In this document: positions 1-64,000 of the stretch, piece after piece
Layout: every line of letters starts with the position of its first letter
Position numbering within the stretch: position 1 is the stretch's first letter
Source: an uncultured Algibacter sp.
GTDB lineage: Bacteria > Bacteroidota > Bacteroidia > Flavobacteriales > Flavobacteriaceae
Assembly (NCBI GenBank): GCA_947502405.1
Contig: CANMZT010000008.1
Location: forward strand, 62,001 to 126,000
DNA length: 64,000 nucleotides
Direction of reading: 5' to 3'
Made by a program: the position numbers and the translations under genes
Notes under the pieces: model-generated
What the model saw: only the letters and a program-made list of their open reading frames with translations
What the model was told of the DNA's origin: nothing
The model's database searches: none

Positions 1-696
1 TGTTTAAGTAAGGATTCAAGAGACAAACGTTTGCGAGTCTCTATTTTGATTGAGTGGAGTGATTATGCTTATGTTGTAGATTGTGGTCCAGATTTTCGCT
101 ACCAAATGTTAAGAGCAGGTGTAAAACGAATAGATGGTATTTTGTTTACTCACGAGCACTCGGACCATATTGTTGGATTTGATGATATTAGACCTTTTTA
201 TTTTCGGCAAGGCGATATCCCTGTTTATGCCCATAAACGTGTTATAAAGTCTTTAAAAAAACGATTTGAATATGTTTTTGCTAAGGAAAACAGATATCCC
301 GGAGCACCAGAGGTAAAGACGCACCGAATAAAAAAGAATGTACCTTTTAAGTTGAAAGATTTGAGCGTTATCCCGATAAATGGAAAGCATGCTAATCTTC
401 AAGTTTTTGGTTACAGGTTTAAAGAATTTGCGTATTTAACAGATATGAAAACAGTTTCTGATAAAGAAATTGAAAAAATAAAACACGTAGAGGTTTTAGT
501 TATAAATGCGCTACGAATAAAACCACATCAATCGCATTTTAATTTAGAGGAAGCCCTTAATTTTATTGAAAAAGTAAAACCAAAAAAAGCTTATTTAACA
601 CACATTAGTCATATGTTGGGGTTTCATGAAGAAGTGGAGAAATCATTACCAAAAAACGTCTTTTTGGCTTACGATCAACTTCAAATAACAGTTTAA
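1..696 (+). CDS. MBL-fold metallo-hydrolase, PhnP-like (5' truncated)
   Basis: The reading frame is open from base 1, so the true start lies before the window; the TTG at 31 is internal. The zinc-binding HxHxDH motif (THEHSDHIVG, histidine codon at 151) is followed by GFDD, and further candidate metal ligands occur in YLTDMK and in HISHMLGFH near the C-terminus. This pattern belongs to metallo-beta-lactamase-fold phosphodiesterases related to PhnP and RNase Z. Known relatives hydrolyse cyclic phosphodiesters; the substrate here cannot be read from the sequence, and no phn genes are nearby. It is probably cytoplasmic, since no signal peptide is expected in this family, although the N-terminus is not visible. 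The next gene begins 12 nt after the stop, suggesting cotranscription. Confidence 0.85.
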   Translation, partial: CLSKDSRDKRLRVSILIEWSDYAYVVDCGPDFRYQMLRAGVKRIDGILFTHEHSDHIVGFDDIRPFYFRQGDIPVYAHKRVIKSLKKRFEYVFAKENRYPGAPEVKTHRIKKNVPFKLKDLSVIPINGKHANLQVFGYRFKEFAYLTDMKTVSDKEIEKIKHVEVLVINALRIKPHQSHFNLEEALNFIEKVKPKKAYLTHISHMLGFHEEVEKSLPKNVFLAYDQLQITV

Positions 697-708
697 AAAT
701 TTAAAAAA

Positions 709-1209
709 ATGAAGCAAAGAATTTTTATGTATTTGTTTGTGTTTGCAGCGCTACTTGTGTTGTTTCAATATGTTAATTCGAAACGTATTTTTGAAGATAT
801 GGATAAAAAGCTAGCAACAAGTGAGTCTCAGCTTAAAACTTATAAAGATTCAGTTGCTGTTCTACAGAATAATATCCTTGAAGTGTCGCATTTTAACTTA
901 GACAGGAATGAAGATGCAATTAGTTATTTTGAAAATGACGGTTATAATATTGACGAGTTGATTCCTTTTATAAAAGATGAATTGTATAAGTTAAATGTTG
1001 TTAAGGGTGAGCATCCAATAATTCCTTATGCGTCTAGCGAAGGAAGGAAAATGCTAATCAATACAGTAAAAATGTTGAATCATAAATGGATTATAGCTGA
1101 TTTCTCAGATGGCGAATTTTGGGGAGAATTATTTTTAACTTATGAAATTACTCAAGACAAACAATTAAAATTTAATCTTGTAGAATCGTTTTTGTATCCC
1201 TTTGATTAA
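709..1209 (+). CDS. membrane-anchored protein with coiled coil, function unknown
   Basis: This 166-residue protein has one hydrophobic segment near the N-terminus (about residues 5-22), followed by a charged stretch likely to form a short coiled coil (about 25-60) and a soluble domain. It looks like a single-pass anchored protein with its bulk outside the cytoplasm. It starts 12 nt after the hydrolase and probably shares its transcript. Its stop overlaps the stop of the convergent lipoprotein gene by a few bases. I do not recognise a family and assign no function. Confidence 0.7.
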   Translation: MKQRIFMYLFVFAALLVLFQYVNSKRIFEDMDKKLATSESQLKTYKDSVAVLQNNILEVSHFNLDRNEDAISYFENDGYNIDELIPFIKDELYKLNVVKGEHPIIPYASSEGRKMLINTVKMLNHKWIIADFSDGEFWGELFLTYEITQDKQLKFNLVESFLYPFD

Positions 1210-1589
1210 TCTATTTTTATAGCTAACCCTTTTTCTTTTCTTTTGGTTTCGCCTTCATTAAAAGATGCTTTAGAGTACTCAAATGTATAGGAGCTATCAG
1301 TAGTGGTTAGTATTTTCATGTGAATAGGATCTTTTTCTGAAATTGATTTAGGATTGATTTTATATAGAATGAATTCACAATCATTTATCCATTTTACTTC
1401 AGAACTGTCTGTTTTTCCATCATAAAAATTGATACTATGTTTATCTGTCCGCTTAAAAATACCACTTTTGGGAACTCCGTTAACCGTATAATCAAACCGA
1501 AAGGTTCCTGTCTTGTAATCTTTACAGTTTCTAGATACGTTATAACAGCTCAAGCAGCTAAATAATAAAATAAGAAGTAAGTATCGCAT
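1206..1589 (-). CDS. small putative lipoprotein
   Basis: This 127-residue protein starts with a short hydrophobic signal sequence ending in two closely spaced cysteines (C12 and C15, in FSCLSC), consistent with a lipoprotein signal. The remainder is rich in beta-forming and polar residues, as in small periplasmic or outer-membrane lipoproteins. It is convergent with and slightly overlaps the upstream coiled-coil gene. Similar short lipoproteins are common in flavobacteria and usually lack an assigned function. Confidence 0.65.
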   Translation of the reverse strand: MRYLLLILLFSCLSCYNVSRNCKDYKTGTFRFDYTVNGVPKSGIFKRTDKHSINFYDGKTDSSEVKWINDCEFILYKINPKSISEKDPIHMKILTTTDSSYTFEYSKASFNEGETKRKEKGLAIKID

Positions 1590-1627
1590 AAATGAAGTTT
1601 AAAATGCTAAATTACTAAAGTCTTAAA

Positions 1628-1999
1628 TCAATTTTCAAAGTTTTTAAAACTTCCATCAGAATAAAAAATAACTATGCGCTCTATGGTTTTGTTTTTATCA
1701 CTTTCTAAAATCAATTTATTTTCATTTAAGTTAGGGTTTATATTTTTAAGCTCATTTTTTTCGGTTGGTACTTTAGATGGAAAATCTCCTTTACCATTAA
1801 ATAACCAATATAAATCTACTTCAGGGTAGGTGGAAAGTGTTTTTAATATAAAATCTAAACTAGGTTTATTTCTTCCTGATAAAATATGCGAAATGCTAGA
1901 ACGTTGCACGCCTATTTTTTCAGCAAAAGAAGATGCTGATTCATTGTAATAGTCAATGATTTTTTGCAGTCTTTTTATAAAATCTTCTGTGTTTATCAA
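1628..1999 (-). CDS. XRE-family helix-turn-helix transcriptional regulator
   Basis: Residues about 5-65 form a Cro/C1-type HTH: the core SFAEKIGVQRSSISHILSGR contains the expected turn and recognition helix, followed by NKPSLDFILK. The C-terminal 60 residues are polar and unassigned. The gene is divergent from the M14 peptidase at 2290, and the 290-bp region between them carries several TGTAAAC/GTTTACA elements that could be its operators. A TACATTTG -7 box lies 31 nt before the ATG on the same strand. Autoregulation and control of the peptidase are inferred from this arrangement. Confidence 0.85.
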   Translation of the reverse strand: MINTEDFIKRLQKIIDYYNESASSFAEKIGVQRSSISHILSGRNKPSLDFILKTLSTYPEVDLYWLFNGKGDFPSKVPTEKNELKNINPNLNENKLILESDKNKTIERIVIFYSDGSFKNFEN

Positions 2000-2030
2000 T
2001 GTGAAATTAGTTTAAGATGTTTATAAGTTA

Positions 2031-2038
2031 CAAATGTA
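2031..2038 (-). promoter_or_regulatory. -7 promoter box for the XRE gene
   Basis: On the minus strand this reads TACATTTG, an exact match to the Bacteroidota -7 consensus TAnnTTTG. It lies 31 nt before the XRE start codon. No clear -33 TTG at ideal spacing was found. Confidence 0.5.
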
Positions 2039-2190
2039 ACAATATAACCTGTAAGATCGTATTTTATTGCACGATACATTCTGTAAAAAATAAATAATTA
2101 CTTTATTTAAAGTATTTTAAAATACTGATTAAAAGTTGTTTGAATACATAAAAAAGATAATTTTATTTTACTTAATTACTTTATGTGTTA

Positions 2191-2268
2191 TTGTAAAATG
2201 TTTGTATATAATTGTAAACATATGTTGTTAAACAATTGTTTACAACTGTAAATTACTAAATGTTTACA
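2191..2268. promoter_or_regulatory. cluster of TGTAAAC/GTTTACA elements (candidate operator)
   Basis: Within 78 bp there is TTGTAAAC at 2212-2219, GTTTACAA at 2238-2245, GTTTACA at 2262-2268, and near-matches TTGTAAAAT at 2191 and TGTAAAT at 2247. A perfect 14-nt palindrome (TAAACAA/TTGTTTA) covers 2229-2242. The cluster sits just before the M14 peptidase start and between it and the divergent XRE gene. The repeats are seen directly; binding by the XRE protein is inference. Confidence 0.5.
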
Positions 2269-2272
2269 TTTG
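2265..2272 (+). promoter_or_regulatory. -7 promoter box for the M14 peptidase
   Basis: TACATTTG matches TAnnTTTG and lies 17 nt before the ATG at 2290. It overlaps the last GTTTACA element, so a bound repressor there would block the promoter. Confidence 0.5.
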
Positions 2273-2289
2273 TACACAAATAAAATTAC

Positions 2290-3435
2290 ATGCAATTAGA
2301 GAGAATAAATAAATTGTTTTTTCAACACAAAGAAAATAGCTTATCGCACCGATATATTACCAATAAACATATAGAGCCTTTATTGGAAAAATTGTCAGAT
2401 TCTTTTAATATTGAAACCATAGGTAAATCAGTATTAAACAATCCTATTTATGGTATCAGAATTGGTAATGGTGTTAAAAAAATATTAATGTGGTCTCAAA
2501 TGCATGGGAATGAGTCTACAACTACCAAAGCACTGTTTGATCTTTTTAACACGTTTTTAGACCCAGACTCAGGTCTTCAACACGTTTTAGAAGCTTGTAT
2601 ATTATATGTTATTCCTATTTTAAACCCTGATGGTGCTGAGTCTTATACAAGAATAAATGCAAATCAGGTAGATTTGAATAGAGATGCACAAAAATTATCT
2701 CAGCCAGAGAGCAAAATATTAAGAGCTGTATTTGAATCCTTTAAACCTGATTTTTGCTATAATTTACATGGTCAGCGTACTATATTTAGTGCAGGAAAAA
2801 CAAATAAATCTGCTACAGTATCTTTTTTAGCGCCAGCACAGGACTTAGATTGCACAATTACACCAAATCGAAAAATAGCCATGGAAATTATTGGTGTAAT
2901 GAACGGAGCTTTGCAAAATACTATCCCAAATCAGATAGGTGTTTATGATGATGCTTTTAACCTTAATTGTGTAGGTGATACATTTCAGAGTGAAAACGTA
3001 CCTACAATACTCTTTGAAGCTGGGCATTATGAAAATGACTATGCTAGAGATATAACCCGAAAATTCATTTACATATCCTACATAACTTCATTGGAATATA
3101 TTTCTAAAAAAGAAGTTAATGGTAGTAAATATGAAGCTTATTTAAGTATTCCAGAGAACGATAAGTGCTTTTTGGATGTAATTATTAGAAATGCAAGAGT
3201 AAATGGAGAGATAGTTGATATAGGAATTCAGTTTCAAGAGCGTTTAGAGGAGGGGAAATTAGAGTTTATACCAAAAATTGAAAAAATTGAAAAGCTTAAT
3301 CAATTTTTTGGTCATAAAGAGATTGACGCTAATCGAGCTGAAGTATTGGATGCTTCAGGAAATTCGTTGCAATTAGGTTACGAAAACGTTTGCGTAATAT
3401 TAAATAATGAAAAATTATTGCTTTTATCGAAATAA
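2290..3435 (+). CDS. M14-family zinc carboxypeptidase-like protein
   Basis: This 381-residue protein has the M14 zinc-ligand pair H72-x-x-E75 (MHGNEST) and a third histidine at H160 (NLHGQR). E243 in FEAGHYEND is a good candidate for the catalytic glutamate. An asparagine/arginine-containing segment (NPDGAE then VDLNRD) matches the substrate-binding region of the family. No signal peptide is visible, so it may act in the cytoplasm on peptides or amino-acid conjugates; the C-terminal 100 residues are a separate, unassigned domain. It is monocistronic as far as can be seen, with a probable operator region upstream. The family call is firm; the substrate is unknown. Confidence 0.85.
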   Translation: MQLERINKLFFQHKENSLSHRYITNKHIEPLLEKLSDSFNIETIGKSVLNNPIYGIRIGNGVKKILMWSQMHGNESTTTKALFDLFNTFLDPDSGLQHVLEACILYVIPILNPDGAESYTRINANQVDLNRDAQKLSQPESKILRAVFESFKPDFCYNLHGQRTIFSAGKTNKSATVSFLAPAQDLDCTITPNRKIAMEIIGVMNGALQNTIPNQIGVYDDAFNLNCVGDTFQSENVPTILFEAGHYENDYARDITRKFIYISYITSLEYISKKEVNGSKYEAYLSIPENDKCFLDVIIRNARVNGEIVDIGIQFQERLEEGKLEFIPKIEKIEKLNQFFGHKEIDANRAEVLDASGNSLQLGYENVCVILNNEKLLLLSK

Positions 3436-3505
3436 AAGCTATCTATATTGACTTATTTTTAATGAAAATGTATTAATTTTACTCCATATTTAAGAATAAT
3501 TAATT

Positions 3506-3985
3506 ATGGGAAAAATTAAATTAGACGAAATTGATCATCAAATTCTTGACATGTTAATTGATAACACAAGAATTCCTTTCACTGATATCGCAAAAAAATT
3601 ACTAATATCAGCAGGTACAGTTCATGTGCGCGTAAAAAAAATGGAAGAAGCAGGGATTATAAAAGGTTCCTCTTTGATGTTGGATTACAAAAAGCTAGGA
3701 TATTCTTTTATTGCTTATGTTGGTGTGTATTTAAACAATACCTCTCAAACAAAATTTGTTTTAGAACGCATTAATGAAATTCCTTATGTTACTGTGGCAC
3801 ATATAACTACTGGTAAGTTTAATATTTTCTGTAAAATTAGAGCTAGAAGTACTGAGCACGCAAAAGAGGTTATATTTTTACTGGATGATATAGAAGGGGT
3901 TTACAGAACTGAAACTATGATTTCATTAGAGGAAAGTATCAATGATAAAAAGCGTTTGATGCACTCTATATTTAATGATTTATAA
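3506..3985 (+). CDS. Lrp/AsnC-family transcriptional regulator
   Basis: The 159-residue protein has an AsnC-type N-terminal winged HTH (about residues 5-55, with DEIDHQILDMLIDNTR and ISAGTVHVRVKKMEEAGII) and a C-terminal RAM ligand-binding domain (about 70-145). Such proteins sense amino acids and form octamers on DNA. It stands alone between the M14 peptidase and the polysaccharide locus and is followed by a strong hairpin terminator at 4011. Confidence 0.9.
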   Translation: MGKIKLDEIDHQILDMLIDNTRIPFTDIAKKLLISAGTVHVRVKKMEEAGIIKGSSLMLDYKKLGYSFIAYVGVYLNNTSQTKFVLERINEIPYVTVAHITTGKFNIFCKIRARSTEHAKEVIFLLDDIEGVYRTETMISLEESINDKKRLMHSIFNDL

Positions 3986-4010
3986 AGTACTGATAGTGTA
4001 TTTATTATAG

Positions 4011-4038
4011 AAAAAGCTCCTTTACAGGGAGCTTTTTT
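4011..4038 (+). terminator. intrinsic terminator after the Lrp/AsnC gene
   Basis: AAAAAGCTCC (4011-4020) pairs with GGAGCTTTTT (4028-4037) around a 7-nt loop and ends in a T run. It separates the regulator from the EPS locus that begins at 4180. Confidence 0.8.
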
Positions 4039-4108
4039 GTTAGTTATATTTTTTAAACATGTGAATTAAGGCAATAATTGTGTAATTCATAGAAAAATTT
4101 TGATTTAC

Positions 4109-4116
4109 TACATTTG
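4109..4116 (+). promoter_or_regulatory. candidate -7 box for the MBOAT-led operon
   Basis: TACATTTG matches TAnnTTTG and lies downstream of the terminator and 63 nt before the MBOAT start. The nearest TTG that could act as -33 (4078-4080) is too far at 28 nt, so this call is tentative. Confidence 0.35.
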
Positions 4117-4179
4117 TTAAAAGATATTTGCTCAAGTATATTTAAAACCTAAATAATAACCTACTTATAAATACTTTAT

Positions 4180-5613
4180 ATGTTATTTAATTCTATAGAG
4201 TTTTTTGTTTTTCTACCAATTGTCTTTATACTTTATTGGTTTGTTACTGCAAAATACTTAAAAGCCCAAAATTTACTAATTGCAATTGCTAGTTATGTGT
4301 TTTATGGATGGTGGGATTGGAGATTCTTATCTCTAATAGCATTCAGTTCAATTATTGATTATACTATAGGGCTTCTATTGAAAAAAACAGAAGTGAAATC
4401 TAAACGAAAGATATTACTATGGATTAGTATATGTGTAAATTTAGGTTTTCTTGGATTCTTTAAATATTATAATTTTTTCATTCAAAGTTTAGTTGATTCC
4501 TTCACGCTTTTAGGACAACCTTTATCTATAAACTCACTAAATATAATACTTCCTGTAGGAATTAGTTTTTATACATTTCAAACATTAAGTTATACAATTG
4601 ATGTTTATAACAAGAAGTTAGAGCCTACTAAAGATTTTATAGCTTTTTCAGCATTTGTTAGCTTCTTCCCTCAACTTGTAGCAGGCCCCATTGAAAGAGC
4701 TACTAATCTTTTACCTCAGTTTTATTCTAAAAGAATATTTAAATATGATTTGGCAATTAACGGTATGCGCCAAGTATTGTGGGGATTATTTAAAAAAGTT
4801 GTAATAGCTGATAATTGCGCCAAATATGCTAATATAATTTTCAATAATTATGAAGATTATTCTGGAAGCACATTAGTTCTAGGAGCATTTTTCTTTGCGT
4901 TTCAAATTTATGGAGATTTTTCAGGTTATTCAGATATAGCTATTGGTGTATCTAGATTATTTGGCTTTGATTTAAAGCGAAATTTTGCGTTTCCTTATTT
5001 CTCGAGAGACATTGCAGAGTTTTGGAGAAGATGGCATATATCCTTATCTACATGGTTTCGTGATTATCTTTATATCCCATTGGGAGGAAGTAGAGGAGGA
5101 ATCAAGATGAAATTAAGAAATACGTTTATTATTTTTATAGTAAGTGGATTTTGGCATGGAGCAAACTGGACATTTATAGTTTGGGGAGCACTTAATGCTA
5201 TTTATTTTTTACCGCTGCTTCTTACAAATAAGAATAGAGTAAATACTAATATTGTAGCTGAAGGTAAATATTTACCTAGTTTTAAAGAAATAAGGCAAAT
5301 GGGAATAACATTTTTTATTACCTTGATTGCTTGGGTGTTTTTTAGAGCAGATTCGATTACCCATGCATTTCTATACTTAAAAGGAATATTTTCTAGTTCT
5401 TTATTCAGCTATTTTGAGATATTCCCAGTCACAATTTTAGTATTGTTACTATTTTTCATAATTATTGAATGGTTGGGTAGAAACTCAGAGTTTGCAATTG
5501 AAAATGTGGATTTCATGAATAAGCCAATAAGATGGGGCTTCTATGTAGGGCTAATAGTACTTATGTTTACTTATACTGGAGAACAACAAGAATTTATTTA
5601 TTTCCAATTTTAG
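4180..5613 (+). CDS. MBOAT-family O-acyltransferase (AlgI/DltB-like)
   Basis: This 477-residue polytopic membrane protein carries the MBOAT signatures: WRRWHISLSTWFRDYLYIPLGG (H286) and the catalytic-histidine motif SGFWHGANW (H326). About ten hydrophobic segments are visible. Members such as AlgI, PatA and DltB move an acyl group across the membrane onto a cell-envelope polymer. The next gene, 3 nt downstream, encodes an SGNH-like partner. Genes further down encode an adenylation enzyme and a carrier protein, so the donor could be an aminoacyl-carrier protein as in the Dlt system rather than acetyl-CoA. MBOAT identity is firm; the acyl donor is inference. Confidence 0.92.
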   Translation: MLFNSIEFFVFLPIVFILYWFVTAKYLKAQNLLIAIASYVFYGWWDWRFLSLIAFSSIIDYTIGLLLKKTEVKSKRKILLWISICVNLGFLGFFKYYNFFIQSLVDSFTLLGQPLSINSLNIILPVGISFYTFQTLSYTIDVYNKKLEPTKDFIAFSAFVSFFPQLVAGPIERATNLLPQFYSKRIFKYDLAINGMRQVLWGLFKKVVIADNCAKYANIIFNNYEDYSGSTLVLGAFFFAFQIYGDFSGYSDIAIGVSRLFGFDLKRNFAFPYFSRDIAEFWRRWHISLSTWFRDYLYIPLGGSRGGIKMKLRNTFIIFIVSGFWHGANWTFIVWGALNAIYFLPLLLTNKNRVNTNIVAEGKYLPSFKEIRQMGITFFITLIAWVFFRADSITHAFLYLKGIFSSSLFSYFEIFPVTILVLLLFFIIIEWLGRNSEFAIENVDFMNKPIRWGFYVGLIVLMFTYTGEQQEFIYFQF

Positions 5614-5616
5614 AAT

Positions 5617-6528
5617 ATGTTTAAGTTTATTAGAAATATAATTTTATTTATAATCGCAGCAATGATTGCAGGTGAAGTTGTTGTTAGAATAACCCACGCC
5701 GTATCTGATGTGCCTCAAAGAATAATTGATAGTGATGGAATTCAGAAGTATTATCCAAACCAAACTGGATATTCATTAAATGGAAAGCATACATGGTTAA
5801 TAAATAAACTTGGTTGGCCAGGGGAATTACCTAATAGCTTTGATAATCTTGTACTCGTTATTGGAGATTCTTTTATAGAAAACTTTATGAATCCGAATGA
5901 TTGTCATCAAGCTCCCTTGTTAAAAGAGAGAATAAACGAACTAAATTTTTTAGAAACAGCTAGATCAGGAGTTTCCTTTATAGAAGCTTTTGAAATTGCT
6001 AAACAAATGGATACGTTAAACCCTGTTAAAAGTTTAATTTATATTAATGATAGTGATTTTTATGAAAGTGTAAAAGAGATAAGTGAAAAGCAAGATATTA
6101 CTCAGTTAGATATATCTGAAGGCAAGGTGATTCATGGTAAAATGAAAGCCCCTGGCTTGAAAAAAGTTTTATACAATTGGAAGCTTATGTATTATTTTTA
6201 TAATAGGTTTCCGCTGAATTTTGAAAACAAAAAACCAACAAAAAAATACACACCAAAAGAGAGAGCGTTAAAACATTCACAGGAAGTAGATGGTTTGTTA
6301 AGTTTTATAAAAACTAAGTATAATATAATTGATAAAATATTAGTTTTTCATCCATATTCAAATAAAAAACTTATTACCAAATGTATAGATGCTGGTTTTG
6401 AAGTTATTTCATTAGATTCGAGTACTGATAGTAACTCTTGGACGTTTGATTTTGATCATCATTGGACTTGTTATGGACATGAACAAGTTGCTAGTCAAGT
6501 AGCAAGAAGTTTAAAAAGTGCAAATTAA
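5617..6528 (+). CDS. membrane-anchored SGNH-hydrolase-like protein (AlgJ/DltD-type partner)
   Basis: This 303-residue protein has an N-terminal hydrophobic anchor (about residues 5-22), an SGNH block I motif VIGDSF with nucleophile S85, and a C-terminal DHHWT motif (D280, H282) followed by G and A at family spacing. The DxHWT pattern is typical of AlgJ/AlgX and DltD-like proteins that complete acyl transfer outside the membrane. It starts 3 nt after the MBOAT gene. A periplasm-facing transferase working with the MBOAT channel is the likely role. Which acyl group it handles is not shown by the sequence. Confidence 0.8.
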   Translation: MFKFIRNIILFIIAAMIAGEVVVRITHAVSDVPQRIIDSDGIQKYYPNQTGYSLNGKHTWLINKLGWPGELPNSFDNLVLVIGDSFIENFMNPNDCHQAPLLKERINELNFLETARSGVSFIEAFEIAKQMDTLNPVKSLIYINDSDFYESVKEISEKQDITQLDISEGKVIHGKMKAPGLKKVLYNWKLMYYFYNRFPLNFENKKPTKKYTPKERALKHSQEVDGLLSFIKTKYNIIDKILVFHPYSNKKLITKCIDAGFEVISLDSSTDSNSWTFDFDHHWTCYGHEQVASQVARSLKSAN

Positions 6529-6599
6529 AATTGTAGTAGTACATAAACAATAATACTTTTTGATAAATACCCCCTTAATCATCTTCTTATAAAACCTAA

Positions 6600-7697
6600 A
6601 TGAACAACTTAGAAGTCATTACTTTAACAAAGCATAAATTGGAAGATGCAATTCTAAATAATACATTTTGGAATGGTAAGATAGATGCCCCTTTTTCAAA
6701 GAATAAAGCAAAATGGATGCTTAAAAATGACCGTGCTAATCCTGATGACACATTGGCTGTATTTGCTTATGATGACAAAAAAATTATTGCACTAGTTTAT
6801 CTAGTTCCTGATTTTATAACAACAAATAACAACCAAACAAAAAAAGTCTTTTGGAGTCAAAGATGGTGGGTAGCTGACAAATATAAAGACACTGTGCTTT
6901 CTACTTACATAAAACAATTATCCCTCAATGCTTGTAAAAATAATGTATTAGTAAAATTTTTAGGTGATAACACTAAGGCATATTACAAAAAACAACCTTT
7001 TACAGAATTTTCAAAACGAAAAAGGTATATTATTATTTTTAGTTTAGATTACGAGCTTTTAATATATAAAAAAGAGAGCTTAAAAAAAGCAGCATCGTTA
7101 ATAAAATTAGCTGATAGGTTTTCTAGAAAAATTATTGCAACACTTAATAGGAGTAAAGCAAAAATAAATAGCAATTCAATACATTATAAGAGTGTTTCAT
7201 CTATAAATGATGAATTATGGCTTTTTTTAAATAAACACTGTGCTAAAGATATTATACCAAAAAGTGAAGCATACATAAATTGGCAAATAGATAATAATCA
7301 ATATCATGTTATAAATGATAAATATGATAAGCCTGATTATAAATGTTTATTAGGCTCTATTTCTGATAAAATGTATAACTCTAATTTTATAATTAAAAAC
7401 AACGACGAAATAGTCGGTTTTATTTCTGGTTTTGTATCTAATAATAGATTTATAATACGCTATTTTATTACAGACAAAAACTTCTATAATGAATGTGTAA
7501 AGGTTTTAATAGAGGCTTTAATCGATGCTGAATGCACAATACTACAAACTGAAAACAGTGTATTAGGAGACTATGTTATGAGCAATTTTTATAAAGTTTA
7601 TGCTGACGTTAAACCACTGGTATCACTGATTCATAATGATATTGATGCAGATATGAATAACGTAATGGTAACAGACCAAGACGGTAACTTTTTCTAA
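6600..7697 (+). CDS. GNAT-like acyltransferase in the aminoacyl cassette
   Basis: The 365-residue protein has no signal peptide. Its overall pattern (an N-terminal region with VFWSQRWWV, and a C-terminal section with NNDEIVGFISGF and a final loop with QTENSVLGDYVMSNFYK) fits two weak GNAT-type acyl-CoA acyltransferase domains. Similar proteins occur in polysaccharide loci beside AMP-ligases. It lies 71 nt after the SGNH gene and 7 nt before the adenylation enzyme. A role transferring an activated acyl or aminoacyl group onto an aminosugar is plausible. The family assignment is moderate because motifs are diffuse. Confidence 0.55.
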   Translation: MNNLEVITLTKHKLEDAILNNTFWNGKIDAPFSKNKAKWMLKNDRANPDDTLAVFAYDDKKIIALVYLVPDFITTNNNQTKKVFWSQRWWVADKYKDTVLSTYIKQLSLNACKNNVLVKFLGDNTKAYYKKQPFTEFSKRKRYIIIFSLDYELLIYKKESLKKAASLIKLADRFSRKIIATLNRSKAKINSNSIHYKSVSSINDELWLFLNKHCAKDIIPKSEAYINWQIDNNQYHVINDKYDKPDYKCLLGSISDKMYNSNFIIKNNDEIVGFISGFVSNNRFIIRYFITDKNFYNECVKVLIEALIDAECTILQTENSVLGDYVMSNFYKVYADVKPLVSLIHNDIDADMNNVMVTDQDGNFF

Positions 7698-7704
7698 ATT
7701 AATA

Positions 7705-9204
7705 ATGAATTTAATTTATAGCCTACATAAATCTTTTGAGCTGAATGCAAAAAGAAATGCTTTTTGTATTGCTGATAAATTTTACTCGTATCAGGATTTA
7801 TTAGATTCTGTTATTAAAGTACGCAAAATTATTACCAACAATATAGATGTTATTGAAAACAACATAGGATTGGTTATAAATGACGATTTAGAAACTTACG
7901 CTACTATTTTCGGATTGTGGATGGAAGGTAAAGCCTATGTTCCTGTTAACCCAATTGCTCCAAAAGCAAGGAATCTAGAAATTTTAAATGCCATTAACAT
8001 AAAGCATATTTTTGATTCATCAAGTAAAGTTGAATATTCGGATTTTCAAATACATAATGTAAGTAAAGCAAATATCAATAATAGCAAATTTGAATCAATT
8101 AAATTTAATGAGTCAAATTTAGCTTATGTATTATTTACAAGTGGGAGTACAGGAGCTCCCAAGGGTATCCCTATTAGCTTTAAAAATTTAAATGCATTGG
8201 CTACTGCACTTGATAGAGATGAAGAGTATAAATTAAAAGCATCAGACAGATGTTTACAAATGTACGACTTAACATTTGATGCTTCGCTTACGGCCCTGCT
8301 ACCAGCACTATTAGTTGGGGCTTGTGTATACACGGTGCCTTCAAACGTTATAAAATATTTTCATGTTTATAAACTTTTAGAAAAATATAAGCTAACTGTT
8401 TTAAAGATGGTGCCTTCAATAATTTATTACCTCAGGCCATATTTCTCAGAAATTAACGCTCCATCTGTTCGTTATTCAATTTTTGGAGGTGAAAAGCTAT
8501 ATGAGGATATCGTTAATGATTGGATTAAATGCGTACCTAACAGTAAAGTATTAAATCATTATGGCCCAACAGAATTTACAGTTTGTAGCAATTATTATAA
8601 ATACAAATCAAATAAAAAAAATAAATCTTATAACGGTGTTCTTTCTATCGGAAAGCCTTTTAAAGGCGTTGATTGTTTAATTTTAAATGAAGATGAAGTT
8701 ATAGCTTCTAATAACCAGGTAGGAGAGTTATGTTTGTCTGGAAATCAATTAACAAGCGGGTATTACAAAAATGAATCGTTGAACCTCACTTCTTTTTTTA
8801 CACATAAAGCAGCCAACGGAATACCTAAAAGGTTTTACAAAACTGGCGATTTATGTTTTATGGATGATGATGGTGATTATATGTATGTTGGTAGAAAAGA
8901 TTTTCAAGTAAAGATAGGCGGTTATAGAGTTGAGTTAGGAGAAATTGAGTATCATGTTAGAAATCACGAATCCACGAAATCAAAAAATATTTTAGTGATT
9001 GATGTTAAAAATGTTAGTAATAATAATGAACTCGTAATCGTTATAGAAAGTCTTAAATTTGATACTGAAGAATTATTAGATTATTTGAGTACTAAACTTG
9101 TAAACTATATGGTTCCTAAAAAAGTATTTTTTATTGATAATTTTCCTCACAATAAAAATGGGAAGATTGATAGAAAAGTGCTAAGAGATATTATAAATAA
9201 TTAA
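7705..9204 (+). CDS. amino-acid adenylation enzyme (DltA/NRPS A-domain-like)
   Basis: The 499-residue protein has all core adenylation motifs: FTSGSTGAPKG (residues 144-154), GPTE, YKTGD (D382), GRKDFQVKIGGYRVELGEIE, and the C-terminal catalytic lysine K487 in NGKIDRK. It activates a carboxylate as an acyl-AMP and loads it onto a carrier protein. The A4 segment reads TFDASL, with D192 at the position that binds the alpha-amino group in amino-acid-activating domains, so an amino acid is the likely substrate. It has no condensation or thiolation domain, like DltA. The stop is 3 nt before a free-standing carrier protein gene. Activation of an amino acid is a strong inference; which one is unknown. 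Confidence 0.88.
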   Translation: MNLIYSLHKSFELNAKRNAFCIADKFYSYQDLLDSVIKVRKIITNNIDVIENNIGLVINDDLETYATIFGLWMEGKAYVPVNPIAPKARNLEILNAINIKHIFDSSSKVEYSDFQIHNVSKANINNSKFESIKFNESNLAYVLFTSGSTGAPKGIPISFKNLNALATALDRDEEYKLKASDRCLQMYDLTFDASLTALLPALLVGACVYTVPSNVIKYFHVYKLLEKYKLTVLKMVPSIIYYLRPYFSEINAPSVRYSIFGGEKLYEDIVNDWIKCVPNSKVLNHYGPTEFTVCSNYYKYKSNKKNKSYNGVLSIGKPFKGVDCLILNEDEVIASNNQVGELCLSGNQLTSGYYKNESLNLTSFFTHKAANGIPKRFYKTGDLCFMDDDGDYMYVGRKDFQVKIGGYRVELGEIEYHVRNHESTKSKNILVIDVKNVSNNNELVIVIESLKFDTEELLDYLSTKLVNYMVPKKVFFIDNFPHNKNGKIDRKVLRDIINN

Positions 9205-9207
9205 GAA

Positions 9208-9453
9208 ATGAATTCAGAAGAAATTATTATTGTTATAAAAAAATCGTTCGTTAAAATTTTAGAGCACGATAATTTTGAGTTAAACGAATCTACTACAGCT
9301 AAAGATGTTGATGGATGGGAGTCTATAACTCATTTATTAATAATGAACGATATTGAAAAATCGTTTGATATTAAATTTAAATTAATGGATTTAATGTCTA
9401 TGGAAAATATCGGAGATTTAATTAAAACAATTAAAAAAGAAATTGAGACCTAA
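9208..9453 (+). CDS. acyl/aminoacyl carrier protein
   Basis: This 81-residue acidic four-helix protein has the phosphopantetheine site DGWES with S39 as the modified serine. The tryptophan after the glycine and the preceding V-D are common in DltC-like and EPS-locus carrier proteins. It begins 3 nt after the adenylation gene, so the two are almost certainly translationally coupled partners. It ends the plus-strand cassette, facing the minus-strand formyltransferase gene at 9505. The 51-bp gap has only a very short possible hairpin. Confidence 0.88.
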   Translation: MNSEEIIIVIKKSFVKILEHDNFELNESTTAKDVDGWESITHLLIMNDIEKSFDIKFKLMDLMSMENIGDLIKTIKKEIET

Positions 9454-9504
9454 ATAAATACAGAATAGCTATAGCTTTTTAATTAGTTTAGTCCATCAAT
9501 TACA

Positions 9505-10287
9505 CTACTTTATGCCCTTAAACCATCTATTATATAAATAAAACCACAGCGTAGGGTGGTAGTAAAGTGTATTGTTAATTTCTTCCTTTGTATTGGGTTT
9601 AGAAACTAATCTATCAGATTGTAACTCCTTTAATGACTTTTGTAGTAGAGGTAAAGCCTTAGCTAATTGCAAATAAGTATAAGTCATAAAATTATCCTTA
9701 GGTGTAATTATATCAGTTATAAGATCTTGATAAAGAATATTACCCGTATCAATGCCTTCATCAACTAAATGTACTGTAACACCACAATTTTCTTTATCCT
9801 TATTTATTAAAGACCAATATGCACCATGTAAACCTCTATATTTTGGTGTAATTCCAGAATGAATATTAATGAATTTTGCGTTTACAGATTGTAAAGTCTT
9901 TTTTGATAAAATTCTGGTTGTAACAATTACTACTATATCTGGGTTTAAACTTTTAAGTAACTTTTTGCCCTCTTCAGAATTAATAGAGCTTACTCGAGTA
10001 GTTTTGTGTGATTCATAATTAGATTGTTTGATATTATTTGCATTCAAAATATTTTTAAACCGTTTTTTTGAAGTTGCGTTTATGTAAGACACAACAAAAA
10101 CCCTAAATAACAACTGGCCAATTACATGAAGCAAACCTAGTCTCTTAATTCTACGCTTTAAGAGTTTAGATATGCTCTCGCCATTATCAAGAATAATATG
10201 CGCAATATTAAAATCAGTCTTTAAACTTTGGTATACCATTTTCGGATAATACCAATCACCAACTACCATTATAATTTTTTTATCCAT
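9505..10287 (-). CDS. formyltransferase-family protein
   Basis: The 260-residue protein has the folate-dependent formyltransferase catalytic triad: N141 and H143 in FINIHSGITPKYRG, and D180 in DEGIDTGNI. Relatives include Met-tRNA formyltransferase and sugar N-formyltransferases (such as those acting on dTDP- or UDP-4-amino sugars). It lacks the C-terminal tRNA-binding domain of Fmt. The most likely role is N-formylation of an amino-sugar or amino-acid substituent with 10-formyl-THF as donor. It is the last gene of the long minus-strand block, 8 nt after the FemAB-like gene. Confidence 0.85.
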   Translation of the reverse strand: MDKKIIMVVGDWYYPKMVYQSLKTDFNIAHIILDNGESISKLLKRRIKRLGLLHVIGQLLFRVFVVSYINATSKKRFKNILNANNIKQSNYESHKTTRVSSINSEEGKKLLKSLNPDIVVIVTTRILSKKTLQSVNAKFINIHSGITPKYRGLHGAYWSLINKDKENCGVTVHLVDEGIDTGNILYQDLITDIITPKDNFMTYTYLQLAKALPLLQKSLKELQSDRLVSKPNTKEEINNTLYYHPTLWFYLYNRWFKGIK

Positions 10288-10295
10288 CTAACGTA

Positions 10296-11540
10296 TTAAT
10301 TATCTAAAATTTTTATCTGATGATTTAGCTTACCATTGGATAAAATATAAACATTCTTTTCATTTTTAATCTTGTATGACTTTATATTAGCATAAGGTTC
10401 AACTACAAGATAGAGAAAGTCATAAACATGTTTTTTTAAGAAAGAATAATCTTCATTAACAAGAATGTTTATTTCTGTTAGATTATCAAAAACAGGTAAC
10501 TTCTCTAGTTTGGTAATTATTATTTTATTTTCAGGTTTTGACTGTTTTATATTCTTTATTCTATAAGTGAATTTATGAAATTTAATATCAATTTTTTTGT
10601 GACGTAAATAAGCTTTCAATTTAAAAAAGTTGTGAAACCCATAAGCTTTTAATTTTGAAAATATTGATTTTTTATCATATAAGATGTGGTACTCAAAATC
10701 ATATTGTAAGGAGGACATTCTTTTCTTATAGTCGAAATATCCTTTAGAAAAATCTAGAGTATTTATGCCATTATCATAGCACCAATTTAAAAGTTTCAAA
10801 TTATTGACATAACCAATATTGAATTTTGAATAATCAATATCAAAAACTGTAATTGCATCAATTACAGAACTCTCAGTGTGGTAATTATAAGTTATAGCAA
10901 TTGGTGTCTGATCATTATAAACCACAAATAAAGAGGCTTTTTTTTCTTCAATCAGGGGAAGAGCAACTTCCTTGTAAAAACTCCACTCATCTGGTTGCAT
11001 ATTATTATAGGATATTTGCTTTTCTGAATATCGCTTTTGCAATAAAGTCATGAAATAACCAAACACTTTATTATACTCCTCTTTGTCAATTTTACCGTAG
11101 AGCATTTTGACGGATATGTTAAAACATTTATCAAGGCGCTTAGTAAATTTGCGCATTTTCATTCTAGTGTTTTTACTGAATGTGTTTAACAAATAGTCAT
11201 CAATAGTATTATATTGTTTTAAATCAATTAAAAAACCAGGGTATTGAGTAGATTTTAATATGCCTAAATCTTTAGGAAAATCATTTGTTTGTGTGTTTAA
11301 ATGCGGAAGAACATCATAAATCATAAAAACTTTATTTTTATAATCTTCAAAGTTCTTTAGTACATAACTATTTCCTTTGGTTAAATTTCTACCTACATTA
11401 AAAAAAACAGAGTATCTTCCTTTGTAAAAATTCAATCCTTCTAAAAACTTAAAGCTTTCAATTTTTTTGTTTTGTATAAAATGGCTTTTCCATACTTTTT
11501 GAAAAGTATTTGTAGAGAATGGTGTGCTTTTAGTTTCCAT
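10296..11540 (-). CDS. FemAB/BioF2-like acyltransferase (Acetyltransf_6 type)
   Basis: The 414-residue protein resembles the GNAT-fold family that includes CelD and FemAB relatives: a central section with NYHTESSVIDAITVFD and the C-terminal signature NTLDFSKGYFDYKKR. Members add aminoacyl or acyl groups to cell-wall or EPS precursors. No signal peptide or membrane span is present, so it is cytoplasmic. It lies 22 nt downstream of the methyltransferase gene and 8 nt upstream of the formyltransferase gene, within the amino-acid-type modification block. The exact acyl donor is unknown. Confidence 0.65.
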   Translation of the reverse strand: METKSTPFSTNTFQKVWKSHFIQNKKIESFKFLEGLNFYKGRYSVFFNVGRNLTKGNSYVLKNFEDYKNKVFMIYDVLPHLNTQTNDFPKDLGILKSTQYPGFLIDLKQYNTIDDYLLNTFSKNTRMKMRKFTKRLDKCFNISVKMLYGKIDKEEYNKVFGYFMTLLQKRYSEKQISYNNMQPDEWSFYKEVALPLIEEKKASLFVVYNDQTPIAITYNYHTESSVIDAITVFDIDYSKFNIGYVNNLKLLNWCYDNGINTLDFSKGYFDYKKRMSSLQYDFEYHILYDKKSIFSKLKAYGFHNFFKLKAYLRHKKIDIKFHKFTYRIKNIKQSKPENKIIITKLEKLPVFDNLTEINILVNEDYSFLKKHVYDFLYLVVEPYANIKSYKIKNEKNVYILSNGKLNHQIKILDN

Positions 11541-11562
11541 TAAATTCTTAAATATAGATAAC

Positions 11563-12288
11563 TTATCTTTTTTTACATGCTACATGTATATGACCAACTT
11601 TATCTGAATCTTTCATTTTACTTTTAATTTCAATAAGTGAAAAATTATTTTTTTCTAGAAGGTCTTTAACATGCTTTTCTTTAAACCATGAATTTTGAGG
11701 TTGATTTTTATTTAAAAATTTTCTATTGAATTTACCATCAATATTTAACCATGGTAATTTGTATTTATTGGTTTTTTCTTTTCTAAACATCCTAAAAAGA
11801 TTTACGAGGATACTTAGAAAAGGATTATAGGTTTTAGAATTCCAGTTTAAAAAAGAAAAAATGTAAATACTATTCTCTTTTCCAATTCTATGAGCTTCTT
11901 TAAATGCTTTTGGTAGATCTTCTTTTTCTATGAAACATAGAACTTGTTGTAGATAAATTAAATAATCAAAATCTAAACTTTTGTAATGTGATAAATCTTT
12001 TACCTCAGCTACTTTAAAATTTACTTTAGATTTTAGTTGCTTTTTTTTTGATTCACAGAAGCTAATCATATTATTTACATAATCAAAAGCATCTAATTGT
12101 TTAAATCCTAATTTTTCAATTTCAAAAATTAATCTACCACCACCAGTACCAGCTTCAATAACTTTTCCATTTTTATCCAAGAGATATTTTTTAAAAAAAT
12201 ATTCTTCTAATGGTAATAAATTATCCTTACCAACCCAAACTTTAAACAGTTTGTCTGAATAAAGTTCTTTATTTAAATTCTCATGCAT
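11563..12288 (-). CDS. class I SAM-dependent methyltransferase
   Basis: The 241-residue protein has the SAM-binding motif I VIEAGTGGGRL followed by an acidic residue after the second strand (DAFDYVNNM), and YLIYLQQVLCF resembles motif IV. It could methylate a sugar hydroxyl, an amino group or a carboxyl group of the polymer precursor. It has FemAB-like genes on both sides in the same orientation, suggesting that it acts on the same substituent. The substrate is not evident. Confidence 0.82.
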   Translation of the reverse strand: MHENLNKELYSDKLFKVWVGKDNLLPLEEYFFKKYLLDKNGKVIEAGTGGGRLIFEIEKLGFKQLDAFDYVNNMISFCESKKKQLKSKVNFKVAEVKDLSHYKSLDFDYLIYLQQVLCFIEKEDLPKAFKEAHRIGKENSIYIFSFLNWNSKTYNPFLSILVNLFRMFRKEKTNKYKLPWLNIDGKFNRKFLNKNQPQNSWFKEKHVKDLLEKNNFSLIEIKSKMKDSDKVGHIHVACKKR

Positions 12289-12332
12289 AGGTTAAAGTTT
12301 AATTAGTTTTGGGGTTATTTTAAGAGCAAACT

Positions 12333-13361
12333 TTAATATTCTTTGAGTCTATATAGAGGGAAGTAACTAGAATTTTGGTTTTTAATTTGCATTATATCGC
12401 ACATGTTATCATAAGCATTTTGGTCTACAATTAATTTCCAAAGATAGAAAGAATGAAAATCTTTAGAAAAAGAGGACTTAAACCAAAAGAGCGAATCATC
12501 ATCACTAGCACCTAGGCCACCACCAAGGTTTAAAAATTTGTAGCCAGCATCAGTAGATCTAATCCTCATTTCATCAATAAGAAGCTTTGTAGGCATAAGA
12601 TTTAAAAATTCATTTTTAGTTCCAGATAAATGATATTGTACTATATTATTCACTTTAAAAAACATAGCGCCAGCAATAATACTTTCAGATTCGTTGTCCT
12701 GTGCGAATAGTATATCTGTTTCAAAATCTTTACTATTATAAAGATTTATAAAATAATCTTCTTCAAAATAATAAGATTCATGGGCATTTACCCGAGTCAT
12801 GTTTTCTTTATAAATTTTTATAAAGTTGTTTATATCATTTGTGTTTCTTGCTTCTGAAATATTACAGTTTCTTCTGGATTTATTAACATGATTCTTTAGG
12901 CGTCTTTGATAATTTTGTCGTTGTTTTGTTTTATCCAATGTTAAGTCGATATTAACTACTTGTCCCAACATAGATAAAGAACCTAGATTATCTAAAACCT
13001 TTTTTTGATTCGATATATAAGGATTTAATCTAGAAAAAACAGATATTATGTTATTGTCGTTAAAATAATTTAGAAGTTCCTTTACAAAATTTTTATTATC
13101 AAAATTTTTGCTTATACCTTTCGAAAGTGGGCCACCATACCCATAAACAGACGTGGCATCTTTATAAATAGTATTATTAATTTCTCTTATTATGAGTGGT
13201 AACCCAATGGTTATATCGCCCTCTGTATATTTTATAAATATAATAGAGTCTTCTTCTTGTTTTGCTATTTTATGATAATCAAAGGTGTGGTAAGTATCAT
13301 ATTCGTCAAAATCCAATAGAAAAGAGTCCCAATCATCTTTTTTTGATATTACTTGAATCAT
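12333..13361 (-). CDS. FemAB-like peptidyl/aminoacyl transferase
   Basis: The 342-residue protein matches the GNAT-fold FemAB-like group: an N-terminal DDWDSF region with the DTYHTFDYHKI segment, a charged SRRNCNISEAR region, then IAGAMFFKVNN and the C-terminal NLGGGLGASDDDSLFWFKSS motif. These proteins transfer an amino acid or acyl group onto an amine, as in peptidoglycan bridge formation, but many in EPS loci act on aminosugars. It lies between the ATP-grasp gene and the methyltransferase in the same operon. Confidence 0.75.
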   Translation of the reverse strand: MIQVISKKDDWDSFLLDFDEYDTYHTFDYHKIAKQEEDSIIFIKYTEGDITIGLPLIIREINNTIYKDATSVYGYGGPLSKGISKNFDNKNFVKELLNYFNDNNIISVFSRLNPYISNQKKVLDNLGSLSMLGQVVNIDLTLDKTKQRQNYQRRLKNHVNKSRRNCNISEARNTNDINNFIKIYKENMTRVNAHESYYFEEDYFINLYNSKDFETDILFAQDNESESIIAGAMFFKVNNIVQYHLSGTKNEFLNLMPTKLLIDEMRIRSTDAGYKFLNLGGGLGASDDDSLFWFKSSFSKDFHSFYLWKLIVDQNAYDNMCDIMQIKNQNSSYFPLYRLKEY

Positions 13362-13424
13362 TTAAAATGGACATTAAATCAATTCTATTTTTGCTATTAA
13401 TTAGAATTATTGATTTATTAATAT

Positions 13425-14444
13425 TTAGTTGTTTATTTTTATTAGTCTATCGCATTTAGAAAAGGTAATGTTTTCTTTATAATTATTAAAATGTTTTAAA
13501 TCTTTATTTTTTTTGCCTTTTAACCATTCAATATAAATGGCAGCTAAATTTATTCCAGCTTCATGAGAAAAAGGGTATCCGCCACCAAATCTTGGGTTAA
13601 TTTCTAATAGATAAAGTTTGTCTCCTACTATAAATACGTCACTATCTGCATTTCCAATATGTTTGAGGCCTTGACTAATTTTTTTGCCTAATACTTCAAA
13701 CCTTTCGTCAATAATGGATTTAGCTTTATCAGTTTCTCCAGAACGCATCCCAAGTTTTTCTTTAGCGAAAACACCGAAAAAATTACCCTCAAAATCATTA
13801 ACAATATCCATTCCATACTCTTTACCGTTAAGTTTTTCTTGAATTAAAATATTGCAATCTTGATCTTCTTGACTTATTTTATTTAAAATAGTTTTCTTTA
13901 GTTTTATTTTTTGAAGTTTGTATGAAAGCTTTAATTCTTCGATAGATTCGGGAAAATCTATTCCAATGGAACCGCTTCCCCAACGAGGTTTTAAAACAAG
14001 AGGGAATTTTAAGGAGCCATTTTCTATAGCTGTTATGGCTTCATTTAGCTTTATAAAAGTATTTGGGGTATTTAACCCTAAATCTTTTATGAAATTATAT
14101 GTTTTCCATTTATCAAAACCTATCGAAATAACCTCATCGTTAGAAACAATTACTTTTGCACCAGTATTCTCAATTAAATACTTGTTTTTTGATAAAATGG
14201 GTAATTCTAAATCATTTAAGGAAATAATTGCCTTTACAGAATAGTTTCTTACAACTTCAATTATTTCATCAATATAATTTTCTGCATAAATACTTGGTAA
14301 TTTTATGGCAATATCTGCATCAACCATTGCTGGTGCAAGCATTTGCTCATCTGCAGCTAAAACTTTACCTTCATTATTTAACGCTTCTTTAAAGTAGTTG
14401 ATAAGATAATTTCGTCTACCTGCACATGTAAATAGAATATTCAT
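13425..14444 (-). CDS. ATP-grasp ligase
   Basis: The 339-residue protein begins with ILFTCAGRRNYL, the pre-ATP-grasp motif shared with carbamoyl-phosphate-synthetase-like ligases. It continues with the ATP-binding PLVLKPRWGSGSIGI and the Mg-binding LEINPRFGGGYP. Such enzymes form amide or thioester bonds through an acyl phosphate. It is 9 nt from the PLP decarboxylase gene. The pairing of an ATP-grasp ligase and a fold-III decarboxylase with a nearby free carrier protein recalls BtrJ/BtrK/BtrI of butirosin biosynthesis, where an amino acid is loaded on a carrier and decarboxylated; this parallel is inference. Confidence 0.85.
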   Translation of the reverse strand: MNILFTCAGRRNYLINYFKEALNNEGKVLAADEQMLAPAMVDADIAIKLPSIYAENYIDEIIEVVRNYSVKAIISLNDLELPILSKNKYLIENTGAKVIVSNDEVISIGFDKWKTYNFIKDLGLNTPNTFIKLNEAITAIENGSLKFPLVLKPRWGSGSIGIDFPESIEELKLSYKLQKIKLKKTILNKISQEDQDCNILIQEKLNGKEYGMDIVNDFEGNFFGVFAKEKLGMRSGETDKAKSIIDERFEVLGKKISQGLKHIGNADSDVFIVGDKLYLLEINPRFGGGYPFSHEAGINLAAIYIEWLKGKKNKDLKHFNNYKENITFSKCDRLIKINN

Positions 14445-14453
14445 AGTAGTAGT

Positions 14454-15725
14454 TTATGCGTTTAAGTTATATTGTTGTAAAACGTTTGATAAGTTTTGTT
14501 TATATCGAACAATACTTATTTCATTATTCTCAATTGATACTATAGCAGGGATATAATTAATGAATTCTGGAGTTTTTACAATAGTGTAAGCTCCAACATT
14601 TTCTATAGAAATATAATCAGAAACACCTATTCCAGAAATTTCAACTTCAGAAAGTACAACATCTTTTTCCATGCATGTAGATCCAACTACGTCAAATTTA
14701 AGTGATGCATTATTAATACTTTTTGAAAACACTTTAAAAGGTAAGTTTAATCGATGCATGGTGGGTTTTACATTATAAATACCACCTTCTATTAGTAAAA
14801 AGTTTTTTGATCTTATTTTTTTGATATCCATAACTTTTGCAAAGTAGGAGAGCGCATTAGAAACAACTGAAACACCTGGTTCTAATATAATATATGGCTT
14901 GTTTTTTGCAAACCAATCATCATCATTGAAAACAGAAAAAATTATGTCTGCATATTCTTCGAAAGCAGGTGTTTTTCTATTTAAAAGACCTTTAGGCATA
15001 GGCCCAAAAAATCCTCCTCCAACATTAAAGTATGCAATGTCATTTAATTCATATTTATTTCTTACCCTACACAAAGTTTTTGCTATGGACGCGAAATTCT
15101 TTAAACTTCTGTCTGAAGATGATGTATGACCATGTAAAGCATTAATAGTAACACCTAGACCTCTTATAATTTCTATGGCTTTTCCTAAATTCTCATCAGA
15201 ATCTTCAAATCCAAATCTTCCATATTTTAAACCTTCTTGAATTGTTGAGTTGCCATTTTCATCAATTAAAGACATATTTATTCTTAACCCGACACTAATT
15301 TTAGCTTCAGGATTTCTGGATACAATTTTTTTAAGTAAATTAACTTCATGAAAAGAGTCAGTATTAACTATTCCATTACCCAACAAAACCTTTTCTAAAT
15401 CTTTTTCTTTTTTTAGCGGCCCGTTAAAGATGATTTTTTCAGGTTCATAGCCAAGTTTAAAAGCCAGATCTAACTCCATGTCAGATACTACTTCTGCGTA
15501 TACGCCATTTTCTTTAGCTAACTTGCATAACTTAGGAATATAATTAGTTTTATATGAGTAACCTATTATTATTTTATCGTGAAATTTTAAGAAAGCATTT
15601 TTCAAATCGGTAATATTCTTCAAATAATTACTTTCATTTATAACATAAAAAGAGTTTCCAACTTCTTCTGATATTTTATCTAATAACTTATAATCTATCA
15701 TTTGTTTATTTTTTTCTAATTTCAT
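14454..15725 (-). CDS. fold-III PLP-dependent decarboxylase (LysA/BtrK-like)
   Basis: The 423-residue protein has the PLP lysine K59 in GYSYKTN, the glycine-rich phosphate-binding loop NVGGGF, a C-terminal EPG motif (ILEPGVSV), and GSTCMEKD, which matches the Cys-x3-Asp of diaminopimelate and ornithine decarboxylases. Known substrates of this group include meso-DAP, ornithine, carboxynorspermidine and carrier-bound glutamate. Its place in the EPS locus argues against a housekeeping LysA. The start used overlaps the sugar transferase gene by 20 nt; a second ATG at codon 9 (start 15701) would leave a 4-nt gap and is a good alternative. Confidence 0.83.
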   Translation of the reverse strand: MKLEKNKQMIDYKLLDKISEEVGNSFYVINESNYLKNITDLKNAFLKFHDKIIIGYSYKTNYIPKLCKLAKENGVYAEVVSDMELDLAFKLGYEPEKIIFNGPLKKEKDLEKVLLGNGIVNTDSFHEVNLLKKIVSRNPEAKISVGLRINMSLIDENGNSTIQEGLKYGRFGFEDSDENLGKAIEIIRGLGVTINALHGHTSSSDRSLKNFASIAKTLCRVRNKYELNDIAYFNVGGGFFGPMPKGLLNRKTPAFEEYADIIFSVFNDDDWFAKNKPYIILEPGVSVVSNALSYFAKVMDIKKIRSKNFLLIEGGIYNVKPTMHRLNLPFKVFSKSINNASLKFDVVGSTCMEKDVVLSEVEISGIGVSDYISIENVGAYTIVKTPEFINYIPAIVSIENNEISIVRYKQNLSNVLQQYNLNA

Positions 15726-16317
15726 CTAAAGAAGGTTCAACATCAGTTGTATCAACAGAAACCTCTTTTGCTGTTATTACTTTTTTTATTGTTTTTATAA
15801 TTATTGCTATATCATTTTTTAAGGAAATGTTTTCAACATACTCTACATCAAAACTTAGTTTTGTATCCCAATCTATTTGATTTCTACCATTTACTTGTGC
15901 TAAACCAGTTATACCTGGTTTTACAGTGTGCCTTAACTTTTCTTTTTCAGTATAGTATGGTAAATATTGAGGTAATAATGGTCTCGGACCAATTAATGAC
16001 ATATCGCCCTTAACAACATTAATTAATTGTAAAGTTTCATCTAATGACGTTTTCCTAATAAACTTGCCAACAGGAGTTAAACGATGCGTATCAGATAAGA
16101 GAACACCTTGTGCATCGGTTTTATCATTCATCGTTTTAAATTTAATTATTCTAAAAATTTTTTCATCCTTTCCAGGTCTTTCTTGATAAAAGAAAGGTTT
16201 TCCATTATTATAGAATAAAAGGGCAATTGTAATTATTATTATAACGGGCAATAATATTAGCAGAGCCGTTAGAGCGAGTAAAAAATCTAATATTCTTTTA
16301 AATATCTTATTATACAT
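15706..16317 (-). CDS. initiating sugar transferase (PglC/WcaJ catalytic type)
   Basis: The 203-residue protein has one N-terminal membrane segment (about residues 10-32), the polyprenyl-phosphate phosphoglycosyltransferase motifs FRIIKFKTMND and TSLDETLQLINVVKGDMSLIGPRPLLPQYL split over the core, and PGITGLAQVNGRN. It moves a sugar-1-phosphate from UDP-sugar to undecaprenyl phosphate, the first membrane step of repeat-unit synthesis. It is the short PglC-like form without the WbaP N-terminal domain. A second such gene is at 48343. Its 3' end overlaps the PLP decarboxylase gene. Confidence 0.92.
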   Translation of the reverse strand: MYNKIFKRILDFLLALTALLILLPVIIIITIALLFYNNGKPFFYQERPGKDEKIFRIIKFKTMNDKTDAQGVLLSDTHRLTPVGKFIRKTSLDETLQLINVVKGDMSLIGPRPLLPQYLPYYTEKEKLRHTVKPGITGLAQVNGRNQIDWDTKLSFDVEYVENISLKNDIAIIIKTIKKVITAKEVSVDTTDVEPSLDEIRKK

Positions 16318-16364
16318 TATTACAATTAAGTTTTACTAGTATTTTATTATAATAAACTTATCCA

Positions 16365-17525
16365 TTACTCATCTAATAAAGCATTATATTCTTCTAAAAG
16401 GGCATTCCAAACAAACTCCCTGCTATATCTAGATACAATTAAATGTCTACATTCATTGTTATTAAAGGTTAATTCTTCTTTTGAGAACTCTAACATTTTT
16501 ACACGAAGAGTTTCTTTATTTTTTACAGGTATTATTACTCCATTTTTACCTTCAATAATAATTTCGTTACAGCCATTAATATCAGTTACAATGCATGGTA
16601 ATCCCATGGCTCCAGCTTGCATCACAACATTTGGAAAACCTTCTCGATAACTGGGGAATGTTAAGACATTAGCAACAGCATAATATGGTCTTACATCATT
16701 TACCCAGCCAGATGATATTATATTTTGATTTGTATTAATTATTTCTAAGGTATCTTTATTTAAAGGGTCTAGTTCTTCTTCATAAGAGCCAACGAGTAAT
16801 AATTTAATGTTTTTAATATTTGATTTACATAATGCATCAAAAGCGCCAATTAGCTCATTAATTCCTTTATCAGTTACTAATCTTCCAACAAATAAAAAAA
16901 CAAAATCGTTAGGCATAATACCTAGTTCACTTTTCAAATTTTCCTTAAAAGTATTACTATAATCTTTAGGGTTAAAGTCAGAAACATTAATCCCATTTGA
17001 GCTACCATTTGCAATAACTTTTAGTTTATTTTCAGTTGTAAATTTTTGATCTAAAATAATTTGTTTCAGCCCATTAGAATTAGGATAGATTTTTGACGCA
17101 CAGGCATAAGTAACTTTTTCAACAAAGTTTAATAATATTCGCTTTTTTCCTGTAGCAACTAATAGTGGTAAACCTGCAATTGTATGTAATCGATAGGGGA
17201 CTCCTGCTAGTTTAGCTGCAAGCATTCCAAGTGTACCAGCCTTGGGTGTATGTGTGTGCACGATATCTGGCTTTTCTTTTCTTAGTGCTTTATATAGTTT
17301 GTAAACAGCAATAATATCTTTTATTGGAGTTATTTTTCGAGTCATTTCAATTGGAATCGTTTTAACTCCTTCACTCTCTCCATATTTATCTAAATTCCAA
17401 CCAGAACCTCCAGATGATGAAATTGCCACCATATCAAAATAATTTGACATGAATTTTAATTGGCCTTGCAATAAATCTCTCAAGGAACCAGATACAGTAG
17501 TAATTCTAATTATCTTTTTTTTCAT
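16365..17525 (-). CDS. glycosyltransferase family 4
   Basis: The 386-residue protein has the GT-B fold pattern: an N-terminal Rossmann start with RDLLQGQLKF, HTHTPKAG in the acceptor half, FLFVGRLVTDKG at the domain junction, and the donor-site EX7E region EGFPNVVMQAGAMG. It transfers a sugar from a nucleotide donor to the lipid-linked repeat unit. It resembles the group often found beside PglC-type initiating transferases, so it may add the second sugar. A 184-bp gap separates it from the asparagine synthase gene. Confidence 0.9.
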   Translation of the reverse strand: MKKKIIRITTVSGSLRDLLQGQLKFMSNYFDMVAISSSGGSGWNLDKYGESEGVKTIPIEMTRKITPIKDIIAVYKLYKALRKEKPDIVHTHTPKAGTLGMLAAKLAGVPYRLHTIAGLPLLVATGKKRILLNFVEKVTYACASKIYPNSNGLKQIILDQKFTTENKLKVIANGSSNGINVSDFNPKDYSNTFKENLKSELGIMPNDFVFLFVGRLVTDKGINELIGAFDALCKSNIKNIKLLLVGSYEEELDPLNKDTLEIINTNQNIISSGWVNDVRPYYAVANVLTFPSYREGFPNVVMQAGAMGLPCIVTDINGCNEIIIEGKNGVIIPVKNKETLRVKMLEFSKEELTFNNNECRHLIVSRYSREFVWNALLEEYNALLDE

Positions 17526-17709
17526 GTTTGCAAACTTATAACAAAATATATTATTGTTTTTATTGATTGGTTTTTGTTTAAATTTTTTTTTGGTTACTGC
17601 AAGATTAATTTTTGTGTCAATTTATTACACTTAAAAATTAAAGTAATGTTTTCTCAAAAAGTGTAAGTTAATATTCAGCTAATTTTACAAATTATTCGTC
17701 GTACTGAAA

Positions 17710-19620
17710 TTAAATTTTTTCATAGGTGTTATAATACCATTTTTGAAAGCAATAGAATGTCCAAACCTTAAAAGTATTATCCTCTTTACCAGATATGTGA
17801 TTCTTTACCAGATTTATCATATTATCCACATGAAAAATATCTTGATCAATGAGTTCTTTTTCTGAGATATAGCTTTCTAGTTCCGGCTTTAAACCTGCTT
17901 TTAGCCAATCTCCAACAGGAGCGCCAAAACCACTTTTACTTTTATCTAAAAAATCTTTTGGAAACTGATCTCTAAAGGCTTCTTTTAAAATAAATTTTTT
18001 GTCCCAACCTTTCATTAAATAGTTTTCCGGTAGTTGATTAGTGTAATTCCAAATTTTCTTATTTAAAAAAGGAGCTCTACATTCTAGAGAATTTAGCATA
18101 CTTGTTCTGTCAACTTTTACAAGCATATCTCCTTCTAAACTTGTAACTTTATCAATAAACCTAAAATCGGATAGGGTCTTTGGATGTTCAATTCCCGTAT
18201 CTTGTTTGTATATTGAAAATAAATCTTGATTTATATATTTTGGTAAAAGAAAATCATTTAAAGCATCTTTTTGATAACCCAGCGATAATATATCCCAATA
18301 ATAATCACTACCACTATAATCAATAGAGTTTAGAAGTCTTTTAATTTGAAAACGCCTTCCTCTATTATCATTTGAAGTTTTTAAAAGGGGAGTTGTAGTT
18401 CTTTTTATAAAATTATGTACTCCCTTAGGTACTAAATTAGTATAGTTAGTATTTAATTTTCCAATATAATATTTATTGTAACCGCCAAAAACTTCATCAC
18501 CACCATCACCTGTTAAAGCCACTTTTACATGCTCTTTTGTTCTATTAGAAACTAAATAGGTTGGGAGCGAGGAAGAATCCGAAAATGGTTCATCAAAGTT
18601 TAAAAGTATTTTATTTACATCATCAGTCAAATCTTTTTCATTAATTATAAATTCATGATGGTTACTATTAATAAGTTTAGCAACAACTCTTGATTTGTCT
18701 GTTTCATCATATGATTTTTTTTCAAAACCTATTGAAAATGTATCTATTGGATTTTGGGAATGCTGTGAAAGGCATAGTGATACAACTGATGAGTCAACAC
18801 CACCAGACAAGAAGGTTCCTATAGGTACATCTGAAACCGATCTGCTAATTACGCTTTCATAGACTAATTCTTTGGTAGTTTTTTTTGCTTCTTCTAGAGA
18901 GACATCCTCTTTTTTATCACTACTCTTTACTTCTTGCTCTATAGTCTTTATAGTAAAAGCATTAGTATTTAAATCAAACTCTATAAAATGATTTTGTTTT
19001 AATTTATGTATGTTTTCATAAATTGTATACGGTGCAGGGATGTAAGTTAGTCTAAAATAAAGATTAAGTCCAATACTATTAATTGCAGGTTTCGTTTTTA
19101 TAAAATTAACAACAGATTTTAATTCTGAAGCCCAAACAAAATGCTCTTCATTTTTGTAATAGTATAATGGTTTCTCACCAAAAAAATCACGTGCTATATA
19201 GAGCTTGTTTATGCGTTTATCATAGATGCTAAAACCAAACATACCATCTAATTCTTTAAACGAATCTACACCATACTTTTCATATAACTTTAGTATAACT
19301 TCGGTATCACTTGTTGTAGTAAAGGTTACTCCTTCATTTATTAATTTAGTTTTTAATTCTCGGTAGTTATAAATCTCACCATTAAAAACAATAACCACTT
19401 GTTTATCATCAGAAAAAATAGGTTGCTTTCCAGAACTTAAATCTATAATTGAAAGCCTTCTCATTCCCATAGCAATTGAATATGGTTTGTTAGATTCAAC
19501 AAACACACCATCTTCATCTGGTCCGCGATGAATTATTAAGTCATTCATTGCATTTATATTAGCAGCTAAAGTTTCTTCACTTTCTTGCTTAAATTTTATA
19601 TATCCATTAATTCCGCACAT
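17710..19620 (-). CDS. asnB: asparagine synthase (glutamine-hydrolysing)
   Basis: The 636-residue protein starts MCGINGY, so Cys2 is the class II glutaminase nucleophile after Met removal. The C-terminal synthetase domain has the PP-loop motif LSGGVDSS and the ALTGDGGDEVFGGY signature. It makes Asn from Asp, ATP and Gln, but copies inside polysaccharide loci often amidate a uronic acid or an amino-acid substituent. The locus has several uronic-acid genes, which supports that reading as inference. Its start overlaps the end of the upstream GT4 gene by 14 nt. Confidence 0.9.
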   Translation of the reverse strand: MCGINGYIKFKQESEETLAANINAMNDLIIHRGPDEDGVFVESNKPYSIAMGMRRLSIIDLSSGKQPIFSDDKQVVIVFNGEIYNYRELKTKLINEGVTFTTTSDTEVILKLYEKYGVDSFKELDGMFGFSIYDKRINKLYIARDFFGEKPLYYYKNEEHFVWASELKSVVNFIKTKPAINSIGLNLYFRLTYIPAPYTIYENIHKLKQNHFIEFDLNTNAFTIKTIEQEVKSSDKKEDVSLEEAKKTTKELVYESVISRSVSDVPIGTFLSGGVDSSVVSLCLSQHSQNPIDTFSIGFEKKSYDETDKSRVVAKLINSNHHEFIINEKDLTDDVNKILLNFDEPFSDSSSLPTYLVSNRTKEHVKVALTGDGGDEVFGGYNKYYIGKLNTNYTNLVPKGVHNFIKRTTTPLLKTSNDNRGRRFQIKRLLNSIDYSGSDYYWDILSLGYQKDALNDFLLPKYINQDLFSIYKQDTGIEHPKTLSDFRFIDKVTSLEGDMLVKVDRTSMLNSLECRAPFLNKKIWNYTNQLPENYLMKGWDKKFILKEAFRDQFPKDFLDKSKSGFGAPVGDWLKAGLKPELESYISEKELIDQDIFHVDNMINLVKNHISGKEDNTFKVWTFYCFQKWYYNTYEKI

Positions 19621-20773
19621 CTGTGTTTGTTTTTAAATAAAAATTTTGCAATTGCATTGCATTCTCATATATATCATAACCACCATTTTTTATCTTGATG
19701 GAAGTATCTTTTCTGTTATAATCGATACGATTTAAAACTTCTTCTGCCCATAGTAATTCTGGGGCATCAAGCTCCTTAAAATTTACTAACCCTGTAATGT
19801 TAACTTCTGATGTTACCGTATTAGAAGTTAAAATAGGTAGACCAGATGCTTGAGCTTCAATTAGTGTTACTGGTAAACCTTCATATAGAGAAGGGAATAG
19901 GAAAAAATCAAAAGCCTGTAGGAGTTCAGGAATATTCTTTTGTAAGCCAAGAAATAAAACACGATCTTCGATATTAAGTTGTTTAACCTTCTCTTTTATT
20001 TGTTGCATCAAGTTGCCAACGCCAATCAAAACAAGTATAACATCCTTATCCTTTTTACAAATTTCATTAAAAATTTTTATTAGAAAAAAGTGGTTTTTTT
20101 GCTCATTAAAGCGGCCTACATGCCCAATAACTTTTTTATTAGAAATATTTAATCGCTTCTTAACTTCATGAGATTTGTTTTCGTCAAAAATAAATAATGA
20201 GGAATTTATAGCATTATTAATAACCTTTACTTTTTTAGCATTCTCTTTTCCAAAGAGCCATTCTCCAGCTTTTACCCCACAAGAAAAATAATGGTTAGCA
20301 TATTTAGGGACCTTATGTCTTATTAAAGATTGAATAGAGTCTTTAACAGTAGCTAATACATCTGTGTTTTTCTTAAAAATTTTTTTTATAACATAAGGTT
20401 CAACAGCTAAATGACTATGAGCAATTCTTACTGGGACGCCTTTATTTTTTGCCACTTTTAAAATAATGCTGCTTAGTGCATTTAAATGAGAATGGACTAT
20501 TGTATATTCTGGGTGTGTATCGAAAAAGGTATTTAACTTGTTTTTATAACTTGAGTAGTTTTTAGGACTTATTGCTGGCATTCTATAAATTTTGCCTCCT
20601 AAAGATTCAATTTCATCATCAAAAAAACCCCTTTCTTGACGATGTAGCATAAAATCAAACTGAACCTTTGTTCTATCAACATGCCGGTAATAATTCATTA
20701 TCATGGTTTCTGCACCACCAAGATTCATTATTGTTAAGACTTGTAAGATTCGTATGGGCTTTTCTTCCTTCAT
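19607..20773 (-). CDS. glycosyltransferase family 4
   Basis: The 388-residue GT-B protein begins RILQVLTIMNLGGAETMI, which contains the GGAE loop typical of capsular GT4 enzymes. It has GHVGRFNEQKN at the interdomain strand and EGLPVTLIEAQASG as the donor-binding EX7E motif. It likely adds one sugar of the repeat unit. It overlaps asnB by 14 nt, so the two are cotranscribed. Donor and linkage cannot be read from the sequence. Confidence 0.9.
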   Translation of the reverse strand: MKEEKPIRILQVLTIMNLGGAETMIMNYYRHVDRTKVQFDFMLHRQERGFFDDEIESLGGKIYRMPAISPKNYSSYKNKLNTFFDTHPEYTIVHSHLNALSSIILKVAKNKGVPVRIAHSHLAVEPYVIKKIFKKNTDVLATVKDSIQSLIRHKVPKYANHYFSCGVKAGEWLFGKENAKKVKVINNAINSSLFIFDENKSHEVKKRLNISNKKVIGHVGRFNEQKNHFFLIKIFNEICKKDKDVILVLIGVGNLMQQIKEKVKQLNIEDRVLFLGLQKNIPELLQAFDFFLFPSLYEGLPVTLIEAQASGLPILTSNTVTSEVNITGLVNFKELDAPELLWAEEVLNRIDYNRKDTSIKIKNGGYDIYENAMQLQNFYLKTNTDVRN

Positions 20774-20827
20774 TTTTTTTGCTATAGAATGACTTGTATT
20801 GTTTAAAAAGTTTTATCTAGATTTAGT

Positions 20828-21010
20828 TTAATTTAAAAAATGAAATTTTAGTTTTCCATTTACACAGAATGTCATAATTTTTTGCATACAATCAATTAAA
20901 GAGCTATTCTTAAATTTTTCTTGATAAAAATTTTTATCGCAGATTGAATTAATTCGTTCTGCTCCTCTAGAAGTAGTGGTACATAAAACAAATAATATTT
21001 TCTTTTTCAT
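20828..21010 (-). pseudogene. possible remnant of a GT4-type glycosyltransferase
   Basis: This 60-codon frame begins MKKKILFVLCTTTSRGAERI, which looks like the first strand and GGAER loop of the GT4 enzymes in this locus, but the expected 300-residue body is missing. The last 30 residues (ending with a KIMTFCVNGKLKFHFLN-like tail) could come from the C-terminus of such an enzyme. This suggests an internal deletion. It sits between two intact polysaccharide genes. It could also be a random ORF; the call rests on the start-region similarity only. Confidence 0.35.
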
Positions 21011-21035
21011 ATAGTAAACAAAATATTTTATTTAA

Positions 21036-21611
21036 TTAAATGTGTTTAATTATTCGTTTAATATCAATTTTTTTAATTTTCTCTGCTGGATTTCCTGCCA
21101 ATAAAATACCGTCTTCTTCAAAAGATTTATTTACTACAGCATTTGCACTAATGGCAATATTGTTTCCAATTTTAATATTTCCATAAATTTTTGCTCCAGG
21201 GCCAATGTAAACATTATCACCTATTTGTGGTGCTTCTGGCTTTCCTCCTGATGCTCCAATATTTGTACAGGCATGTATTCTACAATTAACACCTATTTTA
21301 GCATTACTATTTATTACAATAGTACCATAATGAACAATAGCAAGACCAGCACCAAAAACATTTTCAGGAATACTAAATCCTAATTTTAAGGATTGTTTTC
21401 TAAGTCTTAATTTATGATACGAAAATGCTATTTTTCCAAATATACTATTGTATCTACAGTTTTTATAATACTCAACCTTACGCAATCGTTTCTGAAATTG
21501 CCAAATATAATTTGGAGCAAAAATCTGCCTTAATATATTTTCATCTTCAATACCCAAAGCTTTTTTATCTAATAATAAATAATCTTTATATTCAGTTTTA
21601 TTTGTAATCAT
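21036..21611 (-). CDS. serine-acetyltransferase-like hexapeptide-repeat acetyltransferase
   Basis: The 191-residue protein has a helical N-terminal part and a left-handed beta-helix C-terminal part with repeats such as IVINSNAKIGVNCRI and IGDNVYIGPGAKIYG. The catalytic-type histidine lies in IVHYGT and another in RIHACTNIG. It resembles CysE but lacks its full N-terminal domain; in EPS loci such proteins O- or N-acetylate a sugar or a serine substituent. The start overlaps the Wzy gene stop by 4 nt (ATGA type), indicating translational coupling. Confidence 0.85.
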   Translation of the reverse strand: MITNKTEYKDYLLLDKKALGIEDENILRQIFAPNYIWQFQKRLRKVEYYKNCRYNSIFGKIAFSYHKLRLRKQSLKLGFSIPENVFGAGLAIVHYGTIVINSNAKIGVNCRIHACTNIGASGGKPEAPQIGDNVYIGPGAKIYGNIKIGNNIAISANAVVNKSFEEDGILLAGNPAEKIKKIDIKRIIKHI

Positions 21612-22810
21612 AATGCACTTAGTTTTGATGCTTTATTATTATCAATGTAATACGCTAAATATATAAAAATCACTAACAAATAAGGTTGATTAATTACTGT
21701 TTGCAAACTAAGCATAAATAAACAAAAACCTAAGAAAATGGATAGAGCATAAAATTTATTTTCGTGAGACATAAGTAGGATGTTTTTAAAGTACTTAAAC
21801 AATAATACCATAAAAAGAATTAAGGGAAAAATACCAGCGTCTGATATAATTGATAAATATGTGTTATGTCCGTGGTGTAGTGACCCAAAATCAAGACCAT
21901 TACCTAAAAAAGGGCTTTTATATACATATTCCAGTAATTGTTTAACAAACTCGTCTCTTCCTGAGCTATCTACAACATCAAAATCTAATTTTAATACATT
22001 TACAAAATTATCAATTTTACTTTGTTGGCGTGGATTTAAATCAAAACCTTCCAATAGCGAACTCAAGTTTATTAATAATATATAGAAACCAACAAGTAGA
22101 AAAGGAAGCAATAATAAACGTGTTTTTGTTAAATATCTAAAGTTGAGTAGGGCAAATGAAACCATAAAAACACCAAAACCTGTGGTTGAGTACGTTAAAA
22201 AAATAGCGTATGCAGACATCAATAATAGTGATAGCTTTAATATGGTTTGAAACTTATTTTTTGGGCTAAAACATTTATAAATAAAAATAAAACCAAGAAT
22301 AGCTGCAAAAGAGGCATTATTTGCATCACCGTAAATGCCTTGTGCCCTATCTAACCCGTAATCAATTTTTAAACCCATTAGGTAAAAATCTAAGTCAAAA
22401 TTAATAATAACAAAATATATTAAAAATATACTGGCTATAGAAAAAGCAACCATAATAACAATTTCAAATTTCCTAATGTTTTCCTGAAATCTGAAATAGC
22501 TTAAATAGCCAATACAATATATAACTGGTACTAATGATGACAAAAGAGAATATGGATGATTATTTAGTACACTTGAAAAAGAAACCATGATGTAAAAAAG
22601 TAAAAAATAGGGGAGCCATAAATTACCAGTAACAGTAAATTCCCCTTTCTTTTTAATCAATAAAATAAACCCTAAGGCAATAAATAAAAGGTTAATATAC
22701 GCTAAGAGTTGACCAAGCATCATTGAAATGAAATATGATACCCACCCTTGTATGTTTAGTGCACTTACAATCAAAGGAAATAGGAAGCAGAAATCGATTA
22801 CTTTTTTCAA
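21608..22810 (-). CDS. O-antigen/EPS polymerase (Wzy-like)
   Basis: The 400-residue protein has about ten to twelve hydrophobic segments and a large loop containing DSSGRDEFVKQLLEYVY and GNGLDFGSLHHGHNTYL. This loop matches the Wzy_C/O-antigen ligase pattern in which the H-x-H-N stretch is conserved. It polymerises lipid-linked repeat units on the outer face of the inner membrane. A ligase (WaaL-type) role cannot be excluded from sequence alone. Its place among the repeat-unit glycosyltransferases and near Wzx favours Wzy. Confidence 0.82.
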   Translation of the reverse strand: MKKVIDFCFLFPLIVSALNIQGWVSYFISMMLGQLLAYINLLFIALGFILLIKKKGEFTVTGNLWLPYFLLFYIMVSFSSVLNNHPYSLLSSLVPVIYCIGYLSYFRFQENIRKFEIVIMVAFSIASIFLIYFVIINFDLDFYLMGLKIDYGLDRAQGIYGDANNASFAAILGFIFIYKCFSPKNKFQTILKLSLLLMSAYAIFLTYSTTGFGVFMVSFALLNFRYLTKTRLLLLPFLLVGFYILLINLSSLLEGFDLNPRQQSKIDNFVNVLKLDFDVVDSSGRDEFVKQLLEYVYKSPFLGNGLDFGSLHHGHNTYLSIISDAGIFPLILFMVLLFKYFKNILLMSHENKFYALSIFLGFCLFMLSLQTVINQPYLLVIFIYLAYYIDNNKASKLSAL

Positions 22811-22818
22811 TGTATTTA

Positions 22819-23886
22819 TTAATTTTTAATTAAATCTTCCCATTTATCACAAATCAAGTCTTCATCAAACTTTGATATTATTGAAGTTGATTCTTTGGAT
22901 AGTTTTTCTCTAAGATTAGGGTTTTCTATCAGTTGATTTAAAACTTCAGTCATCTCTTTATTATTCTGATTATCTACTAAAACACCATCAACATTATGCG
23001 TTATAATATCTGAAGGGCCACTGACACAATCAAAAGCAACACAGCACATACCTTGAGACATGGCTTCAATTAACGCCATGGGTAATCCTTCATTTCTTGA
23101 AGATAAAACAAATATTTCGCTATTATACATAATGTCCTTTACATCATTTCTTAAACCTGTAAAAACAACTTGACTTTCAATATTTAAATCTTTGGAAAGA
23201 TTTTTCAAAAACTCATAGCCATCATTTTTTTTATCCCCAACGAACATTAATTTCCACTCTTTGTGTTTATCTAAAATTGGTTTTACTATTGGCAATAGAT
23301 TATCAAAACCCTTAATGTAATATCTGTTTAAGCCACCAACGGCTAGAATAATTTTATCTTTTTCTTTTTTTTGAGACTTTATTTTTTCAAAAGAGCAGGG
23401 GTTAGGTAAAATAATTGCATTTACACCATGTTTTTTATAAAATGCTAAATCAAATTTTGTTAAAATGGTTACATAATCTGCTAACTTGTAAATATGCTTT
23501 CTTGTAAAATTCACTATATGCTTACCCGTGCTTGTTCTTATATGACTTGTGTGTTCAGAGGCTATAACTTTAATATTTAGCAGTTTTGCAACTAATATAA
23601 CGCTTAAACTTGTTTGCGTTATAAACGAGATAACTGCATCAGGTCTATTATTTTTATTTTTGTAATATTTATATAACTCAAAAAAATATCTTAAAGTTTG
23701 GTTTTTGACAAAACCCTTATGTAGTTTTATTAATTCAATTTTTGGGTTTAGTAAGTATTCAGTTGGTTCATTAAAAGTGATGACACGAACTTTATGACCT
23801 CTATTCATTAAGTTATTAGCAATGGTAACTAACACTCTTTCCCCTCCACCAGTTCTTAATGAACTTATAGCAAAATCTATTTTCAT
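22819..23886 (-). CDS. glycosyltransferase family 4
   Basis: The 355-residue GT-B protein begins with DFAISSLRTGGGERVLV, containing the GGGERV loop. It continues with ILAVGGLNRYYIKGFD and the EX7E region EGLPMALIEAMSQG. The family adds sugars such as GalNAc or GlcNAc in capsular repeats. It lies 8 nt before the Wzy gene in the operon direction. Donor and acceptor are unknown. Confidence 0.9.
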   Translation of the reverse strand: MKIDFAISSLRTGGGERVLVTIANNLMNRGHKVRVITFNEPTEYLLNPKIELIKLHKGFVKNQTLRYFFELYKYYKNKNNRPDAVISFITQTSLSVILVAKLLNIKVIASEHTSHIRTSTGKHIVNFTRKHIYKLADYVTILTKFDLAFYKKHGVNAIILPNPCSFEKIKSQKKEKDKIILAVGGLNRYYIKGFDNLLPIVKPILDKHKEWKLMFVGDKKNDGYEFLKNLSKDLNIESQVVFTGLRNDVKDIMYNSEIFVLSSRNEGLPMALIEAMSQGMCCVAFDCVSGPSDIITHNVDGVLVDNQNNKEMTEVLNQLIENPNLREKLSKESTSIISKFDEDLICDKWEDLIKN

Positions 23887-23942
23887 TTATTTAAATATAA
23901 AATTGAGGTAGTGTTTTGATTATATTTCATTTAGTTATCGCA

Positions 23943-24890
23943 TTAAAATTTTTTTGGGCTTAAACGTAAAAATAGGTTAAAAAGCCACATAGGCGAATGT
24001 CTAGCAATTCTTGTTATAGTACTATTGTTTTCAGAAGAAACATAATTTAATTTAATTAAGGACTTTAATTTTTTTCTGTAAATAAAGCCTTCGTCTAATT
24101 CTTTAAATTGGAACAGTTTTATGTAGTGATTAATAGAAAAAAATAATATATAATTTTTCGAAGCTTTTATTATTTGTTCATTTTTAGAGTTAGTATTGAT
24201 ATTTTGTTCAAAACTAAATATAACATCGATGGATTTTACATTTTTAGCGTTAAACGTACCATGCATAGTACTAGAATCATTCTCAATAAAATAATTATAA
24301 AAGGGTTTATTTATATAACCTATCTTATTAAATTTTCTAAATAAATATGATGTAAATAGCATATCTTCATAAATATAATTTTCTTCAAATTTTAAATTTT
24401 TAATAATTTCACTTTTATAAATTCTTCTGCAAACAGAGAAATATTGGTTTTCTAAAATTCTTAGTGTACTTTCTTCTTTATTCTCTATGACAAATCTTTT
24501 TTTATCAGTTTTCACAGGATCCATTGTGGATTGTATATCACACTCAATTATGTCAAGATTATAAGTTTTAGTGTAATTAAGCATTTCTTCATACATGTTT
24601 AGCTCAATCCAATCATCACTATCCACAAAAGTTATAAAATCTCCATTTGCATGTTTTAGTCCAACATTTCTAGCAGCACTTTGCCCTTTGTTTTTTTGAT
24701 GAAATACTATAACTCTGTTATCGTTTTTTGCATAAGTATCACATATTTCTCCACTATTATCTATGGAACCATCATTAACCAAAATAAGTTCAATGTTTTT
24801 ATATGTTTGTTGTAAAATGCTATCAACACACCTTTTCAAGTAATTTTCAACATTATAAACAGGAATAATTATGCTTATTTTTAAATCCAT
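23943..24890 (-). CDS. glycosyltransferase family 2 (GT-A), copy A
   Basis: The 315-residue protein has the classic GT2 start ISIIIPVYNVENYLKRCVDS, ILVNDGSIDNSG, and the DxD-type metal site FVDSDDW. It transfers a sugar from a nucleotide donor with an inverting GT-A mechanism. It has the same architecture and close motif spacing as the next gene (24896), and the pair is separated by only 5 nt, suggesting a local duplication. No membrane segment is obvious except mild hydrophobicity near the C-terminus. Confidence 0.92.
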   Translation of the reverse strand: MDLKISIIIPVYNVENYLKRCVDSILQQTYKNIELILVNDGSIDNSGEICDTYAKNDNRVIVFHQKNKGQSAARNVGLKHANGDFITFVDSDDWIELNMYEEMLNYTKTYNLDIIECDIQSTMDPVKTDKKRFVIENKEESTLRILENQYFSVCRRIYKSEIIKNLKFEENYIYEDMLFTSYLFRKFNKIGYINKPFYNYFIENDSSTMHGTFNAKNVKSIDVIFSFEQNINTNSKNEQIIKASKNYILFFSINHYIKLFQFKELDEGFIYRKKLKSLIKLNYVSSENNSTITRIARHSPMWLFNLFLRLSPKKF

Positions 24891-24895
24891 TTCTT

Positions 24896-25858
24896 TTAGG
24901 AAAGTTTTTTCTCTATTCTTTTAGAGTTCATTTTATGAAAAACATTATAAAATGATATAGGTAAATAAATAATTAAGAAATTATATAAATTAAAATCAAT
25001 CAATTGTGATTTTGAAGATATATATTTTCTTATTTTTTTTCTATGAACTTTATTATTATCAAGATTTGAATATTCAAACAAACTGTTGTAGTTATGAACA
25101 AGAAATTTAGTTATTGTATTGGCAATAGTTTTTTTAGTGGACTTTTTTTGAGCCAATTTAATAAAATTATCATGCGCTTCCATAACTACATCTATTGCAT
25201 CTACATTTTTTTTACTGTATCTACTTCTTGTGATACTTTCATTATCTATAGTATAAATAAGTAACGGAATATCAATATACCCAATATGATTAATTCTTTT
25301 ATAAACTTGCGAAGTCATCAAAGTGTCTTCATGAATTTTACCAGGTATAAAATTTAAATTTTCTAATAAATCAGAACGATATAGTTTAGTCCAAGTACTA
25401 TAAAAACCAGGTTTATTAATTCGGTTTAATGCTTTCTCAATATCTTGAACCTCTACTTTATTCTGATGAAATTCAATATTACTATCATAACCTCCTTTTA
25501 CAAAATCACACTCAACAATTTTTAAATCATATTTTATGATTGTAGATAGCATAATTTCTAACATATTTTCATGCATTGTATCATCACTATCAATAAAAGC
25601 AATATAATCGCCGGTAGCAGCATTCATTCCAGTGTTACGTGCGCCACTTAAGCCTTTATTTTCTTGATTTATAAGAATTATTCTTGAGTCTTTTTTACTG
25701 TAATCATAGCATATTTCGGGGCTATTATCAGTAGCTCCATCATTAACAATAATAATTTCCAAATTTTTATAGGTTTGGTTTATAACACTTTCTAGACAGT
25801 TAGCAACATACTGTTCTACATTATAAACCGGAATTATTATACTTATTTTGAGTTTCAT
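24896..25858 (-). CDS. glycosyltransferase family 2 (GT-A), copy B
   Basis: The 320-residue protein begins ISIIIPVYNVEQYVANCLES and has IIVNDGATDNSP and the metal site FIDSDDT. Sequence pattern and length parallel the downstream copy at 23943; shared features include NEST/NDSST-like segments near residue 210. Its start overlaps the Wzx stop by 4 nt. It likely adds a different sugar of the same repeat unit. Confidence 0.92.
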   Translation of the reverse strand: MKLKISIIIPVYNVEQYVANCLESVINQTYKNLEIIIVNDGATDNSPEICYDYSKKDSRIILINQENKGLSGARNTGMNAATGDYIAFIDSDDTMHENMLEIMLSTIIKYDLKIVECDFVKGGYDSNIEFHQNKVEVQDIEKALNRINKPGFYSTWTKLYRSDLLENLNFIPGKIHEDTLMTSQVYKRINHIGYIDIPLLIYTIDNESITRSRYSKKNVDAIDVVMEAHDNFIKLAQKKSTKKTIANTITKFLVHNYNSLFEYSNLDNNKVHRKKIRKYISSKSQLIDFNLYNFLIIYLPISFYNVFHKMNSKRIEKKLS

Positions 25859-27393
25859 AAAAAGGGGATATATTTTTTAAATCTATATGCAAAATTTCTA
25901 AACCCTTCACTAAATAAAAATAGAATAGGTAAAAATATAAATACGATTATCAGATTTAATTTTAAAGTCAATAAAACTAAATCTAAATAATTAAGAGTAG
26001 TTTTTGAAATAAAATTATCAAGGATATAAGTAATAACAAAATAAGATGCAATAAATGCTATTACGTTTTTAATAAATAAGAACCAAAAATTTTTAAGTAC
26101 ACTTATACGAAATCCTTTGTTAAATAAGTAAAATGTTTTCCAGAACATAATAATTATTAGCATACTTATAGTGGTTCCAAGCATGATACCAGAAATACCC
26201 CATAACTTTCCAAAAATTAAAGAAATGCTAAGATTAATAACCATTTCAGCTATTGGAGCCCAAGTATCTGCAAATAAGCCATAAGCGTTAATAAAATTGT
26301 CTATTGGAGACCTAACTATAACAATAAATGAATTTAATAAAATTAAAAACAATACGGTTTTGCTCAAAATATATTCACTCCCGAGCCATATCTCTATAAA
26401 CGGTGGGACTAAAATATAAAGGTTTAAAAAAACAAATCCTGCTATAAAAAAACGAATACCAAATAATTCCCAAAAAACTTTTAAAATGTTTTTTTTATCA
26501 TTTTCAGCAACCAAATTTCCAACACTGGCATTAGTGTTACCAAAAGTTTGAGAAATTAAGTTGTTAACATTTACAATAATCATATTATAGTTGTCAAACA
26601 GAGCAACACTTTTAATATTTACTAATGAAAATATTAATAATTGGTCTGTTCCAAAAGTTACAAATGTTGCAATTTTATGAACAAAAATTTGCTTTATCTT
26701 TTTTATTATTACTGCATATTTTTCACTATTTTCTGATGAATTATATTTTTTATTAAATTTTAGCCAAGGGTATATTTGTTTAATTTTATATCTAATAATA
26801 ATGCTATAAATAATTGAAAAAATTAATTCTAGCGTTATCCAAATTACTATATCCCCATAATAATAAGCTAAATAGGCCTGAATTAGCTGCTTTATTAATT
26901 TGGTACTTTGTAAATATGAATTTATTAAATAACCTCTTTGATCTGCGTTAAGTAATGTTTGATGGTAATTAAAGTAGTAACCTAATAGAGAGGCAATTAA
27001 AAAAGAATAAAAGCAGTAATAGATTAATGGCAACGAAAAGGATGACTCATCAAATATGCTTTTAAAAAAGAATGAAAGTATTACGCCAACAATTAATAGT
27101 AGGAGACCTATTTTTTTATAAAGGTGTCCCATTAATGAGATGATGCTATTAATTTCTTTGTTATCGCTATCGTATAAAGGTTTATATAGCGCAAAACCAA
27201 TAGCTGTACCAATACCTAATTCTGCTAGATTCAAAAAGTTTAGAATACTGCCAACAGTACCAACTAAACCCATAAACTCAACACCGAGTTTATCTAAAAA
27301 AATCTTTCGAGTAAAAAATGCTACAAATACTGAAAGCACGTAAAATAGAACATTTACTTTAGCATTCAATAATGTTTTTTTGACTCTGGACAT
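25855..27393 (-). CDS. polysaccharide flippase (Wzx-like)
   Basis: The 512-residue protein has about 12-14 hydrophobic segments and no large soluble domain. The N-terminal segment with FVAFFTRKIFLDKLG followed by FLNLAELGIGTAIGFAL is typical of Wzx/PST flippases of the MOP superfamily. It moves the undecaprenyl-linked repeat unit to the periplasmic face. It overlaps the following GT2 gene by 4 nt and sits in the same operon as Wzy. Confidence 0.9.
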   Translation of the reverse strand: MSRVKKTLLNAKVNVLFYVLSVFVAFFTRKIFLDKLGVEFMGLVGTVGSILNFLNLAELGIGTAIGFALYKPLYDSDNKEINSIISLMGHLYKKIGLLLLIVGVILSFFFKSIFDESSFSLPLIYYCFYSFLIASLLGYYFNYHQTLLNADQRGYLINSYLQSTKLIKQLIQAYLAYYYGDIVIWITLELIFSIIYSIIIRYKIKQIYPWLKFNKKYNSSENSEKYAVIIKKIKQIFVHKIATFVTFGTDQLLIFSLVNIKSVALFDNYNMIIVNVNNLISQTFGNTNASVGNLVAENDKKNILKVFWELFGIRFFIAGFVFLNLYILVPPFIEIWLGSEYILSKTVLFLILLNSFIVIVRSPIDNFINAYGLFADTWAPIAEMVINLSISLIFGKLWGISGIMLGTTISMLIIIMFWKTFYLFNKGFRISVLKNFWFLFIKNVIAFIASYFVITYILDNFISKTTLNYLDLVLLTLKLNLIIVFIFLPILFLFSEGFRNFAYRFKKYIPFL

Positions 27394-27451
27394 CTAAAGT
27401 TAATTAATCTATTAAAATTTTCTCCGTGGTAATTTTAAATATTATTACCTG

Positions 27452-28732
27452 TTACAGGCATTTGTCGGCTTTATTTTTTAAAACGCCTTTTACATCATAT
27501 ATTAAACCATTATTATTAAGAAGCGAATTTAAATTAAGATCAGAAAACTCTTTATGCGAAACGGTTAATACGATAACATCAAACTTTTCGTTAGGTAAGG
27601 TGTTAATAGTGTTTAAGCCATATTCATGTTTAACTTCATCGGGATTAGCCCATGGGTCATATATTGTAATATTAGAGCCATAGCTTTTCAATTGATTTAT
27701 AACATCTACAGCTTTAGTATTTCTTACGTCTGGACAATTTTCTTTAAAGGTTACACCAAGGTTTAAAATTTTTGCATCTTTTATGCGAATATCTTTTTCT
27801 ACCATGAGTTTTATAATCTCTGAAGCTACATATTGTCCCATGCTATCATTTACTCTACGTCCTGCTAGTATAATCTCAGGATGATAGCCAATTTCTTGGG
27901 CTTTTTGAGCTAAATAATAAGGATCTACACCTATGCAATGCCCACCAACTAAACCAGGTTTAAATGGTAGAAAATTCCATTTAGTTCCAGCAGCCTCCAA
28001 TACAGCATGTGTGTTAATGTCCATTAAACTAAAAATTTTAGCTAATTCATTAACAAAAGCTATATTAATATCACGCTGTGAATTTTCAATAACTTTTGCT
28101 GCTTCAGCAACTTTAATATTAGGTGCCAAGTGAGTACCAGCACTAATTACACTAGCATATAAATCGTCTACTTTTTTACCAACTTCAGGAGTAGATCCTG
28201 CGGTTACCTTTAAGATCTTATCAACAGTATGTAATTTATCGCCTGGATTAATACGCTCAGGTGAATAACCTGCGTAAAAATCTTTGTTAAATTTCAATCC
28301 ACTTATACGCTCTAAAACAGGGATACATTCATCTTCAGTTGCTCCAGGAAAAACGGTAGATTCGTAAATAACAATATCGCCCTTTTTTAAAACGCTACCC
28401 ACGGTTTCGCTTGATTTGTAAAGTGGCGTTAAATCTGGTCTATTATTCTTATCTATTGGGGTAGGGACAGTAATTATGTAATAGTTACAATCTTTAATAT
28501 CATCAATATTTGATGAACAGAAAAGTCCAATTCCATTATTGCCTTTTTGTTTTAAAACTGATTTTAACACATCAGATTCAACTTCGAGGGTTGTGTCGTT
28601 TCCTTTTGATAATTCGTTAATTCTATTCTGATTAATATCAAAACCAACAACATCATATTTTGTTGCAAAAAGTCTAGCTAAAGGAAGTCCGACATAGCCT
28701 AAACCTATTATAGCAATTTTATATTTATTCAT
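27452..28732 (-). CDS. nucleotide-sugar dehydrogenase (TviB/WbpO-like)
   Basis: The 426-residue protein has the Rossmann start IGLGYVGLPLARLF, the central ESTVFPGATEDEC region, and the catalytic-cysteine motif GGHCIGVDPYYLA. This form is typical of UDP-N-acetyl-hexosamine 6-dehydrogenases such as TviB and WbpO rather than of UDP-glucose dehydrogenase. It oxidises C6 in two NAD-dependent steps to give UDP-HexNAcA. It lies 8 nt from the next dehydrogenase gene and near a TviC/WbpP-like epimerase, which fits a UDP-GalNAcA route. Confidence 0.88.
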   Translation of the reverse strand: MNKYKIAIIGLGYVGLPLARLFATKYDVVGFDINQNRINELSKGNDTTLEVESDVLKSVLKQKGNNGIGLFCSSNIDDIKDCNYYIITVPTPIDKNNRPDLTPLYKSSETVGSVLKKGDIVIYESTVFPGATEDECIPVLERISGLKFNKDFYAGYSPERINPGDKLHTVDKILKVTAGSTPEVGKKVDDLYASVISAGTHLAPNIKVAEAAKVIENSQRDINIAFVNELAKIFSLMDINTHAVLEAAGTKWNFLPFKPGLVGGHCIGVDPYYLAQKAQEIGYHPEIILAGRRVNDSMGQYVASEIIKLMVEKDIRIKDAKILNLGVTFKENCPDVRNTKAVDVINQLKSYGSNITIYDPWANPDEVKHEYGLNTINTLPNEKFDVIVLTVSHKEFSDLNLNSLLNNNGLIYDVKGVLKNKADKCL

Positions 28733-28740
28733 AATTATAT

Positions 28741-30120
28741 TTACTTACCAATTGAAAAATATTCAAAACCTATTTTTTCCATTTCTGATTTATCTAGAAT
28801 GTTTCTACCATCAAAAATAAATGCGGGTTTTTTCATTTGAGTGTATATTTTTTCCCAGTTATATGTTTTAAATTCATCCCATTCTGTCATAATTGCAACA
28901 GCATGGGCATCTTTTAATGCTTCATAAGGAGTTTCAGTGGCTTGAACTAATTGTCTGTTTTCTTCCTCAGACCTTGTGTTTAAATAGTTTAAATCTGACT
29001 GAATTTTTTCATAGGTAACTTTAGGATCGTATACGGCTATGTTAGCTTTTTCATTTAATAAATGGTCAGCTACATATATGGCTGCAGATTCCCTTGTATC
29101 ATTGGTGTCTTTTTTGAAGGCCCAACCTAAAAAACCTATTTTCTTTCCTGAAACTGTATTATAAAGAGTACTTATAATGTTATCTGCAAAACGTCTTTTT
29201 TGATGGTCGTTTAAAATAATAACCTGTTCCCAATAGTCTGCAACAGCATGCAAATTATAACTTCTTGCAATATATACAAGGTTTAGTATATCTTTTTGAA
29301 AACATGATCCGCCAAAACCCACTGATGATTTTAAAAATTTAGGACCAATTCTTGAATCCATACCAATAGCTTTTGCAACCTCATCGACGTTTGCTTCTGT
29401 TTTTTCGCAAAGCTCTGATATAGCATTTATAGAGGAAACACGTTGTGCTAAAAACGCATTAGCAGTAAGTTTTGATAACTCCGATGACCAAACGTTAGTT
29501 CTTAAAATTTGTGATTGAGGAACCCAACTTGCATATATGGTTGCTAAGCTATCTATAGCATCTTCTGATTCTCCACCAATTAAAACCCTATCTGGATTTA
29601 ATAAATCTTGAATAGCAGTTCCTTCTGCTAAAAATTCTGGGTTTGATAAAATATCAAACTTCACATCGCTTCCAGTATTATCTAAAATACTTTTTATAGC
29701 TTGTGCAGTTCTTACTGGTAATGTTGATTTTTCAACTACAATTTTATCGGTCTTAGCAACATCTGCAATATTTCTAGCACAAAGTTCAACATACTTTAAA
29801 TCTGCAGCCATACCTTTACCTTTACCATAAGTTTTGGTAGGAGTATTTACTGATATAAAAATCATCTCAGATTCGTCTATAGCTTTGTTAATTTCAGTAG
29901 AGAAAAATAAATTTTTTCCTCTAGTTTCTTCAACAATTTCTGCTAAACCAGGTTCGTATATTGGTAGTTTAGAAACATCAGGATTATTCCAAGCATCTAT
30001 TCTTTCTTGATTTATATCTACTATTGTTACTTTGACATGAGGGTTTTTTTTAGCAATAACTGCCATTGTTGGGCCACCTACATAACCAGCCCCAATACAA
30101 CAAATATTTGTTACTTTCAT
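28741..30120 (-). CDS. ugd: UDP-glucose 6-dehydrogenase
   Basis: The protein starts [19 protein letters not shown] (459 residues). A longer frame begins at 30150, but it would add ten non-conserved residues and run into the upstream epimerase gene, so the ATG at 30120 is chosen. The catalytic-cysteine motif [12 protein letters not shown] and the long C-terminal domain match the eukaryote-like UGDH form. It makes UDP-glucuronate from UDP-glucose. Together with the epimerase at 31273 it can supply UDP-galacturonate. Confidence 0.92.
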
Positions 30121-30128
30121 TTTCTTAA

Positions 30129-31112
30129 TTATAAATGGTCCCAATACCAATTAACAGCTTCTTTTATGCCATCATTAATATTGTATTTAGGATTATAGTT
30201 TAATAGTTTTTTTGCTTTTTCAACAGAAGCTAATGAATGAGGTATATCACCAACTCTATTTTCACGATGTTTTATTTCAACATTTTTAATAGAATTATCA
30301 AATACAGAAAGGTGTTTTTTTAATAATTCAGTCAGTTCTAATAGTGTAGTTCTATCTCCGTAAGCTACATTATAGATAGTATTTAAAGCATTTTCATTAT
30401 TAGTAGTTATAGCCAAAAGATTCATTTGTACTACATTATCTATATAGGTAAAATCTCTGGAGTAACTTCCGTCTCCATTAATCATTGGAGATTCATGATT
30501 AATAAATTGTTTCACAAAAAGAGGAATTACAGCGGCGTATGCACCGTTGGGATCTTGCCTTCTACCAAAAACATTAAAATAGCGTAACCCAATTGTGTCT
30601 AATCCATATGCTTTTTGAAATATATCTGCATATAGCTCATTAACATATTTTGTTATAGCGTAAGGCGATAATGGTTTTCCTATAACATCTTCAACTTTCG
30701 GTAATGCTTCATGATCTCCATATGTAGATGAACTAGCTGCATATACAAATCGATTTACTTTTGCATCACGTGCAGCGACAAGCATATTTAGAAAACCAGA
30801 TACATTAACATCATTAGTTGTTATTGGGTCGTTAATTGATCTTGGTACTGATCCTAATGCTGCCTGATGCAATATATAGTCTACACCTTTACATGCATTT
30901 TGACAGTCTTGAAGAGACCTAATATCTCCTTCAATTAGCTTAAAATTGCTATCGTTTAAAAAAGGGGTAATATTTTCTAGCTTGCCCGTTGAGAAATTAT
31001 CTAAGCAAACTGTTTTTATATTGTTAGAAAGTAATGTTTCGCATAGATTAGAGCCTATAAATCCTGCACCTCCTGTAACCAGTACAGTTTTATTTTGTAG
31101 ATTTTCTAGCAT
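30129..31112 (-). CDS. NAD-dependent UDP-HexNAc 4-epimerase (TviC/WbpP-like)
   Basis: The 327-residue short-chain dehydrogenase has the GxxGxxG motif [12 protein letters not shown], the active-site YxxxK in [12 protein letters not shown], and the [12 protein letters not shown] segment found in WbpP-type epimerases. It probably interconverts UDP-GlcNAc and UDP-GalNAc or their acid forms. The stop is 8 nt before the ugd start. Its pairing with the TviB-like dehydrogenase mirrors the Vi-antigen and O6 gene pairs. Confidence 0.88.
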
Positions 31113-31272
31113 TCAATTTGGGTTTATTATTAATAGCTGGCGCAAATATGTAAAAAATTATTTAATTATATACTTTTATTATACCAAGATGACGATTTTC
31201 ACGATGAAAAATTTAGTATTATATTTTATATAAGTTTTGTCGGTAAAAAACAGCTATACAACTAATAACAAA

Positions 31273-32295
31273 CTACTTATAATACGTTTTATACCAATCA
31301 ACAAAAGCTTTAACTCCATGGCTTATTGATGTATTTGGTCTATAATCGTAGTCATTTATTAAATCGTCTACGTTTGCCCAAGTGCGCTCTACATCTCCTG
31401 GTTGAATTGGGAGCATATTCTTTTCTGCTTCAATACCAAGATTTAATTCAATTTCTTTTATAAAATCTAAAAGTTTTACAGAGTTGTTATTACCTATATT
31501 ATATACCTTATATAAGGTATTATTTTCAATTCTTTTGAGTGTAGGTTTTTCCAAAATTCTTACAACACCTCCAACAATGTCATCTATATAAGTAAAATCG
31601 CGTTCCATTTTACCATAGTTAAATACTTTTATGGGCTTATTATTAACAATAGCATCAGTAAATAAAAACATAGCCATATCTGGTCTTCCCCAAGGACCAT
31701 AAACCGTGAAGAAACGCAGTCCTGTAGTTGGGATTTTAAATAAATGACTATAAGTATGAGCCATTAGCTCATTACTCTTTTTAGTAGCTGCATATAAACT
31801 GATTGGGTTATCTACATTATCTGTAGTTGAAAATGGGATTTTTTTATTTAACCCATAAACACTAGAGCTACTTGCATAGACTAGATGTTTTATTTTAAAA
31901 TTTCTACAACACTCTAAAATATTTAAAAACCCGACAAGGTTTGAATCTACATAAGACTCGGGGTTTTCTAAGCTATACCTTACACCAGCTTGGGCCGCAA
32001 GATTACAAACAACATCAAAATTTTCACTCTCAAAAAGTTTTGGGAGCTCTTCTCTGTCTTCTAAATTCATTCTTACAAATGAAAAACTATTTCCTGCTTT
32101 ACTTTTACATATGTTATTAAATACTGAAGCTTCATCACTATCAATACCTAATTCTTTCAACCTATTGAATTTTAAATTGGTATCATAATAATCATTAATA
32201 TTATCAAGACCAACCACCGTATGTCCATTTTTCAATAAAACTTTAGATGTGAAGAAACCGATAAAGCCTGCAGCTCCAGTAACGAGTATTTTCAT
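31273..32295 (-). CDS. UDP-glucuronate 4-epimerase
   Basis: The 340-residue SDR protein starts ILVTGAAGFIGFFTSKVLL and has the segment LDNINDYYDTNLKFNRL, which is characteristic of UDP-GlcA 4-epimerases. It also has YAATKKSNELMAH as the YxxxK site and the GPWGRPDMA motif. It makes UDP-galacturonate from UDP-glucuronate supplied by the ugd at 28741. A 160-bp gap separates it from the next gene downstream. Confidence 0.9.
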   Translation of the reverse strand: MKILVTGAAGFIGFFTSKVLLKNGHTVVGLDNINDYYDTNLKFNRLKELGIDSDEASVFNNICKSKAGNSFSFVRMNLEDREELPKLFESENFDVVCNLAAQAGVRYSLENPESYVDSNLVGFLNILECCRNFKIKHLVYASSSSVYGLNKKIPFSTTDNVDNPISLYAATKKSNELMAHTYSHLFKIPTTGLRFFTVYGPWGRPDMAMFLFTDAIVNNKPIKVFNYGKMERDFTYIDDIVGGVVRILEKPTLKRIENNTLYKVYNIGNNNSVKLLDFIKEIELNLGIEAEKNMLPIQPGDVERTWANVDDLINDYDYRPNTSISHGVKAFVDWYKTYYK

Positions 32296-32604
32296 GCTTG
32301 TGCTAAGTTGTATTTTAAAATATTTAGTTTTAAAATGATTTGAGAATTTTATTTAAGAGGCAAAGATGTAAAAATTCAATTGATAAAAGTTTGAATAATT
32401 GATAAACATTTCATTTTTATCGATAAGATTGATAAAACTAAAAAACCATCAAGACTAATGTGATTGTTTTTAGGTTTAAAGATACAATACAATGAAAATT
32501 AATAATTAAGAAAGAATATTTAGTCGATAAAAATTGTTAAGATTATTAAAAGGTTAAAAACAGGATTAGCATGAAAGTGCTAATTTTTATATGATTCTTT
32601 TATA
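32296..32604. other. gene-free AT-rich region inside the locus
   Basis: No coding frame is convincing here. The region contains several TCGATAA or TTGATAAA words (near 32380, 32399, 32419, 32429 and 32523) and a 7-bp hairpin at 32565-32584. It separates the GT4 gene at 32605 from the epimerase at 31273 and could hold a promoter for the latter, but no exact TAnnTTTG box was seen on the minus strand. Confidence 0.4.
32565..32589. terminator. weak hairpin after the GT4 gene
   Basis: ATTAGCA (32565-32571) and TGCTAAT (32578-32584) form a perfect 7-bp stem with a 6-nt loop, followed on the plus strand by TTTTTAT. For the minus-strand GT4 gene it lies 20 nt past the stop, but the U run on that strand is imperfect, so termination is uncertain. 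Confidence 0.35.
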
Positions 32605-33699
32605 TTAATTAAGTACTTCTAAAAATAAAGATTCATATTCCTTTAATATTTTATCCTTGCTAAATTTATCAGTGACAGTTTTGCTAACAATATCAGGGTT
32701 CCAATCATGATTATTTACAGATTTTAAAATATAATCAGCATATTGTTCTTCATCTGCAGCAATAAAACCATTTATACCATTTTCTATAATTTCATCAATA
32801 CCGCCTGGTGCTAGATAGCCAACTATAGGAGTTCCCATTGCCGAACTTTCAAGCAAACAGTTAGGAAATCCTTCAAAATAAGAACCTTGCAAAAACAAAT
32901 CACTTTTTGATAAGTGTTTAGAGACTTCGTTAGTGTATGGAATATGAATTATTTTTTCGCTTAAACCAAGTTCTTCTATTAAATTAAAAATGTCCTCTTT
33001 TAAAGGGCCATCACCTATTATAGTATATTTAAAAGGGATATCTAATTTTGCCAATACACTAATGATGCGTTTATGCCCTTTTTGTTTACTGAGTCTACCA
33101 ACGGTAATAAATTGAAAATAATCTTTTTTATCAACTAATCTTTTTTCTAATTTAAAATTATCAGTTATTGGATTATTAATTGTTTTTAATTTATAGTCAG
33201 GAATGCCATAATTCAATTTCATATCGTTATACATATCATTTGACTGACAAATAATCTTGTCTAAGAATCTATAACCAAAACTTAAAGGTATATAAGCACC
33301 TATCCGTTTTGTGCCTCTTGTTTTTTCTGTTTTTTCTTCATTTGTATTAACATTATGTACATTAGCTTCCCTTCCAATAAATTTGATTTTAGGAAAAAAT
33401 ATAGATAACAATCCCATAGTAGTATTCAAATAGCATAGAGAACTAACCACTAAATCTGGCTTTTCTTTTTGTAAAGACCAAAAAAAACTAGGTATTGCAG
33501 TTAAGACCCTAGATTTATTAAAATACTTAACTTTAATAGAGTCAACGTTGTAAACAGTATCCTCAGGAACACCTGCAATCCAGAGCGTAGTATCAAAATG
33601 TTCCTTAGAAATGTTATTAGCAATAAAAGACATCACCCTTTCAGCTCCTCCTGCTACCAAACTTGGTAATACAAATGCTATTTTGATTTTTTTATTCAT
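32605..33699 (-). CDS. glycosyltransferase family 4
   Basis: The 364-residue GT-B protein begins KIAFVLPSLVAGGAERVMSF and has FITVGRLSKQKGH and the EX7E-type region EGFPNCLLESSAMG. It likely adds one sugar to the repeat unit. It is the first gene of the long minus-strand block. Its start codon is directly preceded by a run of about 15 adenines on the coding strand, which may favour translation start but is also prone to slippage. Confidence 0.9.
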   Translation of the reverse strand: MNKKIKIAFVLPSLVAGGAERVMSFIANNISKEHFDTTLWIAGVPEDTVYNVDSIKVKYFNKSRVLTAIPSFFWSLQKEKPDLVVSSLCYLNTTMGLLSIFFPKIKFIGREANVHNVNTNEEKTEKTRGTKRIGAYIPLSFGYRFLDKIICQSNDMYNDMKLNYGIPDYKLKTINNPITDNFKLEKRLVDKKDYFQFITVGRLSKQKGHKRIISVLAKLDIPFKYTIIGDGPLKEDIFNLIEELGLSEKIIHIPYTNEVSKHLSKSDLFLQGSYFEGFPNCLLESSAMGTPIVGYLAPGGIDEIIENGINGFIAADEEQYADYILKSVNNHDWNPDIVSKTVTDKFSKDKILKEYESLFLEVLN

Positions 33700-33714
33700 T
33701 TTTTTTTTTTTTTT
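33699..33714. repeat. 16-nt homopolymeric T tract at a start codon
   Basis: Sixteen consecutive T on the plus strand include the last base of the minus-strand CAT start. On the coding strand this is a poly-A run leading into ATG. Length change would alter the leader, not the frame, of the GT4 gene. Confidence 0.8.
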
Positions 33715-33993
33715 GATTTGAGGTACTCATTATTATTTTATTCTTTTCGAATTTCGGTTCAATATTTTTACAAATATTAAAAAAAGATATTAATGCTATT
33801 GTAATTTAATTTACAAAAGAAAAAACACTTACAAATAATTTTTAGTTACACAATTAAATAATACAATTACTTAAATTAGTTTAAGGTTGTTAGTATTCAT
33901 TTTATACAACCACTAACTTATTGTTTTACAGTGTTTTTGGTTTGCATATAGAATTCTTTTTTTACATCAAGATTAATAAAAACACCTTTTAAA

Positions 33994-34224
33994 AATCGAC
34001 AAACTACATCATGTTAATAACATTTTATATTTTTTTTTACTAAAAGAATCTAAATGAGTATTCACAGCGTATATTAGACGTTTTTTAGTTAATAAATTAT
34101 ATTATTTTTTAGAGACAATTTCATTATAACTAATATTTTTAATCGACAAAACACAAATAAAACCGACAAAATACATTTAATGTTAAATTTACTACAAGAA
34201 ATAATTTTTTTTCGATAAAATGCA
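33994..34224. repeat. four copies of a YCGAYAAA-type word upstream of the lyase gene
   Basis: Related words TCGACAAACTACA (33995), TCGACAAAACACA (34143), CCGACAAAATACA (34163) and TCGATAAAATGCA (34212) occur in direct orientation in the intergenic region before the lyase lipoprotein. The remainder of 33700-34246 is AT-rich and has no convincing ORF. A regulator-binding role is inference. Confidence 0.4.
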
Positions 34225-34246
34225 AATAAATCCGTTTTAAAGTACA

Positions 34247-34254
34247 TATATTTG
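34247..34254 (+). promoter_or_regulatory. -7 promoter box for the lyase-like lipoprotein
   Basis: TATATTTG matches TAnnTTTG and ends 33 nt before the ATG at 34288. It overlaps the TTG at 34252, which argues against that TTG being a start codon. Confidence 0.55.
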
Positions 34255-34287
34255 AATCCCCATATAAACCTAATTATTCATTTTATT

Positions 34288-36138
34288 ATGAAATACCTAC
34301 TTAAATCCCCTAAATTATTGACTATTCTATTTTTCTTTCTGTTACTTTTACCATCATGCAACAATGAAGAGGTGTTTGTGTTACAAGAATCTCAACTTAT
34401 TTCAGAAGAGGAAGAACAAGAAGAAGAAAACAATACTGAAGATGTATTACCTCCAATTGAAGCTTTAGATGATGAAGTAATTACTTCGGAAAATGTATCT
34501 GTTGATTTAGAGTTATATTTAAATGATAGTAATTTACCAACAAGTATTACTTTATCAAACACTGATCCATCTAATGGAGCTTTAACTATCGATAATAATG
34601 GAACACCAAATAATCTTTCAGATGATTTAATTATTTATACTCCAAATGCAAATTTTTCTGGAGTTGATTCTTTTGAATATACTATTTGTGAGGTATCAAA
34701 TTCTGAAAATTGTGATACAGCACTAGTTACAATAACAGTTGAGGCTAATCCCGAAGATATCGCCACAGAATTAAAAGCATTCCCAACAGCTGAAGGTGCG
34801 GGTGCAAACTCTACTGGAGGTAGAGGTGGTATAGTAAGACACGTTACTTCTTTAGCAGACGATGGTAGTATAGGTACATTAAGATGGGCAATTAATACAC
34901 CAAGTGCATCACCAGTAACCGTTGTTTTTGATGTAAGCGGTACAATTAACACAGGGGCTTCTAGTCTTAACGTAAATATAAACAACTGTACCATAGCGGG
35001 ACAAACAGCTCCACGTGGTGGTATTACTATACAAGGCAAATGGTTTGGGTTTTACCAAGCTGAGAATCTTATCATGCGATATATAAGAATTGTAAATACT
35101 GATTATTTTGAAAGTTTACAAAAAAGCGCTGCTATAAATGGTTCTGGATCTAATAATTGTATTTTAGATCATGTATCTATGAGGTATGCATGGATAACCC
35201 CTGGTATTACTGTCCAAGATAACAACGATAGAAATAATGGTACAGGAAACTTTACAATACAAAGGTCTATAATTGGTGATTGTCATACAGGCGGGATAGT
35301 TGGAAGTGCAGTTGATTCTCCTAGAGATGCACTTGGCGGTAAAAATAGTGTTCATCATAATCTTTTTGTTCATGTAGATCATAGGTTTCCGAATGTATCA
35401 GGTATTTCCGAAGTAGAAATTGTTGAAAATGTTATATATAATTACAGAGCAAGACTCTCAACTTTTTTCAGTAACTCTAAATCTAATTTAATCAATAATA
35501 CATACAAAGCTGGTTCTGCCTCCATATTTAATCAAGGAGGTTACAATAAAATTGGTGCATATTATGGTAATGGTTCTCCATTAGTTTACTCATCAGGTAA
35601 TAGAAGAATTGATCCTAACGGTAATCTAGATCCAAATAATGACAATTGGGAAGATTTGTTTGTAATTTGGAGGTCGGGTCAAGACGTGTCTTCACCTGTA
35701 ACACCTCAAGATGAAGCTTTATATAGACAGACTACTGAATTTCCTGACTTGGGTGTTCCTATTAATCGATTAGGTACAGATAATGCCTATTCATCAGTTC
35801 TATCGGATGTTGGCGCAAATAAATTTCTTAATGCTGATGGTACTTATGGTGTTTACTTAGACAAAAATGACTCTGAATATGTCAAAGACCCTATAGAAGA
35901 AACTTGCTATCAATGTAAGGATAATGGAGATTTACCAGATAAAACAGATTTAAACCAAATTAGTTATCCTACTATACCTGAGAATACACGACCAGCTGGA
36001 TATGATACTGATAAAGATGGTATGGCTGATATATGGGAAACTATAATGTTCGGAAACCTAGATTCTGATGGAAGAGGTGACAGTGATGGAGATGGATATT
36101 CTGATTTAGAAGAATTTTTGAATTCAGTGGATAAATAA
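34288..36138 (+). CDS. surface lipoprotein with pectate-lyase-like beta-helix
   Basis: The start is set at ATG 34288, giving 616 residues with a clear lipoprotein signal (MKYLLKSPKLL, hydrophobic core, then LPSC with C24). An acidic linker follows. Then comes an Ig/cadherin-like module (about residues 50-150, with LYLNDSNLPTSITLSNTDPS and TPNANFSGVDSFEYTI), a right-handed beta-helix domain related to family-1 pectate lyases (FPTAEGAGANSTGGRGG, LRWAIN, AGQTAPRGGI, DHVSMRYAW) and C-terminal Asp-rich calcium-binding repeats (DTDKDGMADIWE, DSDGDGYSDLEE). The NNEE after the lipid cysteine resembles surface-export signals of Bacteroidota lipoproteins. It may cut or remodel the uronic-acid polymer made by this locus. 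Activity is not proven. Confidence 0.82.
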   Translation: MKYLLKSPKLLTILFFFLLLLPSCNNEEVFVLQESQLISEEEEQEEENNTEDVLPPIEALDDEVITSENVSVDLELYLNDSNLPTSITLSNTDPSNGALTIDNNGTPNNLSDDLIIYTPNANFSGVDSFEYTICEVSNSENCDTALVTITVEANPEDIATELKAFPTAEGAGANSTGGRGGIVRHVTSLADDGSIGTLRWAINTPSASPVTVVFDVSGTINTGASSLNVNINNCTIAGQTAPRGGITIQGKWFGFYQAENLIMRYIRIVNTDYFESLQKSAAINGSGSNNCILDHVSMRYAWITPGITVQDNNDRNNGTGNFTIQRSIIGDCHTGGIVGSAVDSPRDALGGKNSVHHNLFVHVDHRFPNVSGISEVEIVENVIYNYRARLSTFFSNSKSNLINNTYKAGSASIFNQGGYNKIGAYYGNGSPLVYSSGNRRIDPNGNLDPNNDNWEDLFVIWRSGQDVSSPVTPQDEALYRQTTEFPDLGVPINRLGTDNAYSSVLSDVGANKFLNADGTYGVYLDKNDSEYVKDPIEETCYQCKDNGDLPDKTDLNQISYPTIPENTRPAGYDTDKDGMADIWETIMFGNLDSDGRGDSDGDGYSDLEEFLNSVDK

Positions 36139-36154
36139 AAAAAGGTTATATACA

Positions 36155-36189
36155 CAAAAAAGGTCTTGAATTTCTCAAGACCTTTTTTT
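36155..36189. terminator. bidirectional intrinsic terminator
   Basis: AAAAAGGTCTTGA pairs with TCAAGACCTTTTT around a 5-nt loop, with A runs on the left and T runs on the right. It lies between the convergent lyase gene and the acetyltransferase gene and can serve both. Confidence 0.85.
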
Positions 36190-36231
36190 ATTTGGTCAAG
36201 TTTTCGAAGAACATCAAAACTGTATATTCAA

Positions 36232-36777
36232 CTATACCTCAGGATGAATGTTATTTATATATCCACCCGTAGGATCTTCTTTATTTATAACCTTAGCTGG
36301 GTTGCCAATTACTAGTGAATTATTGGGTATATCAATATTTACAAAGGTATTAGGAGCTATTAAAACATTATTTCCAATAATTATTTTTCCAACAATAACA
36401 GATCCTGTACCAATCCATACCTTATTTCCAATAATAGGACTTCCTTTTAATTTGCCTCTGCTAGCCCTTCCAATAGTAGTTGAGTGAGCTATATTGCAAT
36501 TTTCTCCTATTTGAGCACCTTCATTTATTACAATAGTACCAAAGTGACCTATAAAGAAACCTTTTCCTATTTTAGTGTTTTTGGGTATTTGAAATCCGTA
36601 TTTATACCCTAATCTTCGTAAGATTAATTTGTAAATTAGTCCAGATAAGGAACTTCTATTTTTCTCTGATGCTTTTCTTAAAAAAAATAAGTATCTAAAT
36701 CCTGGTTCTTTAAAACCTTTTATTATGTTGGTCTCTCCACCGTACCTATATAAATCAGCTTTTATAATTTTGTTCAT
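36232..36777 (-). CDS. serine-acetyltransferase-like hexapeptide-repeat protein
   Basis: The 181-residue protein has a short helical N-terminus and a left-handed beta-helix with repeats VINEGAQIGENCNI, IIGNKVWIGTGSVIVG and IIIGNNVLIAPNTFV, ending in the NPAKV motif. The histidine in GHFGTI is the likely catalytic base. Like the paralogue at 21036 it resembles CysE and probably acetylates a sugar or amino-acid substituent. It follows the GT2 gene by 9 nt. Confidence 0.85.
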   Translation of the reverse strand: MNKIIKADLYRYGGETNIIKGFKEPGFRYLFFLRKASEKNRSSLSGLIYKLILRRLGYKYGFQIPKNTKIGKGFFIGHFGTIVINEGAQIGENCNIAHSTTIGRASRGKLKGSPIIGNKVWIGTGSVIVGKIIIGNNVLIAPNTFVNIDIPNNSLVIGNPAKVINKEDPTGGYINNIHPEV

Positions 36778-36786
36778 CTTTATAAC

Positions 36787-37683
36787 TTAACTTTTTAAAT
36801 TGTCTCTAAAATATACTAATAAAGCTACAGGTAAAGAAATAATAACTATAATTCTAGCTAGATTGTTGTCTAGGTTACTAAAAAAAGCACTTTTGCTATG
36901 TAATGTAAACCTTGAATAATGCACACCAGTTTTAAAAAAAGCCATTGGATTTCTCGAAAAGTAATCAATACAGTCATTAAGAATACTTGTATGGCCTATC
37001 GCTAAAGCTTTAGAGAATTTTTTTATGGGTGCAGTAGTATAACTGTCGTCACCAGGGGTATAAATCCTTAAAGCTTTATTTATAAATCTAGTTTTATACT
37101 TTCTTGAAATTTTATTCCAAATAACTCCTTCAGGATACAATTTTAAATCTTCAGGTTCAGGAAAAGGAAACTCTTTTAAAACATCTGTTCTTTGAAAACC
37201 CCATTTTTCACCATTAACATTATGTATATACTTTAATTCTATTGAATCAGAATCAAAAATATCTTTAGGATATTTCTGACCAACAATCCCCCCATTTTCA
37301 TCTATACATAACCCTGTAACAGCTGAAAAGCTTGATTTGTCTTCAATGCCTTGCCAAGTACTATTAAATACCTCCAATGCCTCAGGAACACAACTATCAT
37401 CACTATCCAATGGCAAAAAAAGATCTCCTTTTGCTTCTTTGACGCCTATATTAAAAGCAGTGTGCTTACCACCATTTTCTTTTTTTATATATCGAATTGG
37501 GAAAAAGTTTGATTCATTAATCCATTTAGTAACTATTTCCTCCGTTTTATCTGAAGAACCATCATCAACAATTAACCATTCAAAATCTTTGAAAATCTGG
37601 TTTTTTAGACTATTATAAACACGATGTATTTTATCTGCTCGATTGTAAGTTGCTGTAAAAACGGTAAAAGTATAATCGCTCAT
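36787..37683 (-). CDS. glycosyltransferase family 2
   Basis: The 298-residue GT-A protein begins FTVFTATYNRADKIHRVYNS and has LIVDDGSSDKTEEI and the metal-site region LPLDSDDSCV. The motif GGKHTAFNIGV is frequent in GT2 enzymes of capsule loci. The C-terminus has a hydrophobic stretch (about residues 270-290) that may associate with the membrane. It forms a two-gene minus-strand unit with the acetyltransferase gene. Confidence 0.9.
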   Translation of the reverse strand: MSDYTFTVFTATYNRADKIHRVYNSLKNQIFKDFEWLIVDDGSSDKTEEIVTKWINESNFFPIRYIKKENGGKHTAFNIGVKEAKGDLFLPLDSDDSCVPEALEVFNSTWQGIEDKSSFSAVTGLCIDENGGIVGQKYPKDIFDSDSIELKYIHNVNGEKWGFQRTDVLKEFPFPEPEDLKLYPEGVIWNKISRKYKTRFINKALRIYTPGDDSYTTAPIKKFSKALAIGHTSILNDCIDYFSRNPMAFFKTGVHYSRFTLHSKSAFFSNLDNNLARIIVIISLPVALLVYFRDNLKS

Positions 37684-38427
37684 AATTTTTTTTTTAGAAT
37701 TTTAAACCTTTTTTATTTAATTAAAAACTTTGTTAAAATATTTGATATATATAAATATTAATAAATTATATTGTTATGCAAGTTTACAAATCAATTTATT
37801 AAATAATTATATAATGGTAATACTGCTTATTCTTGTAGATGATATTCACTTTTATTTTCTTCCATAAAAAGTATTTAGTTTAAGTTGTAATATATTAAAA
37901 AATTTAGGGATTGTTATTAGTAAGAAAGATAGCATAAATCTATTGAGCAAATGTAATTAAAAACACATAGTAAATAATCTGCTGCTTATTTTTTCGATAA
38001 TATGTTTAGTTTTGACTTTATTAATAAACACTAAATGTAGTTAACCGATTTTAATTACTCTTTTAGCGAATTAAACTAATTCTACTCCTATAACATTAAA
38101 ACAATTACTAAATTTACACCGTTAAACAGAATTAGATTGATTAATAGCATTATTGATTTAGTTTTCTAAATTTTAGGATTTAAGATATAATTAAAACTCT
38201 CAAAAACAAACTATTAGCACATAAAGTGATTTTATAGTTTATTTTATTTTAAAACCATTAGGAAATTAGATTAAATAAAGAACAAGTTATTAAAAGTAAA
38301 TTGATTTTGTTTTATATGTACAAGAGGGAAATATCCAGAATAAATTTCATGTTTAAATTGAGCATAGCTATATGTTGTGTTCTAAACCTATGCGTACATA
38401 CTAAAATTTAATAATTGTAAAATTTTA
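37684..38427. other. 744-bp gene-free region before the export operon
   Basis: All frames are broken by stops and no known RNA is recognised. The region is AT-rich, has one plus-strand TAGTTTTG (38007-38014) and one minus-strand TACATTTG (37948-37955) that fit the -7 consensus but lie far from the start codons, and a TCGATAA word near 37994. It presumably contains the divergent promoters and long leaders of the GT2 pair and the aminotransferase operon. Confidence 0.5.
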
Positions 38428-39558
38428 ATGTTGACTAAAACAAAAATATATTTATCATCTCCTCACATGGGAGGTTCAGAGCAAAAATTTGTTAATGAAG
38501 CCTTTTCTACAAATTGGATTGCTCCATTAGGACCAAACGTTGATGGTTTTGAAAATGACATACAAAGTTATTTGGGTGGAAATAAGTATGTAGCAGCACT
38601 TAGTTCTGGTACAGCAGCTATTCATTTAGCTCTTAAAATTTTAGGGGTTACTAAAGGAGACGAGGTTTTGTGTCAAAGTTTTACTTTTTCAGCCTCAGCA
38701 AATCCTATATTGTATTTAGGAGCTACACCTGTTTTTATAGATAGTGAAAAAGACACATGGAATATTTCTCCAGAGTTACTTGAAATTGCCATAAAAGATC
38801 GTATAGAAAAATATAAAAAGCCTAAAGCCATAATCGCAGTTCACCTTTATGGTATGCCATACAAGGTTGATGAAATTAATGCATTGGGGAAAAAGTATGA
38901 TATCCCAGTAGTAGAAGATAGTGCTGAAGCTTTAGGAAGTAAATATTTTAACCAAAAATGTGGAGCTCTTTCTGACGCCGGAATATTATCATTTAATGGA
39001 AATAAAATAATTACTACATCTGGCGGTGGAGCTCTAATTGTTAATTCTGAAGAACTTAAGAATAAAGCTGTTTTCTTATCCACTCAAGCTCGAGACAATG
39101 CACCACATTACGAACATTCAACTATCGGGTATAATTATAGAATGAGTAATGTTTTAGCAGGCATTGGAAGAGGGCAGATGGAAGTTATAGATGATAGAGT
39201 AAGTGCTCGAAGAAAGAATTTTGATTTTTATAAAACGCATTTGTCAAAATTTAAGGATATCACATTTTTAGAAGAAAAGAACGGTTTCTTTTCTAACAGA
39301 TGGATTACTTGTATTGAAACCAAATCATATGAGCTTAGAGAAAAAATAAGATTAGAATTATTAAAAGACGATATAGAATCAAGACCACTATGGAAGCCCA
39401 TGCACATGCAACCTGTATTTGAAGACTATTTGCATTTTACAAATGGGTTTTCTGAAAATTTATTCGAAAAAGGACTTTGTTTGCCTAGTGGTTCCAATTT
39501 AAGTCAAGAAGACTTGAATAGAATTGTAAATAATATTAAGAACACCCTCAAATTTTAA
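38428..39558 (+). CDS. DegT/DnrJ/EryC1/StrS-family aminotransferase (PglE-like)
   Basis: The 376-residue fold-I PLP enzyme has the SSGTAAIHLALKILG phosphate-binding region, the VVEDSAEALGS aspartate motif and the PLP lysine K193 in FNGNKIITTSGGG. Relatives aminate a 4-keto sugar nucleotide. The next gene (3 nt downstream) encodes a WbpM/PglF-like 4,6-dehydratase, which makes exactly such a keto substrate from UDP-GlcNAc. The product is probably UDP-4-amino-4,6-dideoxy-GlcNAc or an isomer, a suitable target for the N-acyl/formyl transferases of this locus. Confidence 0.9.
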   Translation: MLTKTKIYLSSPHMGGSEQKFVNEAFSTNWIAPLGPNVDGFENDIQSYLGGNKYVAALSSGTAAIHLALKILGVTKGDEVLCQSFTFSASANPILYLGATPVFIDSEKDTWNISPELLEIAIKDRIEKYKKPKAIIAVHLYGMPYKVDEINALGKKYDIPVVEDSAEALGSKYFNQKCGALSDAGILSFNGNKIITTSGGGALIVNSEELKNKAVFLSTQARDNAPHYEHSTIGYNYRMSNVLAGIGRGQMEVIDDRVSARRKNFDFYKTHLSKFKDITFLEEKNGFFSNRWITCIETKSYELREKIRLELLKDDIESRPLWKPMHMQPVFEDYLHFTNGFSENLFEKGLCLPSGSNLSQEDLNRIVNNIKNTLKF

Positions 39559-39561
39559 ATT

Positions 39562-41520
39562 ATGATACATAACTACTTTAGCTATTTTTCACAAAAGTAT
39601 GCCTCTAAATGGCTAGTTTTTAGCATAGATTTAGTTTTAATACTTGCTACATTTTTCTTAGCTTATTTTATAAGGTTTAATTTTACACTTGATTTCGATT
39701 TGAATCAATTTGTATTAGAATTGCCGTTCGTTTTAGTCGTTTCAGCAGTTAGTTTTTTAATCGTTGGCTCATTTAAAAGTGTGATTAGGCATACTGGTTT
39801 TACTGATGTTGTAAATGTTTTTAAATCCATACTATTAATGTCTGCAATATCAATTGTTTTAGTATTGTTAAATAGAGCAACTGATTTAGTTTCTGGTTTT
39901 ACAATACCAAAATCAATAATTGTAATACATGCTTTGTTGAGTTTTGTTGTACTAAGTGCAAGTAGATTACTTTTTAAAATGACTTACAAGTATTTAAAAT
40001 GCAAATTGCTTTTAACAAAAAGAGTTTTAATTTATGGTACTGGTGATTCAGCAATTGTAACTTACAATGCATTACTAAACAATGCAAGCTCTAGCTTTAA
40101 TGTCATTGCTTTTGTAGACGACAACATAAAAAAGAAAGGAAAGGTTATTAATGGAGTACCTATTTTATCTCACAAATTCTTAGATGAGAATTATGTGACT
40201 TCTAATGATATTGATGAAGTTATAGTTGCTCAGCAAAATACTAATACAAATAAGCTAATGAAGCTTATTGATAGTTTATCTGATTCTGACGTAAAAGTTA
40301 CTAAAGTACCTCCTATTGAACAGTGGATTAATGGAGAGTTAAGTGCTAAACAAATAAAACAAGTTCAAATTGAAGATTTATTAGGTCGTCCTCCAATAGA
40401 AATTGATAACCCTAACCTCCTAAATGAGTTTAAAGGAGAAACCGTTCTCGTTACTGGAGCAGCTGGCTCTATTGGTAGTGAACTTGTGAAACAACTATCT
40501 AATTTTAATGTTAAGCATTTAATTTTAGTTGATCAAGCTGAATCGGCGTTGTACGATGTTCAACAAGATTTAAAGAGAGATGGTAAACACAATTATACAG
40601 CAATAGTAGCTGATATTAGAGATGGATTAAGAATAGATACTATTTTCCAAAACCACAAGCCAACAATGGTGTTTCATGCAGCTGCCTATAAGCATGTACC
40701 CCTAATGGAAAAATCACCTTATGAAGCTATAAAAATAAATGTGAACGGTACAAAACTGCTTGCAGACACAGCCTCTAGATATAATGTAAAGAAATTTGTA
40801 TTTGTATCTACAGATAAAGCTGTAAACCCAACAAGTGTAATGGGAGCAACTAAGAGAATGGCAGAAATGTATATAAGTTGCCTTCAAAAAGAAAGTAAAA
40901 CTAAGTTCATTACTACTCGTTTTGGGAATGTTTTAGGATCCAACGGTTCTGTTATTCCATTATTTAAAAAGCAGATAGAAAATGGTTCTTCACTTACTCT
41001 GACACATAAAGATATTACAAGGTATTTTATGACTATACCTGAAGCATCTCAACTTGTACTTGAAGCAGGTACAATGGGTAAAGGTGGAGAGATTTTTATA
41101 TTTGACATGGGAGAATCGGTAAAAATTTACGACCTTGCCAAAAATATGATTAAGTTATCAGGGTTAAGATATCCTGAAGATATTGATATTAAAATAACAG
41201 GGTTGAGACCTGGTGAGAAATTATATGAAGAGTTATTAGCTAATGGTGAAAACACTTTGTCAACTTATCACAAAAAAATATTAATTAGTAAAACTAGAGA
41301 ATTAGATTACGTTAAAGTTAAAGCAGAAATAGAAGAACTTTGTATAACCAATCGTTTTCAAAGTAACAATATCGTAATGAAAATGAAGAGTCTAATTCCT
41401 GAATATAAATCAAATAACTCTGAATATGAAAAGTTTGATACTAGAGTTAAGATTTATAAAAAAGCTAAAGGTATTATTAATAGTAATTCTACAAAAAGTG
41501 TAGAATACAAATCAATCTAA
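39562..41520 (+). CDS. membrane-bound UDP-GlcNAc 4,6-dehydratase (WbpM/PglF-like)
   Basis: The 652-residue protein has four N-terminal membrane segments (about residues 15-130), a CoA-binding-like Rossmann domain (LIYGTGDSAIV), and a C-terminal SDR domain with VTGAAGSIGSELVKQ, HAAAYKHVPLMEKSP and the catalytic region NPTSVMGATKRMAE. It removes water from UDP-GlcNAc to give a 4-keto-6-deoxy sugar. It is directly downstream of the aminotransferase gene that would use its product. It ends 66 nt before the Wza gene. Confidence 0.92.
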   Translation: MIHNYFSYFSQKYASKWLVFSIDLVLILATFFLAYFIRFNFTLDFDLNQFVLELPFVLVVSAVSFLIVGSFKSVIRHTGFTDVVNVFKSILLMSAISIVLVLLNRATDLVSGFTIPKSIIVIHALLSFVVLSASRLLFKMTYKYLKCKLLLTKRVLIYGTGDSAIVTYNALLNNASSSFNVIAFVDDNIKKKGKVINGVPILSHKFLDENYVTSNDIDEVIVAQQNTNTNKLMKLIDSLSDSDVKVTKVPPIEQWINGELSAKQIKQVQIEDLLGRPPIEIDNPNLLNEFKGETVLVTGAAGSIGSELVKQLSNFNVKHLILVDQAESALYDVQQDLKRDGKHNYTAIVADIRDGLRIDTIFQNHKPTMVFHAAAYKHVPLMEKSPYEAIKINVNGTKLLADTASRYNVKKFVFVSTDKAVNPTSVMGATKRMAEMYISCLQKESKTKFITTRFGNVLGSNGSVIPLFKKQIENGSSLTLTHKDITRYFMTIPEASQLVLEAGTMGKGGEIFIFDMGESVKIYDLAKNMIKLSGLRYPEDIDIKITGLRPGEKLYEELLANGENTLSTYHKKILISKTRELDYVKVKAEIEELCITNRFQSNNIVMKMKSLIPEYKSNNSEYEKFDTRVKIYKKAKGIINSNSTKSVEYKSI

Positions 41521-41586
41521 TTATCCTACAGAGTAAAATAATCTGTATATTTATTTTGGTTAAGGCCCCAAATAATTTAAATAAAT

Positions 41587-42363
41587 ATGAATAACTTAAT
41601 TTCTACTAAAAGATATTTATTAATACTTTTATTTACTTCTTCTTTATTTGTTACTTCTTGTGTTTCAAAAAAGGATGTGGTTTATTTTCAAACTGCTAAG
41701 GATTTTGAAACTATAGTCGATACTGACACTTTTGCACCTAAGTTTAAAGTAAATGACATTGTAAGTATATTTGTTTCAACTTTTGACTTAGAAGCTGTAA
41801 AACCATTCAACCTATATAAAGGAGGAGGCGATAATCAATCCAGAGAACTTGTTGATTATTTGATTGACATTGATGGAAATATAGATTATCCTGTACTAGG
41901 AAAAATAAAACTTTTGGGTCTAACTGTTGAAGAAGCAAAAGAACTTTTTAAAGAAAAACTATCCGTTTATCTTAACGATCCAATAATAAATATTAGAATT
42001 TTAAATTTTAGAATATCTGTACTTGGTCAGGTTAATGCACCAGGCAGGTATGAAGTATCTGGAGAAAGAATTACACTATTAGAAGCCATTGCAATGGCTG
42101 GTGATTTGGATATTAAGGGTCAGAGAAAAAACATACTTGTAATAAGGGACTTTAATGGGACAAAAACTTATACTAGAGTTGATTTAACTAATAAAGAGTT
42201 ATTCAATTCACCAGTTTATTACTTAACTCAGAACGATATAATTTACATTGAGCCTAACAAGTCTGCTAAGAGTGATTCTTTTTTAGATGGAAGAGTGAGT
42301 ACTGCAATATCTATTGGATCTATCCTAGTAACCTCTGCAATTATTTTATTGACTAGGAATTAA
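41587..42363 (+). CDS. polysaccharide export outer-membrane lipoprotein (Wza-like)
   Basis: The 258-residue protein has a lipoprotein signal ending at VTSC (C25), a Poly_export domain (FKVNDIVSIFVST through the NIRILNF region), and a SLBB domain (VLGQVNAPGRYEVSGERITLLEAIAMAG). A C-terminal hydrophobic helix (about residues 236-256) may cross the outer membrane, as in Wza, or contact the inner membrane. It forms the export channel with the Wzc protein encoded 17 nt downstream. Confidence 0.92.
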   Translation: MNNLISTKRYLLILLFTSSLFVTSCVSKKDVVYFQTAKDFETIVDTDTFAPKFKVNDIVSIFVSTFDLEAVKPFNLYKGGGDNQSRELVDYLIDIDGNIDYPVLGKIKLLGLTVEEAKELFKEKLSVYLNDPIINIRILNFRISVLGQVNAPGRYEVSGERITLLEAIAMAGDLDIKGQRKNILVIRDFNGTKTYTRVDLTNKELFNSPVYYLTQNDIIYIEPNKSAKSDSFLDGRVSTAISIGSILVTSAIILLTRN

Positions 42364-42380
42364 TAAGTATTATATAGTTT

Positions 42381-44789
42381 ATGGAAACAAAAATGAAAGA
42401 TCATAATACTTTACCTGATAAACAGGATGAAATAGATATAAAAAAAACTGTATTATCTTATCTTAAACATTGGAAATGGTTTGCATTAAGCTGTTTGATT
42501 TTCTTAACCTTAGCTTTTTTTTATTTGCGTTATGAAACTCCACAGTACAATGCTTATGCTAAAATAATGTTGATGGATGATGACGGAGTGTCAAACCCAG
42601 CAGATTTATTACTCAAGGATCTAGGGCAATTATCCAATTCAGAAAATAAGAAGATAGAAGATGAAATAGAAATTCTTAAGTCTAGAAAATTGATGAAAGG
42701 TGTAGTTAAAAGGCTAGATTTGAACAAACAATTTTTTGTAAAGGGTAGGTTTCACGATACTCAGTATTTTCCGAACACAAAATCTCCAATAGACATTACT
42801 TTTATAGAGTCCGATTCTATCATTTATAAATCTAGTCTTAGTTTCAATGTTTACATAACATCACCAACAACTTTTGATTTTATATATACACCTCGTAATC
42901 AGGAAGAAGAAATAACAAAAAAAGGGGTGTTTGGAAAAAAATTATCAACACCTATTGGTGACATAATCTTAACACCTAGTGCAGAAAAGATTGATAATTT
43001 TGTAAGTCAAACTATATATATAAAAATTAAATCTTTAGAAGCCTTAGCCGAGTATTATAAAGGCAAAATTAAAATTTCTCAGGCTTCAGAATTATCAAAA
43101 GTATTGAATCTATCATTGAATGATGCATCACCAAATAAGGCAAAAGCAATTTTGAACACGTTGGTAGATGAATATAATAGAACATCTATTGAAGCTAAAA
43201 ATCAAAAATCCAATAATACAGCCGACTTTATAAATAAAAGGATTGATTTAATAGCTACAGATTTATCTGAAGTGGATAATAAAATTCAGCAGTTTAAAAC
43301 AGGTAATAAATTAACTGATGTTACATCTGAAGCAGATTTATACTTAAATGCTAGTACACAAACTGAGCAAAGTTTAGCTGTAAGTAAGACAGAGTATAGC
43401 ATGGTTAATTTCATGAAAAACCAAATTAGTGATGATGATTTAACTCGTATTCCTAGTAATGTCGGTCTTGCAGATGGTTCAATAAATTCAATGGCATCCA
43501 AATACAATGAATTATTAGATAAACGAGATAAATTATTGAAAAGTTCAAGTGAAAAAAACCCAATTATTGTTACACTTGATCAACAATTGAGAAGCCTAAA
43601 AAGTAGTTTAAAGCAAAGTTTAGATAATTCTGCTAAGACTATTGGTCTTCAAATTAAAAGTTTAGAAAATCAATCTGCAAAAATTAGTCAAAAAATCTAT
43701 GCAGTACCCGGACAAGTTAGAGAATCTAGAGATATTCAAAGAGAACAAGGAATAAAAGAATCTTTGTATTTATATCTTTTACAGAAAAGAGAAGAAGCAA
43801 CAATATCTTTAATATCTACTTCACCCAACGCTAAAATCATTGATGAAGCACATACTAACTATATGCCAGTTTCGCCAAATAGAAAAATAACTTTTCTGGC
43901 ATCATTAATAGTAGGGTTAGGTATTCCTTTTGGTATAATTTTTATTTTACAATTACTAGATAATAAAATTCATAATAAAGAAGATCTAGATAAAGTAATT
44001 AAAAATATTATGATTCTAGGAGAAGTTCCAAAAATTAATAAGGGTAATAATACACTAATAGAACTTAATGATAGATCTATTTTGTCTGAATCTTTTAGAA
44101 TAATAAGAACAAATTTTGATTTTATAAAACGAAGTAAAAGTGAAGAAAAATATAACAATGTTGTATTTGTTACTTCTACTATAAATGGAGAAGGAAAATC
44201 ATTCTTTAGTCTGAATATGGCATTAACTTTGGCTAATACCAATAAAAAGGTTTTATTAATTGGGGCTGATGTTAGAAACCCACAAATTTATTCGGCTATT
44301 AAAAATAAAAAAAACAAAAATGAAATTGATAAGCTAGGTTTAACCGAATACCTTGCTGATAAATCAGTTAATATAAAAGACACTATTAATAACTACAATA
44401 TTAATGACATAAATATTGATATTTTACTTTCTGGAAAAGTGCCCCCAAATCCAGCTGAATTATTAATGAGTGATAGAATAGAAGAATTATTTAATCAAGT
44501 ATCAAAAGATTATGATTATGTTATAGTAGATACTGCTCCTTCAATGTTAGTTACAGATACTTTGTTGATTAGTCATTATGCTGGTCATACAATTTATCTA
44601 ACAAGAGCTGATCATACTGAAAAGAAAATATTGAATTTTGCTAAAGAGTTACATGCTGAAAACAAGCTTAAGAATATGATGCTTGTAGTTAATGATGTAA
44701 AACAATCGAACTTTGGTTACGGAGCTAAATATGGTTATTATGGGGCTCCAGAAAAGAAAGGTTTTTTTAGTAGATTTAAAAAAGCATAG
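42381..44789 (+). CDS. polysaccharide co-polymerase and tyrosine autokinase (Wzc-like)
   Basis: The 802-residue protein has a Wzz-like N-terminal domain between two membrane segments (about residues 31-50 and 503-525), a GNVR-like and coiled-coil periplasmic region, and a BY-kinase domain with Walker A STINGEGKS (K606), the Walker A' VLLIGADVRNP and Walker B YVIVDTAP. The C-terminus carries a short tyrosine cluster (YGAKYGYYGAP) for autophosphorylation. It controls chain length and export with Wza. No cognate low-molecular-weight phosphatase (Wzb) is in the window. Confidence 0.93.
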   Translation: METKMKDHNTLPDKQDEIDIKKTVLSYLKHWKWFALSCLIFLTLAFFYLRYETPQYNAYAKIMLMDDDGVSNPADLLLKDLGQLSNSENKKIEDEIEILKSRKLMKGVVKRLDLNKQFFVKGRFHDTQYFPNTKSPIDITFIESDSIIYKSSLSFNVYITSPTTFDFIYTPRNQEEEITKKGVFGKKLSTPIGDIILTPSAEKIDNFVSQTIYIKIKSLEALAEYYKGKIKISQASELSKVLNLSLNDASPNKAKAILNTLVDEYNRTSIEAKNQKSNNTADFINKRIDLIATDLSEVDNKIQQFKTGNKLTDVTSEADLYLNASTQTEQSLAVSKTEYSMVNFMKNQISDDDLTRIPSNVGLADGSINSMASKYNELLDKRDKLLKSSSEKNPIIVTLDQQLRSLKSSLKQSLDNSAKTIGLQIKSLENQSAKISQKIYAVPGQVRESRDIQREQGIKESLYLYLLQKREEATISLISTSPNAKIIDEAHTNYMPVSPNRKITFLASLIVGLGIPFGIIFILQLLDNKIHNKEDLDKVIKNIMILGEVPKINKGNNTLIELNDRSILSESFRIIRTNFDFIKRSKSEEKYNNVVFVTSTINGEGKSFFSLNMALTLANTNKKVLLIGADVRNPQIYSAIKNKKNKNEIDKLGLTEYLADKSVNIKDTINNYNINDINIDILLSGKVPPNPAELLMSDRIEELFNQVSKDYDYVIVDTAPSMLVTDTLLISHYAGHTIYLTRADHTEKKILNFAKELHAENKLKNMMLVVNDVKQSNFGYGAKYGYYGAPEKKGFFSRFKKA

Positions 44790-44808
44790 CTCAACAAAAA
44801 GTTATACT

Positions 44809-44839
44809 AAAAAAAGCATCTTTTAAAGATGCTTTTTTT
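44809..44839. terminator. bidirectional intrinsic terminator
   Basis: AAAAAAAGCATC pairs with GATGCTTTTTTT around a 7-nt loop. It lies between the convergent Wzc and aroB genes and marks the end of the main EPS locus. Confidence 0.88.
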
Positions 44840-44855
44840 GTTTAAGAACTATTAT

Positions 44856-45923
44856 CTATTTGGCGTAATACTCAAAAGCTTTTAAAATTATATTGTTACC
44901 AACTAAACAATCAATCTTGCACTTACCAATCTCTTCAAGAAGTACAAAGTTAATGTTACCATGATTATTCTTTTTGTCATATTTTAGTAATTCAATTATC
45001 TCAGGATAATCCGCTTCAGCAAACTCAACTTTTCCATAATAACCAATAAATAAATCCTTTATACTGTTAGTGGTTTCTCTTGGAAAGTTTAATAACTCAG
45101 TTGAAATATAACTAGCTAAAATCATACCTATTACAATAGCTTCACCATGAAGTAATGTCGTTTTATTTGGATTGCTTAAAAAATAAGATTCTATAGCATG
45201 TCCTAATGTATGTCCATAATTTAATGTTTTTCGTAAACCATTTTCAAAAGGGTCTTCTTCAACTACATTTTTCTTTATAATTACAGATTCATGAATCAAT
45301 TCATCTAAATCATCTAGAGTAAGTTTTGTTAAGTCTTGAAATTTATTCCAGTAATTCTCTCCAGTTATTAACCCATGTTTTAGCATTTCTGCCATACCTG
45401 AGCGCATTTGATCTTTAGGTAGGGTGTCTAAAAACTCTGTATCAATAAGTACTAAATTAGGATTACTAATAACACCTATTTGATTTTTTAAATGCCCTAA
45501 ATCAACTCCCGTTTTACCACCTACAGAAGCATCTACCATAGATAAAAGAGTAGTTGGTACATTTATGTAATCAATTCCTCGTTTAAAGGTACAGGCTACA
45601 AAACCTCCTAAGTCTGTAATAACTCCACCACCAATATTAATCATTAAACTTTTTCTGTCAGCATCAAGTTCAGAGAGTGCATTCCAAACCCCTGAGCAAG
45701 TATCAATAGTCTTATTGATTTCTCCAGATTCTATTTCAATAATTTCTACTGTTACAGTAGTTTCTAATTTTTTTAAGAATTTACCTAAACAATATTGATG
45801 CGTATTCTCATCTACTAAGATGAAAATTTTAGAGAAATTATTCTCTTTAAGGTGTTGGTTTAAAGAAGAGTAGCATGTATCATTAAAATGAATTATACTA
45901 TCATTAGCTCGAATAGAATTCAT
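44856..45923 (-). CDS. aroB: 3-dehydroquinate synthase
   Basis: The 355-residue protein has the NAD-binding motif NIGGGVITDLGGFVACTFKRG, the lysine region ASVGGKTGVDLGHLKN, and the zinc ligands in GMAEMLKHGLI, LNYGHTLGHAIE and LLHGEAI. It converts DAHP to 3-dehydroquinate in the shikimate pathway. It is monocistronic here and is divergent from the proline dehydrogenase gene. Confidence 0.96.
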   Translation of the reverse strand: MNSIRANDSIIHFNDTCYSSLNQHLKENNFSKIFILVDENTHQYCLGKFLKKLETTVTVEIIEIESGEINKTIDTCSGVWNALSELDADRKSLMINIGGGVITDLGGFVACTFKRGIDYINVPTTLLSMVDASVGGKTGVDLGHLKNQIGVISNPNLVLIDTEFLDTLPKDQMRSGMAEMLKHGLITGENYWNKFQDLTKLTLDDLDELIHESVIIKKNVVEEDPFENGLRKTLNYGHTLGHAIESYFLSNPNKTTLLHGEAIVIGMILASYISTELLNFPRETTNSIKDLFIGYYGKVEFAEADYPEIIELLKYDKKNNHGNINFVLLEEIGKCKIDCLVGNNIILKAFEYYAK

Positions 45924-46020
45924 ACAAATGTTATTGTTTTTTTAGGTTGTGAAATTAAGGAGTTTTTATATAAAATGGTAACTTAGCTATAATTATCTTC
46001 ATGCAAATTTTTTTAAAATA

Positions 46021-47202
46021 ATGAATACAGATTTAATTTTTGATAATACAAAAGTCGCTTTTTCATTAAAAACAGATTCTGAATTAGAACGTGCATATTT
46101 TTTATTTAAAATGATTTCTATACAACCTTTGGTTAAAATAGGTACTGCAGCAACTAATTTTGCGTTGAAAGCTAACCTGCCTATTGAAGGCCTAATTCGC
46201 TCAACAGTTTTTGATCATTTTTGTGGAGGGGTTAATGAAGAAGATTGCTTACCTGTTATTGATAAGATGTATAAGAAAGGTGTGAGTTCTGTTTTGGATT
46301 ATTCTGTTGAAGGAAAAGAAAATGAACAAGAATTTGATTCTGCTAGAGATAAAGTTTTAAAAATAATAGATTTTGCTAAAGAAATTGATGCTATTCCTAT
46401 AGCCGTTTTTAAACCGACTGGTTTTGGGCGTTTTTATTTATATGAAAAGATTTCTAAAGGTGGTGAATTAGACGAAAATGAACAAGCAGAGTGGAGAAGA
46501 GTGGTTAATAGATTTGATGCTGTATGTAAAAAGGCAAAGCAAAATGATGTAGCAGTATTAATTGACGGAGAAGAAAGTTGGATACAAGACGCCGCTGACG
46601 GTCTAGTAACAAAAATGATGCAAAAATACAATAATGAAAAACCTATTGTTTACAATACCTTACAGATGTACAGGCACGATAGGTTGGAATTTTTAAAACG
46701 TGAACACGTAAAAGCTAAAGCTGGCAAGTATTTTCTTGGATATAAATTGGTACGAGGAGCATACATGGAAAAAGAAAATGAAAGGGCAGAGGATAAAGGG
46801 TATACATCTCCAATATGTGTTAGTAAAGCTCTTACTGATGAAAACTTCAATCAAGCTTTAAAATATATGATTGACAATTTGGATTGCATGTCATTGTTTG
46901 CAGGTACGCATAATGAAGATAGTTCATACCTCTTAATTAGTTTAATGAATAAAAAAGGTTTATTAAACAACGATCCAAGGGTTTGGTTTGGACAATTATA
47001 TGGCATGAGTGATCATATAAGTTTTAATTTAGCAAACAAAGGATATAATGTAGCTAAATACATTCCTTTTGGGCCAGTAAAAGACGTTATGCCTTATTTA
47101 ATAAGAAGAGCAGAGGAAAACACATCCGTTGCGGGACAAACAGGACGCGAGTTAACTTTAATAACCAGAGAAAAAAAACGTAGAAATCAACCTAAGAACT
47201 AA
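46021..47202 (+). CDS. proline dehydrogenase
   Basis: The 393-residue protein has the PRODH TIM-barrel signatures: VLIDGEESWIQD, KLVRGAYMEKE, AGTHNEDS, FGQLYGMSD and the C-terminal PYLIRRAEENTSV. It oxidises proline to pyrroline-5-carboxylate with FAD. It is the stand-alone (non-PutA) form common in Bacteroidota. Its stop overlaps that of the convergent CapD-like gene by 4 nt. Confidence 0.95.
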   Translation: MNTDLIFDNTKVAFSLKTDSELERAYFLFKMISIQPLVKIGTAATNFALKANLPIEGLIRSTVFDHFCGGVNEEDCLPVIDKMYKKGVSSVLDYSVEGKENEQEFDSARDKVLKIIDFAKEIDAIPIAVFKPTGFGRFYLYEKISKGGELDENEQAEWRRVVNRFDAVCKKAKQNDVAVLIDGEESWIQDAADGLVTKMMQKYNNEKPIVYNTLQMYRHDRLEFLKREHVKAKAGKYFLGYKLVRGAYMEKENERAEDKGYTSPICVSKALTDENFNQALKYMIDNLDCMSLFAGTHNEDSSYLLISLMNKKGLLNNDPRVWFGQLYGMSDHISFNLANKGYNVAKYIPFGPVKDVMPYLIRRAEENTSVAGQTGRELTLITREKKRRNQPKN

Positions 47203-48269
47203 ATATATTTAGATAAAATATTTTTTATTTCGTGATGAGGCGTATTTGGTGAAATACTTTTTATTTCTAAAAAATCTACATTTGTGTAACCAGAACCATT
47301 TAACTTTTTAATAGCGAGTATGTCAATATCTTTGGTTGCAATTAAATTTTCATCTTTAGCAATAATATCCTCATTTAATTTTTCTCCAGGTCTTAGCCCT
47401 GTAATTCTAATTTCAGGTCTTTTTGGAAGATTGTTGTAAAATGAAATCAACCTTTCTATAATATCCATAATTTTTATAGGATCACCCATGTTTAGAGTAT
47501 AGATATCATAATCAAAACTCTTCTTCGATGCTAGCTTTAATATAAGATTACAAGCTTTTTGTTTGCTAATAAACAATCTAGTAATAGATTTATCAGTTAT
47601 TGTAATAGGTTTACCAAACTCAATTTGTCGTTTAAATAGCGGTATTATTGATCCATTTGAAGCAAAAATATTTCCAAATCGAGTTGTTATAAAGTGAGTT
47701 GCACTATTATTATTTAGAAAATGCATGTAGTTTTCACCAATTCGTTTTGATATGCCCATAATACCAATTGGGTTTACAGCTTTGTCGGTTGAAACGAAAA
47801 TAAATTTTTTAACATTATTTTGGTTAGCCAAATCTGCCAATAATTTAGTTCCCAGAATGTTTAATTCTACAGCTTTATAAGGGTTCTTTTCCATTAAAGG
47901 TACGTGTTTATATGCTGCTGCATGAAAAATAATTGTGGGCTTATAAGTTTTAAATAAGTGTTTTAAAGATTTCTTATTTGTGATATCAAGTAAAATAAAA
48001 TCTACATGACTAAAATCTTCAAATTCTAATTCCTTTATTAGTTCATATAAAGGAGATTCAGCCACATCAACTAATATTAGTTTTTTATATTTACTATTTA
48101 CTAATAGCTTTGTGAGTCCACTGCCAATAGATCCTGCTGCTCCTGTAACTAAAATAATATCTTCAGAAAAATCAAATCGGTATAACTGATTTAATTTTTT
48201 ACTCTTTAAAGGAAATAGACCTGAGTCGTATAGCATATCATCTATACGATTTGCAGTTTCTGTGTTCAT
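47199..48269 (-). CDS. soluble CapD/FlaA1-like nucleotide-sugar dehydratase
   Basis: The 356-residue SDR protein has VTGAAGSIGSGLTKLL, HAAAYKHVPLMEKNP and NPIGIMGISKRIGE, matching the C-terminal half of the 652-residue protein at 39562 but without its membrane and middle domains. It likely acts as a UDP-sugar 4,6-dehydratase. It is the last gene of an operon with the sugar transferase at 48343, well apart from the main locus. Confidence 0.88.
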   Translation of the reverse strand: MNTETANRIDDMLYDSGLFPLKSKKLNQLYRFDFSEDIILVTGAAGSIGSGLTKLLVNSKYKKLILVDVAESPLYELIKELEFEDFSHVDFILLDITNKKSLKHLFKTYKPTIIFHAAAYKHVPLMEKNPYKAVELNILGTKLLADLANQNNVKKFIFVSTDKAVNPIGIMGISKRIGENYMHFLNNNSATHFITTRFGNIFASNGSIIPLFKRQIEFGKPITITDKSITRLFISKQKACNLILKLASKKSFDYDIYTLNMGDPIKIMDIIERLISFYNNLPKRPEIRITGLRPGEKLNEDIIAKDENLIATKDIDILAIKKLNGSGYTNVDFLEIKSISPNTPHHEIKNILSKYI

Positions 48270-48342
48270 AAAACTAACTTAATATATCAATTATACTAGT
48301 CAACAAATTATGAATAATAATGATGTATGCCAAATATGAAAA

Positions 48343-48936
48343 CTATTTAGTAACTACCTTAATTATAGTAAGCCAAATCAACTTTAAATCGAAAAGCAAA
48401 TTACTTTTTTTAATATATTCTTTATTGAATTTGAGTTTATCAGGAATAATTGTTGAGATAAATAATTCTTCAGGATTATCAGCAGCTTTTAAAAGTTCTA
48501 CTTCATTTCTATATTTTAAAGAAGCTAAGCCTGTAATACCTGGTCTTACCTTAAATATTGTCATATCATCCTCGTTATAAAAGTTAACATAATAACGGAG
48601 TTCTGGTCTAGGTCCAACAAAACTCATATCGCCTTTTAATATGTTAATTAACTGTGGAAATTCGTCAATTTTATAGCGCCTAAGGAAATAACCAATTTTT
48701 GTTATCCTTGAATCATTATTTCCAAGAGTTAGAAGTCCTTTTTTATCAGATTCTATTCTCATAGTTCTGAATTTATAAATATTGAAGTCTTTGTTGTTTT
48801 TGCCAACACGAGCTTGAATAAAAAATATTGGCCCCTTTGAATCTAATTTTATTAATAGAGCAATAATTAAGAGTAGAGGAAAAATTATAATCAGACCAAT
48901 TATTGAAAAAACAATGTCAAATATTCGCTTTGACAT
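48343..48936 (-). CDS. second initiating sugar transferase (PglC type)
   Basis: The 197-residue protein has one N-terminal hydrophobic segment (about residues 7-28), then FNIYKFRTMRIES, FLRRYKIDEFPQLINILKG, SFVGPRPELRYY and VRPGITGLASL. It is a polyprenyl-phosphate sugar-1-phosphate transferase of the same family as 15706. It begins 1 nt after the stop of the small membrane protein gene. Having two such enzymes suggests two different glycans or alternative first sugars. Confidence 0.92.
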   Translation of the reverse strand: MSKRIFDIVFSIIGLIIIFPLLLIIALLIKLDSKGPIFFIQARVGKNNKDFNIYKFRTMRIESDKKGLLTLGNNDSRITKIGYFLRRYKIDEFPQLINILKGDMSFVGPRPELRYYVNFYNEDDMTIFKVRPGITGLASLKYRNEVELLKAADNPEELFISTIIPDKLKFNKEYIKKSNLLFDLKLIWLTIIKVVTK

Positions 48937-48937
48937 C

Positions 48938-49312
48938 TTATCTAGACGGTTTAAAGTTTGTTATTGTTGCTACACTATCACAATTTTCAACAATTATAGA
49001 AACATCAATATTATCATAACTGCTGTCTATATAATAGGCACCACATGGTTTTTGCCTTGGAAAACTTTTAGAAAAGTCTATATCGCCATTTTTTAAAATA
49101 TTAGCTATCCCAGTTGTATCTATATTATAACTTGCTAATTGGAGGTAAACATCTTGATTATAACTAATTTTTTTAGACTGCATATTTTTTAAGACCCTAG
49201 CTTCAGGCCCATAACTACAAGACGTTTTTTTACCATTTAAAAAGAAAGCTAATATAATTAGCCCTATTGAGAACCCCCCAAGATAGTAGCCAATACGCTG
49301 AATTAATTTCAT
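48938..49312 (-). CDS. small membrane-anchored protein, function unknown
   Basis: The 124-residue protein has an N-terminal hydrophobic helix (about residues 7-25, GYYLGGFSIGLIILAFFL) followed by a polar domain with conserved-looking cysteines (SCSYGPEARVLKN, PCGAYY and ENCDS). I recall similar short proteins beside alanine dehydrogenase in flavobacterial genomes, possibly a DUF4258-type protein, but cannot confirm it. It is 32 nt after ald and probably cotranscribed. Confidence 0.7.
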   Translation of the reverse strand: MKLIQRIGYYLGGFSIGLIILAFFLNGKKTSCSYGPEARVLKNMQSKKISYNQDVYLQLASYNIDTTGIANILKNGDIDFSKSFPRQKPCGAYYIDSSYDNIDVSIIVENCDSVATITNFKPSR

Positions 49313-49344
49313 TTAAAATTTTCTAAGGTTTTAATATATTCTAT

Positions 49345-50547
49345 CTAAAATATCAGCAAATTTACATCGCTATATTTTAAATCGAACCATTCACCAACAG
49401 ATTTACTTGTTAATATACCGTGGTAAAAGTACAACCCATTTTTTAAACCTTTATCAAATCTTAAAGAATTTTCTATACCGCCATCTTCAGCTATTTTAAG
49501 CAAATACGGTGTAAAGATATTACTGATTGAAACAGTTGCTGTACGAGGATATCGCGCAGGAATATTAGGCACACAATAATGCACTACATTATGTTTTATA
49601 AAAGTTGGCTGTTTATGCGAGGTAACTTCACTAGTCTCAAAACAGCCACCCATATCTATACTAACATCTATAATTATGGCTCCTTTTTTCATCGATTCTA
49701 CCATGGCCTCAGAAACAACTATCGGAGATCTATTAGTGCCTCTTACAGCACCAATAACCACATCACAACGCTTTAAAGCTTTTAATAAGTTTTTAGGTTG
49801 AATTGTGGATGTAAAAAGCGGGCGTCCTAATTGAGATTGTATACACCTTAGTTTGGTAATCGAATTATCGAATACTTTCACACCTGCGCCCAAGCCCAAT
49901 GCACTTCGTGCTGCAAATTCTCCAACTGTACCAGCACCTAAAATCACTACTTCAATTGGCGGTACTCCACTTATATTACCAAACATTAACCCGTTACCAA
50001 TTTTTGCATCTGATAATAATTCTGAAGCTATTAATACAGATGCGGTACCTGCTATTTCACTCAAAGATTTTACAGCAGGATAGCTACCATCTGTATCTCT
50101 AATAAACTCAAATGCCAACGCCGTAATTCTTTTAGAGGCCAAAGCTTCAAAGTATTTTTTTGTTTGAGTTTTTATTTGCAACGCAGAAATTAAAATAGTT
50201 TGAGGATTTAATAATTTTATTTGATCTAGGGTAGGAGGCTCAACTTTTAAAATCATTGGGCACGAAAACACTTTTGCTGTATCCTTGGTTATTTCAGCTC
50301 CAGCTTCACTGTAATCCTTATCGCTAAAATTTGCCCCGTTTCCCGCACCAGACTCAATTAAAACTCTGTGACCATTATTTACTAATGCGTAAACAGCATC
50401 AGGAGTTAAGCAAATACGTTTTTCTTGAAAGGCAGTTTCTTTTGGAATTCCAATGAATAACTCTCCCTTTTTTCTAAAAATTTCAAGAGTTTCTTCTTGA
50501 GGTAAAAGTTGCTGCTTAGTAAAAGGAGAAATTGGTTGTTTTGACAT
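49345..50547 (-). CDS. ald: alanine dehydrogenase
   Basis: The 400-residue protein has the AlaDH/PNT N-terminal signature GIPKETAFQEKRICLTPDAV, the ESGAGNGANFSD segment, and the NAD-binding Rossmann VVILGAGTVGEFAARSALG. The C-terminal VPNIPARYPRTATVSISN is also typical. It converts L-alanine to pyruvate and ammonia reversibly. It leads an operon that now also contains the small membrane protein and two polysaccharide genes. Confidence 0.92.
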   Translation of the reverse strand: MSKQPISPFTKQQLLPQEETLEIFRKKGELFIGIPKETAFQEKRICLTPDAVYALVNNGHRVLIESGAGNGANFSDKDYSEAGAEITKDTAKVFSCPMILKVEPPTLDQIKLLNPQTILISALQIKTQTKKYFEALASKRITALAFEFIRDTDGSYPAVKSLSEIAGTASVLIASELLSDAKIGNGLMFGNISGVPPIEVVILGAGTVGEFAARSALGLGAGVKVFDNSITKLRCIQSQLGRPLFTSTIQPKNLLKALKRCDVVIGAVRGTNRSPIVVSEAMVESMKKGAIIIDVSIDMGGCFETSEVTSHKQPTFIKHNVVHYCVPNIPARYPRTATVSISNIFTPYLLKIAEDGGIENSLRFDKGLKNGLYFYHGILTSKSVGEWFDLKYSDVNLLIF

Positions 50548-50729
50548 GGTTAAATCAAGTTATTAAATTTCAAATTACAAATAAATTTTTATAAAAAGTA
50601 ATAGTTTTTCTCTTCAAAATATTAAATCTGCTTTTTATCGATTACATTTATCTGATAAAACAACCAATTATCGCTTAATTTTTAGAGGTTTGTAGTTAAT
50701 ATCATAAGTTCGTTTTTATAAATTAGTAT

Positions 50730-53156
50730 ATGCTTAAAAACATAATATTTTTTTCTTTTTATTTTCTATTTACATCAATATGTTTTGCGCAACAATTTAA
50801 TATTAGTGGAAGAGTTTATGATGTAACCAACGCCCCAATAGCATACGCTAATGTTATCGTGTTGAATTCTGAAAGTGATGAAGTTGTTAAAGGAACCACT
50901 ACAAATGATGAGGGGTATTTTAATATTGAAAATCTTTCCAGTGGAAATTATAACATTAAAATAAGCTTTTTGGGTTTTGAAAACTATTTGAAAGAAATCA
51001 AACTCATAAGGAGCATTGACCTAGGAGTTATTGTCCTTAATGAAAGTAAACTAATGCTGGATGGTGTGGTTGTAGTTTCAAAAAGGCCTACGGTAAAGAG
51101 AATGGTAGATCGATTGGTGTTTAATGTTGAAAACTCCACACTATCCAATAACAATGTTTTAGATGTCTTAAACCATACACCAGGTGTTTTGATAAGTGAT
51201 GGTAAGATAAGTATAAAACAATCTACACCTGTTATATATATGAATGACAGAAGGGTTCACTTATCTTCTCAAGAAGTTTTGCAACTTTTAGAAGGAACTT
51301 CTGCCACCAATATTAAGTCTATTGAGGTAATCACAAGTCCACCTGCTAAATATGAAGCAGAAGGCGGCTCAGTATTAAACATTGTTACTAGTAAAAATAT
51401 TATTGCCGGTTATAATGGCTCTGTTTTCGGGAATTATAAACAAGGTAGTGAGTTTCCAAAATATTCGCTTGGAACAAGTCATTTTTTCAAAACTAAAAAA
51501 CTTAATACGTATTTAAATTATAGCATAAGTCCTCGAAAAGATTATCGTAGTAGCGAAGAGTTTATAAATTTTATTGAAAACGATCAAGTTACCTCTAGTT
51601 GGGAAACTGATTTTGAAAGAATCAGAAAAACAGCTAACCAAAATATAAATGCTAATCTTGACTATCAGTTGGATGAAAATAACGCTTTAGGATTTTCAAC
51701 AAGTATGCTAATTTCTCCCAGATCTAATACACAAACAAATGCTAATTCTGTAACTGATGTTTTTAATAATACAAAAGTTTTAGATTCAACGTTTTTTACC
51801 GATAGTAGGAAAGTAGATGAAACATTAAATTTGGCTTTTACTCTAGATTATGTTCATAACTTTAAAAAAGAAGGAGAGAAATTATTAATCAGAGGGCATT
51901 ATACAAATTATGATTCTTCTAGTTTTCAGAATGTTGATACTGATTATTTGTTTCCTGACGAATCGTTAATTAGAACAAATAGGTTTCAAACCTTCTCTAG
52001 TCAAGAGATTAAATTGCAAACAATTCAAGCGGATTATGAGTTGCCATTAGGCGATTCTGGATTGTTTGAAATTGGAGCAAAAGTGTCAAATATAAACTCT
52101 GAAAATATACTGACACAGTATAATTTTGAAAATGAAGTTAGAGTGGAAGATTTACAAAATTCGGACACTTTTTTATATGACGAAACTAATTATGCTATTT
52201 ATACTAGCGTTTCAAAAGAATGGGATACTTGGAGTTTAAAAGCTGGAGTGCGAACTGAATTAACAGATATAACAGGAAACTCAATAACAAATAATCAAGT
52301 CAACAATACGGATTACATCAAACTTTTTCCATCGTTGTTTATATCGCATACCTTGAATGAAAACAATGAAGTTTATTTTAATTATACTAAGCGTATTTAC
52401 AGACCACGCTATACGCAACTGAATCCCTTTAAATACTTTTTAAATGATAATACTTTTATAACCGGAGATCCTAATTTGAAACCTCAAATAGATAACCAAT
52501 TTATATTAGGATATACATTTAATGAAGACTATACTTTTGAACTTTATTATAGACACGAAAAAGATCCAACCTTACAATATTTTTACCAAGATAATGACGA
52601 AAATGTTCTGGTCTTTCAAAGCACAAATACTGATGTGTCAATTTCATATGGCTTAGATTTTACAACTTATGTTGCGTTAAATAATTTCTGGGATTTATAT
52701 GTTTTATCATCTGCATATTTTTATCGAAACGATTTTAATCCTATTGCCAGTACTGAGACATCTTTTACGGGAGAGCAATGGAGCTTTTACCTTGAAATAG
52801 GTAACTATTTTACTTTATCAGAAGATAAAAGTTTATTGGGAGATATATCTTTTAATTATTTGTCTCCTATAAATGATGGACCAACCGATACTAGTTTTGT
52901 GTCGAGTTTGGATATTAGCATAAGAAAAACATTTTGGAATAATAAAGCATCTTTAAATATTGGTGTAGCAGATATTTTTAATACTCAAAATTTTAACACG
53001 ACTACAAAATATTTGAATCAAGATATCCGTGGAAGATATAAATTTGAAAACAGATTATTTATACTTGGTTTCAACTACAAGTTTGGAAATTCCAGATTAA
53101 GGAGTAATAAAAAGAATATAGAGTTAAATGAAAGAGAGCGCTTAGGTAATAACTAA
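50730..53156 (+). CDS. TonB-dependent-receptor-like outer-membrane beta-barrel protein
   Basis: The 808-residue protein has a signal peptide ending FAQQ, a CarboxypepD_reg-like domain (SGRVYDVTNAPIAYANVIV), a plug domain (about residues 120-220, with NVLDVLNHTPGVLISDGKI), and a barrel of the OMP_b-brl_3 type with many aromatic-ended strands. It is an outer-membrane protein, possibly a transporter, but the substrate is unknown and no SusD partner is adjacent. The stop overlaps that of the convergent gene by 4 nt. Confidence 0.9.
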   Translation: MLKNIIFFSFYFLFTSICFAQQFNISGRVYDVTNAPIAYANVIVLNSESDEVVKGTTTNDEGYFNIENLSSGNYNIKISFLGFENYLKEIKLIRSIDLGVIVLNESKLMLDGVVVVSKRPTVKRMVDRLVFNVENSTLSNNNVLDVLNHTPGVLISDGKISIKQSTPVIYMNDRRVHLSSQEVLQLLEGTSATNIKSIEVITSPPAKYEAEGGSVLNIVTSKNIIAGYNGSVFGNYKQGSEFPKYSLGTSHFFKTKKLNTYLNYSISPRKDYRSSEEFINFIENDQVTSSWETDFERIRKTANQNINANLDYQLDENNALGFSTSMLISPRSNTQTNANSVTDVFNNTKVLDSTFFTDSRKVDETLNLAFTLDYVHNFKKEGEKLLIRGHYTNYDSSSFQNVDTDYLFPDESLIRTNRFQTFSSQEIKLQTIQADYELPLGDSGLFEIGAKVSNINSENILTQYNFENEVRVEDLQNSDTFLYDETNYAIYTSVSKEWDTWSLKAGVRTELTDITGNSITNNQVNNTDYIKLFPSLFISHTLNENNEVYFNYTKRIYRPRYTQLNPFKYFLNDNTFITGDPNLKPQIDNQFILGYTFNEDYTFELYYRHEKDPTLQYFYQDNDENVLVFQSTNTDVSISYGLDFTTYVALNNFWDLYVLSSAYFYRNDFNPIASTETSFTGEQWSFYLEIGNYFTLSEDKSLLGDISFNYLSPINDGPTDTSFVSSLDISIRKTFWNNKASLNIGVADIFNTQNFNTTTKYLNQDIRGRYKFENRLFILGFNYKFGNSRLRSNKKNIELNERERLGNN

Positions 53157-53698
53157 AAGTAATCTTTTACTTTACCCCAAAAGTTTTTTGGAGATATTTT
53201 AAATTCTTCTTCCAGTTCTTCAAGAGATTTATTAGCATTATTAACTTTATTAAAAATCCGTGCTCTTAATAAATATATAGAAGGGATAACAATTGCCATA
53301 ACCGGAACCATATATATAAGTTGAAACTCGTCTATAAACTGTGTATCACCATTAAGATTTTGAGATATCTGAAATATGTACATTGCAATAGGCACTAGAA
53401 TTGCATGATACCACCAATGCCTGCATGTAAAGAACCAGATAAAAAACAAATACAAAGGAATCAGTTTCCCAGTTAACACCCACATAGCAAAGTTGGCATC
53501 TTCCCAACCTTTACTGTCATAGGTAAATAAAAAAGTGTTCCAAACCTGTTGGTTTGGAACACTTTCATACAGATAATATAAATAAGGAGATATAGCTATT
53601 AAAGTTGCTAAAACGCTACCTAATACTAATCCCTTACTGTCTTTTCTATTCGAAAATTTTTCTCTTACCTTTTTTGATTTGTGCTGTTTGTTCTGCAT
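53153..53698 (-). CDS. polytopic membrane protein, function unknown
   Basis: The 181-residue protein has a basic N-terminus and about four hydrophobic segments (near residues 27-47, 70-90, 92-108 and 124-145), with polar ends in the cytoplasm. It contains CRHWWYHAIL in the middle. I do not recognise a family. Its first 53 nt overlap the end of a 45-codon ORF in another frame, so the two are likely translationally coupled. Confidence 0.75.
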   Translation of the reverse strand: MQNKQHKSKKVREKFSNRKDSKGLVLGSVLATLIAISPYLYYLYESVPNQQVWNTFLFTYDSKGWEDANFAMWVLTGKLIPLYLFFIWFFTCRHWWYHAILVPIAMYIFQISQNLNGDTQFIDEFQLIYMVPVMAIVIPSIYLLRARIFNKVNNANKSLEELEEEFKISPKNFWGKVKDYF

Positions 53699-53783
53699 CT
53701 AGGTTATACTCTGTTGCAGCTTGTGCCATAAATAACACACCTCCGAAAATTGCGATAGCAATTAAATACTTTTTAGTCTTCAT
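53646..53783 (-). CDS. 45-residue secreted or anchored small protein
   Basis: The ATG at 53783 opens a 45-codon frame ending at 53646: a lysine-rich start (MKTKKYLIAIAIFGG), a hydrophobic core, an AQAA region like a signal cleavage site, then a short charged tail ending in IFE. A -7 box (TACATTTG, 53812-53819) lies 28 nt before the ATG, and the downstream membrane-protein gene starts inside its last 53 nt. The promoter, signal-like sequence and coupling support a real gene. Confidence 0.6.
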   Translation of the reverse strand: MKTKKYLIAIAIFGGVLFMAQAATEYNLDAEQTAQIKKGKRKIFE

Positions 53784-53811
53784 TTTATAAGGGATTTAAT
53801 TAATTAATACC

Positions 53812-53819
53812 CAAATGTA
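53812..53819 (-). promoter_or_regulatory. -7 promoter box for the small protein operon
   Basis: Minus strand reads TACATTTG, matching TAnnTTTG, 28 nt before the ATG of the 45-codon gene. No well-spaced -33 TTG was found. Confidence 0.5.
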
Positions 53820-53972
53820 AATAATGACTATAGTGAAGTTCATCATTAAATGTTAAAATTATGTTAAAAACAGTGATTTTTAAAATTCTTGATGTGGGTT
53901 ACCCGTAAAACTTCAAAATTATTGAGGAAAACATGTTATTTTTTTGTCATAAGCTAGCAGGTTATTAGGTTT

Positions 53973-54383
53973 TTATGTTTTATTTAAACTTAAAATTCGA
54001 TTGGTTTTTGTATCTAATTTTAATTCAATTTCATCAAAATTTTCATCTAAAAGACTTTTAATTTTTTCTGGCCATTCTATTAACTTCCAATGATTAGAAT
54101 ATAAATAATCTTCTATTCCAAAATTATATAACTCTTCAATATCTTCAATTCTATATAAATCAAAGTGATATATTAATTCATCACCCAATTTATACTCATT
54201 TACGATTGAAAATGAAGGGCTACTTACGTCATCATTACTTCCAAAAGCTTTTACTAAAGCTTTGATAAGGGATGTTTTTCCAACACCCATATCACCATAA
54301 AAAAGTAATGTTTTCGTTTTTACATTCTTAATAAGATTTTTAGCGACCTGCTCAATCTCATCAATTCCATAATTAATTTCCAA
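53973..54383 (-). CDS. tsaE: tRNA threonylcarbamoyladenosine biosynthesis ATPase TsaE
   Basis: The 136-residue protein has the Walker A motif YGDMGVGKTSLIKAL, then SSPSFSIVNEY and HFDLYRIED, all standard TsaE signatures, with WPEKI near the end. It works with TsaB and TsaD to add t6A37 to ANN-decoding tRNAs. The C-terminal LKLD segment is slightly short but within the family range. It lies 93 nt downstream of porX in the same direction. Confidence 0.95.
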   Translation of the reverse strand: MEINYGIDEIEQVAKNLIKNVKTKTLLFYGDMGVGKTSLIKALVKAFGSNDDVSSPSFSIVNEYKLGDELIYHFDLYRIEDIEELYNFGIEDYLYSNHWKLIEWPEKIKSLLDENFDEIELKLDTKTNRILSLNKT

Positions 54384-54476
54384 TTTTTAGTAAAATTTAG
54401 ACGCAATATTAGTTATAAAAAACTAAAAAACCTAGCAAAAAATGTATTTCATCGATAATAATTGCTTTTAATGGAG

Positions 54477-56024
54477 TTATTTGGGATCAAAAACAACAAA
54501 AGGAATAATCATTTCTTCTAATGAAACACCACCATGTTGATAGGTATTTCTATAATAACTAACATAATGGTTGTAATTGTTTGGATAGGCAAAAAACAAG
54601 TCACTTTTAGCAAATATGTAAGAGCTACTCATGTTTATAGAGGGGAGGTGAAGCTCTTTTGGATCTTTTGCTACTAATACATCCTTATTCTCATAAGTTA
54701 AACTTCTGCCAGTTTTGTATCGAAGGTTTAAACTGGTATCTCTATCTCCTATAACTTTAGATGGGTTTTTAACATTTATAGTACCATGATCTGTAGTTAA
54801 AATTAATTTAAACCCTAATTGGTGGGCTTGTTGAATCATATCTAATAATGGTGAGTTTTTAAACCAACTAAGTGTTAAAGATCTGTATGCCTTATCGTTT
54901 GATGCTAACTCCTTTACAACTTCCATTTCAGTTTTGGAATGTGATAGCATATCAACAAAATTATAGACCACTACTGTTAAGTCATTGTCCTTTAAAGATT
55001 TGAAGTTGTCTGCTAACTTTTTCCCATTTTTTAAATTGGTAATTTTGTGGTATTCATAGTTTAAATGAGTTAATCCTAAACGCTTTATTTGAGTTTCTAA
55101 AAAATCTGCTTCGTGCATATTCTTTCCACCTTCATCTGTATCATTTTTCCAATACTCGGGAAATAATTTCTCCATGTCACTAGGCATCAAACCAGAAAAA
55201 ATAGCATTTCTAGCATATTGAGTTGCAGTAGGTAAAATACTGTAAAAAGCTTCCTCTTTGTTTTTTTTATAGTAGTTATTGATAATGGGTTCAAAAACCT
55301 TCCATTGATCGTAACGCAAATTATCAATAACTAGGAGTAAAGTTGGTTGCTCTTTATTTATTTCTGGAACTATTTTATCTTTAAATAAAGTATGAGACAT
55401 TACTGGAGCATCTGTGTGTGGTCTAAACCAATCTGCATAATTTTTTTCAATAAATTTTCCAAACTGAATGTTTGCTTCGTTTTTCTGAGATTCTAAAATT
55501 TCAAACATACCAGCATCTTCAATATCTTCTAACTGAATTTCCCAGTATATCAATTTTTGATATAAACTAACCCACTCTTCATAACTATTAACCATAGATA
55601 AGTCCATAGCTATTTTTCGAAACTCTTGCTGATAATTAGATGTGGTTTTCTCAGAAACTAATCTGGAATGATCTAAATTCTTCTTGAGACTTAATAATAT
55701 CTGATTCGGATTTACAGGTTTTATCAAATAATCTGCAATTTTATTGCCAATAGCTTCCTCCATAATATACTCTTCCTCACTTTTAGTAATCATTACTACT
55801 GGAAGTGTGTCTTTTTTCTCCTTTATTTCATTTAAAGTTTCAAGACCAGTTAAACCTGGCATGTTTTCATCTAAAAAAACAATATCAAAATTCTTTTCAT
55901 CTAAAACATCAATGGCTTCAGTACCACTATTACAAGTTGTTACTTGATAATTTTTTTTCTCAAGAAATAAAATGTGTGGTTTTAACAAATCAATTTCATC
56001 ATCAACCCAAAGTATGTTTATCAT
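54477..56024 (-). CDS. porX: PorX-type response regulator with PglZ domain
   Basis: The 515-residue protein has an N-terminal receiver domain (residues 1-120, ILWVDDEIDLL, phosphoacceptor D52 in FLDENMPG, K near 102), a helical linker, and a C-terminal PglZ domain of the alkaline-phosphatase fold (LLVIDNLRYDQW, TTDHGTINV, HGGVSLEEMIIP). This is the PorX architecture. PorX, with the sensor PorY, controls type IX secretion genes in Bacteroidota. It is the clearest regulator of cell-surface export in the window. Confidence 0.93.
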   Translation of the reverse strand: MINILWVDDEIDLLKPHILFLEKKNYQVTTCNSGTEAIDVLDEKNFDIVFLDENMPGLTGLETLNEIKEKKDTLPVVMITKSEEEYIMEEAIGNKIADYLIKPVNPNQILLSLKKNLDHSRLVSEKTTSNYQQEFRKIAMDLSMVNSYEEWVSLYQKLIYWEIQLEDIEDAGMFEILESQKNEANIQFGKFIEKNYADWFRPHTDAPVMSHTLFKDKIVPEINKEQPTLLLVIDNLRYDQWKVFEPIINNYYKKNKEEAFYSILPTATQYARNAIFSGLMPSDMEKLFPEYWKNDTDEGGKNMHEADFLETQIKRLGLTHLNYEYHKITNLKNGKKLADNFKSLKDNDLTVVVYNFVDMLSHSKTEMEVVKELASNDKAYRSLTLSWFKNSPLLDMIQQAHQLGFKLILTTDHGTINVKNPSKVIGDRDTSLNLRYKTGRSLTYENKDVLVAKDPKELHLPSINMSSSYIFAKSDLFFAYPNNYNHYVSYYRNTYQHGGVSLEEMIIPFVVFDPK

Positions 56025-56096
56025 AGTGCAGTTTTTAAAGTGTTATAGAATCATTTAATCGTTTTACATCAAAGACTTATTATAGGTTCATATAGT

Positions 56097-56104
56097 TATA
56101 TTTG
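56097..56104 (+). promoter_or_regulatory. -7 promoter box for the HD-domain gene
   Basis: TATATTTG matches TAnnTTTG and ends 27 nt before the TTG start at 56132. This supports the TTG as the true start. Confidence 0.55.
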
Positions 56105-56131
56105 TAAATATCTAATGCAAAATGTAAAAGT

Positions 56132-57352
56132 TTGAACAAACTTAAAATATTAAACGACCCAATTTACGGATTTATTACAATTCCCAATTCGCTCATTTTT
56201 GATTTAATTCAGCACAAATATTTTCAACGCTTACGCAGAATCACTCAAATGGGTATGTCTTATTTGGTCTACCCAGGTGCACATCATACCAGATTTCATC
56301 ATGCGATAGGTTGTGTGCATTTAATGCAGCAAACAGTTAATGTACTTCGTTTTAAAGGGGTTACAATATCTAAAGAAGAAGAAACTGGGCTTTATATTGC
56401 CATTTTACTTCATGATATTGGGCACGGACCATTCTCTCATGCTATGGAAAACTCAATAGTAAATAACGTTTCTCATGAAGAAATTTCTTTGCTATTTATG
56501 AAACGATTAAATGAAGAATTTAACGGAAGTTTAACGCTAGCCATTCAAATTTTTAAAGGAGAATATAAAAGAAAGTTCATGTGTCAGCTTATATCAAGTC
56601 AATTAGATATGGATAGAGCAGATTATTTGAAGCGTGATAGTTTTTATACAGGTGTGGCTGAGGGAAATATTAATAGCGAACGCCTAATTACCATGCTAAA
56701 TGTTGTAGATGATGAATTGGTTGTTGAAGAAAAGGGTATTTACAGCGTTGAAAAATTTATAATAGCAAGACGTTTAATGTATTGGCAAGTCTATTTACAT
56801 AAAACAGGGCTAGTAGCAGAACAATTACTTATAAGAGTTTTAAAAAGAGCGAAAGAATTATATAATTTAGGTGATAAATTAGAGGCTAGTGATGCGCTTA
56901 TCTATTTTTTAAAGCATAGAATTTCTAACGATAATTTTACTAATGAAACCCTAGAGGTCTTTTCAAAATTAGATGATTTTGATATAATTTCTGCAATGAA
57001 GCAATGGCAATATCACGAAGATTTTGTGTTAAGTAATTTGTGTGAGATGATTATTAATAGAAATTTATTAAAAATTAAAATAAAGAATAAACCAGCTAAA
57101 GAGAGTAATTTAAAAAAGCACATTGATGTTATGAGTGAAACCTATAACATTTCTGAAAAAGAGGCAAAATATTTTGTATTTCAAGGGAGTATTTTTAATC
57201 AAGCATACCAAGTTAAAACCAAACGAATTAATATCTTGCACAAGTCTGGAAAAATTGAAGATATAGTTAAAGCTTCAGACCAATTGAATCTCAAGGCTTT
57301 ATCAAAACCAGTTACAAAATATTATATATGTTACCCTAAGGTTAAAGTTTAG
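56132..57352 (+). CDS. HD-domain phosphohydrolase
   Basis: The 406-residue protein starts with TTG; no in-frame ATG or GTG exists between it and an upstream stop at 56105. The N-terminal NDPIYGFITIPNSLIFDLI and the metal motifs RFHHAIGCVHLM, LLHDIGHGPFSHAME and SQLDMDRADYLKRDS place it in the dGTPase-like HD family (YdhJ/SAMHD1-related). It probably cleaves a nucleotide or dNTP; the C-terminal third is less conserved. It lies upstream of the lipid A genes in the same orientation. Confidence 0.9.
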   Translation: MNKLKILNDPIYGFITIPNSLIFDLIQHKYFQRLRRITQMGMSYLVYPGAHHTRFHHAIGCVHLMQQTVNVLRFKGVTISKEEETGLYIAILLHDIGHGPFSHAMENSIVNNVSHEEISLLFMKRLNEEFNGSLTLAIQIFKGEYKRKFMCQLISSQLDMDRADYLKRDSFYTGVAEGNINSERLITMLNVVDDELVVEEKGIYSVEKFIIARRLMYWQVYLHKTGLVAEQLLIRVLKRAKELYNLGDKLEASDALIYFLKHRISNDNFTNETLEVFSKLDDFDIISAMKQWQYHEDFVLSNLCEMIINRNLLKIKIKNKPAKESNLKKHIDVMSETYNISEKEAKYFVFQGSIFNQAYQVKTKRINILHKSGKIEDIVKASDQLNLKALSKPVTKYYICYPKVKV

Positions 57353-57363
57353 CACATTTTTCC

Positions 57364-57371
57364 TATTTTTG
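57364..57371 (+). promoter_or_regulatory. -7 promoter box for the lpxD-led operon
   Basis: TATTTTTG matches TAnnTTTG and ends 37 nt before the GTG start of lpxD. It probably drives the lpxD-lpxC/fabZ-lpxA-efp-lpxD2 operon. Confidence 0.5.
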
Positions 57372-57408
57372 CGTCAATCAAACAAAAAACAAAGCAAACT
57401 ACACTAGT

Positions 57409-58431
57409 GTGAAATTTACGGCACAACAAATAGCAGGAATATTAGAAGGCGATGTTGTTGGAAATCCTGATGTTGAAGTATCAAAACTTTCCAAAATTGA
57501 AGAAGGTCTTGAGGGGTCTTTAACTTTTTTAGCTAACCCTAAATACACACCTTATATCTATACCACAAAAGCCTCTATAACTATTGTGAACAAATCTTTT
57601 GTTCCTGAAGAAGAACTTAGTACAACACTTATTAAGGTTGAAGATTCGTATGAATCCTTTTCAAAATTACTAGAGTATTACAATCAAGTAAAAAACAACA
57701 AGCAAGGTATTGAGCAACCAGTTTATATCTCTGAATCAGCTAGTTATGATGATTCTATCTATTTAGGAGCTTTTTCATATTTAGGTGAAAATGTGAAAAT
57801 TGGCAAAAATGTTAAGGTATTTCCAAATGCTTATATTGGTGATAATGTGTTTATTGGAGACAACACCATAGTTTTTTCTGGAGCTAAAATTTATTCAGAA
57901 ACTGTAATAGGCAAAAATTGTGTGATAAATTCTGGAGCTATAATAGGTGCTGATGGATTTGGTTTTGTGCCCAACGAAGCTGGCGAATATAGTAAGGTAC
58001 CACAAACTGGTAATGTTATATTAGAAGATTTTGTTGATGTAGGAGCTGCAACCACTATAGATAGAGCCACTTTAGGTTCAACAATTATACGTCGTGGTGT
58101 AAAATTAGATAACCAAATACAAATTGCACATAATGTTGATATAGGTCGTAATACTGTAATTGCAGCACAAACTGGAATAGCAGGTTCTACTAAAATTGGC
58201 GAAAACTGTCAAATTGGAGGACAAGTTGGTATTGTAGGACATATAACTATTGGTGACAATGTTAAAATACAAGCACAGTCAGGTATTGGTAGAAATGTTA
58301 AAGATAACGAGGTACTACAAGGGTCTCCAGCTTTACCTTATGGAGACTATAATAAAGCTTATGTGCATTTTAAAAATTTACCGAGCATAGTTAAAAACAT
58401 AAATGACTTAGAAAAAAATAAATGGGAATAG
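57409..58431 (+). CDS. lpxD: UDP-3-O-acylglucosamine N-acyltransferase LpxD
   Basis: The 340-residue protein starts at GTG. It has the LpxD N-terminal domain (IAGILEGDVVGNPDVEV, GSLTFLANPKY) followed by about ten hexapeptide turns and the catalytic histidine H241 in IAHNVDIG. The GADGFGFVPNEAGEY loop and GSPALPYGDYNKAYVHFKNL tail are typical. It adds a 3-hydroxyacyl chain from acyl-ACP to UDP-3-O-acyl-GlcN in lipid A synthesis. It overlaps the next gene by 10 nt. Confidence 0.95.
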   Translation: MKFTAQQIAGILEGDVVGNPDVEVSKLSKIEEGLEGSLTFLANPKYTPYIYTTKASITIVNKSFVPEEELSTTLIKVEDSYESFSKLLEYYNQVKNNKQGIEQPVYISESASYDDSIYLGAFSYLGENVKIGKNVKVFPNAYIGDNVFIGDNTIVFSGAKIYSETVIGKNCVINSGAIIGADGFGFVPNEAGEYSKVPQTGNVILEDFVDVGAATTIDRATLGSTIIRRGVKLDNQIQIAHNVDIGRNTVIAAQTGIAGSTKIGENCQIGGQVGIVGHITIGDNVKIQAQSGIGRNVKDNEVLQGSPALPYGDYNKAYVHFKNLPSIVKNINDLEKNKWE

Positions 58432-59828
58432 TCAATACAGAAATTAAGCAAAAAACCATTAAAAAAGAAATCTCTTTAACAGGAGTGGGATTACATACAG
58501 GTAAAGATGTAACACTAACATTTAAACCGGCAACAGCTAATTCAGGATTTTCTTTTAAGCGGGTTGATTTAGAAGGAGAGCCAGTAATTGAGGCAGATGC
58601 TAATTATGTTACTAACACACAAAGAGGAACATGTCTAGAAAAAAATGGAGTTACTATCCAAACTTCTGAACATGTATTAGCGGCTTTAGTAGGATTAGAT
58701 ATTGATAATGCAGTTATAGAATTAAATGCATCTGAGCCTCCAATTATGGATGGGTCTTCAAAGTTTTTTGTTGAAGCTATTGAAAAAGCAGGTGTTATTG
58801 AGCTTGATGCTTTTAGAGAAGAATTTGTTATTACTGATATTGTATCTTATGTAGATGAAGAAACAGGAAGTGAAATTCTAGTAATGCCCTCAAAAGAGTA
58901 TCAAATTACCACTATGGTAGATTTTGGGACGAAAGTTTTAGGAACTCAAAATGCCACTCTAAATCAGATTTCAGATTTTAAAAAAGATATAGCAGATTCA
59001 AGAACGTTTAGTTTTTTGCATGAAATTGAAATGCTACTAGAGCATGGTTTAATAAAAGGGGGCGATTTAAATAATGCAATTGTTTATGTTGATAAAGCAT
59101 TATCTCCTGAAACCATGGAAAAGCTTAGAGTGGCTTTCAAAAAAGACTCTATAGCAGTGAAGCCTAACGGTATTTTAGATAATTTAACGTTGCATCACCC
59201 TAATGAAGCTGCTAGACACAAACTATTAGATGTCTTAGGAGATTTAGCATTAATTGGAACTAGAATCAGAGGTAAGATAATTGCTAATAAACCAGGACAT
59301 TTTGTGAATACACAATTTGCAAAAAAATTAGCAAAAATTATTAAGAATGAACGTAGAAATAATGTACCTAACATAGATTTGAATCAACCACCATTAATGG
59401 ACGTGACTCAAATAATGGCTATGTTACCACACAGACAACCATTCTTATTAATAGATAAAGTATTTGAACTTTCTGAAAAACATGTTATAGCTACAAAAAA
59501 TGTAACTATGAATGAGGAGTTCTTTAAAGGACATTTCCCAGGAGCTCCTGTAATGCCAGGTGTTTTAATAGTAGAAGCCATGGCTCAAACAGGCGGTATT
59601 TTAGTTTTAAACACTGTGCCTGATCCAGAAAATTATTTAACATTTTTCATGAAAATGGATAATGTGAAATTCAAACAAAAAGTAAGTCCTGGTGATACCC
59701 TAATATTTAACTGTTCATTAATAACGCCTATTCGTCGCGGTATTTGTCATATGCAAGGATATGCTTATGCCAATGGAAAATTATGTGCGGAAGCTGAACT
59801 AATGGCTCAAATCTCTAAAGTAAAATAG
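58422..59828 (+). CDS. lpxC/fabZ: bifunctional LpxC deacetylase / FabZ dehydratase
   Basis: The 468-residue fusion has an LpxC half (residues 1-305, SLTGVGLHTGK, zinc ligand H84 in TSEHVLAALVG, MDGSSKFF, LHHPNEAARHKLLD) and a FabZ half (about 320-468, MLPHRQPFLLIDKV, GHFPGAPVMPGVLIVE). LpxC deacetylates UDP-3-O-acyl-GlcNAc; FabZ dehydrates 3-hydroxyacyl-ACP. The fusion is a known Bacteroidota trait and may balance lipid A and fatty-acid flux. Confidence 0.96.
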   Translation: MGIVNTEIKQKTIKKEISLTGVGLHTGKDVTLTFKPATANSGFSFKRVDLEGEPVIEADANYVTNTQRGTCLEKNGVTIQTSEHVLAALVGLDIDNAVIELNASEPPIMDGSSKFFVEAIEKAGVIELDAFREEFVITDIVSYVDEETGSEILVMPSKEYQITTMVDFGTKVLGTQNATLNQISDFKKDIADSRTFSFLHEIEMLLEHGLIKGGDLNNAIVYVDKALSPETMEKLRVAFKKDSIAVKPNGILDNLTLHHPNEAARHKLLDVLGDLALIGTRIRGKIIANKPGHFVNTQFAKKLAKIIKNERRNNVPNIDLNQPPLMDVTQIMAMLPHRQPFLLIDKVFELSEKHVIATKNVTMNEEFFKGHFPGAPVMPGVLIVEAMAQTGGILVLNTVPDPENYLTFFMKMDNVKFKQKVSPGDTLIFNCSLITPIRRGICHMQGYAYANGKLCAEAELMAQISKVK

Positions 59829-59829
59829 T

Positions 59830-60615
59830 ATGAACCAACCTTTAGCTTATGTGCATCCAGGTGCCAAAATTGCGAAAAACGTAGTAATTGAACCTTTTGC
59901 CACCATTCATAATAATGTAAAAATTGGTGAAGGGACATGGATTGGAAGTAACGTCACCATTATGGAAGGTGCAAGAATTGGAAAAAACTGCAACATTTTT
60001 CCTGGATCAGTTATTTCTGCTGTTCCACAAGATTTAAAATATAACGACGAAGATACAACTGTTGAAATTGGAAATAATGTTACCATCAGAGAATGTGTAA
60101 CTATAAACAGAGGTACGACAGACAGAATGAAAACTGTAGTTGGAGACAACTGTTTGATTATGGCTTATTGCCATATAGCTCATGATTGTATTGTTGGTAA
60201 TAACTGTATATTTTCAAATAATAGTACACTGGCTGGTCATATCACCGTTGGTGATTATGTGGTTTTAGCAGGTATGACTGCAGTCCATCAGTTTGTTTCA
60301 GTTGGTAATCATGCTTTTGTAACAGGAGGTTCTTTGGTAAGAAAAGATGTACCGCCATTTGTTAAAGCAGCAAGAGAGCCTTTATCTTATGTGGGTATTA
60401 ACTCTGTAGGATTGCGAAGACGAGGGTTTTCAACTGAAAAAATCAGAGAAATTCAAGATATATTTAGAATCTTATATCAAAAGAATTACAACAATTCTCA
60501 AGCAGCTGATATTATTGAAGCTGAAATGCAAGCAACTCCAGAGCGTGACGAAATACTTCAGTTTATTAAAAACTCTCATCGAGGTATCATGAAAGGATAT
60601 TTCAAATCAAATTAA
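59830..60615 (+). CDS. lpxA: UDP-GlcNAc acyltransferase LpxA
   Basis: The 261-residue protein is a left-handed beta-helix from near its start (VHPGAKIAKNVVIEPFATI) with the catalytic histidine in YCHIAHDCIVGN, the HQFVSVG segment, and the C-terminal helical domain (VGLRRRGFSTEKI). It performs the first step of lipid A synthesis with 3-hydroxyacyl-ACP. It starts 1 nt after the fusion gene stop. Confidence 0.96.
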   Translation: MNQPLAYVHPGAKIAKNVVIEPFATIHNNVKIGEGTWIGSNVTIMEGARIGKNCNIFPGSVISAVPQDLKYNDEDTTVEIGNNVTIRECVTINRGTTDRMKTVVGDNCLIMAYCHIAHDCIVGNNCIFSNNSTLAGHITVGDYVVLAGMTAVHQFVSVGNHAFVTGGSLVRKDVPPFVKAAREPLSYVGINSVGLRRRGFSTEKIREIQDIFRILYQKNYNNSQAADIIEAEMQATPERDEILQFIKNSHRGIMKGYFKSN

Positions 60616-60641
60616 AATAACGACATTACAACACATTAAAT

Positions 60642-61208
60642 ATGGCTAGTACAAGCGACATTAGAAACGGATTATGCATAAGATATAATCATGATATATT
60701 TAAAATTATTGAATTTTTACACGTTAAACCAGGTAAAGGACCTGCATTCGTAAGAACAAAACTTAAAAGTGTAACAACAGGAAAAGTAATCGATAATACA
60801 TTTTCTGCTGGTCATAAAATTGAAGATGTTCGTGTTGAAACTCATAAATTTCAATATTTGTATAATGATGGGGAATTTTATCATTTCATGAATGAAGCCG
60901 ATTATACTCAGATTCGTTTATTAGAAGCTGCTCTAGATAACCCTGGTTTAATGAAAGAAGGAGAAGTTGTTACTGTGCTAATCAACACTGAAGACAACAT
61001 GCCACTATCTGTTGATTTACCAGCAAGTGTTATTTTGGAAGTTACCCACACTGAGCCTGGTGTAAAAGGAAATACAGCAACCAATGCTACAAAACCTGCA
61101 ACAGTAGAAACTGGAGCAGAAGTAAATGTACCTTTATTTATAAATGAAGGTGATAAAATTAAAATAGAAACAGAAAAGGGAACTTATAAAGAACGTGTTA
61201 AAGAATAA
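60642..61208 (+). CDS. efp: elongation factor P
   Basis: The 188-residue protein has the three-domain EF-P pattern: the tip loop KPGKGPAFVRTK with K32 as the position modified in many bacteria, a YNDGEFYHFMNEADY middle region, and the C-terminal VPLFINEGDKIKIET. It relieves ribosome stalling at proline runs. It lies inside the lipid A operon, 26 nt after lpxA and 2 nt before lpxD2, which is an unusual setting for this gene. Confidence 0.95.
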   Translation: MASTSDIRNGLCIRYNHDIFKIIEFLHVKPGKGPAFVRTKLKSVTTGKVIDNTFSAGHKIEDVRVETHKFQYLYNDGEFYHFMNEADYTQIRLLEAALDNPGLMKEGEVVTVLINTEDNMPLSVDLPASVILEVTHTEPGVKGNTATNATKPATVETGAEVNVPLFINEGDKIKIETEKGTYKERVKE

Positions 61209-61210
61209 GT

Positions 61211-62143
61211 TTGAAGTTTCCTAAACCACATACTTTAAAAAATATAGCAGACTTAATTGACTGTAAATTTGTAGGCGATGCTAATTTTCAGGTTTTAGGC
61301 ATGAACGAGATTCATGTTGTAGAATCCGGAGATATTGTTTTTGTGGATCATCCAAAATATTATGACAAAGCCTTAGAATCGGCTGCAACCATAATTTTAA
61401 TTAATAAAGAAGTAAAGTGTCCAGAAGGAAAAGCACTATTGGTAAGTGATGACCCCTTTAGAGACTTTAACAAGTTAACAGATTATTTTAAACCTTTTGT
61501 TGCTGCATCAACAGCAATTTCAGATTCAGCCAAAATAGGCACTAATACTGTAATTCAACCCAATGTATTCATCGGGCATCATGTAGTTATTGGTAATAAT
61601 TGTACAATTCACTCAAATGTAAGTATTTATGATGATGCAATAATTGGTGATAACGTTACAATTCACTCAGGATCAGTTTTAGGAGCTAATGCATTCTATT
61701 ATAAAAATAGACCAGATGGCTACGATAGACTTAAATCTGGAGGTCGTGTGGTTATAAAAAATAATGTTGATATTGGTGCAGGATGCACTATTGATAGAGG
61801 GGTGAGCGGTGATACAATTATAGGTGAAGGCTCTAAACTTGATAACTTAATTCAAGTAGGCCACGACACTGTCATTGGAAAAAAGTGCTTGATAGCTTCG
61901 CAAGTTGGTATTGCTGGTTGCGTGGTTATTGAAGACGAGGTAACGCTTTGGGGACAAGTTGGAACCACAAGCGGCATAACTATAGGTAAAAAAGCCGTTG
62001 TTCAAGGACAATCAGGAGTTACAAAATCTATTGAAGGAGGGAAAACCTATTGGGGAACACCAATTCAAGAAGTGCGTTTAAAATTAAAAGAAATGGCTTC
62101 TATTAAACAAATCCCTAATATTTTAAAACAATTAAAAAATTAA
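61211..62143 (+). CDS. second LpxD-like N-acyltransferase
   Basis: The 310-residue protein starts at TTG, 2 nt after efp. It has an LpxD-type N-terminal domain (LIDCKFVGDANFQVLG, ESGDIVFVDHPKYY), hexapeptide repeats and a histidine at the catalytic position (H218 in VGHDTVIG). Compared with the LpxD at 57409 it is 30 residues shorter, lacks the GFGFVPN loop in the same form (here AFYYKNRPDGYDR) and ends differently. It may prefer another acyl chain or acceptor. Confidence 0.88.
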   Translation: MKFPKPHTLKNIADLIDCKFVGDANFQVLGMNEIHVVESGDIVFVDHPKYYDKALESAATIILINKEVKCPEGKALLVSDDPFRDFNKLTDYFKPFVAASTAISDSAKIGTNTVIQPNVFIGHHVVIGNNCTIHSNVSIYDDAIIGDNVTIHSGSVLGANAFYYKNRPDGYDRLKSGGRVVIKNNVDIGAGCTIDRGVSGDTIIGEGSKLDNLIQVGHDTVIGKKCLIASQVGIAGCVVIEDEVTLWGQVGTTSGITIGKKAVVQGQSGVTKSIEGGKTYWGTPIQEVRLKLKEMASIKQIPNILKQLKN

Positions 62144-62176
62144 GATTTTTTAAATAAATAAGTGATTTCAAAAAAT

Positions 62177-62184
62177 TACATTTG
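62177..62184 (+). promoter_or_regulatory. -7 promoter box for sucD
   Basis: TACATTTG matches TAnnTTTG and ends 25 nt before the sucD ATG. It implies a transcript separate from the lipid A operon. Confidence 0.5.
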
Positions 62185-62209
62185 TAAAACAATATTCAAA
62201 TAGAAAAAT

Positions 62210-63082
62210 ATGAGTGTTTTAGTAAATAAAGATTCAAATATTATAGTTCAAGGGTTTACAGGTAGTGAAGGTACATTCCACGCTAGTCAAATGATAGAAT
62301 ACGGAACCAACGTGGTTGGTGGTGTAACACCAGGAAAAGGTGGTCAAACCCATCTTGATAAACCAGTTTTTAATACTGTAAAAGAAGCTGTAGAGCAAGT
62401 AGGAGCAGACACTACAATTATTTTTGTGCCACCAGCATTTGCTGCAGATGCCATTATGGAAGCTGCCGATGCAGGGATAAAAGTAATTATTACTATTACA
62501 GAAGGTATTCCTGTTGCAGATATGATAACAGCATCAAGCTATATAAAATCTAAAGATTGCAGACTAATAGGCCCTAACTGTCCGGGTGTTATAACTCCAG
62601 GTGAGGCAAAAGTTGGTATTATGCCAGGGTTTGTATTTAAGGAAGGTAAAGTAGGTATCGTTTCTAAATCTGGAACTTTAACTTACGAAGCTGCAGATCA
62701 AGTGGTAAAACAAGGTTTAGGTATTACTACAGCTATCGGGATTGGAGGAGATCCTATCATCGGAACAACCACTAAAGAAGCTGTTGAGTTACTTATTAAT
62801 GATCCAGAAACTGAAGCTGTTGTTATGATTGGTGAAATCGGTGGTCAATTAGAAGCAGACGCCGCTAACTGGTATAAAGAAAGCGGAAGCAAAAAGCCTA
62901 TCGTTGGGTTTATAGCTGGAGAAACTGCACCTGCTGGACGTACAATGGGGCACGCTGGCGCAATTGTTGGTGGAAGTGATGATACAGCACAAGCCAAAAA
63001 GAAAATCATGAGAGCTTGTGGTATCCACGTTGTAGATTCACCTGCTGAAATCGGTAAAAAAGTAGCCGAGGTTATCGGTTAA
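62210..63082 (+). CDS. sucD: succinyl-CoA ligase (ADP-forming) alpha subunit
   Basis: The 290-residue protein has the CoA-binding Rossmann start ([22 protein letters not shown]), [26 protein letters not shown], and the phosphohistidine motif [11 protein letters not shown]. It catalyses the substrate-level phosphorylation step of the TCA cycle with SucC. No sucC is adjacent in this window. It is followed by a strong terminator. Confidence 0.96.
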
Positions 63083-63102
63083 TTCTAAATAAAACACATA
63101 TG

Positions 63103-63136
63103 TCCGTTAACGCTTTGAGTTAACGGATTTTTTTTT
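63103..63136 (+). terminator. intrinsic terminator after sucD
   Basis: TCCGTTAAC (63103-63111) pairs with GTTAACGGA (63119-63127) around a 7-nt loop, followed by nine T. It is the strongest hairpin in this part of the window. Confidence 0.9.
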
Positions 63137-63147
63137 GATTTTTTTTT

Positions 63148-63249
63148 GGCGTTACCCATAAAGGGTCGGGCTTTACGTTGCAAGTCCTCGCACTTCTCTC
63201 GATTGCTATCGGGATCAGGCTGTGGGCTTTTCACTGCAATCCCTAACTC
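63148..63249. repeat. GC-richer intergenic repeat element between sucD and fabG
   Basis: About 102 bp stand out from the AT-rich background. The ends GGCGTTACCC and ATCCCTAACTC form imperfect terminal inverted repeats (GCGTTA versus TAACTC), there is an AAAGGGTCGGGCTTT core, and TCTCGAT/ATCGGGA form an internal hairpin with one G-T pair. I recall similar GGGTCGGGCT...ATCCCTAAC elements scattered in flavobacterial genomes, but only one copy is in this window. No ORF is present. Confidence 0.55.
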
Positions 63250-63304
63250 AATGCAGAAATGGCAGAAAACATAAGGTTTGTTTCAGCATAACATAGGTAT
63301 TTCT

Positions 63305-63312
63305 TATATTTG
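63305..63312 (+). promoter_or_regulatory. -7 promoter box for the fabG-like gene
   Basis: TATATTTG matches TAnnTTTG and ends 38 nt before the ATG at 63351. A TTTG at 63277-63280 could be a -33 element, with a 24-nt spacer that is slightly long. Confidence 0.5.
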
Positions 63313-63350
63313 ATTTAACAGAAAACAAAAACTAACAAACCAACTATACA

Positions 63351-64000
63351 ATGAAATTATTAGAAGGAAAAACGGCTATAGTAACTGGTGCAAGTCGTGG
63401 CATAGGTAAAGGAATAGCACAGGTTTTTGCAGAACAAGGAGCCAATGTAGCATTTACATACAGTTCATCTGTTGATGCAGCAAACGCTTTAGAAAAAGAA
63501 TTAAATGCTCTAGGGGTAAAAGCCAAAGGTTATAAAAGTAATGCAGCAAGTTTTGAAGAAGCTCAACAATTAGCTTCAGATGTAGTTTCAGAATTTGGAA
63601 GTATTGATATCCTAGTAAACAATGCAGGAATCACAAAAGACAATCTACTGATGCGTATTACAGAAGAAGATTTTGATAAAGTTATAGAAGTCAATCTCAA
63701 ATCAGTTTTCAATATGACAAAAGCAGTACAACGCACTATGTTAAAACAACGCAAAGGCTCCATTATAAATATGAGTTCAGTAGTTGGAGTAAAAGGTAAT
63801 GCAGGTCAAACTAATTATGCTGCATCCAAAGCTGGTATAATTGGATTTTCTAAATCTGTAGCTTTAGAGTTGGGGTCTAGAAATATTAGAAGCAATGTGG
63901 TAGCACCAGGTTTTATTGAAACTGAAATGACTGCTAAATTAGATGAAGAGGTTGTAAAAGGATGGCGCGCAGGAATTCCTTTAAAAAGAGGAGGGACTCC
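63351..64000 (+). CDS. fabG: 3-oxoacyl-ACP reductase FabG (3' truncated by the window)
   Basis: The frame is open from ATG 63351 to the window end (216 codons). It has the SDR NAD(P) motif VTGASRGIGKGIA, LVNNAGITKDNLLMR, the catalytic serine in INMSSVVG, the YxxxK in NYAASKAGIIGFSKS and VAPGFIETEMT. It reduces 3-oxoacyl-ACP in fatty-acid elongation. The expected length of about 248 residues means only the C-terminal end is missing. Confidence 0.93.
   Translation, partial: MKLLEGKTAIVTGASRGIGKGIAQVFAEQGANVAFTYSSSVDAANALEKELNALGVKAKGYKSNAASFEEAQQLASDVVSEFGSIDILVNNAGITKDNLLMRITEEDFDKVIEVNLKSVFNMTKAVQRTMLKQRKGSIINMSSVVGVKGNAGQTNYAASKAGIIGFSKSVALELGSRNIRSNVVAPGFIETEMTAKLDEEVVKGWRAGIPLKRGGT

Follow-up and report, generated by a model that had tools for sequence, protein, structure and literature searches.

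We found that five collinear genes in a genome of the family Flavobacteriaceae probably form two independent modules: an ordinary O-acylation pair and, beside it, a carrier-based module that would N-aspartylate an amino sugar. This explanation builds on gene content, the constancy of a GNAT-adenylation-carrier triad, the separability of the modules, the carrier serine, the adenylation pocket code, a tandem-GNAT fold and a shuttle motif, all of which were shown by computation. The two modules appear to lie side by side at the margin of a polysaccharide locus in this Algibacter-like bacterium. We refer to the whole analyzed stretch of DNA, of 64,000 nucleotides, as the window. Its relevant features are as follows.

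4180..5613, + strand: gene 1, MBOAT O-acyltransferase (module 1); 477 aa, His286 and His326
5593..5610, + strand: C-terminal acyl-shuttle motif FIYFQF (FXYXXF) of the MBOAT, with Tyr474; from the sequence, the motif being described in excerpts of PMC12148441
5617..6528, + strand: gene 2, membrane-anchored SGNH/AlgJ-like protein (module 1); 303 aa, Ser85 and DHHWT at 280; from motifs, model and Foldseek
6529..6599, no strand: gap between the two gene blocks; 71 bp, from coordinates
6600..7697, + strand: gene 3, tandem-GNAT N-acyltransferase (module 2); 365 aa; from model and conserved adjacency to the adenylation gene
7705..9204, + strand: gene 4, stand-alone amino-acid adenylation enzyme (module 2); 499 aa, pocket code DATKIGHVCK, Asp/Asn type
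9208..9453, + strand: gene 5, aminoacyl carrier protein (module 2); 81 aa, phosphopantetheine site Ser39
38428..41520, + strand: DegT-type sugar aminotransferase and PglF-like dehydratase; Pfam DegT_DnrJ_EryC1 (E 2e-92) and Polysacc_synt_2 (E 1e-118)

Gene organization

The five reading frames are open and collinear on the plus strand, as an earlier sequence-only reading described. The residues that it named (H286, H326, S85, DxHWT and S39) proved real according to the reading frames, motifs and profile matches. Also supported is its view that this Gram-negative polysaccharide locus encodes an amino-acid-activating enzyme and a carrier, next to which lie a GNAT gene and an MBOAT-SGNH pair.

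Genes 1 and 2 are separated by 3 bp, genes 3 and 4 by 7 bp and genes 4 and 5 by 3 bp, whereas genes 2 and 3 are 71 bp apart (the corresponding gap in the sister genome, L026, is 70 bp). The set is therefore split into two blocks. A convincing promoter was not found in the 71-bp gap, and we rejected this candidate because all matches to the -7 element there have one mismatch.

The GNAT-adenylation-carrier triad

The product of gene 3 scores 15.4 bits against the Pfam GNAT profile, below the 20.7-bit threshold. However, its structure model is a confident two-GNAT fold (pLDDT 92.8) resembling N-myristoyltransferase and Eis; PDB matches reach E 1e-11, and the two-GNAT architecture spans the whole chain. 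The [QR]xxGx[GA] CoA-pyrophosphate motif is absent from this protein and from 71 of 73 homologues. Its absence is compatible with a carrier-borne donor, without proving one.

Gene 4 matches Pfam AMP-binding (E 2e-53), and D192 and K487 of its product are the equivalents of Asp235 and Lys517. The carrier falls just under the PP-binding cut-off (20.1 versus 20.8 bits), but a solved carrier protein is related to it at E 1e-10. All 70 carriers selected by rule have a W-[DEG]-S phosphopantetheine site; the serine of the window carrier is S39.

The GNAT, adenylation and carrier genes are adjacent in every one of the 71 untruncated relative loci, 70 of which were recognized by rule and one (L048) by inspection. 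The GNAT, which the sequence-only reading took to be an extra transferase, actually accompanies the adenylation enzyme and carrier throughout these loci. The adenylation enzyme is present in 11 of 199 family genomes (E≤1e-60), and gene 3 was not found on plasmid records. In the open-licence literature of PubMed Central, we found no description of a carrier and GNAT route that adds amino acids to glycans, and nothing to the point on a GNAT/adenylation/carrier amino-sugar module or a carrier-fed MBOAT.

The pocket code of the window enzyme, DATKIGHVCK, is identical at 8 of 10 positions to an Asp code and likewise at 8 of 10 to an Asn code. Thus, the pocket appears to be of the aspartate (or asparagine) kind, not alanine, with the choice between Asp and Asn resting on short codes. 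At pocket position 301 the enzyme has Gly, where DltA has Cys. D-Ala was rejected as the substrate on the basis of the pocket code. The window code or its V variant occurs in 12 of 73 rows. The commonest code of the other triads is DFVTSGYVYK (49 of 73 rows), which agrees at no more than 5 of 10 positions with any code compared. Codes in the triad slot differ between strains, and in one locus (L042) two adenylation-GNAT pairs with different codes precede a single carrier.

Module 2 would act in the cytoplasm. The adenylation enzyme would activate aspartate (or asparagine) and load it onto the phosphopantetheine of the carrier, from which the tandem-GNAT protein would transfer the aminoacyl moiety onto an amino group. 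The acceptor is most likely an amino sugar that belongs to the repeat unit and is carried on a nucleotide or a lipid. This amino sugar could possibly be supplied by the aminotransferase and dehydratase genes at 38428..41520.

In 58 of 71 loci, a gene for a small initiating sugar transferase lies no more than 800 bp from the triad, which speaks for our preferred explanation; 69 of the 71 stretches contain such a gene. The sister genome L026 belongs to the 13 of 71 triad loci that lack an adjacent sugar transferase, which we count against our preferred explanation.

The triad might instead be a mini-NRPS that acts on a non-sugar, such as a lipid, peptide or small secreted metabolite, and that lies in the polysaccharide locus by chance. 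Protein N-myristoyltransferases are among the best structural matches of the GNAT, NRPS domains are the best solved relatives of the adenylation enzyme, and 67 of 71 loci contain FemAB-like genes, potential builders of peptides. Nonetheless, the frequency of the initiating sugar transferase argues against such a substrate, as do the strain-variable pocket codes, which a variable surface glycan would predict. We consider this alternative unlikely.

Somewhat less likely again is that the aspartyl group is only a precursor, which the products of neighbouring genes would alter further to give a modified aspartate as the final substituent. Formyltransferase, methyltransferase, decarboxylase-fold, ATP-grasp and FemAB-like genes adjoin the triad on the opposite strand, and formyltransferase, GNAT_6-type, methyltransferase and FemAB genes turn up again in several of the loci that share this pocket code. 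However, such neighbours are not generally tied to the triad: the formyltransferase accompanies 20 of 71 loci, ATP-grasp 11 and the decarboxylase 2.

The MBOAT-SGNH pair

The product of gene 1 matches the Pfam MBOAT profile (E 8e-30), and among solved structures a DltB is closest to it (E 5e-25). Its histidines lie at positions 286 and 326, the latter within a GFWHG sequence that aligns with DltB. The fused C-terminal FIYFQF fits the FXYXXF shuttle; the excerpts of PMC12148441 describe this motif and its acyl-tyrosine role. According to these excerpts, PatA carries a shuttle motif of its own while Dlt has a separate DltX, and fused shuttles are tied to CoA donors, without a carrier.

Gene 2 encodes GDSF at positions 83-86 (including S85) and DHHWT at 280, as seen in the sister protein from L026 and the aligned window protein. 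There was no Pfam match for this protein at E 0.1. Its model is middling (pLDDT 79.5), and the SGNH fold is assigned by this model and by Foldseek; the best PDB matches are weak, only two of them reaching E 0.001, both GDSL/SGNH enzymes.

The best reading of module 1 is an MBOAT-SGNH pair of the PatA/AlgI type, i.e., an ordinary O-acylation pair. The MBOAT is found in 100 of 199 family genomes (E≤1e-120). Carrier, adenylation and FkbH genes are absent from the flanks (roughly 1.5 kb) of all 28 nearest other MBOAT loci. All five other relatives of gene 2 with at least 39% identity adjoin an MBOAT, and no adenylation-enzyme match was found in the genomes of these five.

Kinship with pairs that have no carrier suggests acyl-CoA as the donor of module 1. 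The MBOAT would acylate its own Tyr474, most likely with acetyl taken from acetyl-CoA, and the anchored SGNH protein would transfer this group from the MBOAT to a hydroxyl group on the exported polymer. As with the substrates, donors and acceptor given here for both modules, we infer that no acyl groups are exchanged between them.

The search did not recognize an SGNH partner beside some of the nearest MBOATs, and this too is counted against our explanation.

One cassette or two modules

An MBOAT lies directly upstream of the triad in 4 of 71 untruncated loci, and these MBOATs are of three types. The five-gene order sought across relatives, MBOAT-SGNH-GNAT-adenylation-carrier, is kept in L026, and L068 shows it too, with an unrelated MBOAT. 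L027 and L032 have the order MBOAT-GNAT-adenylation-carrier. Carrier-linked MBOATs form one clade (support 100/98), and the window MBOAT falls outside it (AU p 0.024). We rejected a single five-gene Dlt cassette on the basis of conservation, the MBOAT tree and the AU test.

In the alternative first proposed for these genes, which we now regard as improbable, all five would serve one Dlt-like pathway, from carrier to MBOAT to Tyr474/SGNH to a polymer ester, with the GNAT as an addition; the genes are indeed collinear in a recurring order, and 7 family loci do contain adenylation-carrier-MBOAT-SGNH operons whose MBOATs have fused shuttles, but the triad mostly lacks an adjacent MBOAT, the MBOAT-SGNH pair persists where the triad is absent, the nearest MBOATs have no carrier genes, the window MBOAT is outside the carrier-linked clade and has a fused shuttle, the pocket is aspartate-like, and the true operons differ in order, with the carrier gene next to or very near the MBOAT gene and no intervening GNAT.

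Two further observations weigh against the preferred two-module explanation. The AU p-value is not extreme, and the orders recurring in L068, L027 and L032 could hint at a functional tie.

Sister operons and wider implications

Dlt-like operons do occur in the Flavobacteriaceae, although not at this locus. We read seven adenylation-carrier-MBOAT-SGNH loci in other members of the family (L024 and others). They have the same four kinds of protein and the same fused shuttle as the window. However, they lack a GNAT, their codes are mostly DLVLLCVIYK and their MBOATs belong to another clade. FkbH genes above the cut-off are present in 4 of 199 family genomes, of which only one turned up within an MBOAT operon. 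Of more interest, as a by-product of this work, are the sister operons, which join a Dlt-type carrier supply to a Pat-type fused shuttle.

More tentatively, Flavobacteriaceae may put amino acids on surface glycans by means of swappable adenylation-GNAT pairs that share one carrier. In the same picture, which we hold to be plausible but short of probable, some of the same genomes would also run adenylation- or FkbH-carrier-MBOAT-SGNH hybrids of the Dlt and Pat designs, in which the carrier feeds a fused-shuttle MBOAT.

If our interpretation is right, marine Bacteroidota possess a carrier- and GNAT-dependent route for attaching amino acids to glycans, and the amino acid added would be predictable from the pocket code in the sequence. 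The coexistence of carrier-linked and stand-alone fused-shuttle MBOATs within one family also offers a natural test of the choice between carrier and CoA donors.

Comparison with known systems

The Dlt system of Firmicutes (DltA, B, C, D and X) resembles the window set in having an adenylation enzyme, carrier, MBOAT and SGNH protein in one row, and in DltB being the closest solved protein to the window MBOAT. By contrast, the window shuttle is the tail of the MBOAT and not a separate DltX, the adenylation pocket is of the Asp/Asn type, and both equivalog cut-offs are missed (144 versus 375 bits for DltB, 240 versus 560 bits for DltA). The window set also has a constant GNAT partner: the carrier is tied to a GNAT in 71 of 71 loci, and an MBOAT is upstream in 4 of 71.

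PatAB/AlgIJ-type O-acetyltransferases share with module 1 the fused C-terminal FXYXXF, the conserved His, the anchored SGNH partner and the arrangement as a pair without carrier genes. They differ in that gene 2 of the window has no Pfam match at E 0.1.

NRPS-type adenylation enzymes with stand-alone carriers have in common with module 2 the equivalents of Asp235 and Lys517, an Asp/Asn-type code and the carrier serine. Unlike these, the window gene row has no condensation domain, and the partner is a tandem GNAT. Known tandem-GNAT enzymes (N-myristoyltransferase, Eis and glucosamine N-acetyltransferase) have the same two-GNAT architecture. However, identities among the matches listed are 8-12%, and the window GNAT lacks the [QR]xxGx[GA] CoA motif and is genetically linked to a carrier.

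Two gene blocks on the margin of a polysaccharide locus

The window derives from a 3.79 Mb Flavobacteriaceae genome in 81 contigs. Among named relatives, an uncultured Algibacter (L026, the sister genome) is nearest; its gene 3 is 88% identical. The sequence-only reading had joined five genes into a single Dlt-like cassette. These open reading frames are real, open and collinear, and the residues that it named are found in place, those of gene 2 in L026 as well. The relevant features of the window are:

4180-5613, + strand, MBOAT protein (gene 1)
5617-6528, + strand, SGNH-like protein (gene 2)
6600-7697, + strand, tandem GNAT protein (gene 3)
7705-9204, + strand, adenylation enzyme (gene 4)
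9208-9453, + strand, carrier protein (gene 5)
9505-15725, - strand, consecutive formyltransferase, GNAT_6-type, methyltransferase, FemAB-like, ATP-grasp and decarboxylase-fold genes
38428-41520, DegT aminotransferase and PglF-like dehydratase genes

An Lrp/AsnC regulator gene and a putative M14 peptidase gene (labelled by eye) precede the five genes, which sit on the margin of a polysaccharide locus. The five fall into two blocks, split between genes 2 and 3: this gap is 71 bp in the window and 70 bp in L026, while the window gaps between genes 1 and 2, 3 and 4, and 4 and 5 are 3, 7 and 3 bp. The first block is an MBOAT-SGNH pair, and the second is a triad of GNAT, adenylation enzyme and carrier. 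The minus-strand genes after the triad also include a small initiating sugar transferase gene. In five other loci (L033, L038, L040, L059 and L065), six consecutive ORFs resembling the window's GNAT_6-type protein precede the triad, perhaps for serial aminoacyl additions.

The triad and its neighbors

Scanning the gene 3 alignment against one genome per species (84,980 species) yielded 73 loci, nearly all in named Flavobacteriaceae genera. Two (L028 and L087) stop shortly past gene 3, where the contig ends. In all 71 others the triad order is intact, 70 by an automatic rule and one (L048) by inspection, its adenylation ORF having been called from an early start and so missed by the rule. The triad of Algibacter luteus (L015 and L030, one and the same region) also follows an Lrp gene, in the same slot; the stretch fetched has no MBOAT, and the genome (G163) has no gene 2 match at E <= 1e-6. 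L042 (10001-15000, the same region as L209 7170-12669) has two GNAT-adenylation pairs with different codes, DATKIGHVCK and then DFVTSGYVYK, followed by one carrier that the two specificities would share.

The five-gene order does recur in L068, with a third MBOAT type and its own SGNH partner, and this is the best point in favor of a joint function. An MBOAT lies within 1.3 kb upstream of the triad on the same strand in 4 of the 73 loci (L026, L027, L032 and L068). In L027 and L032 it is of the type usually placed at the locus's far edge, with its SGNH partner 4 to 8 kb off on the other strand. In the MBOAT tree, however, the MBOATs upstream of these triads come from three parts. No MBOAT occurs anywhere in 17 of the 73 triad stretches, some of them short.

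The MBOAT-SGNH pair without the triad

Among 199 family genomes, the MBOAT was matched in 100 (E <= 1e-120) and the adenylation enzyme in 11 (E <= 1e-60); one of these 11 matches lies within a 5240-residue open frame (G162), and another genome is without a triad (G119). We examined 30 MBOAT neighborhoods, including those of the window and L026. None of the other 28 has an adenylation, carrier or FkbH gene within ~1.5 kb of the MBOAT, and 25 of these genomes are not among the 11 (exceptions: G006, G072 and G162). Gene 2 relatives of at least 39% identity occur in 7 of the 199 genomes, window and sister included. The other five genomes have no adenylation enzyme match, and all five relatives adjoin an MBOAT, which is of the far-edge type in two. 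Hyunsoonleella pacifica (L095) has another close gene 2 relative. It and its MBOAT stand at the stretch's far end, and the triad there, on the opposite strand, has a different pocket code.

Carrier-linked MBOATs elsewhere in the family

Adenylation-carrier-MBOAT-SGNH operons came to light through an additional adenylation enzyme carried by two genomes, then by a wider search, which matched the enzyme at E <= 1e-150 in 15 of 397 family genomes (triad enzymes counted in), and by reading of stretches. Seven loci have all four genes in one operon:

L024, 8796-12923
L025, 6242-10376
L200, 6059-10166
L201, 4321-8441
L202, 5301-9435
L204, 4576-8715
L207, 3884-8741 (one gene interposed)

These are Dlt-like sets in Flavobacteriaceae, and their MBOATs carry a fused FXYXXF shuttle. 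Their pocket codes are DLVLLCVIYK (four) and DLMLLCVIFK, DMFSVAAIVK and DVQAITFIYK (one each). Four genomes (G070, G019, G531 and G681) have both a triad enzyme and an operon of this kind on one contig, 20 to 33 kb apart. In the class, related adenylation enzymes from a further 14 loci have no MBOAT within flanks of ~1.5 kb. L024 also has consecutive genes (13110-17443) for an FkbH-type protein (domain score 294 bits, cut-off 147), a carrier, an MBOAT and an SGNH protein; from FkbH biology, we presume that a glyceryl-type acyl group might pass from carrier to MBOAT. Both L024 SGNH proteins have GDS and D-x-x-H motifs.

The MBOAT tree (64 rows, 62 different) is not a census: its sequences came in through their similarity to the window or through the adenylation search, and were picked for an F-x-Y-x-x-F end. 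Given that all 64 end in FIYFQF (63) or FIYVQF (one), the motif cannot separate carrier-linked from other MBOATs. The seven operon MBOATs and the FkbH-operon MBOAT form one clade (support 100/98), and the window MBOAT sits in a different clade of 34 rows (100/100). With two very long-branched rows dropped, an AU test rejects a clade of carrier-linked MBOATs with those of the window and L026 (p 0.024). The MBOAT-SGNH label was given by default to 52 of the 64 rows, and L068_7435 bears it although it adjoins a triad.

Substrate and acceptor of the triad

Pocket residues were placed with what we take to be the GrsA motifs. The ten positions, located by motif on the alignment, are numbered after an excerpt of PMC12283262. 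The window and non-repeated scan loci (73 rows) have the codes DATKIGHVCK (nine), DATKVGHVCK (three), DFVTSGYVYK (49), DFVSSGYIYK (five) and others (seven). The window code is DATKIGHVCK. In excerpts of the literature, DLTKIGHV is called Asp, with the Asp module of surfactin synthetase as best match (PMC3207962); DLTKVGHVGK is assigned to hydroxy-Asp and DATKIGEVGK to Asn/Asp (PMC10391617); and DLTKVGHVGK is common to Asp and Asn domains, most sequences favoring Asp (PMC12283262). Because of the His at 322, our best guess from the code is that the window enzyme activates Asp, with Asn as the alternative. A tree of the adenylation enzymes (54 rows, 50 different) groups all triad rows but one, 35 of 36, in a single clade (100/99); the exception, L205, has a code resembling the Dlt-like group.

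The predicted structure of gene 3 is confident (pLDDT 92.8) and has two GNAT domains. Its PDB matches listed include N-myristoyltransferases, Eis-like enzymes and glucosamine N-acetyltransferases (8-12% identity, TM-scores near 0.5). The usual CoA motif is absent from 71 of 73 homologues. In four loci from other families of the class (L160, L167, L168 and L170), an adenylation enzyme, a 216-224 residue ORF that is GNAT-like by eye and a carrier occur together, and the pocket codes have Cys at 301. We take these codes to be DltA-like. L175 (847-3836) has another carrier-to-GNAT arrangement: an FkbH protein and carrier, then a 305-residue ORF, GNAT-like by eye.

In 58 of 71 loci, a small initiating sugar transferase gene lies on the triad's strand within 800 bp of it (L026 is among the other 13), and 69 of the stretches have one at some position; a FemAB-like gene occurs in 67 of 71 stretches. 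The window's DegT aminotransferase and PglF-like dehydratase could make a 4-amino sugar, which the gene 3 GNAT may acylate.

Comparison with known systems

Since triad and MBOAT-SGNH pair each occur apart and the window MBOAT falls outside the carrier-linked clade, the joint Dlt-like reading is not right. The window is best read as holding an ordinary O-acylation pair adjoining a carrier-based aminoacylation triad; we found no description of such a triad in the open-licence PubMed Central literature searched. An excerpt of PMC12148441 describes an acyl-tyrosine on the fused motif, passed to an SGNH serine. By analogy, the acyl group in the window would move from the tyrosine of the MBOAT's fused motif to the serine of the SGNH protein. 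The window pair fits this mechanism as excerpted. The L024-type operons do not, and therefore deserve attention of their own.
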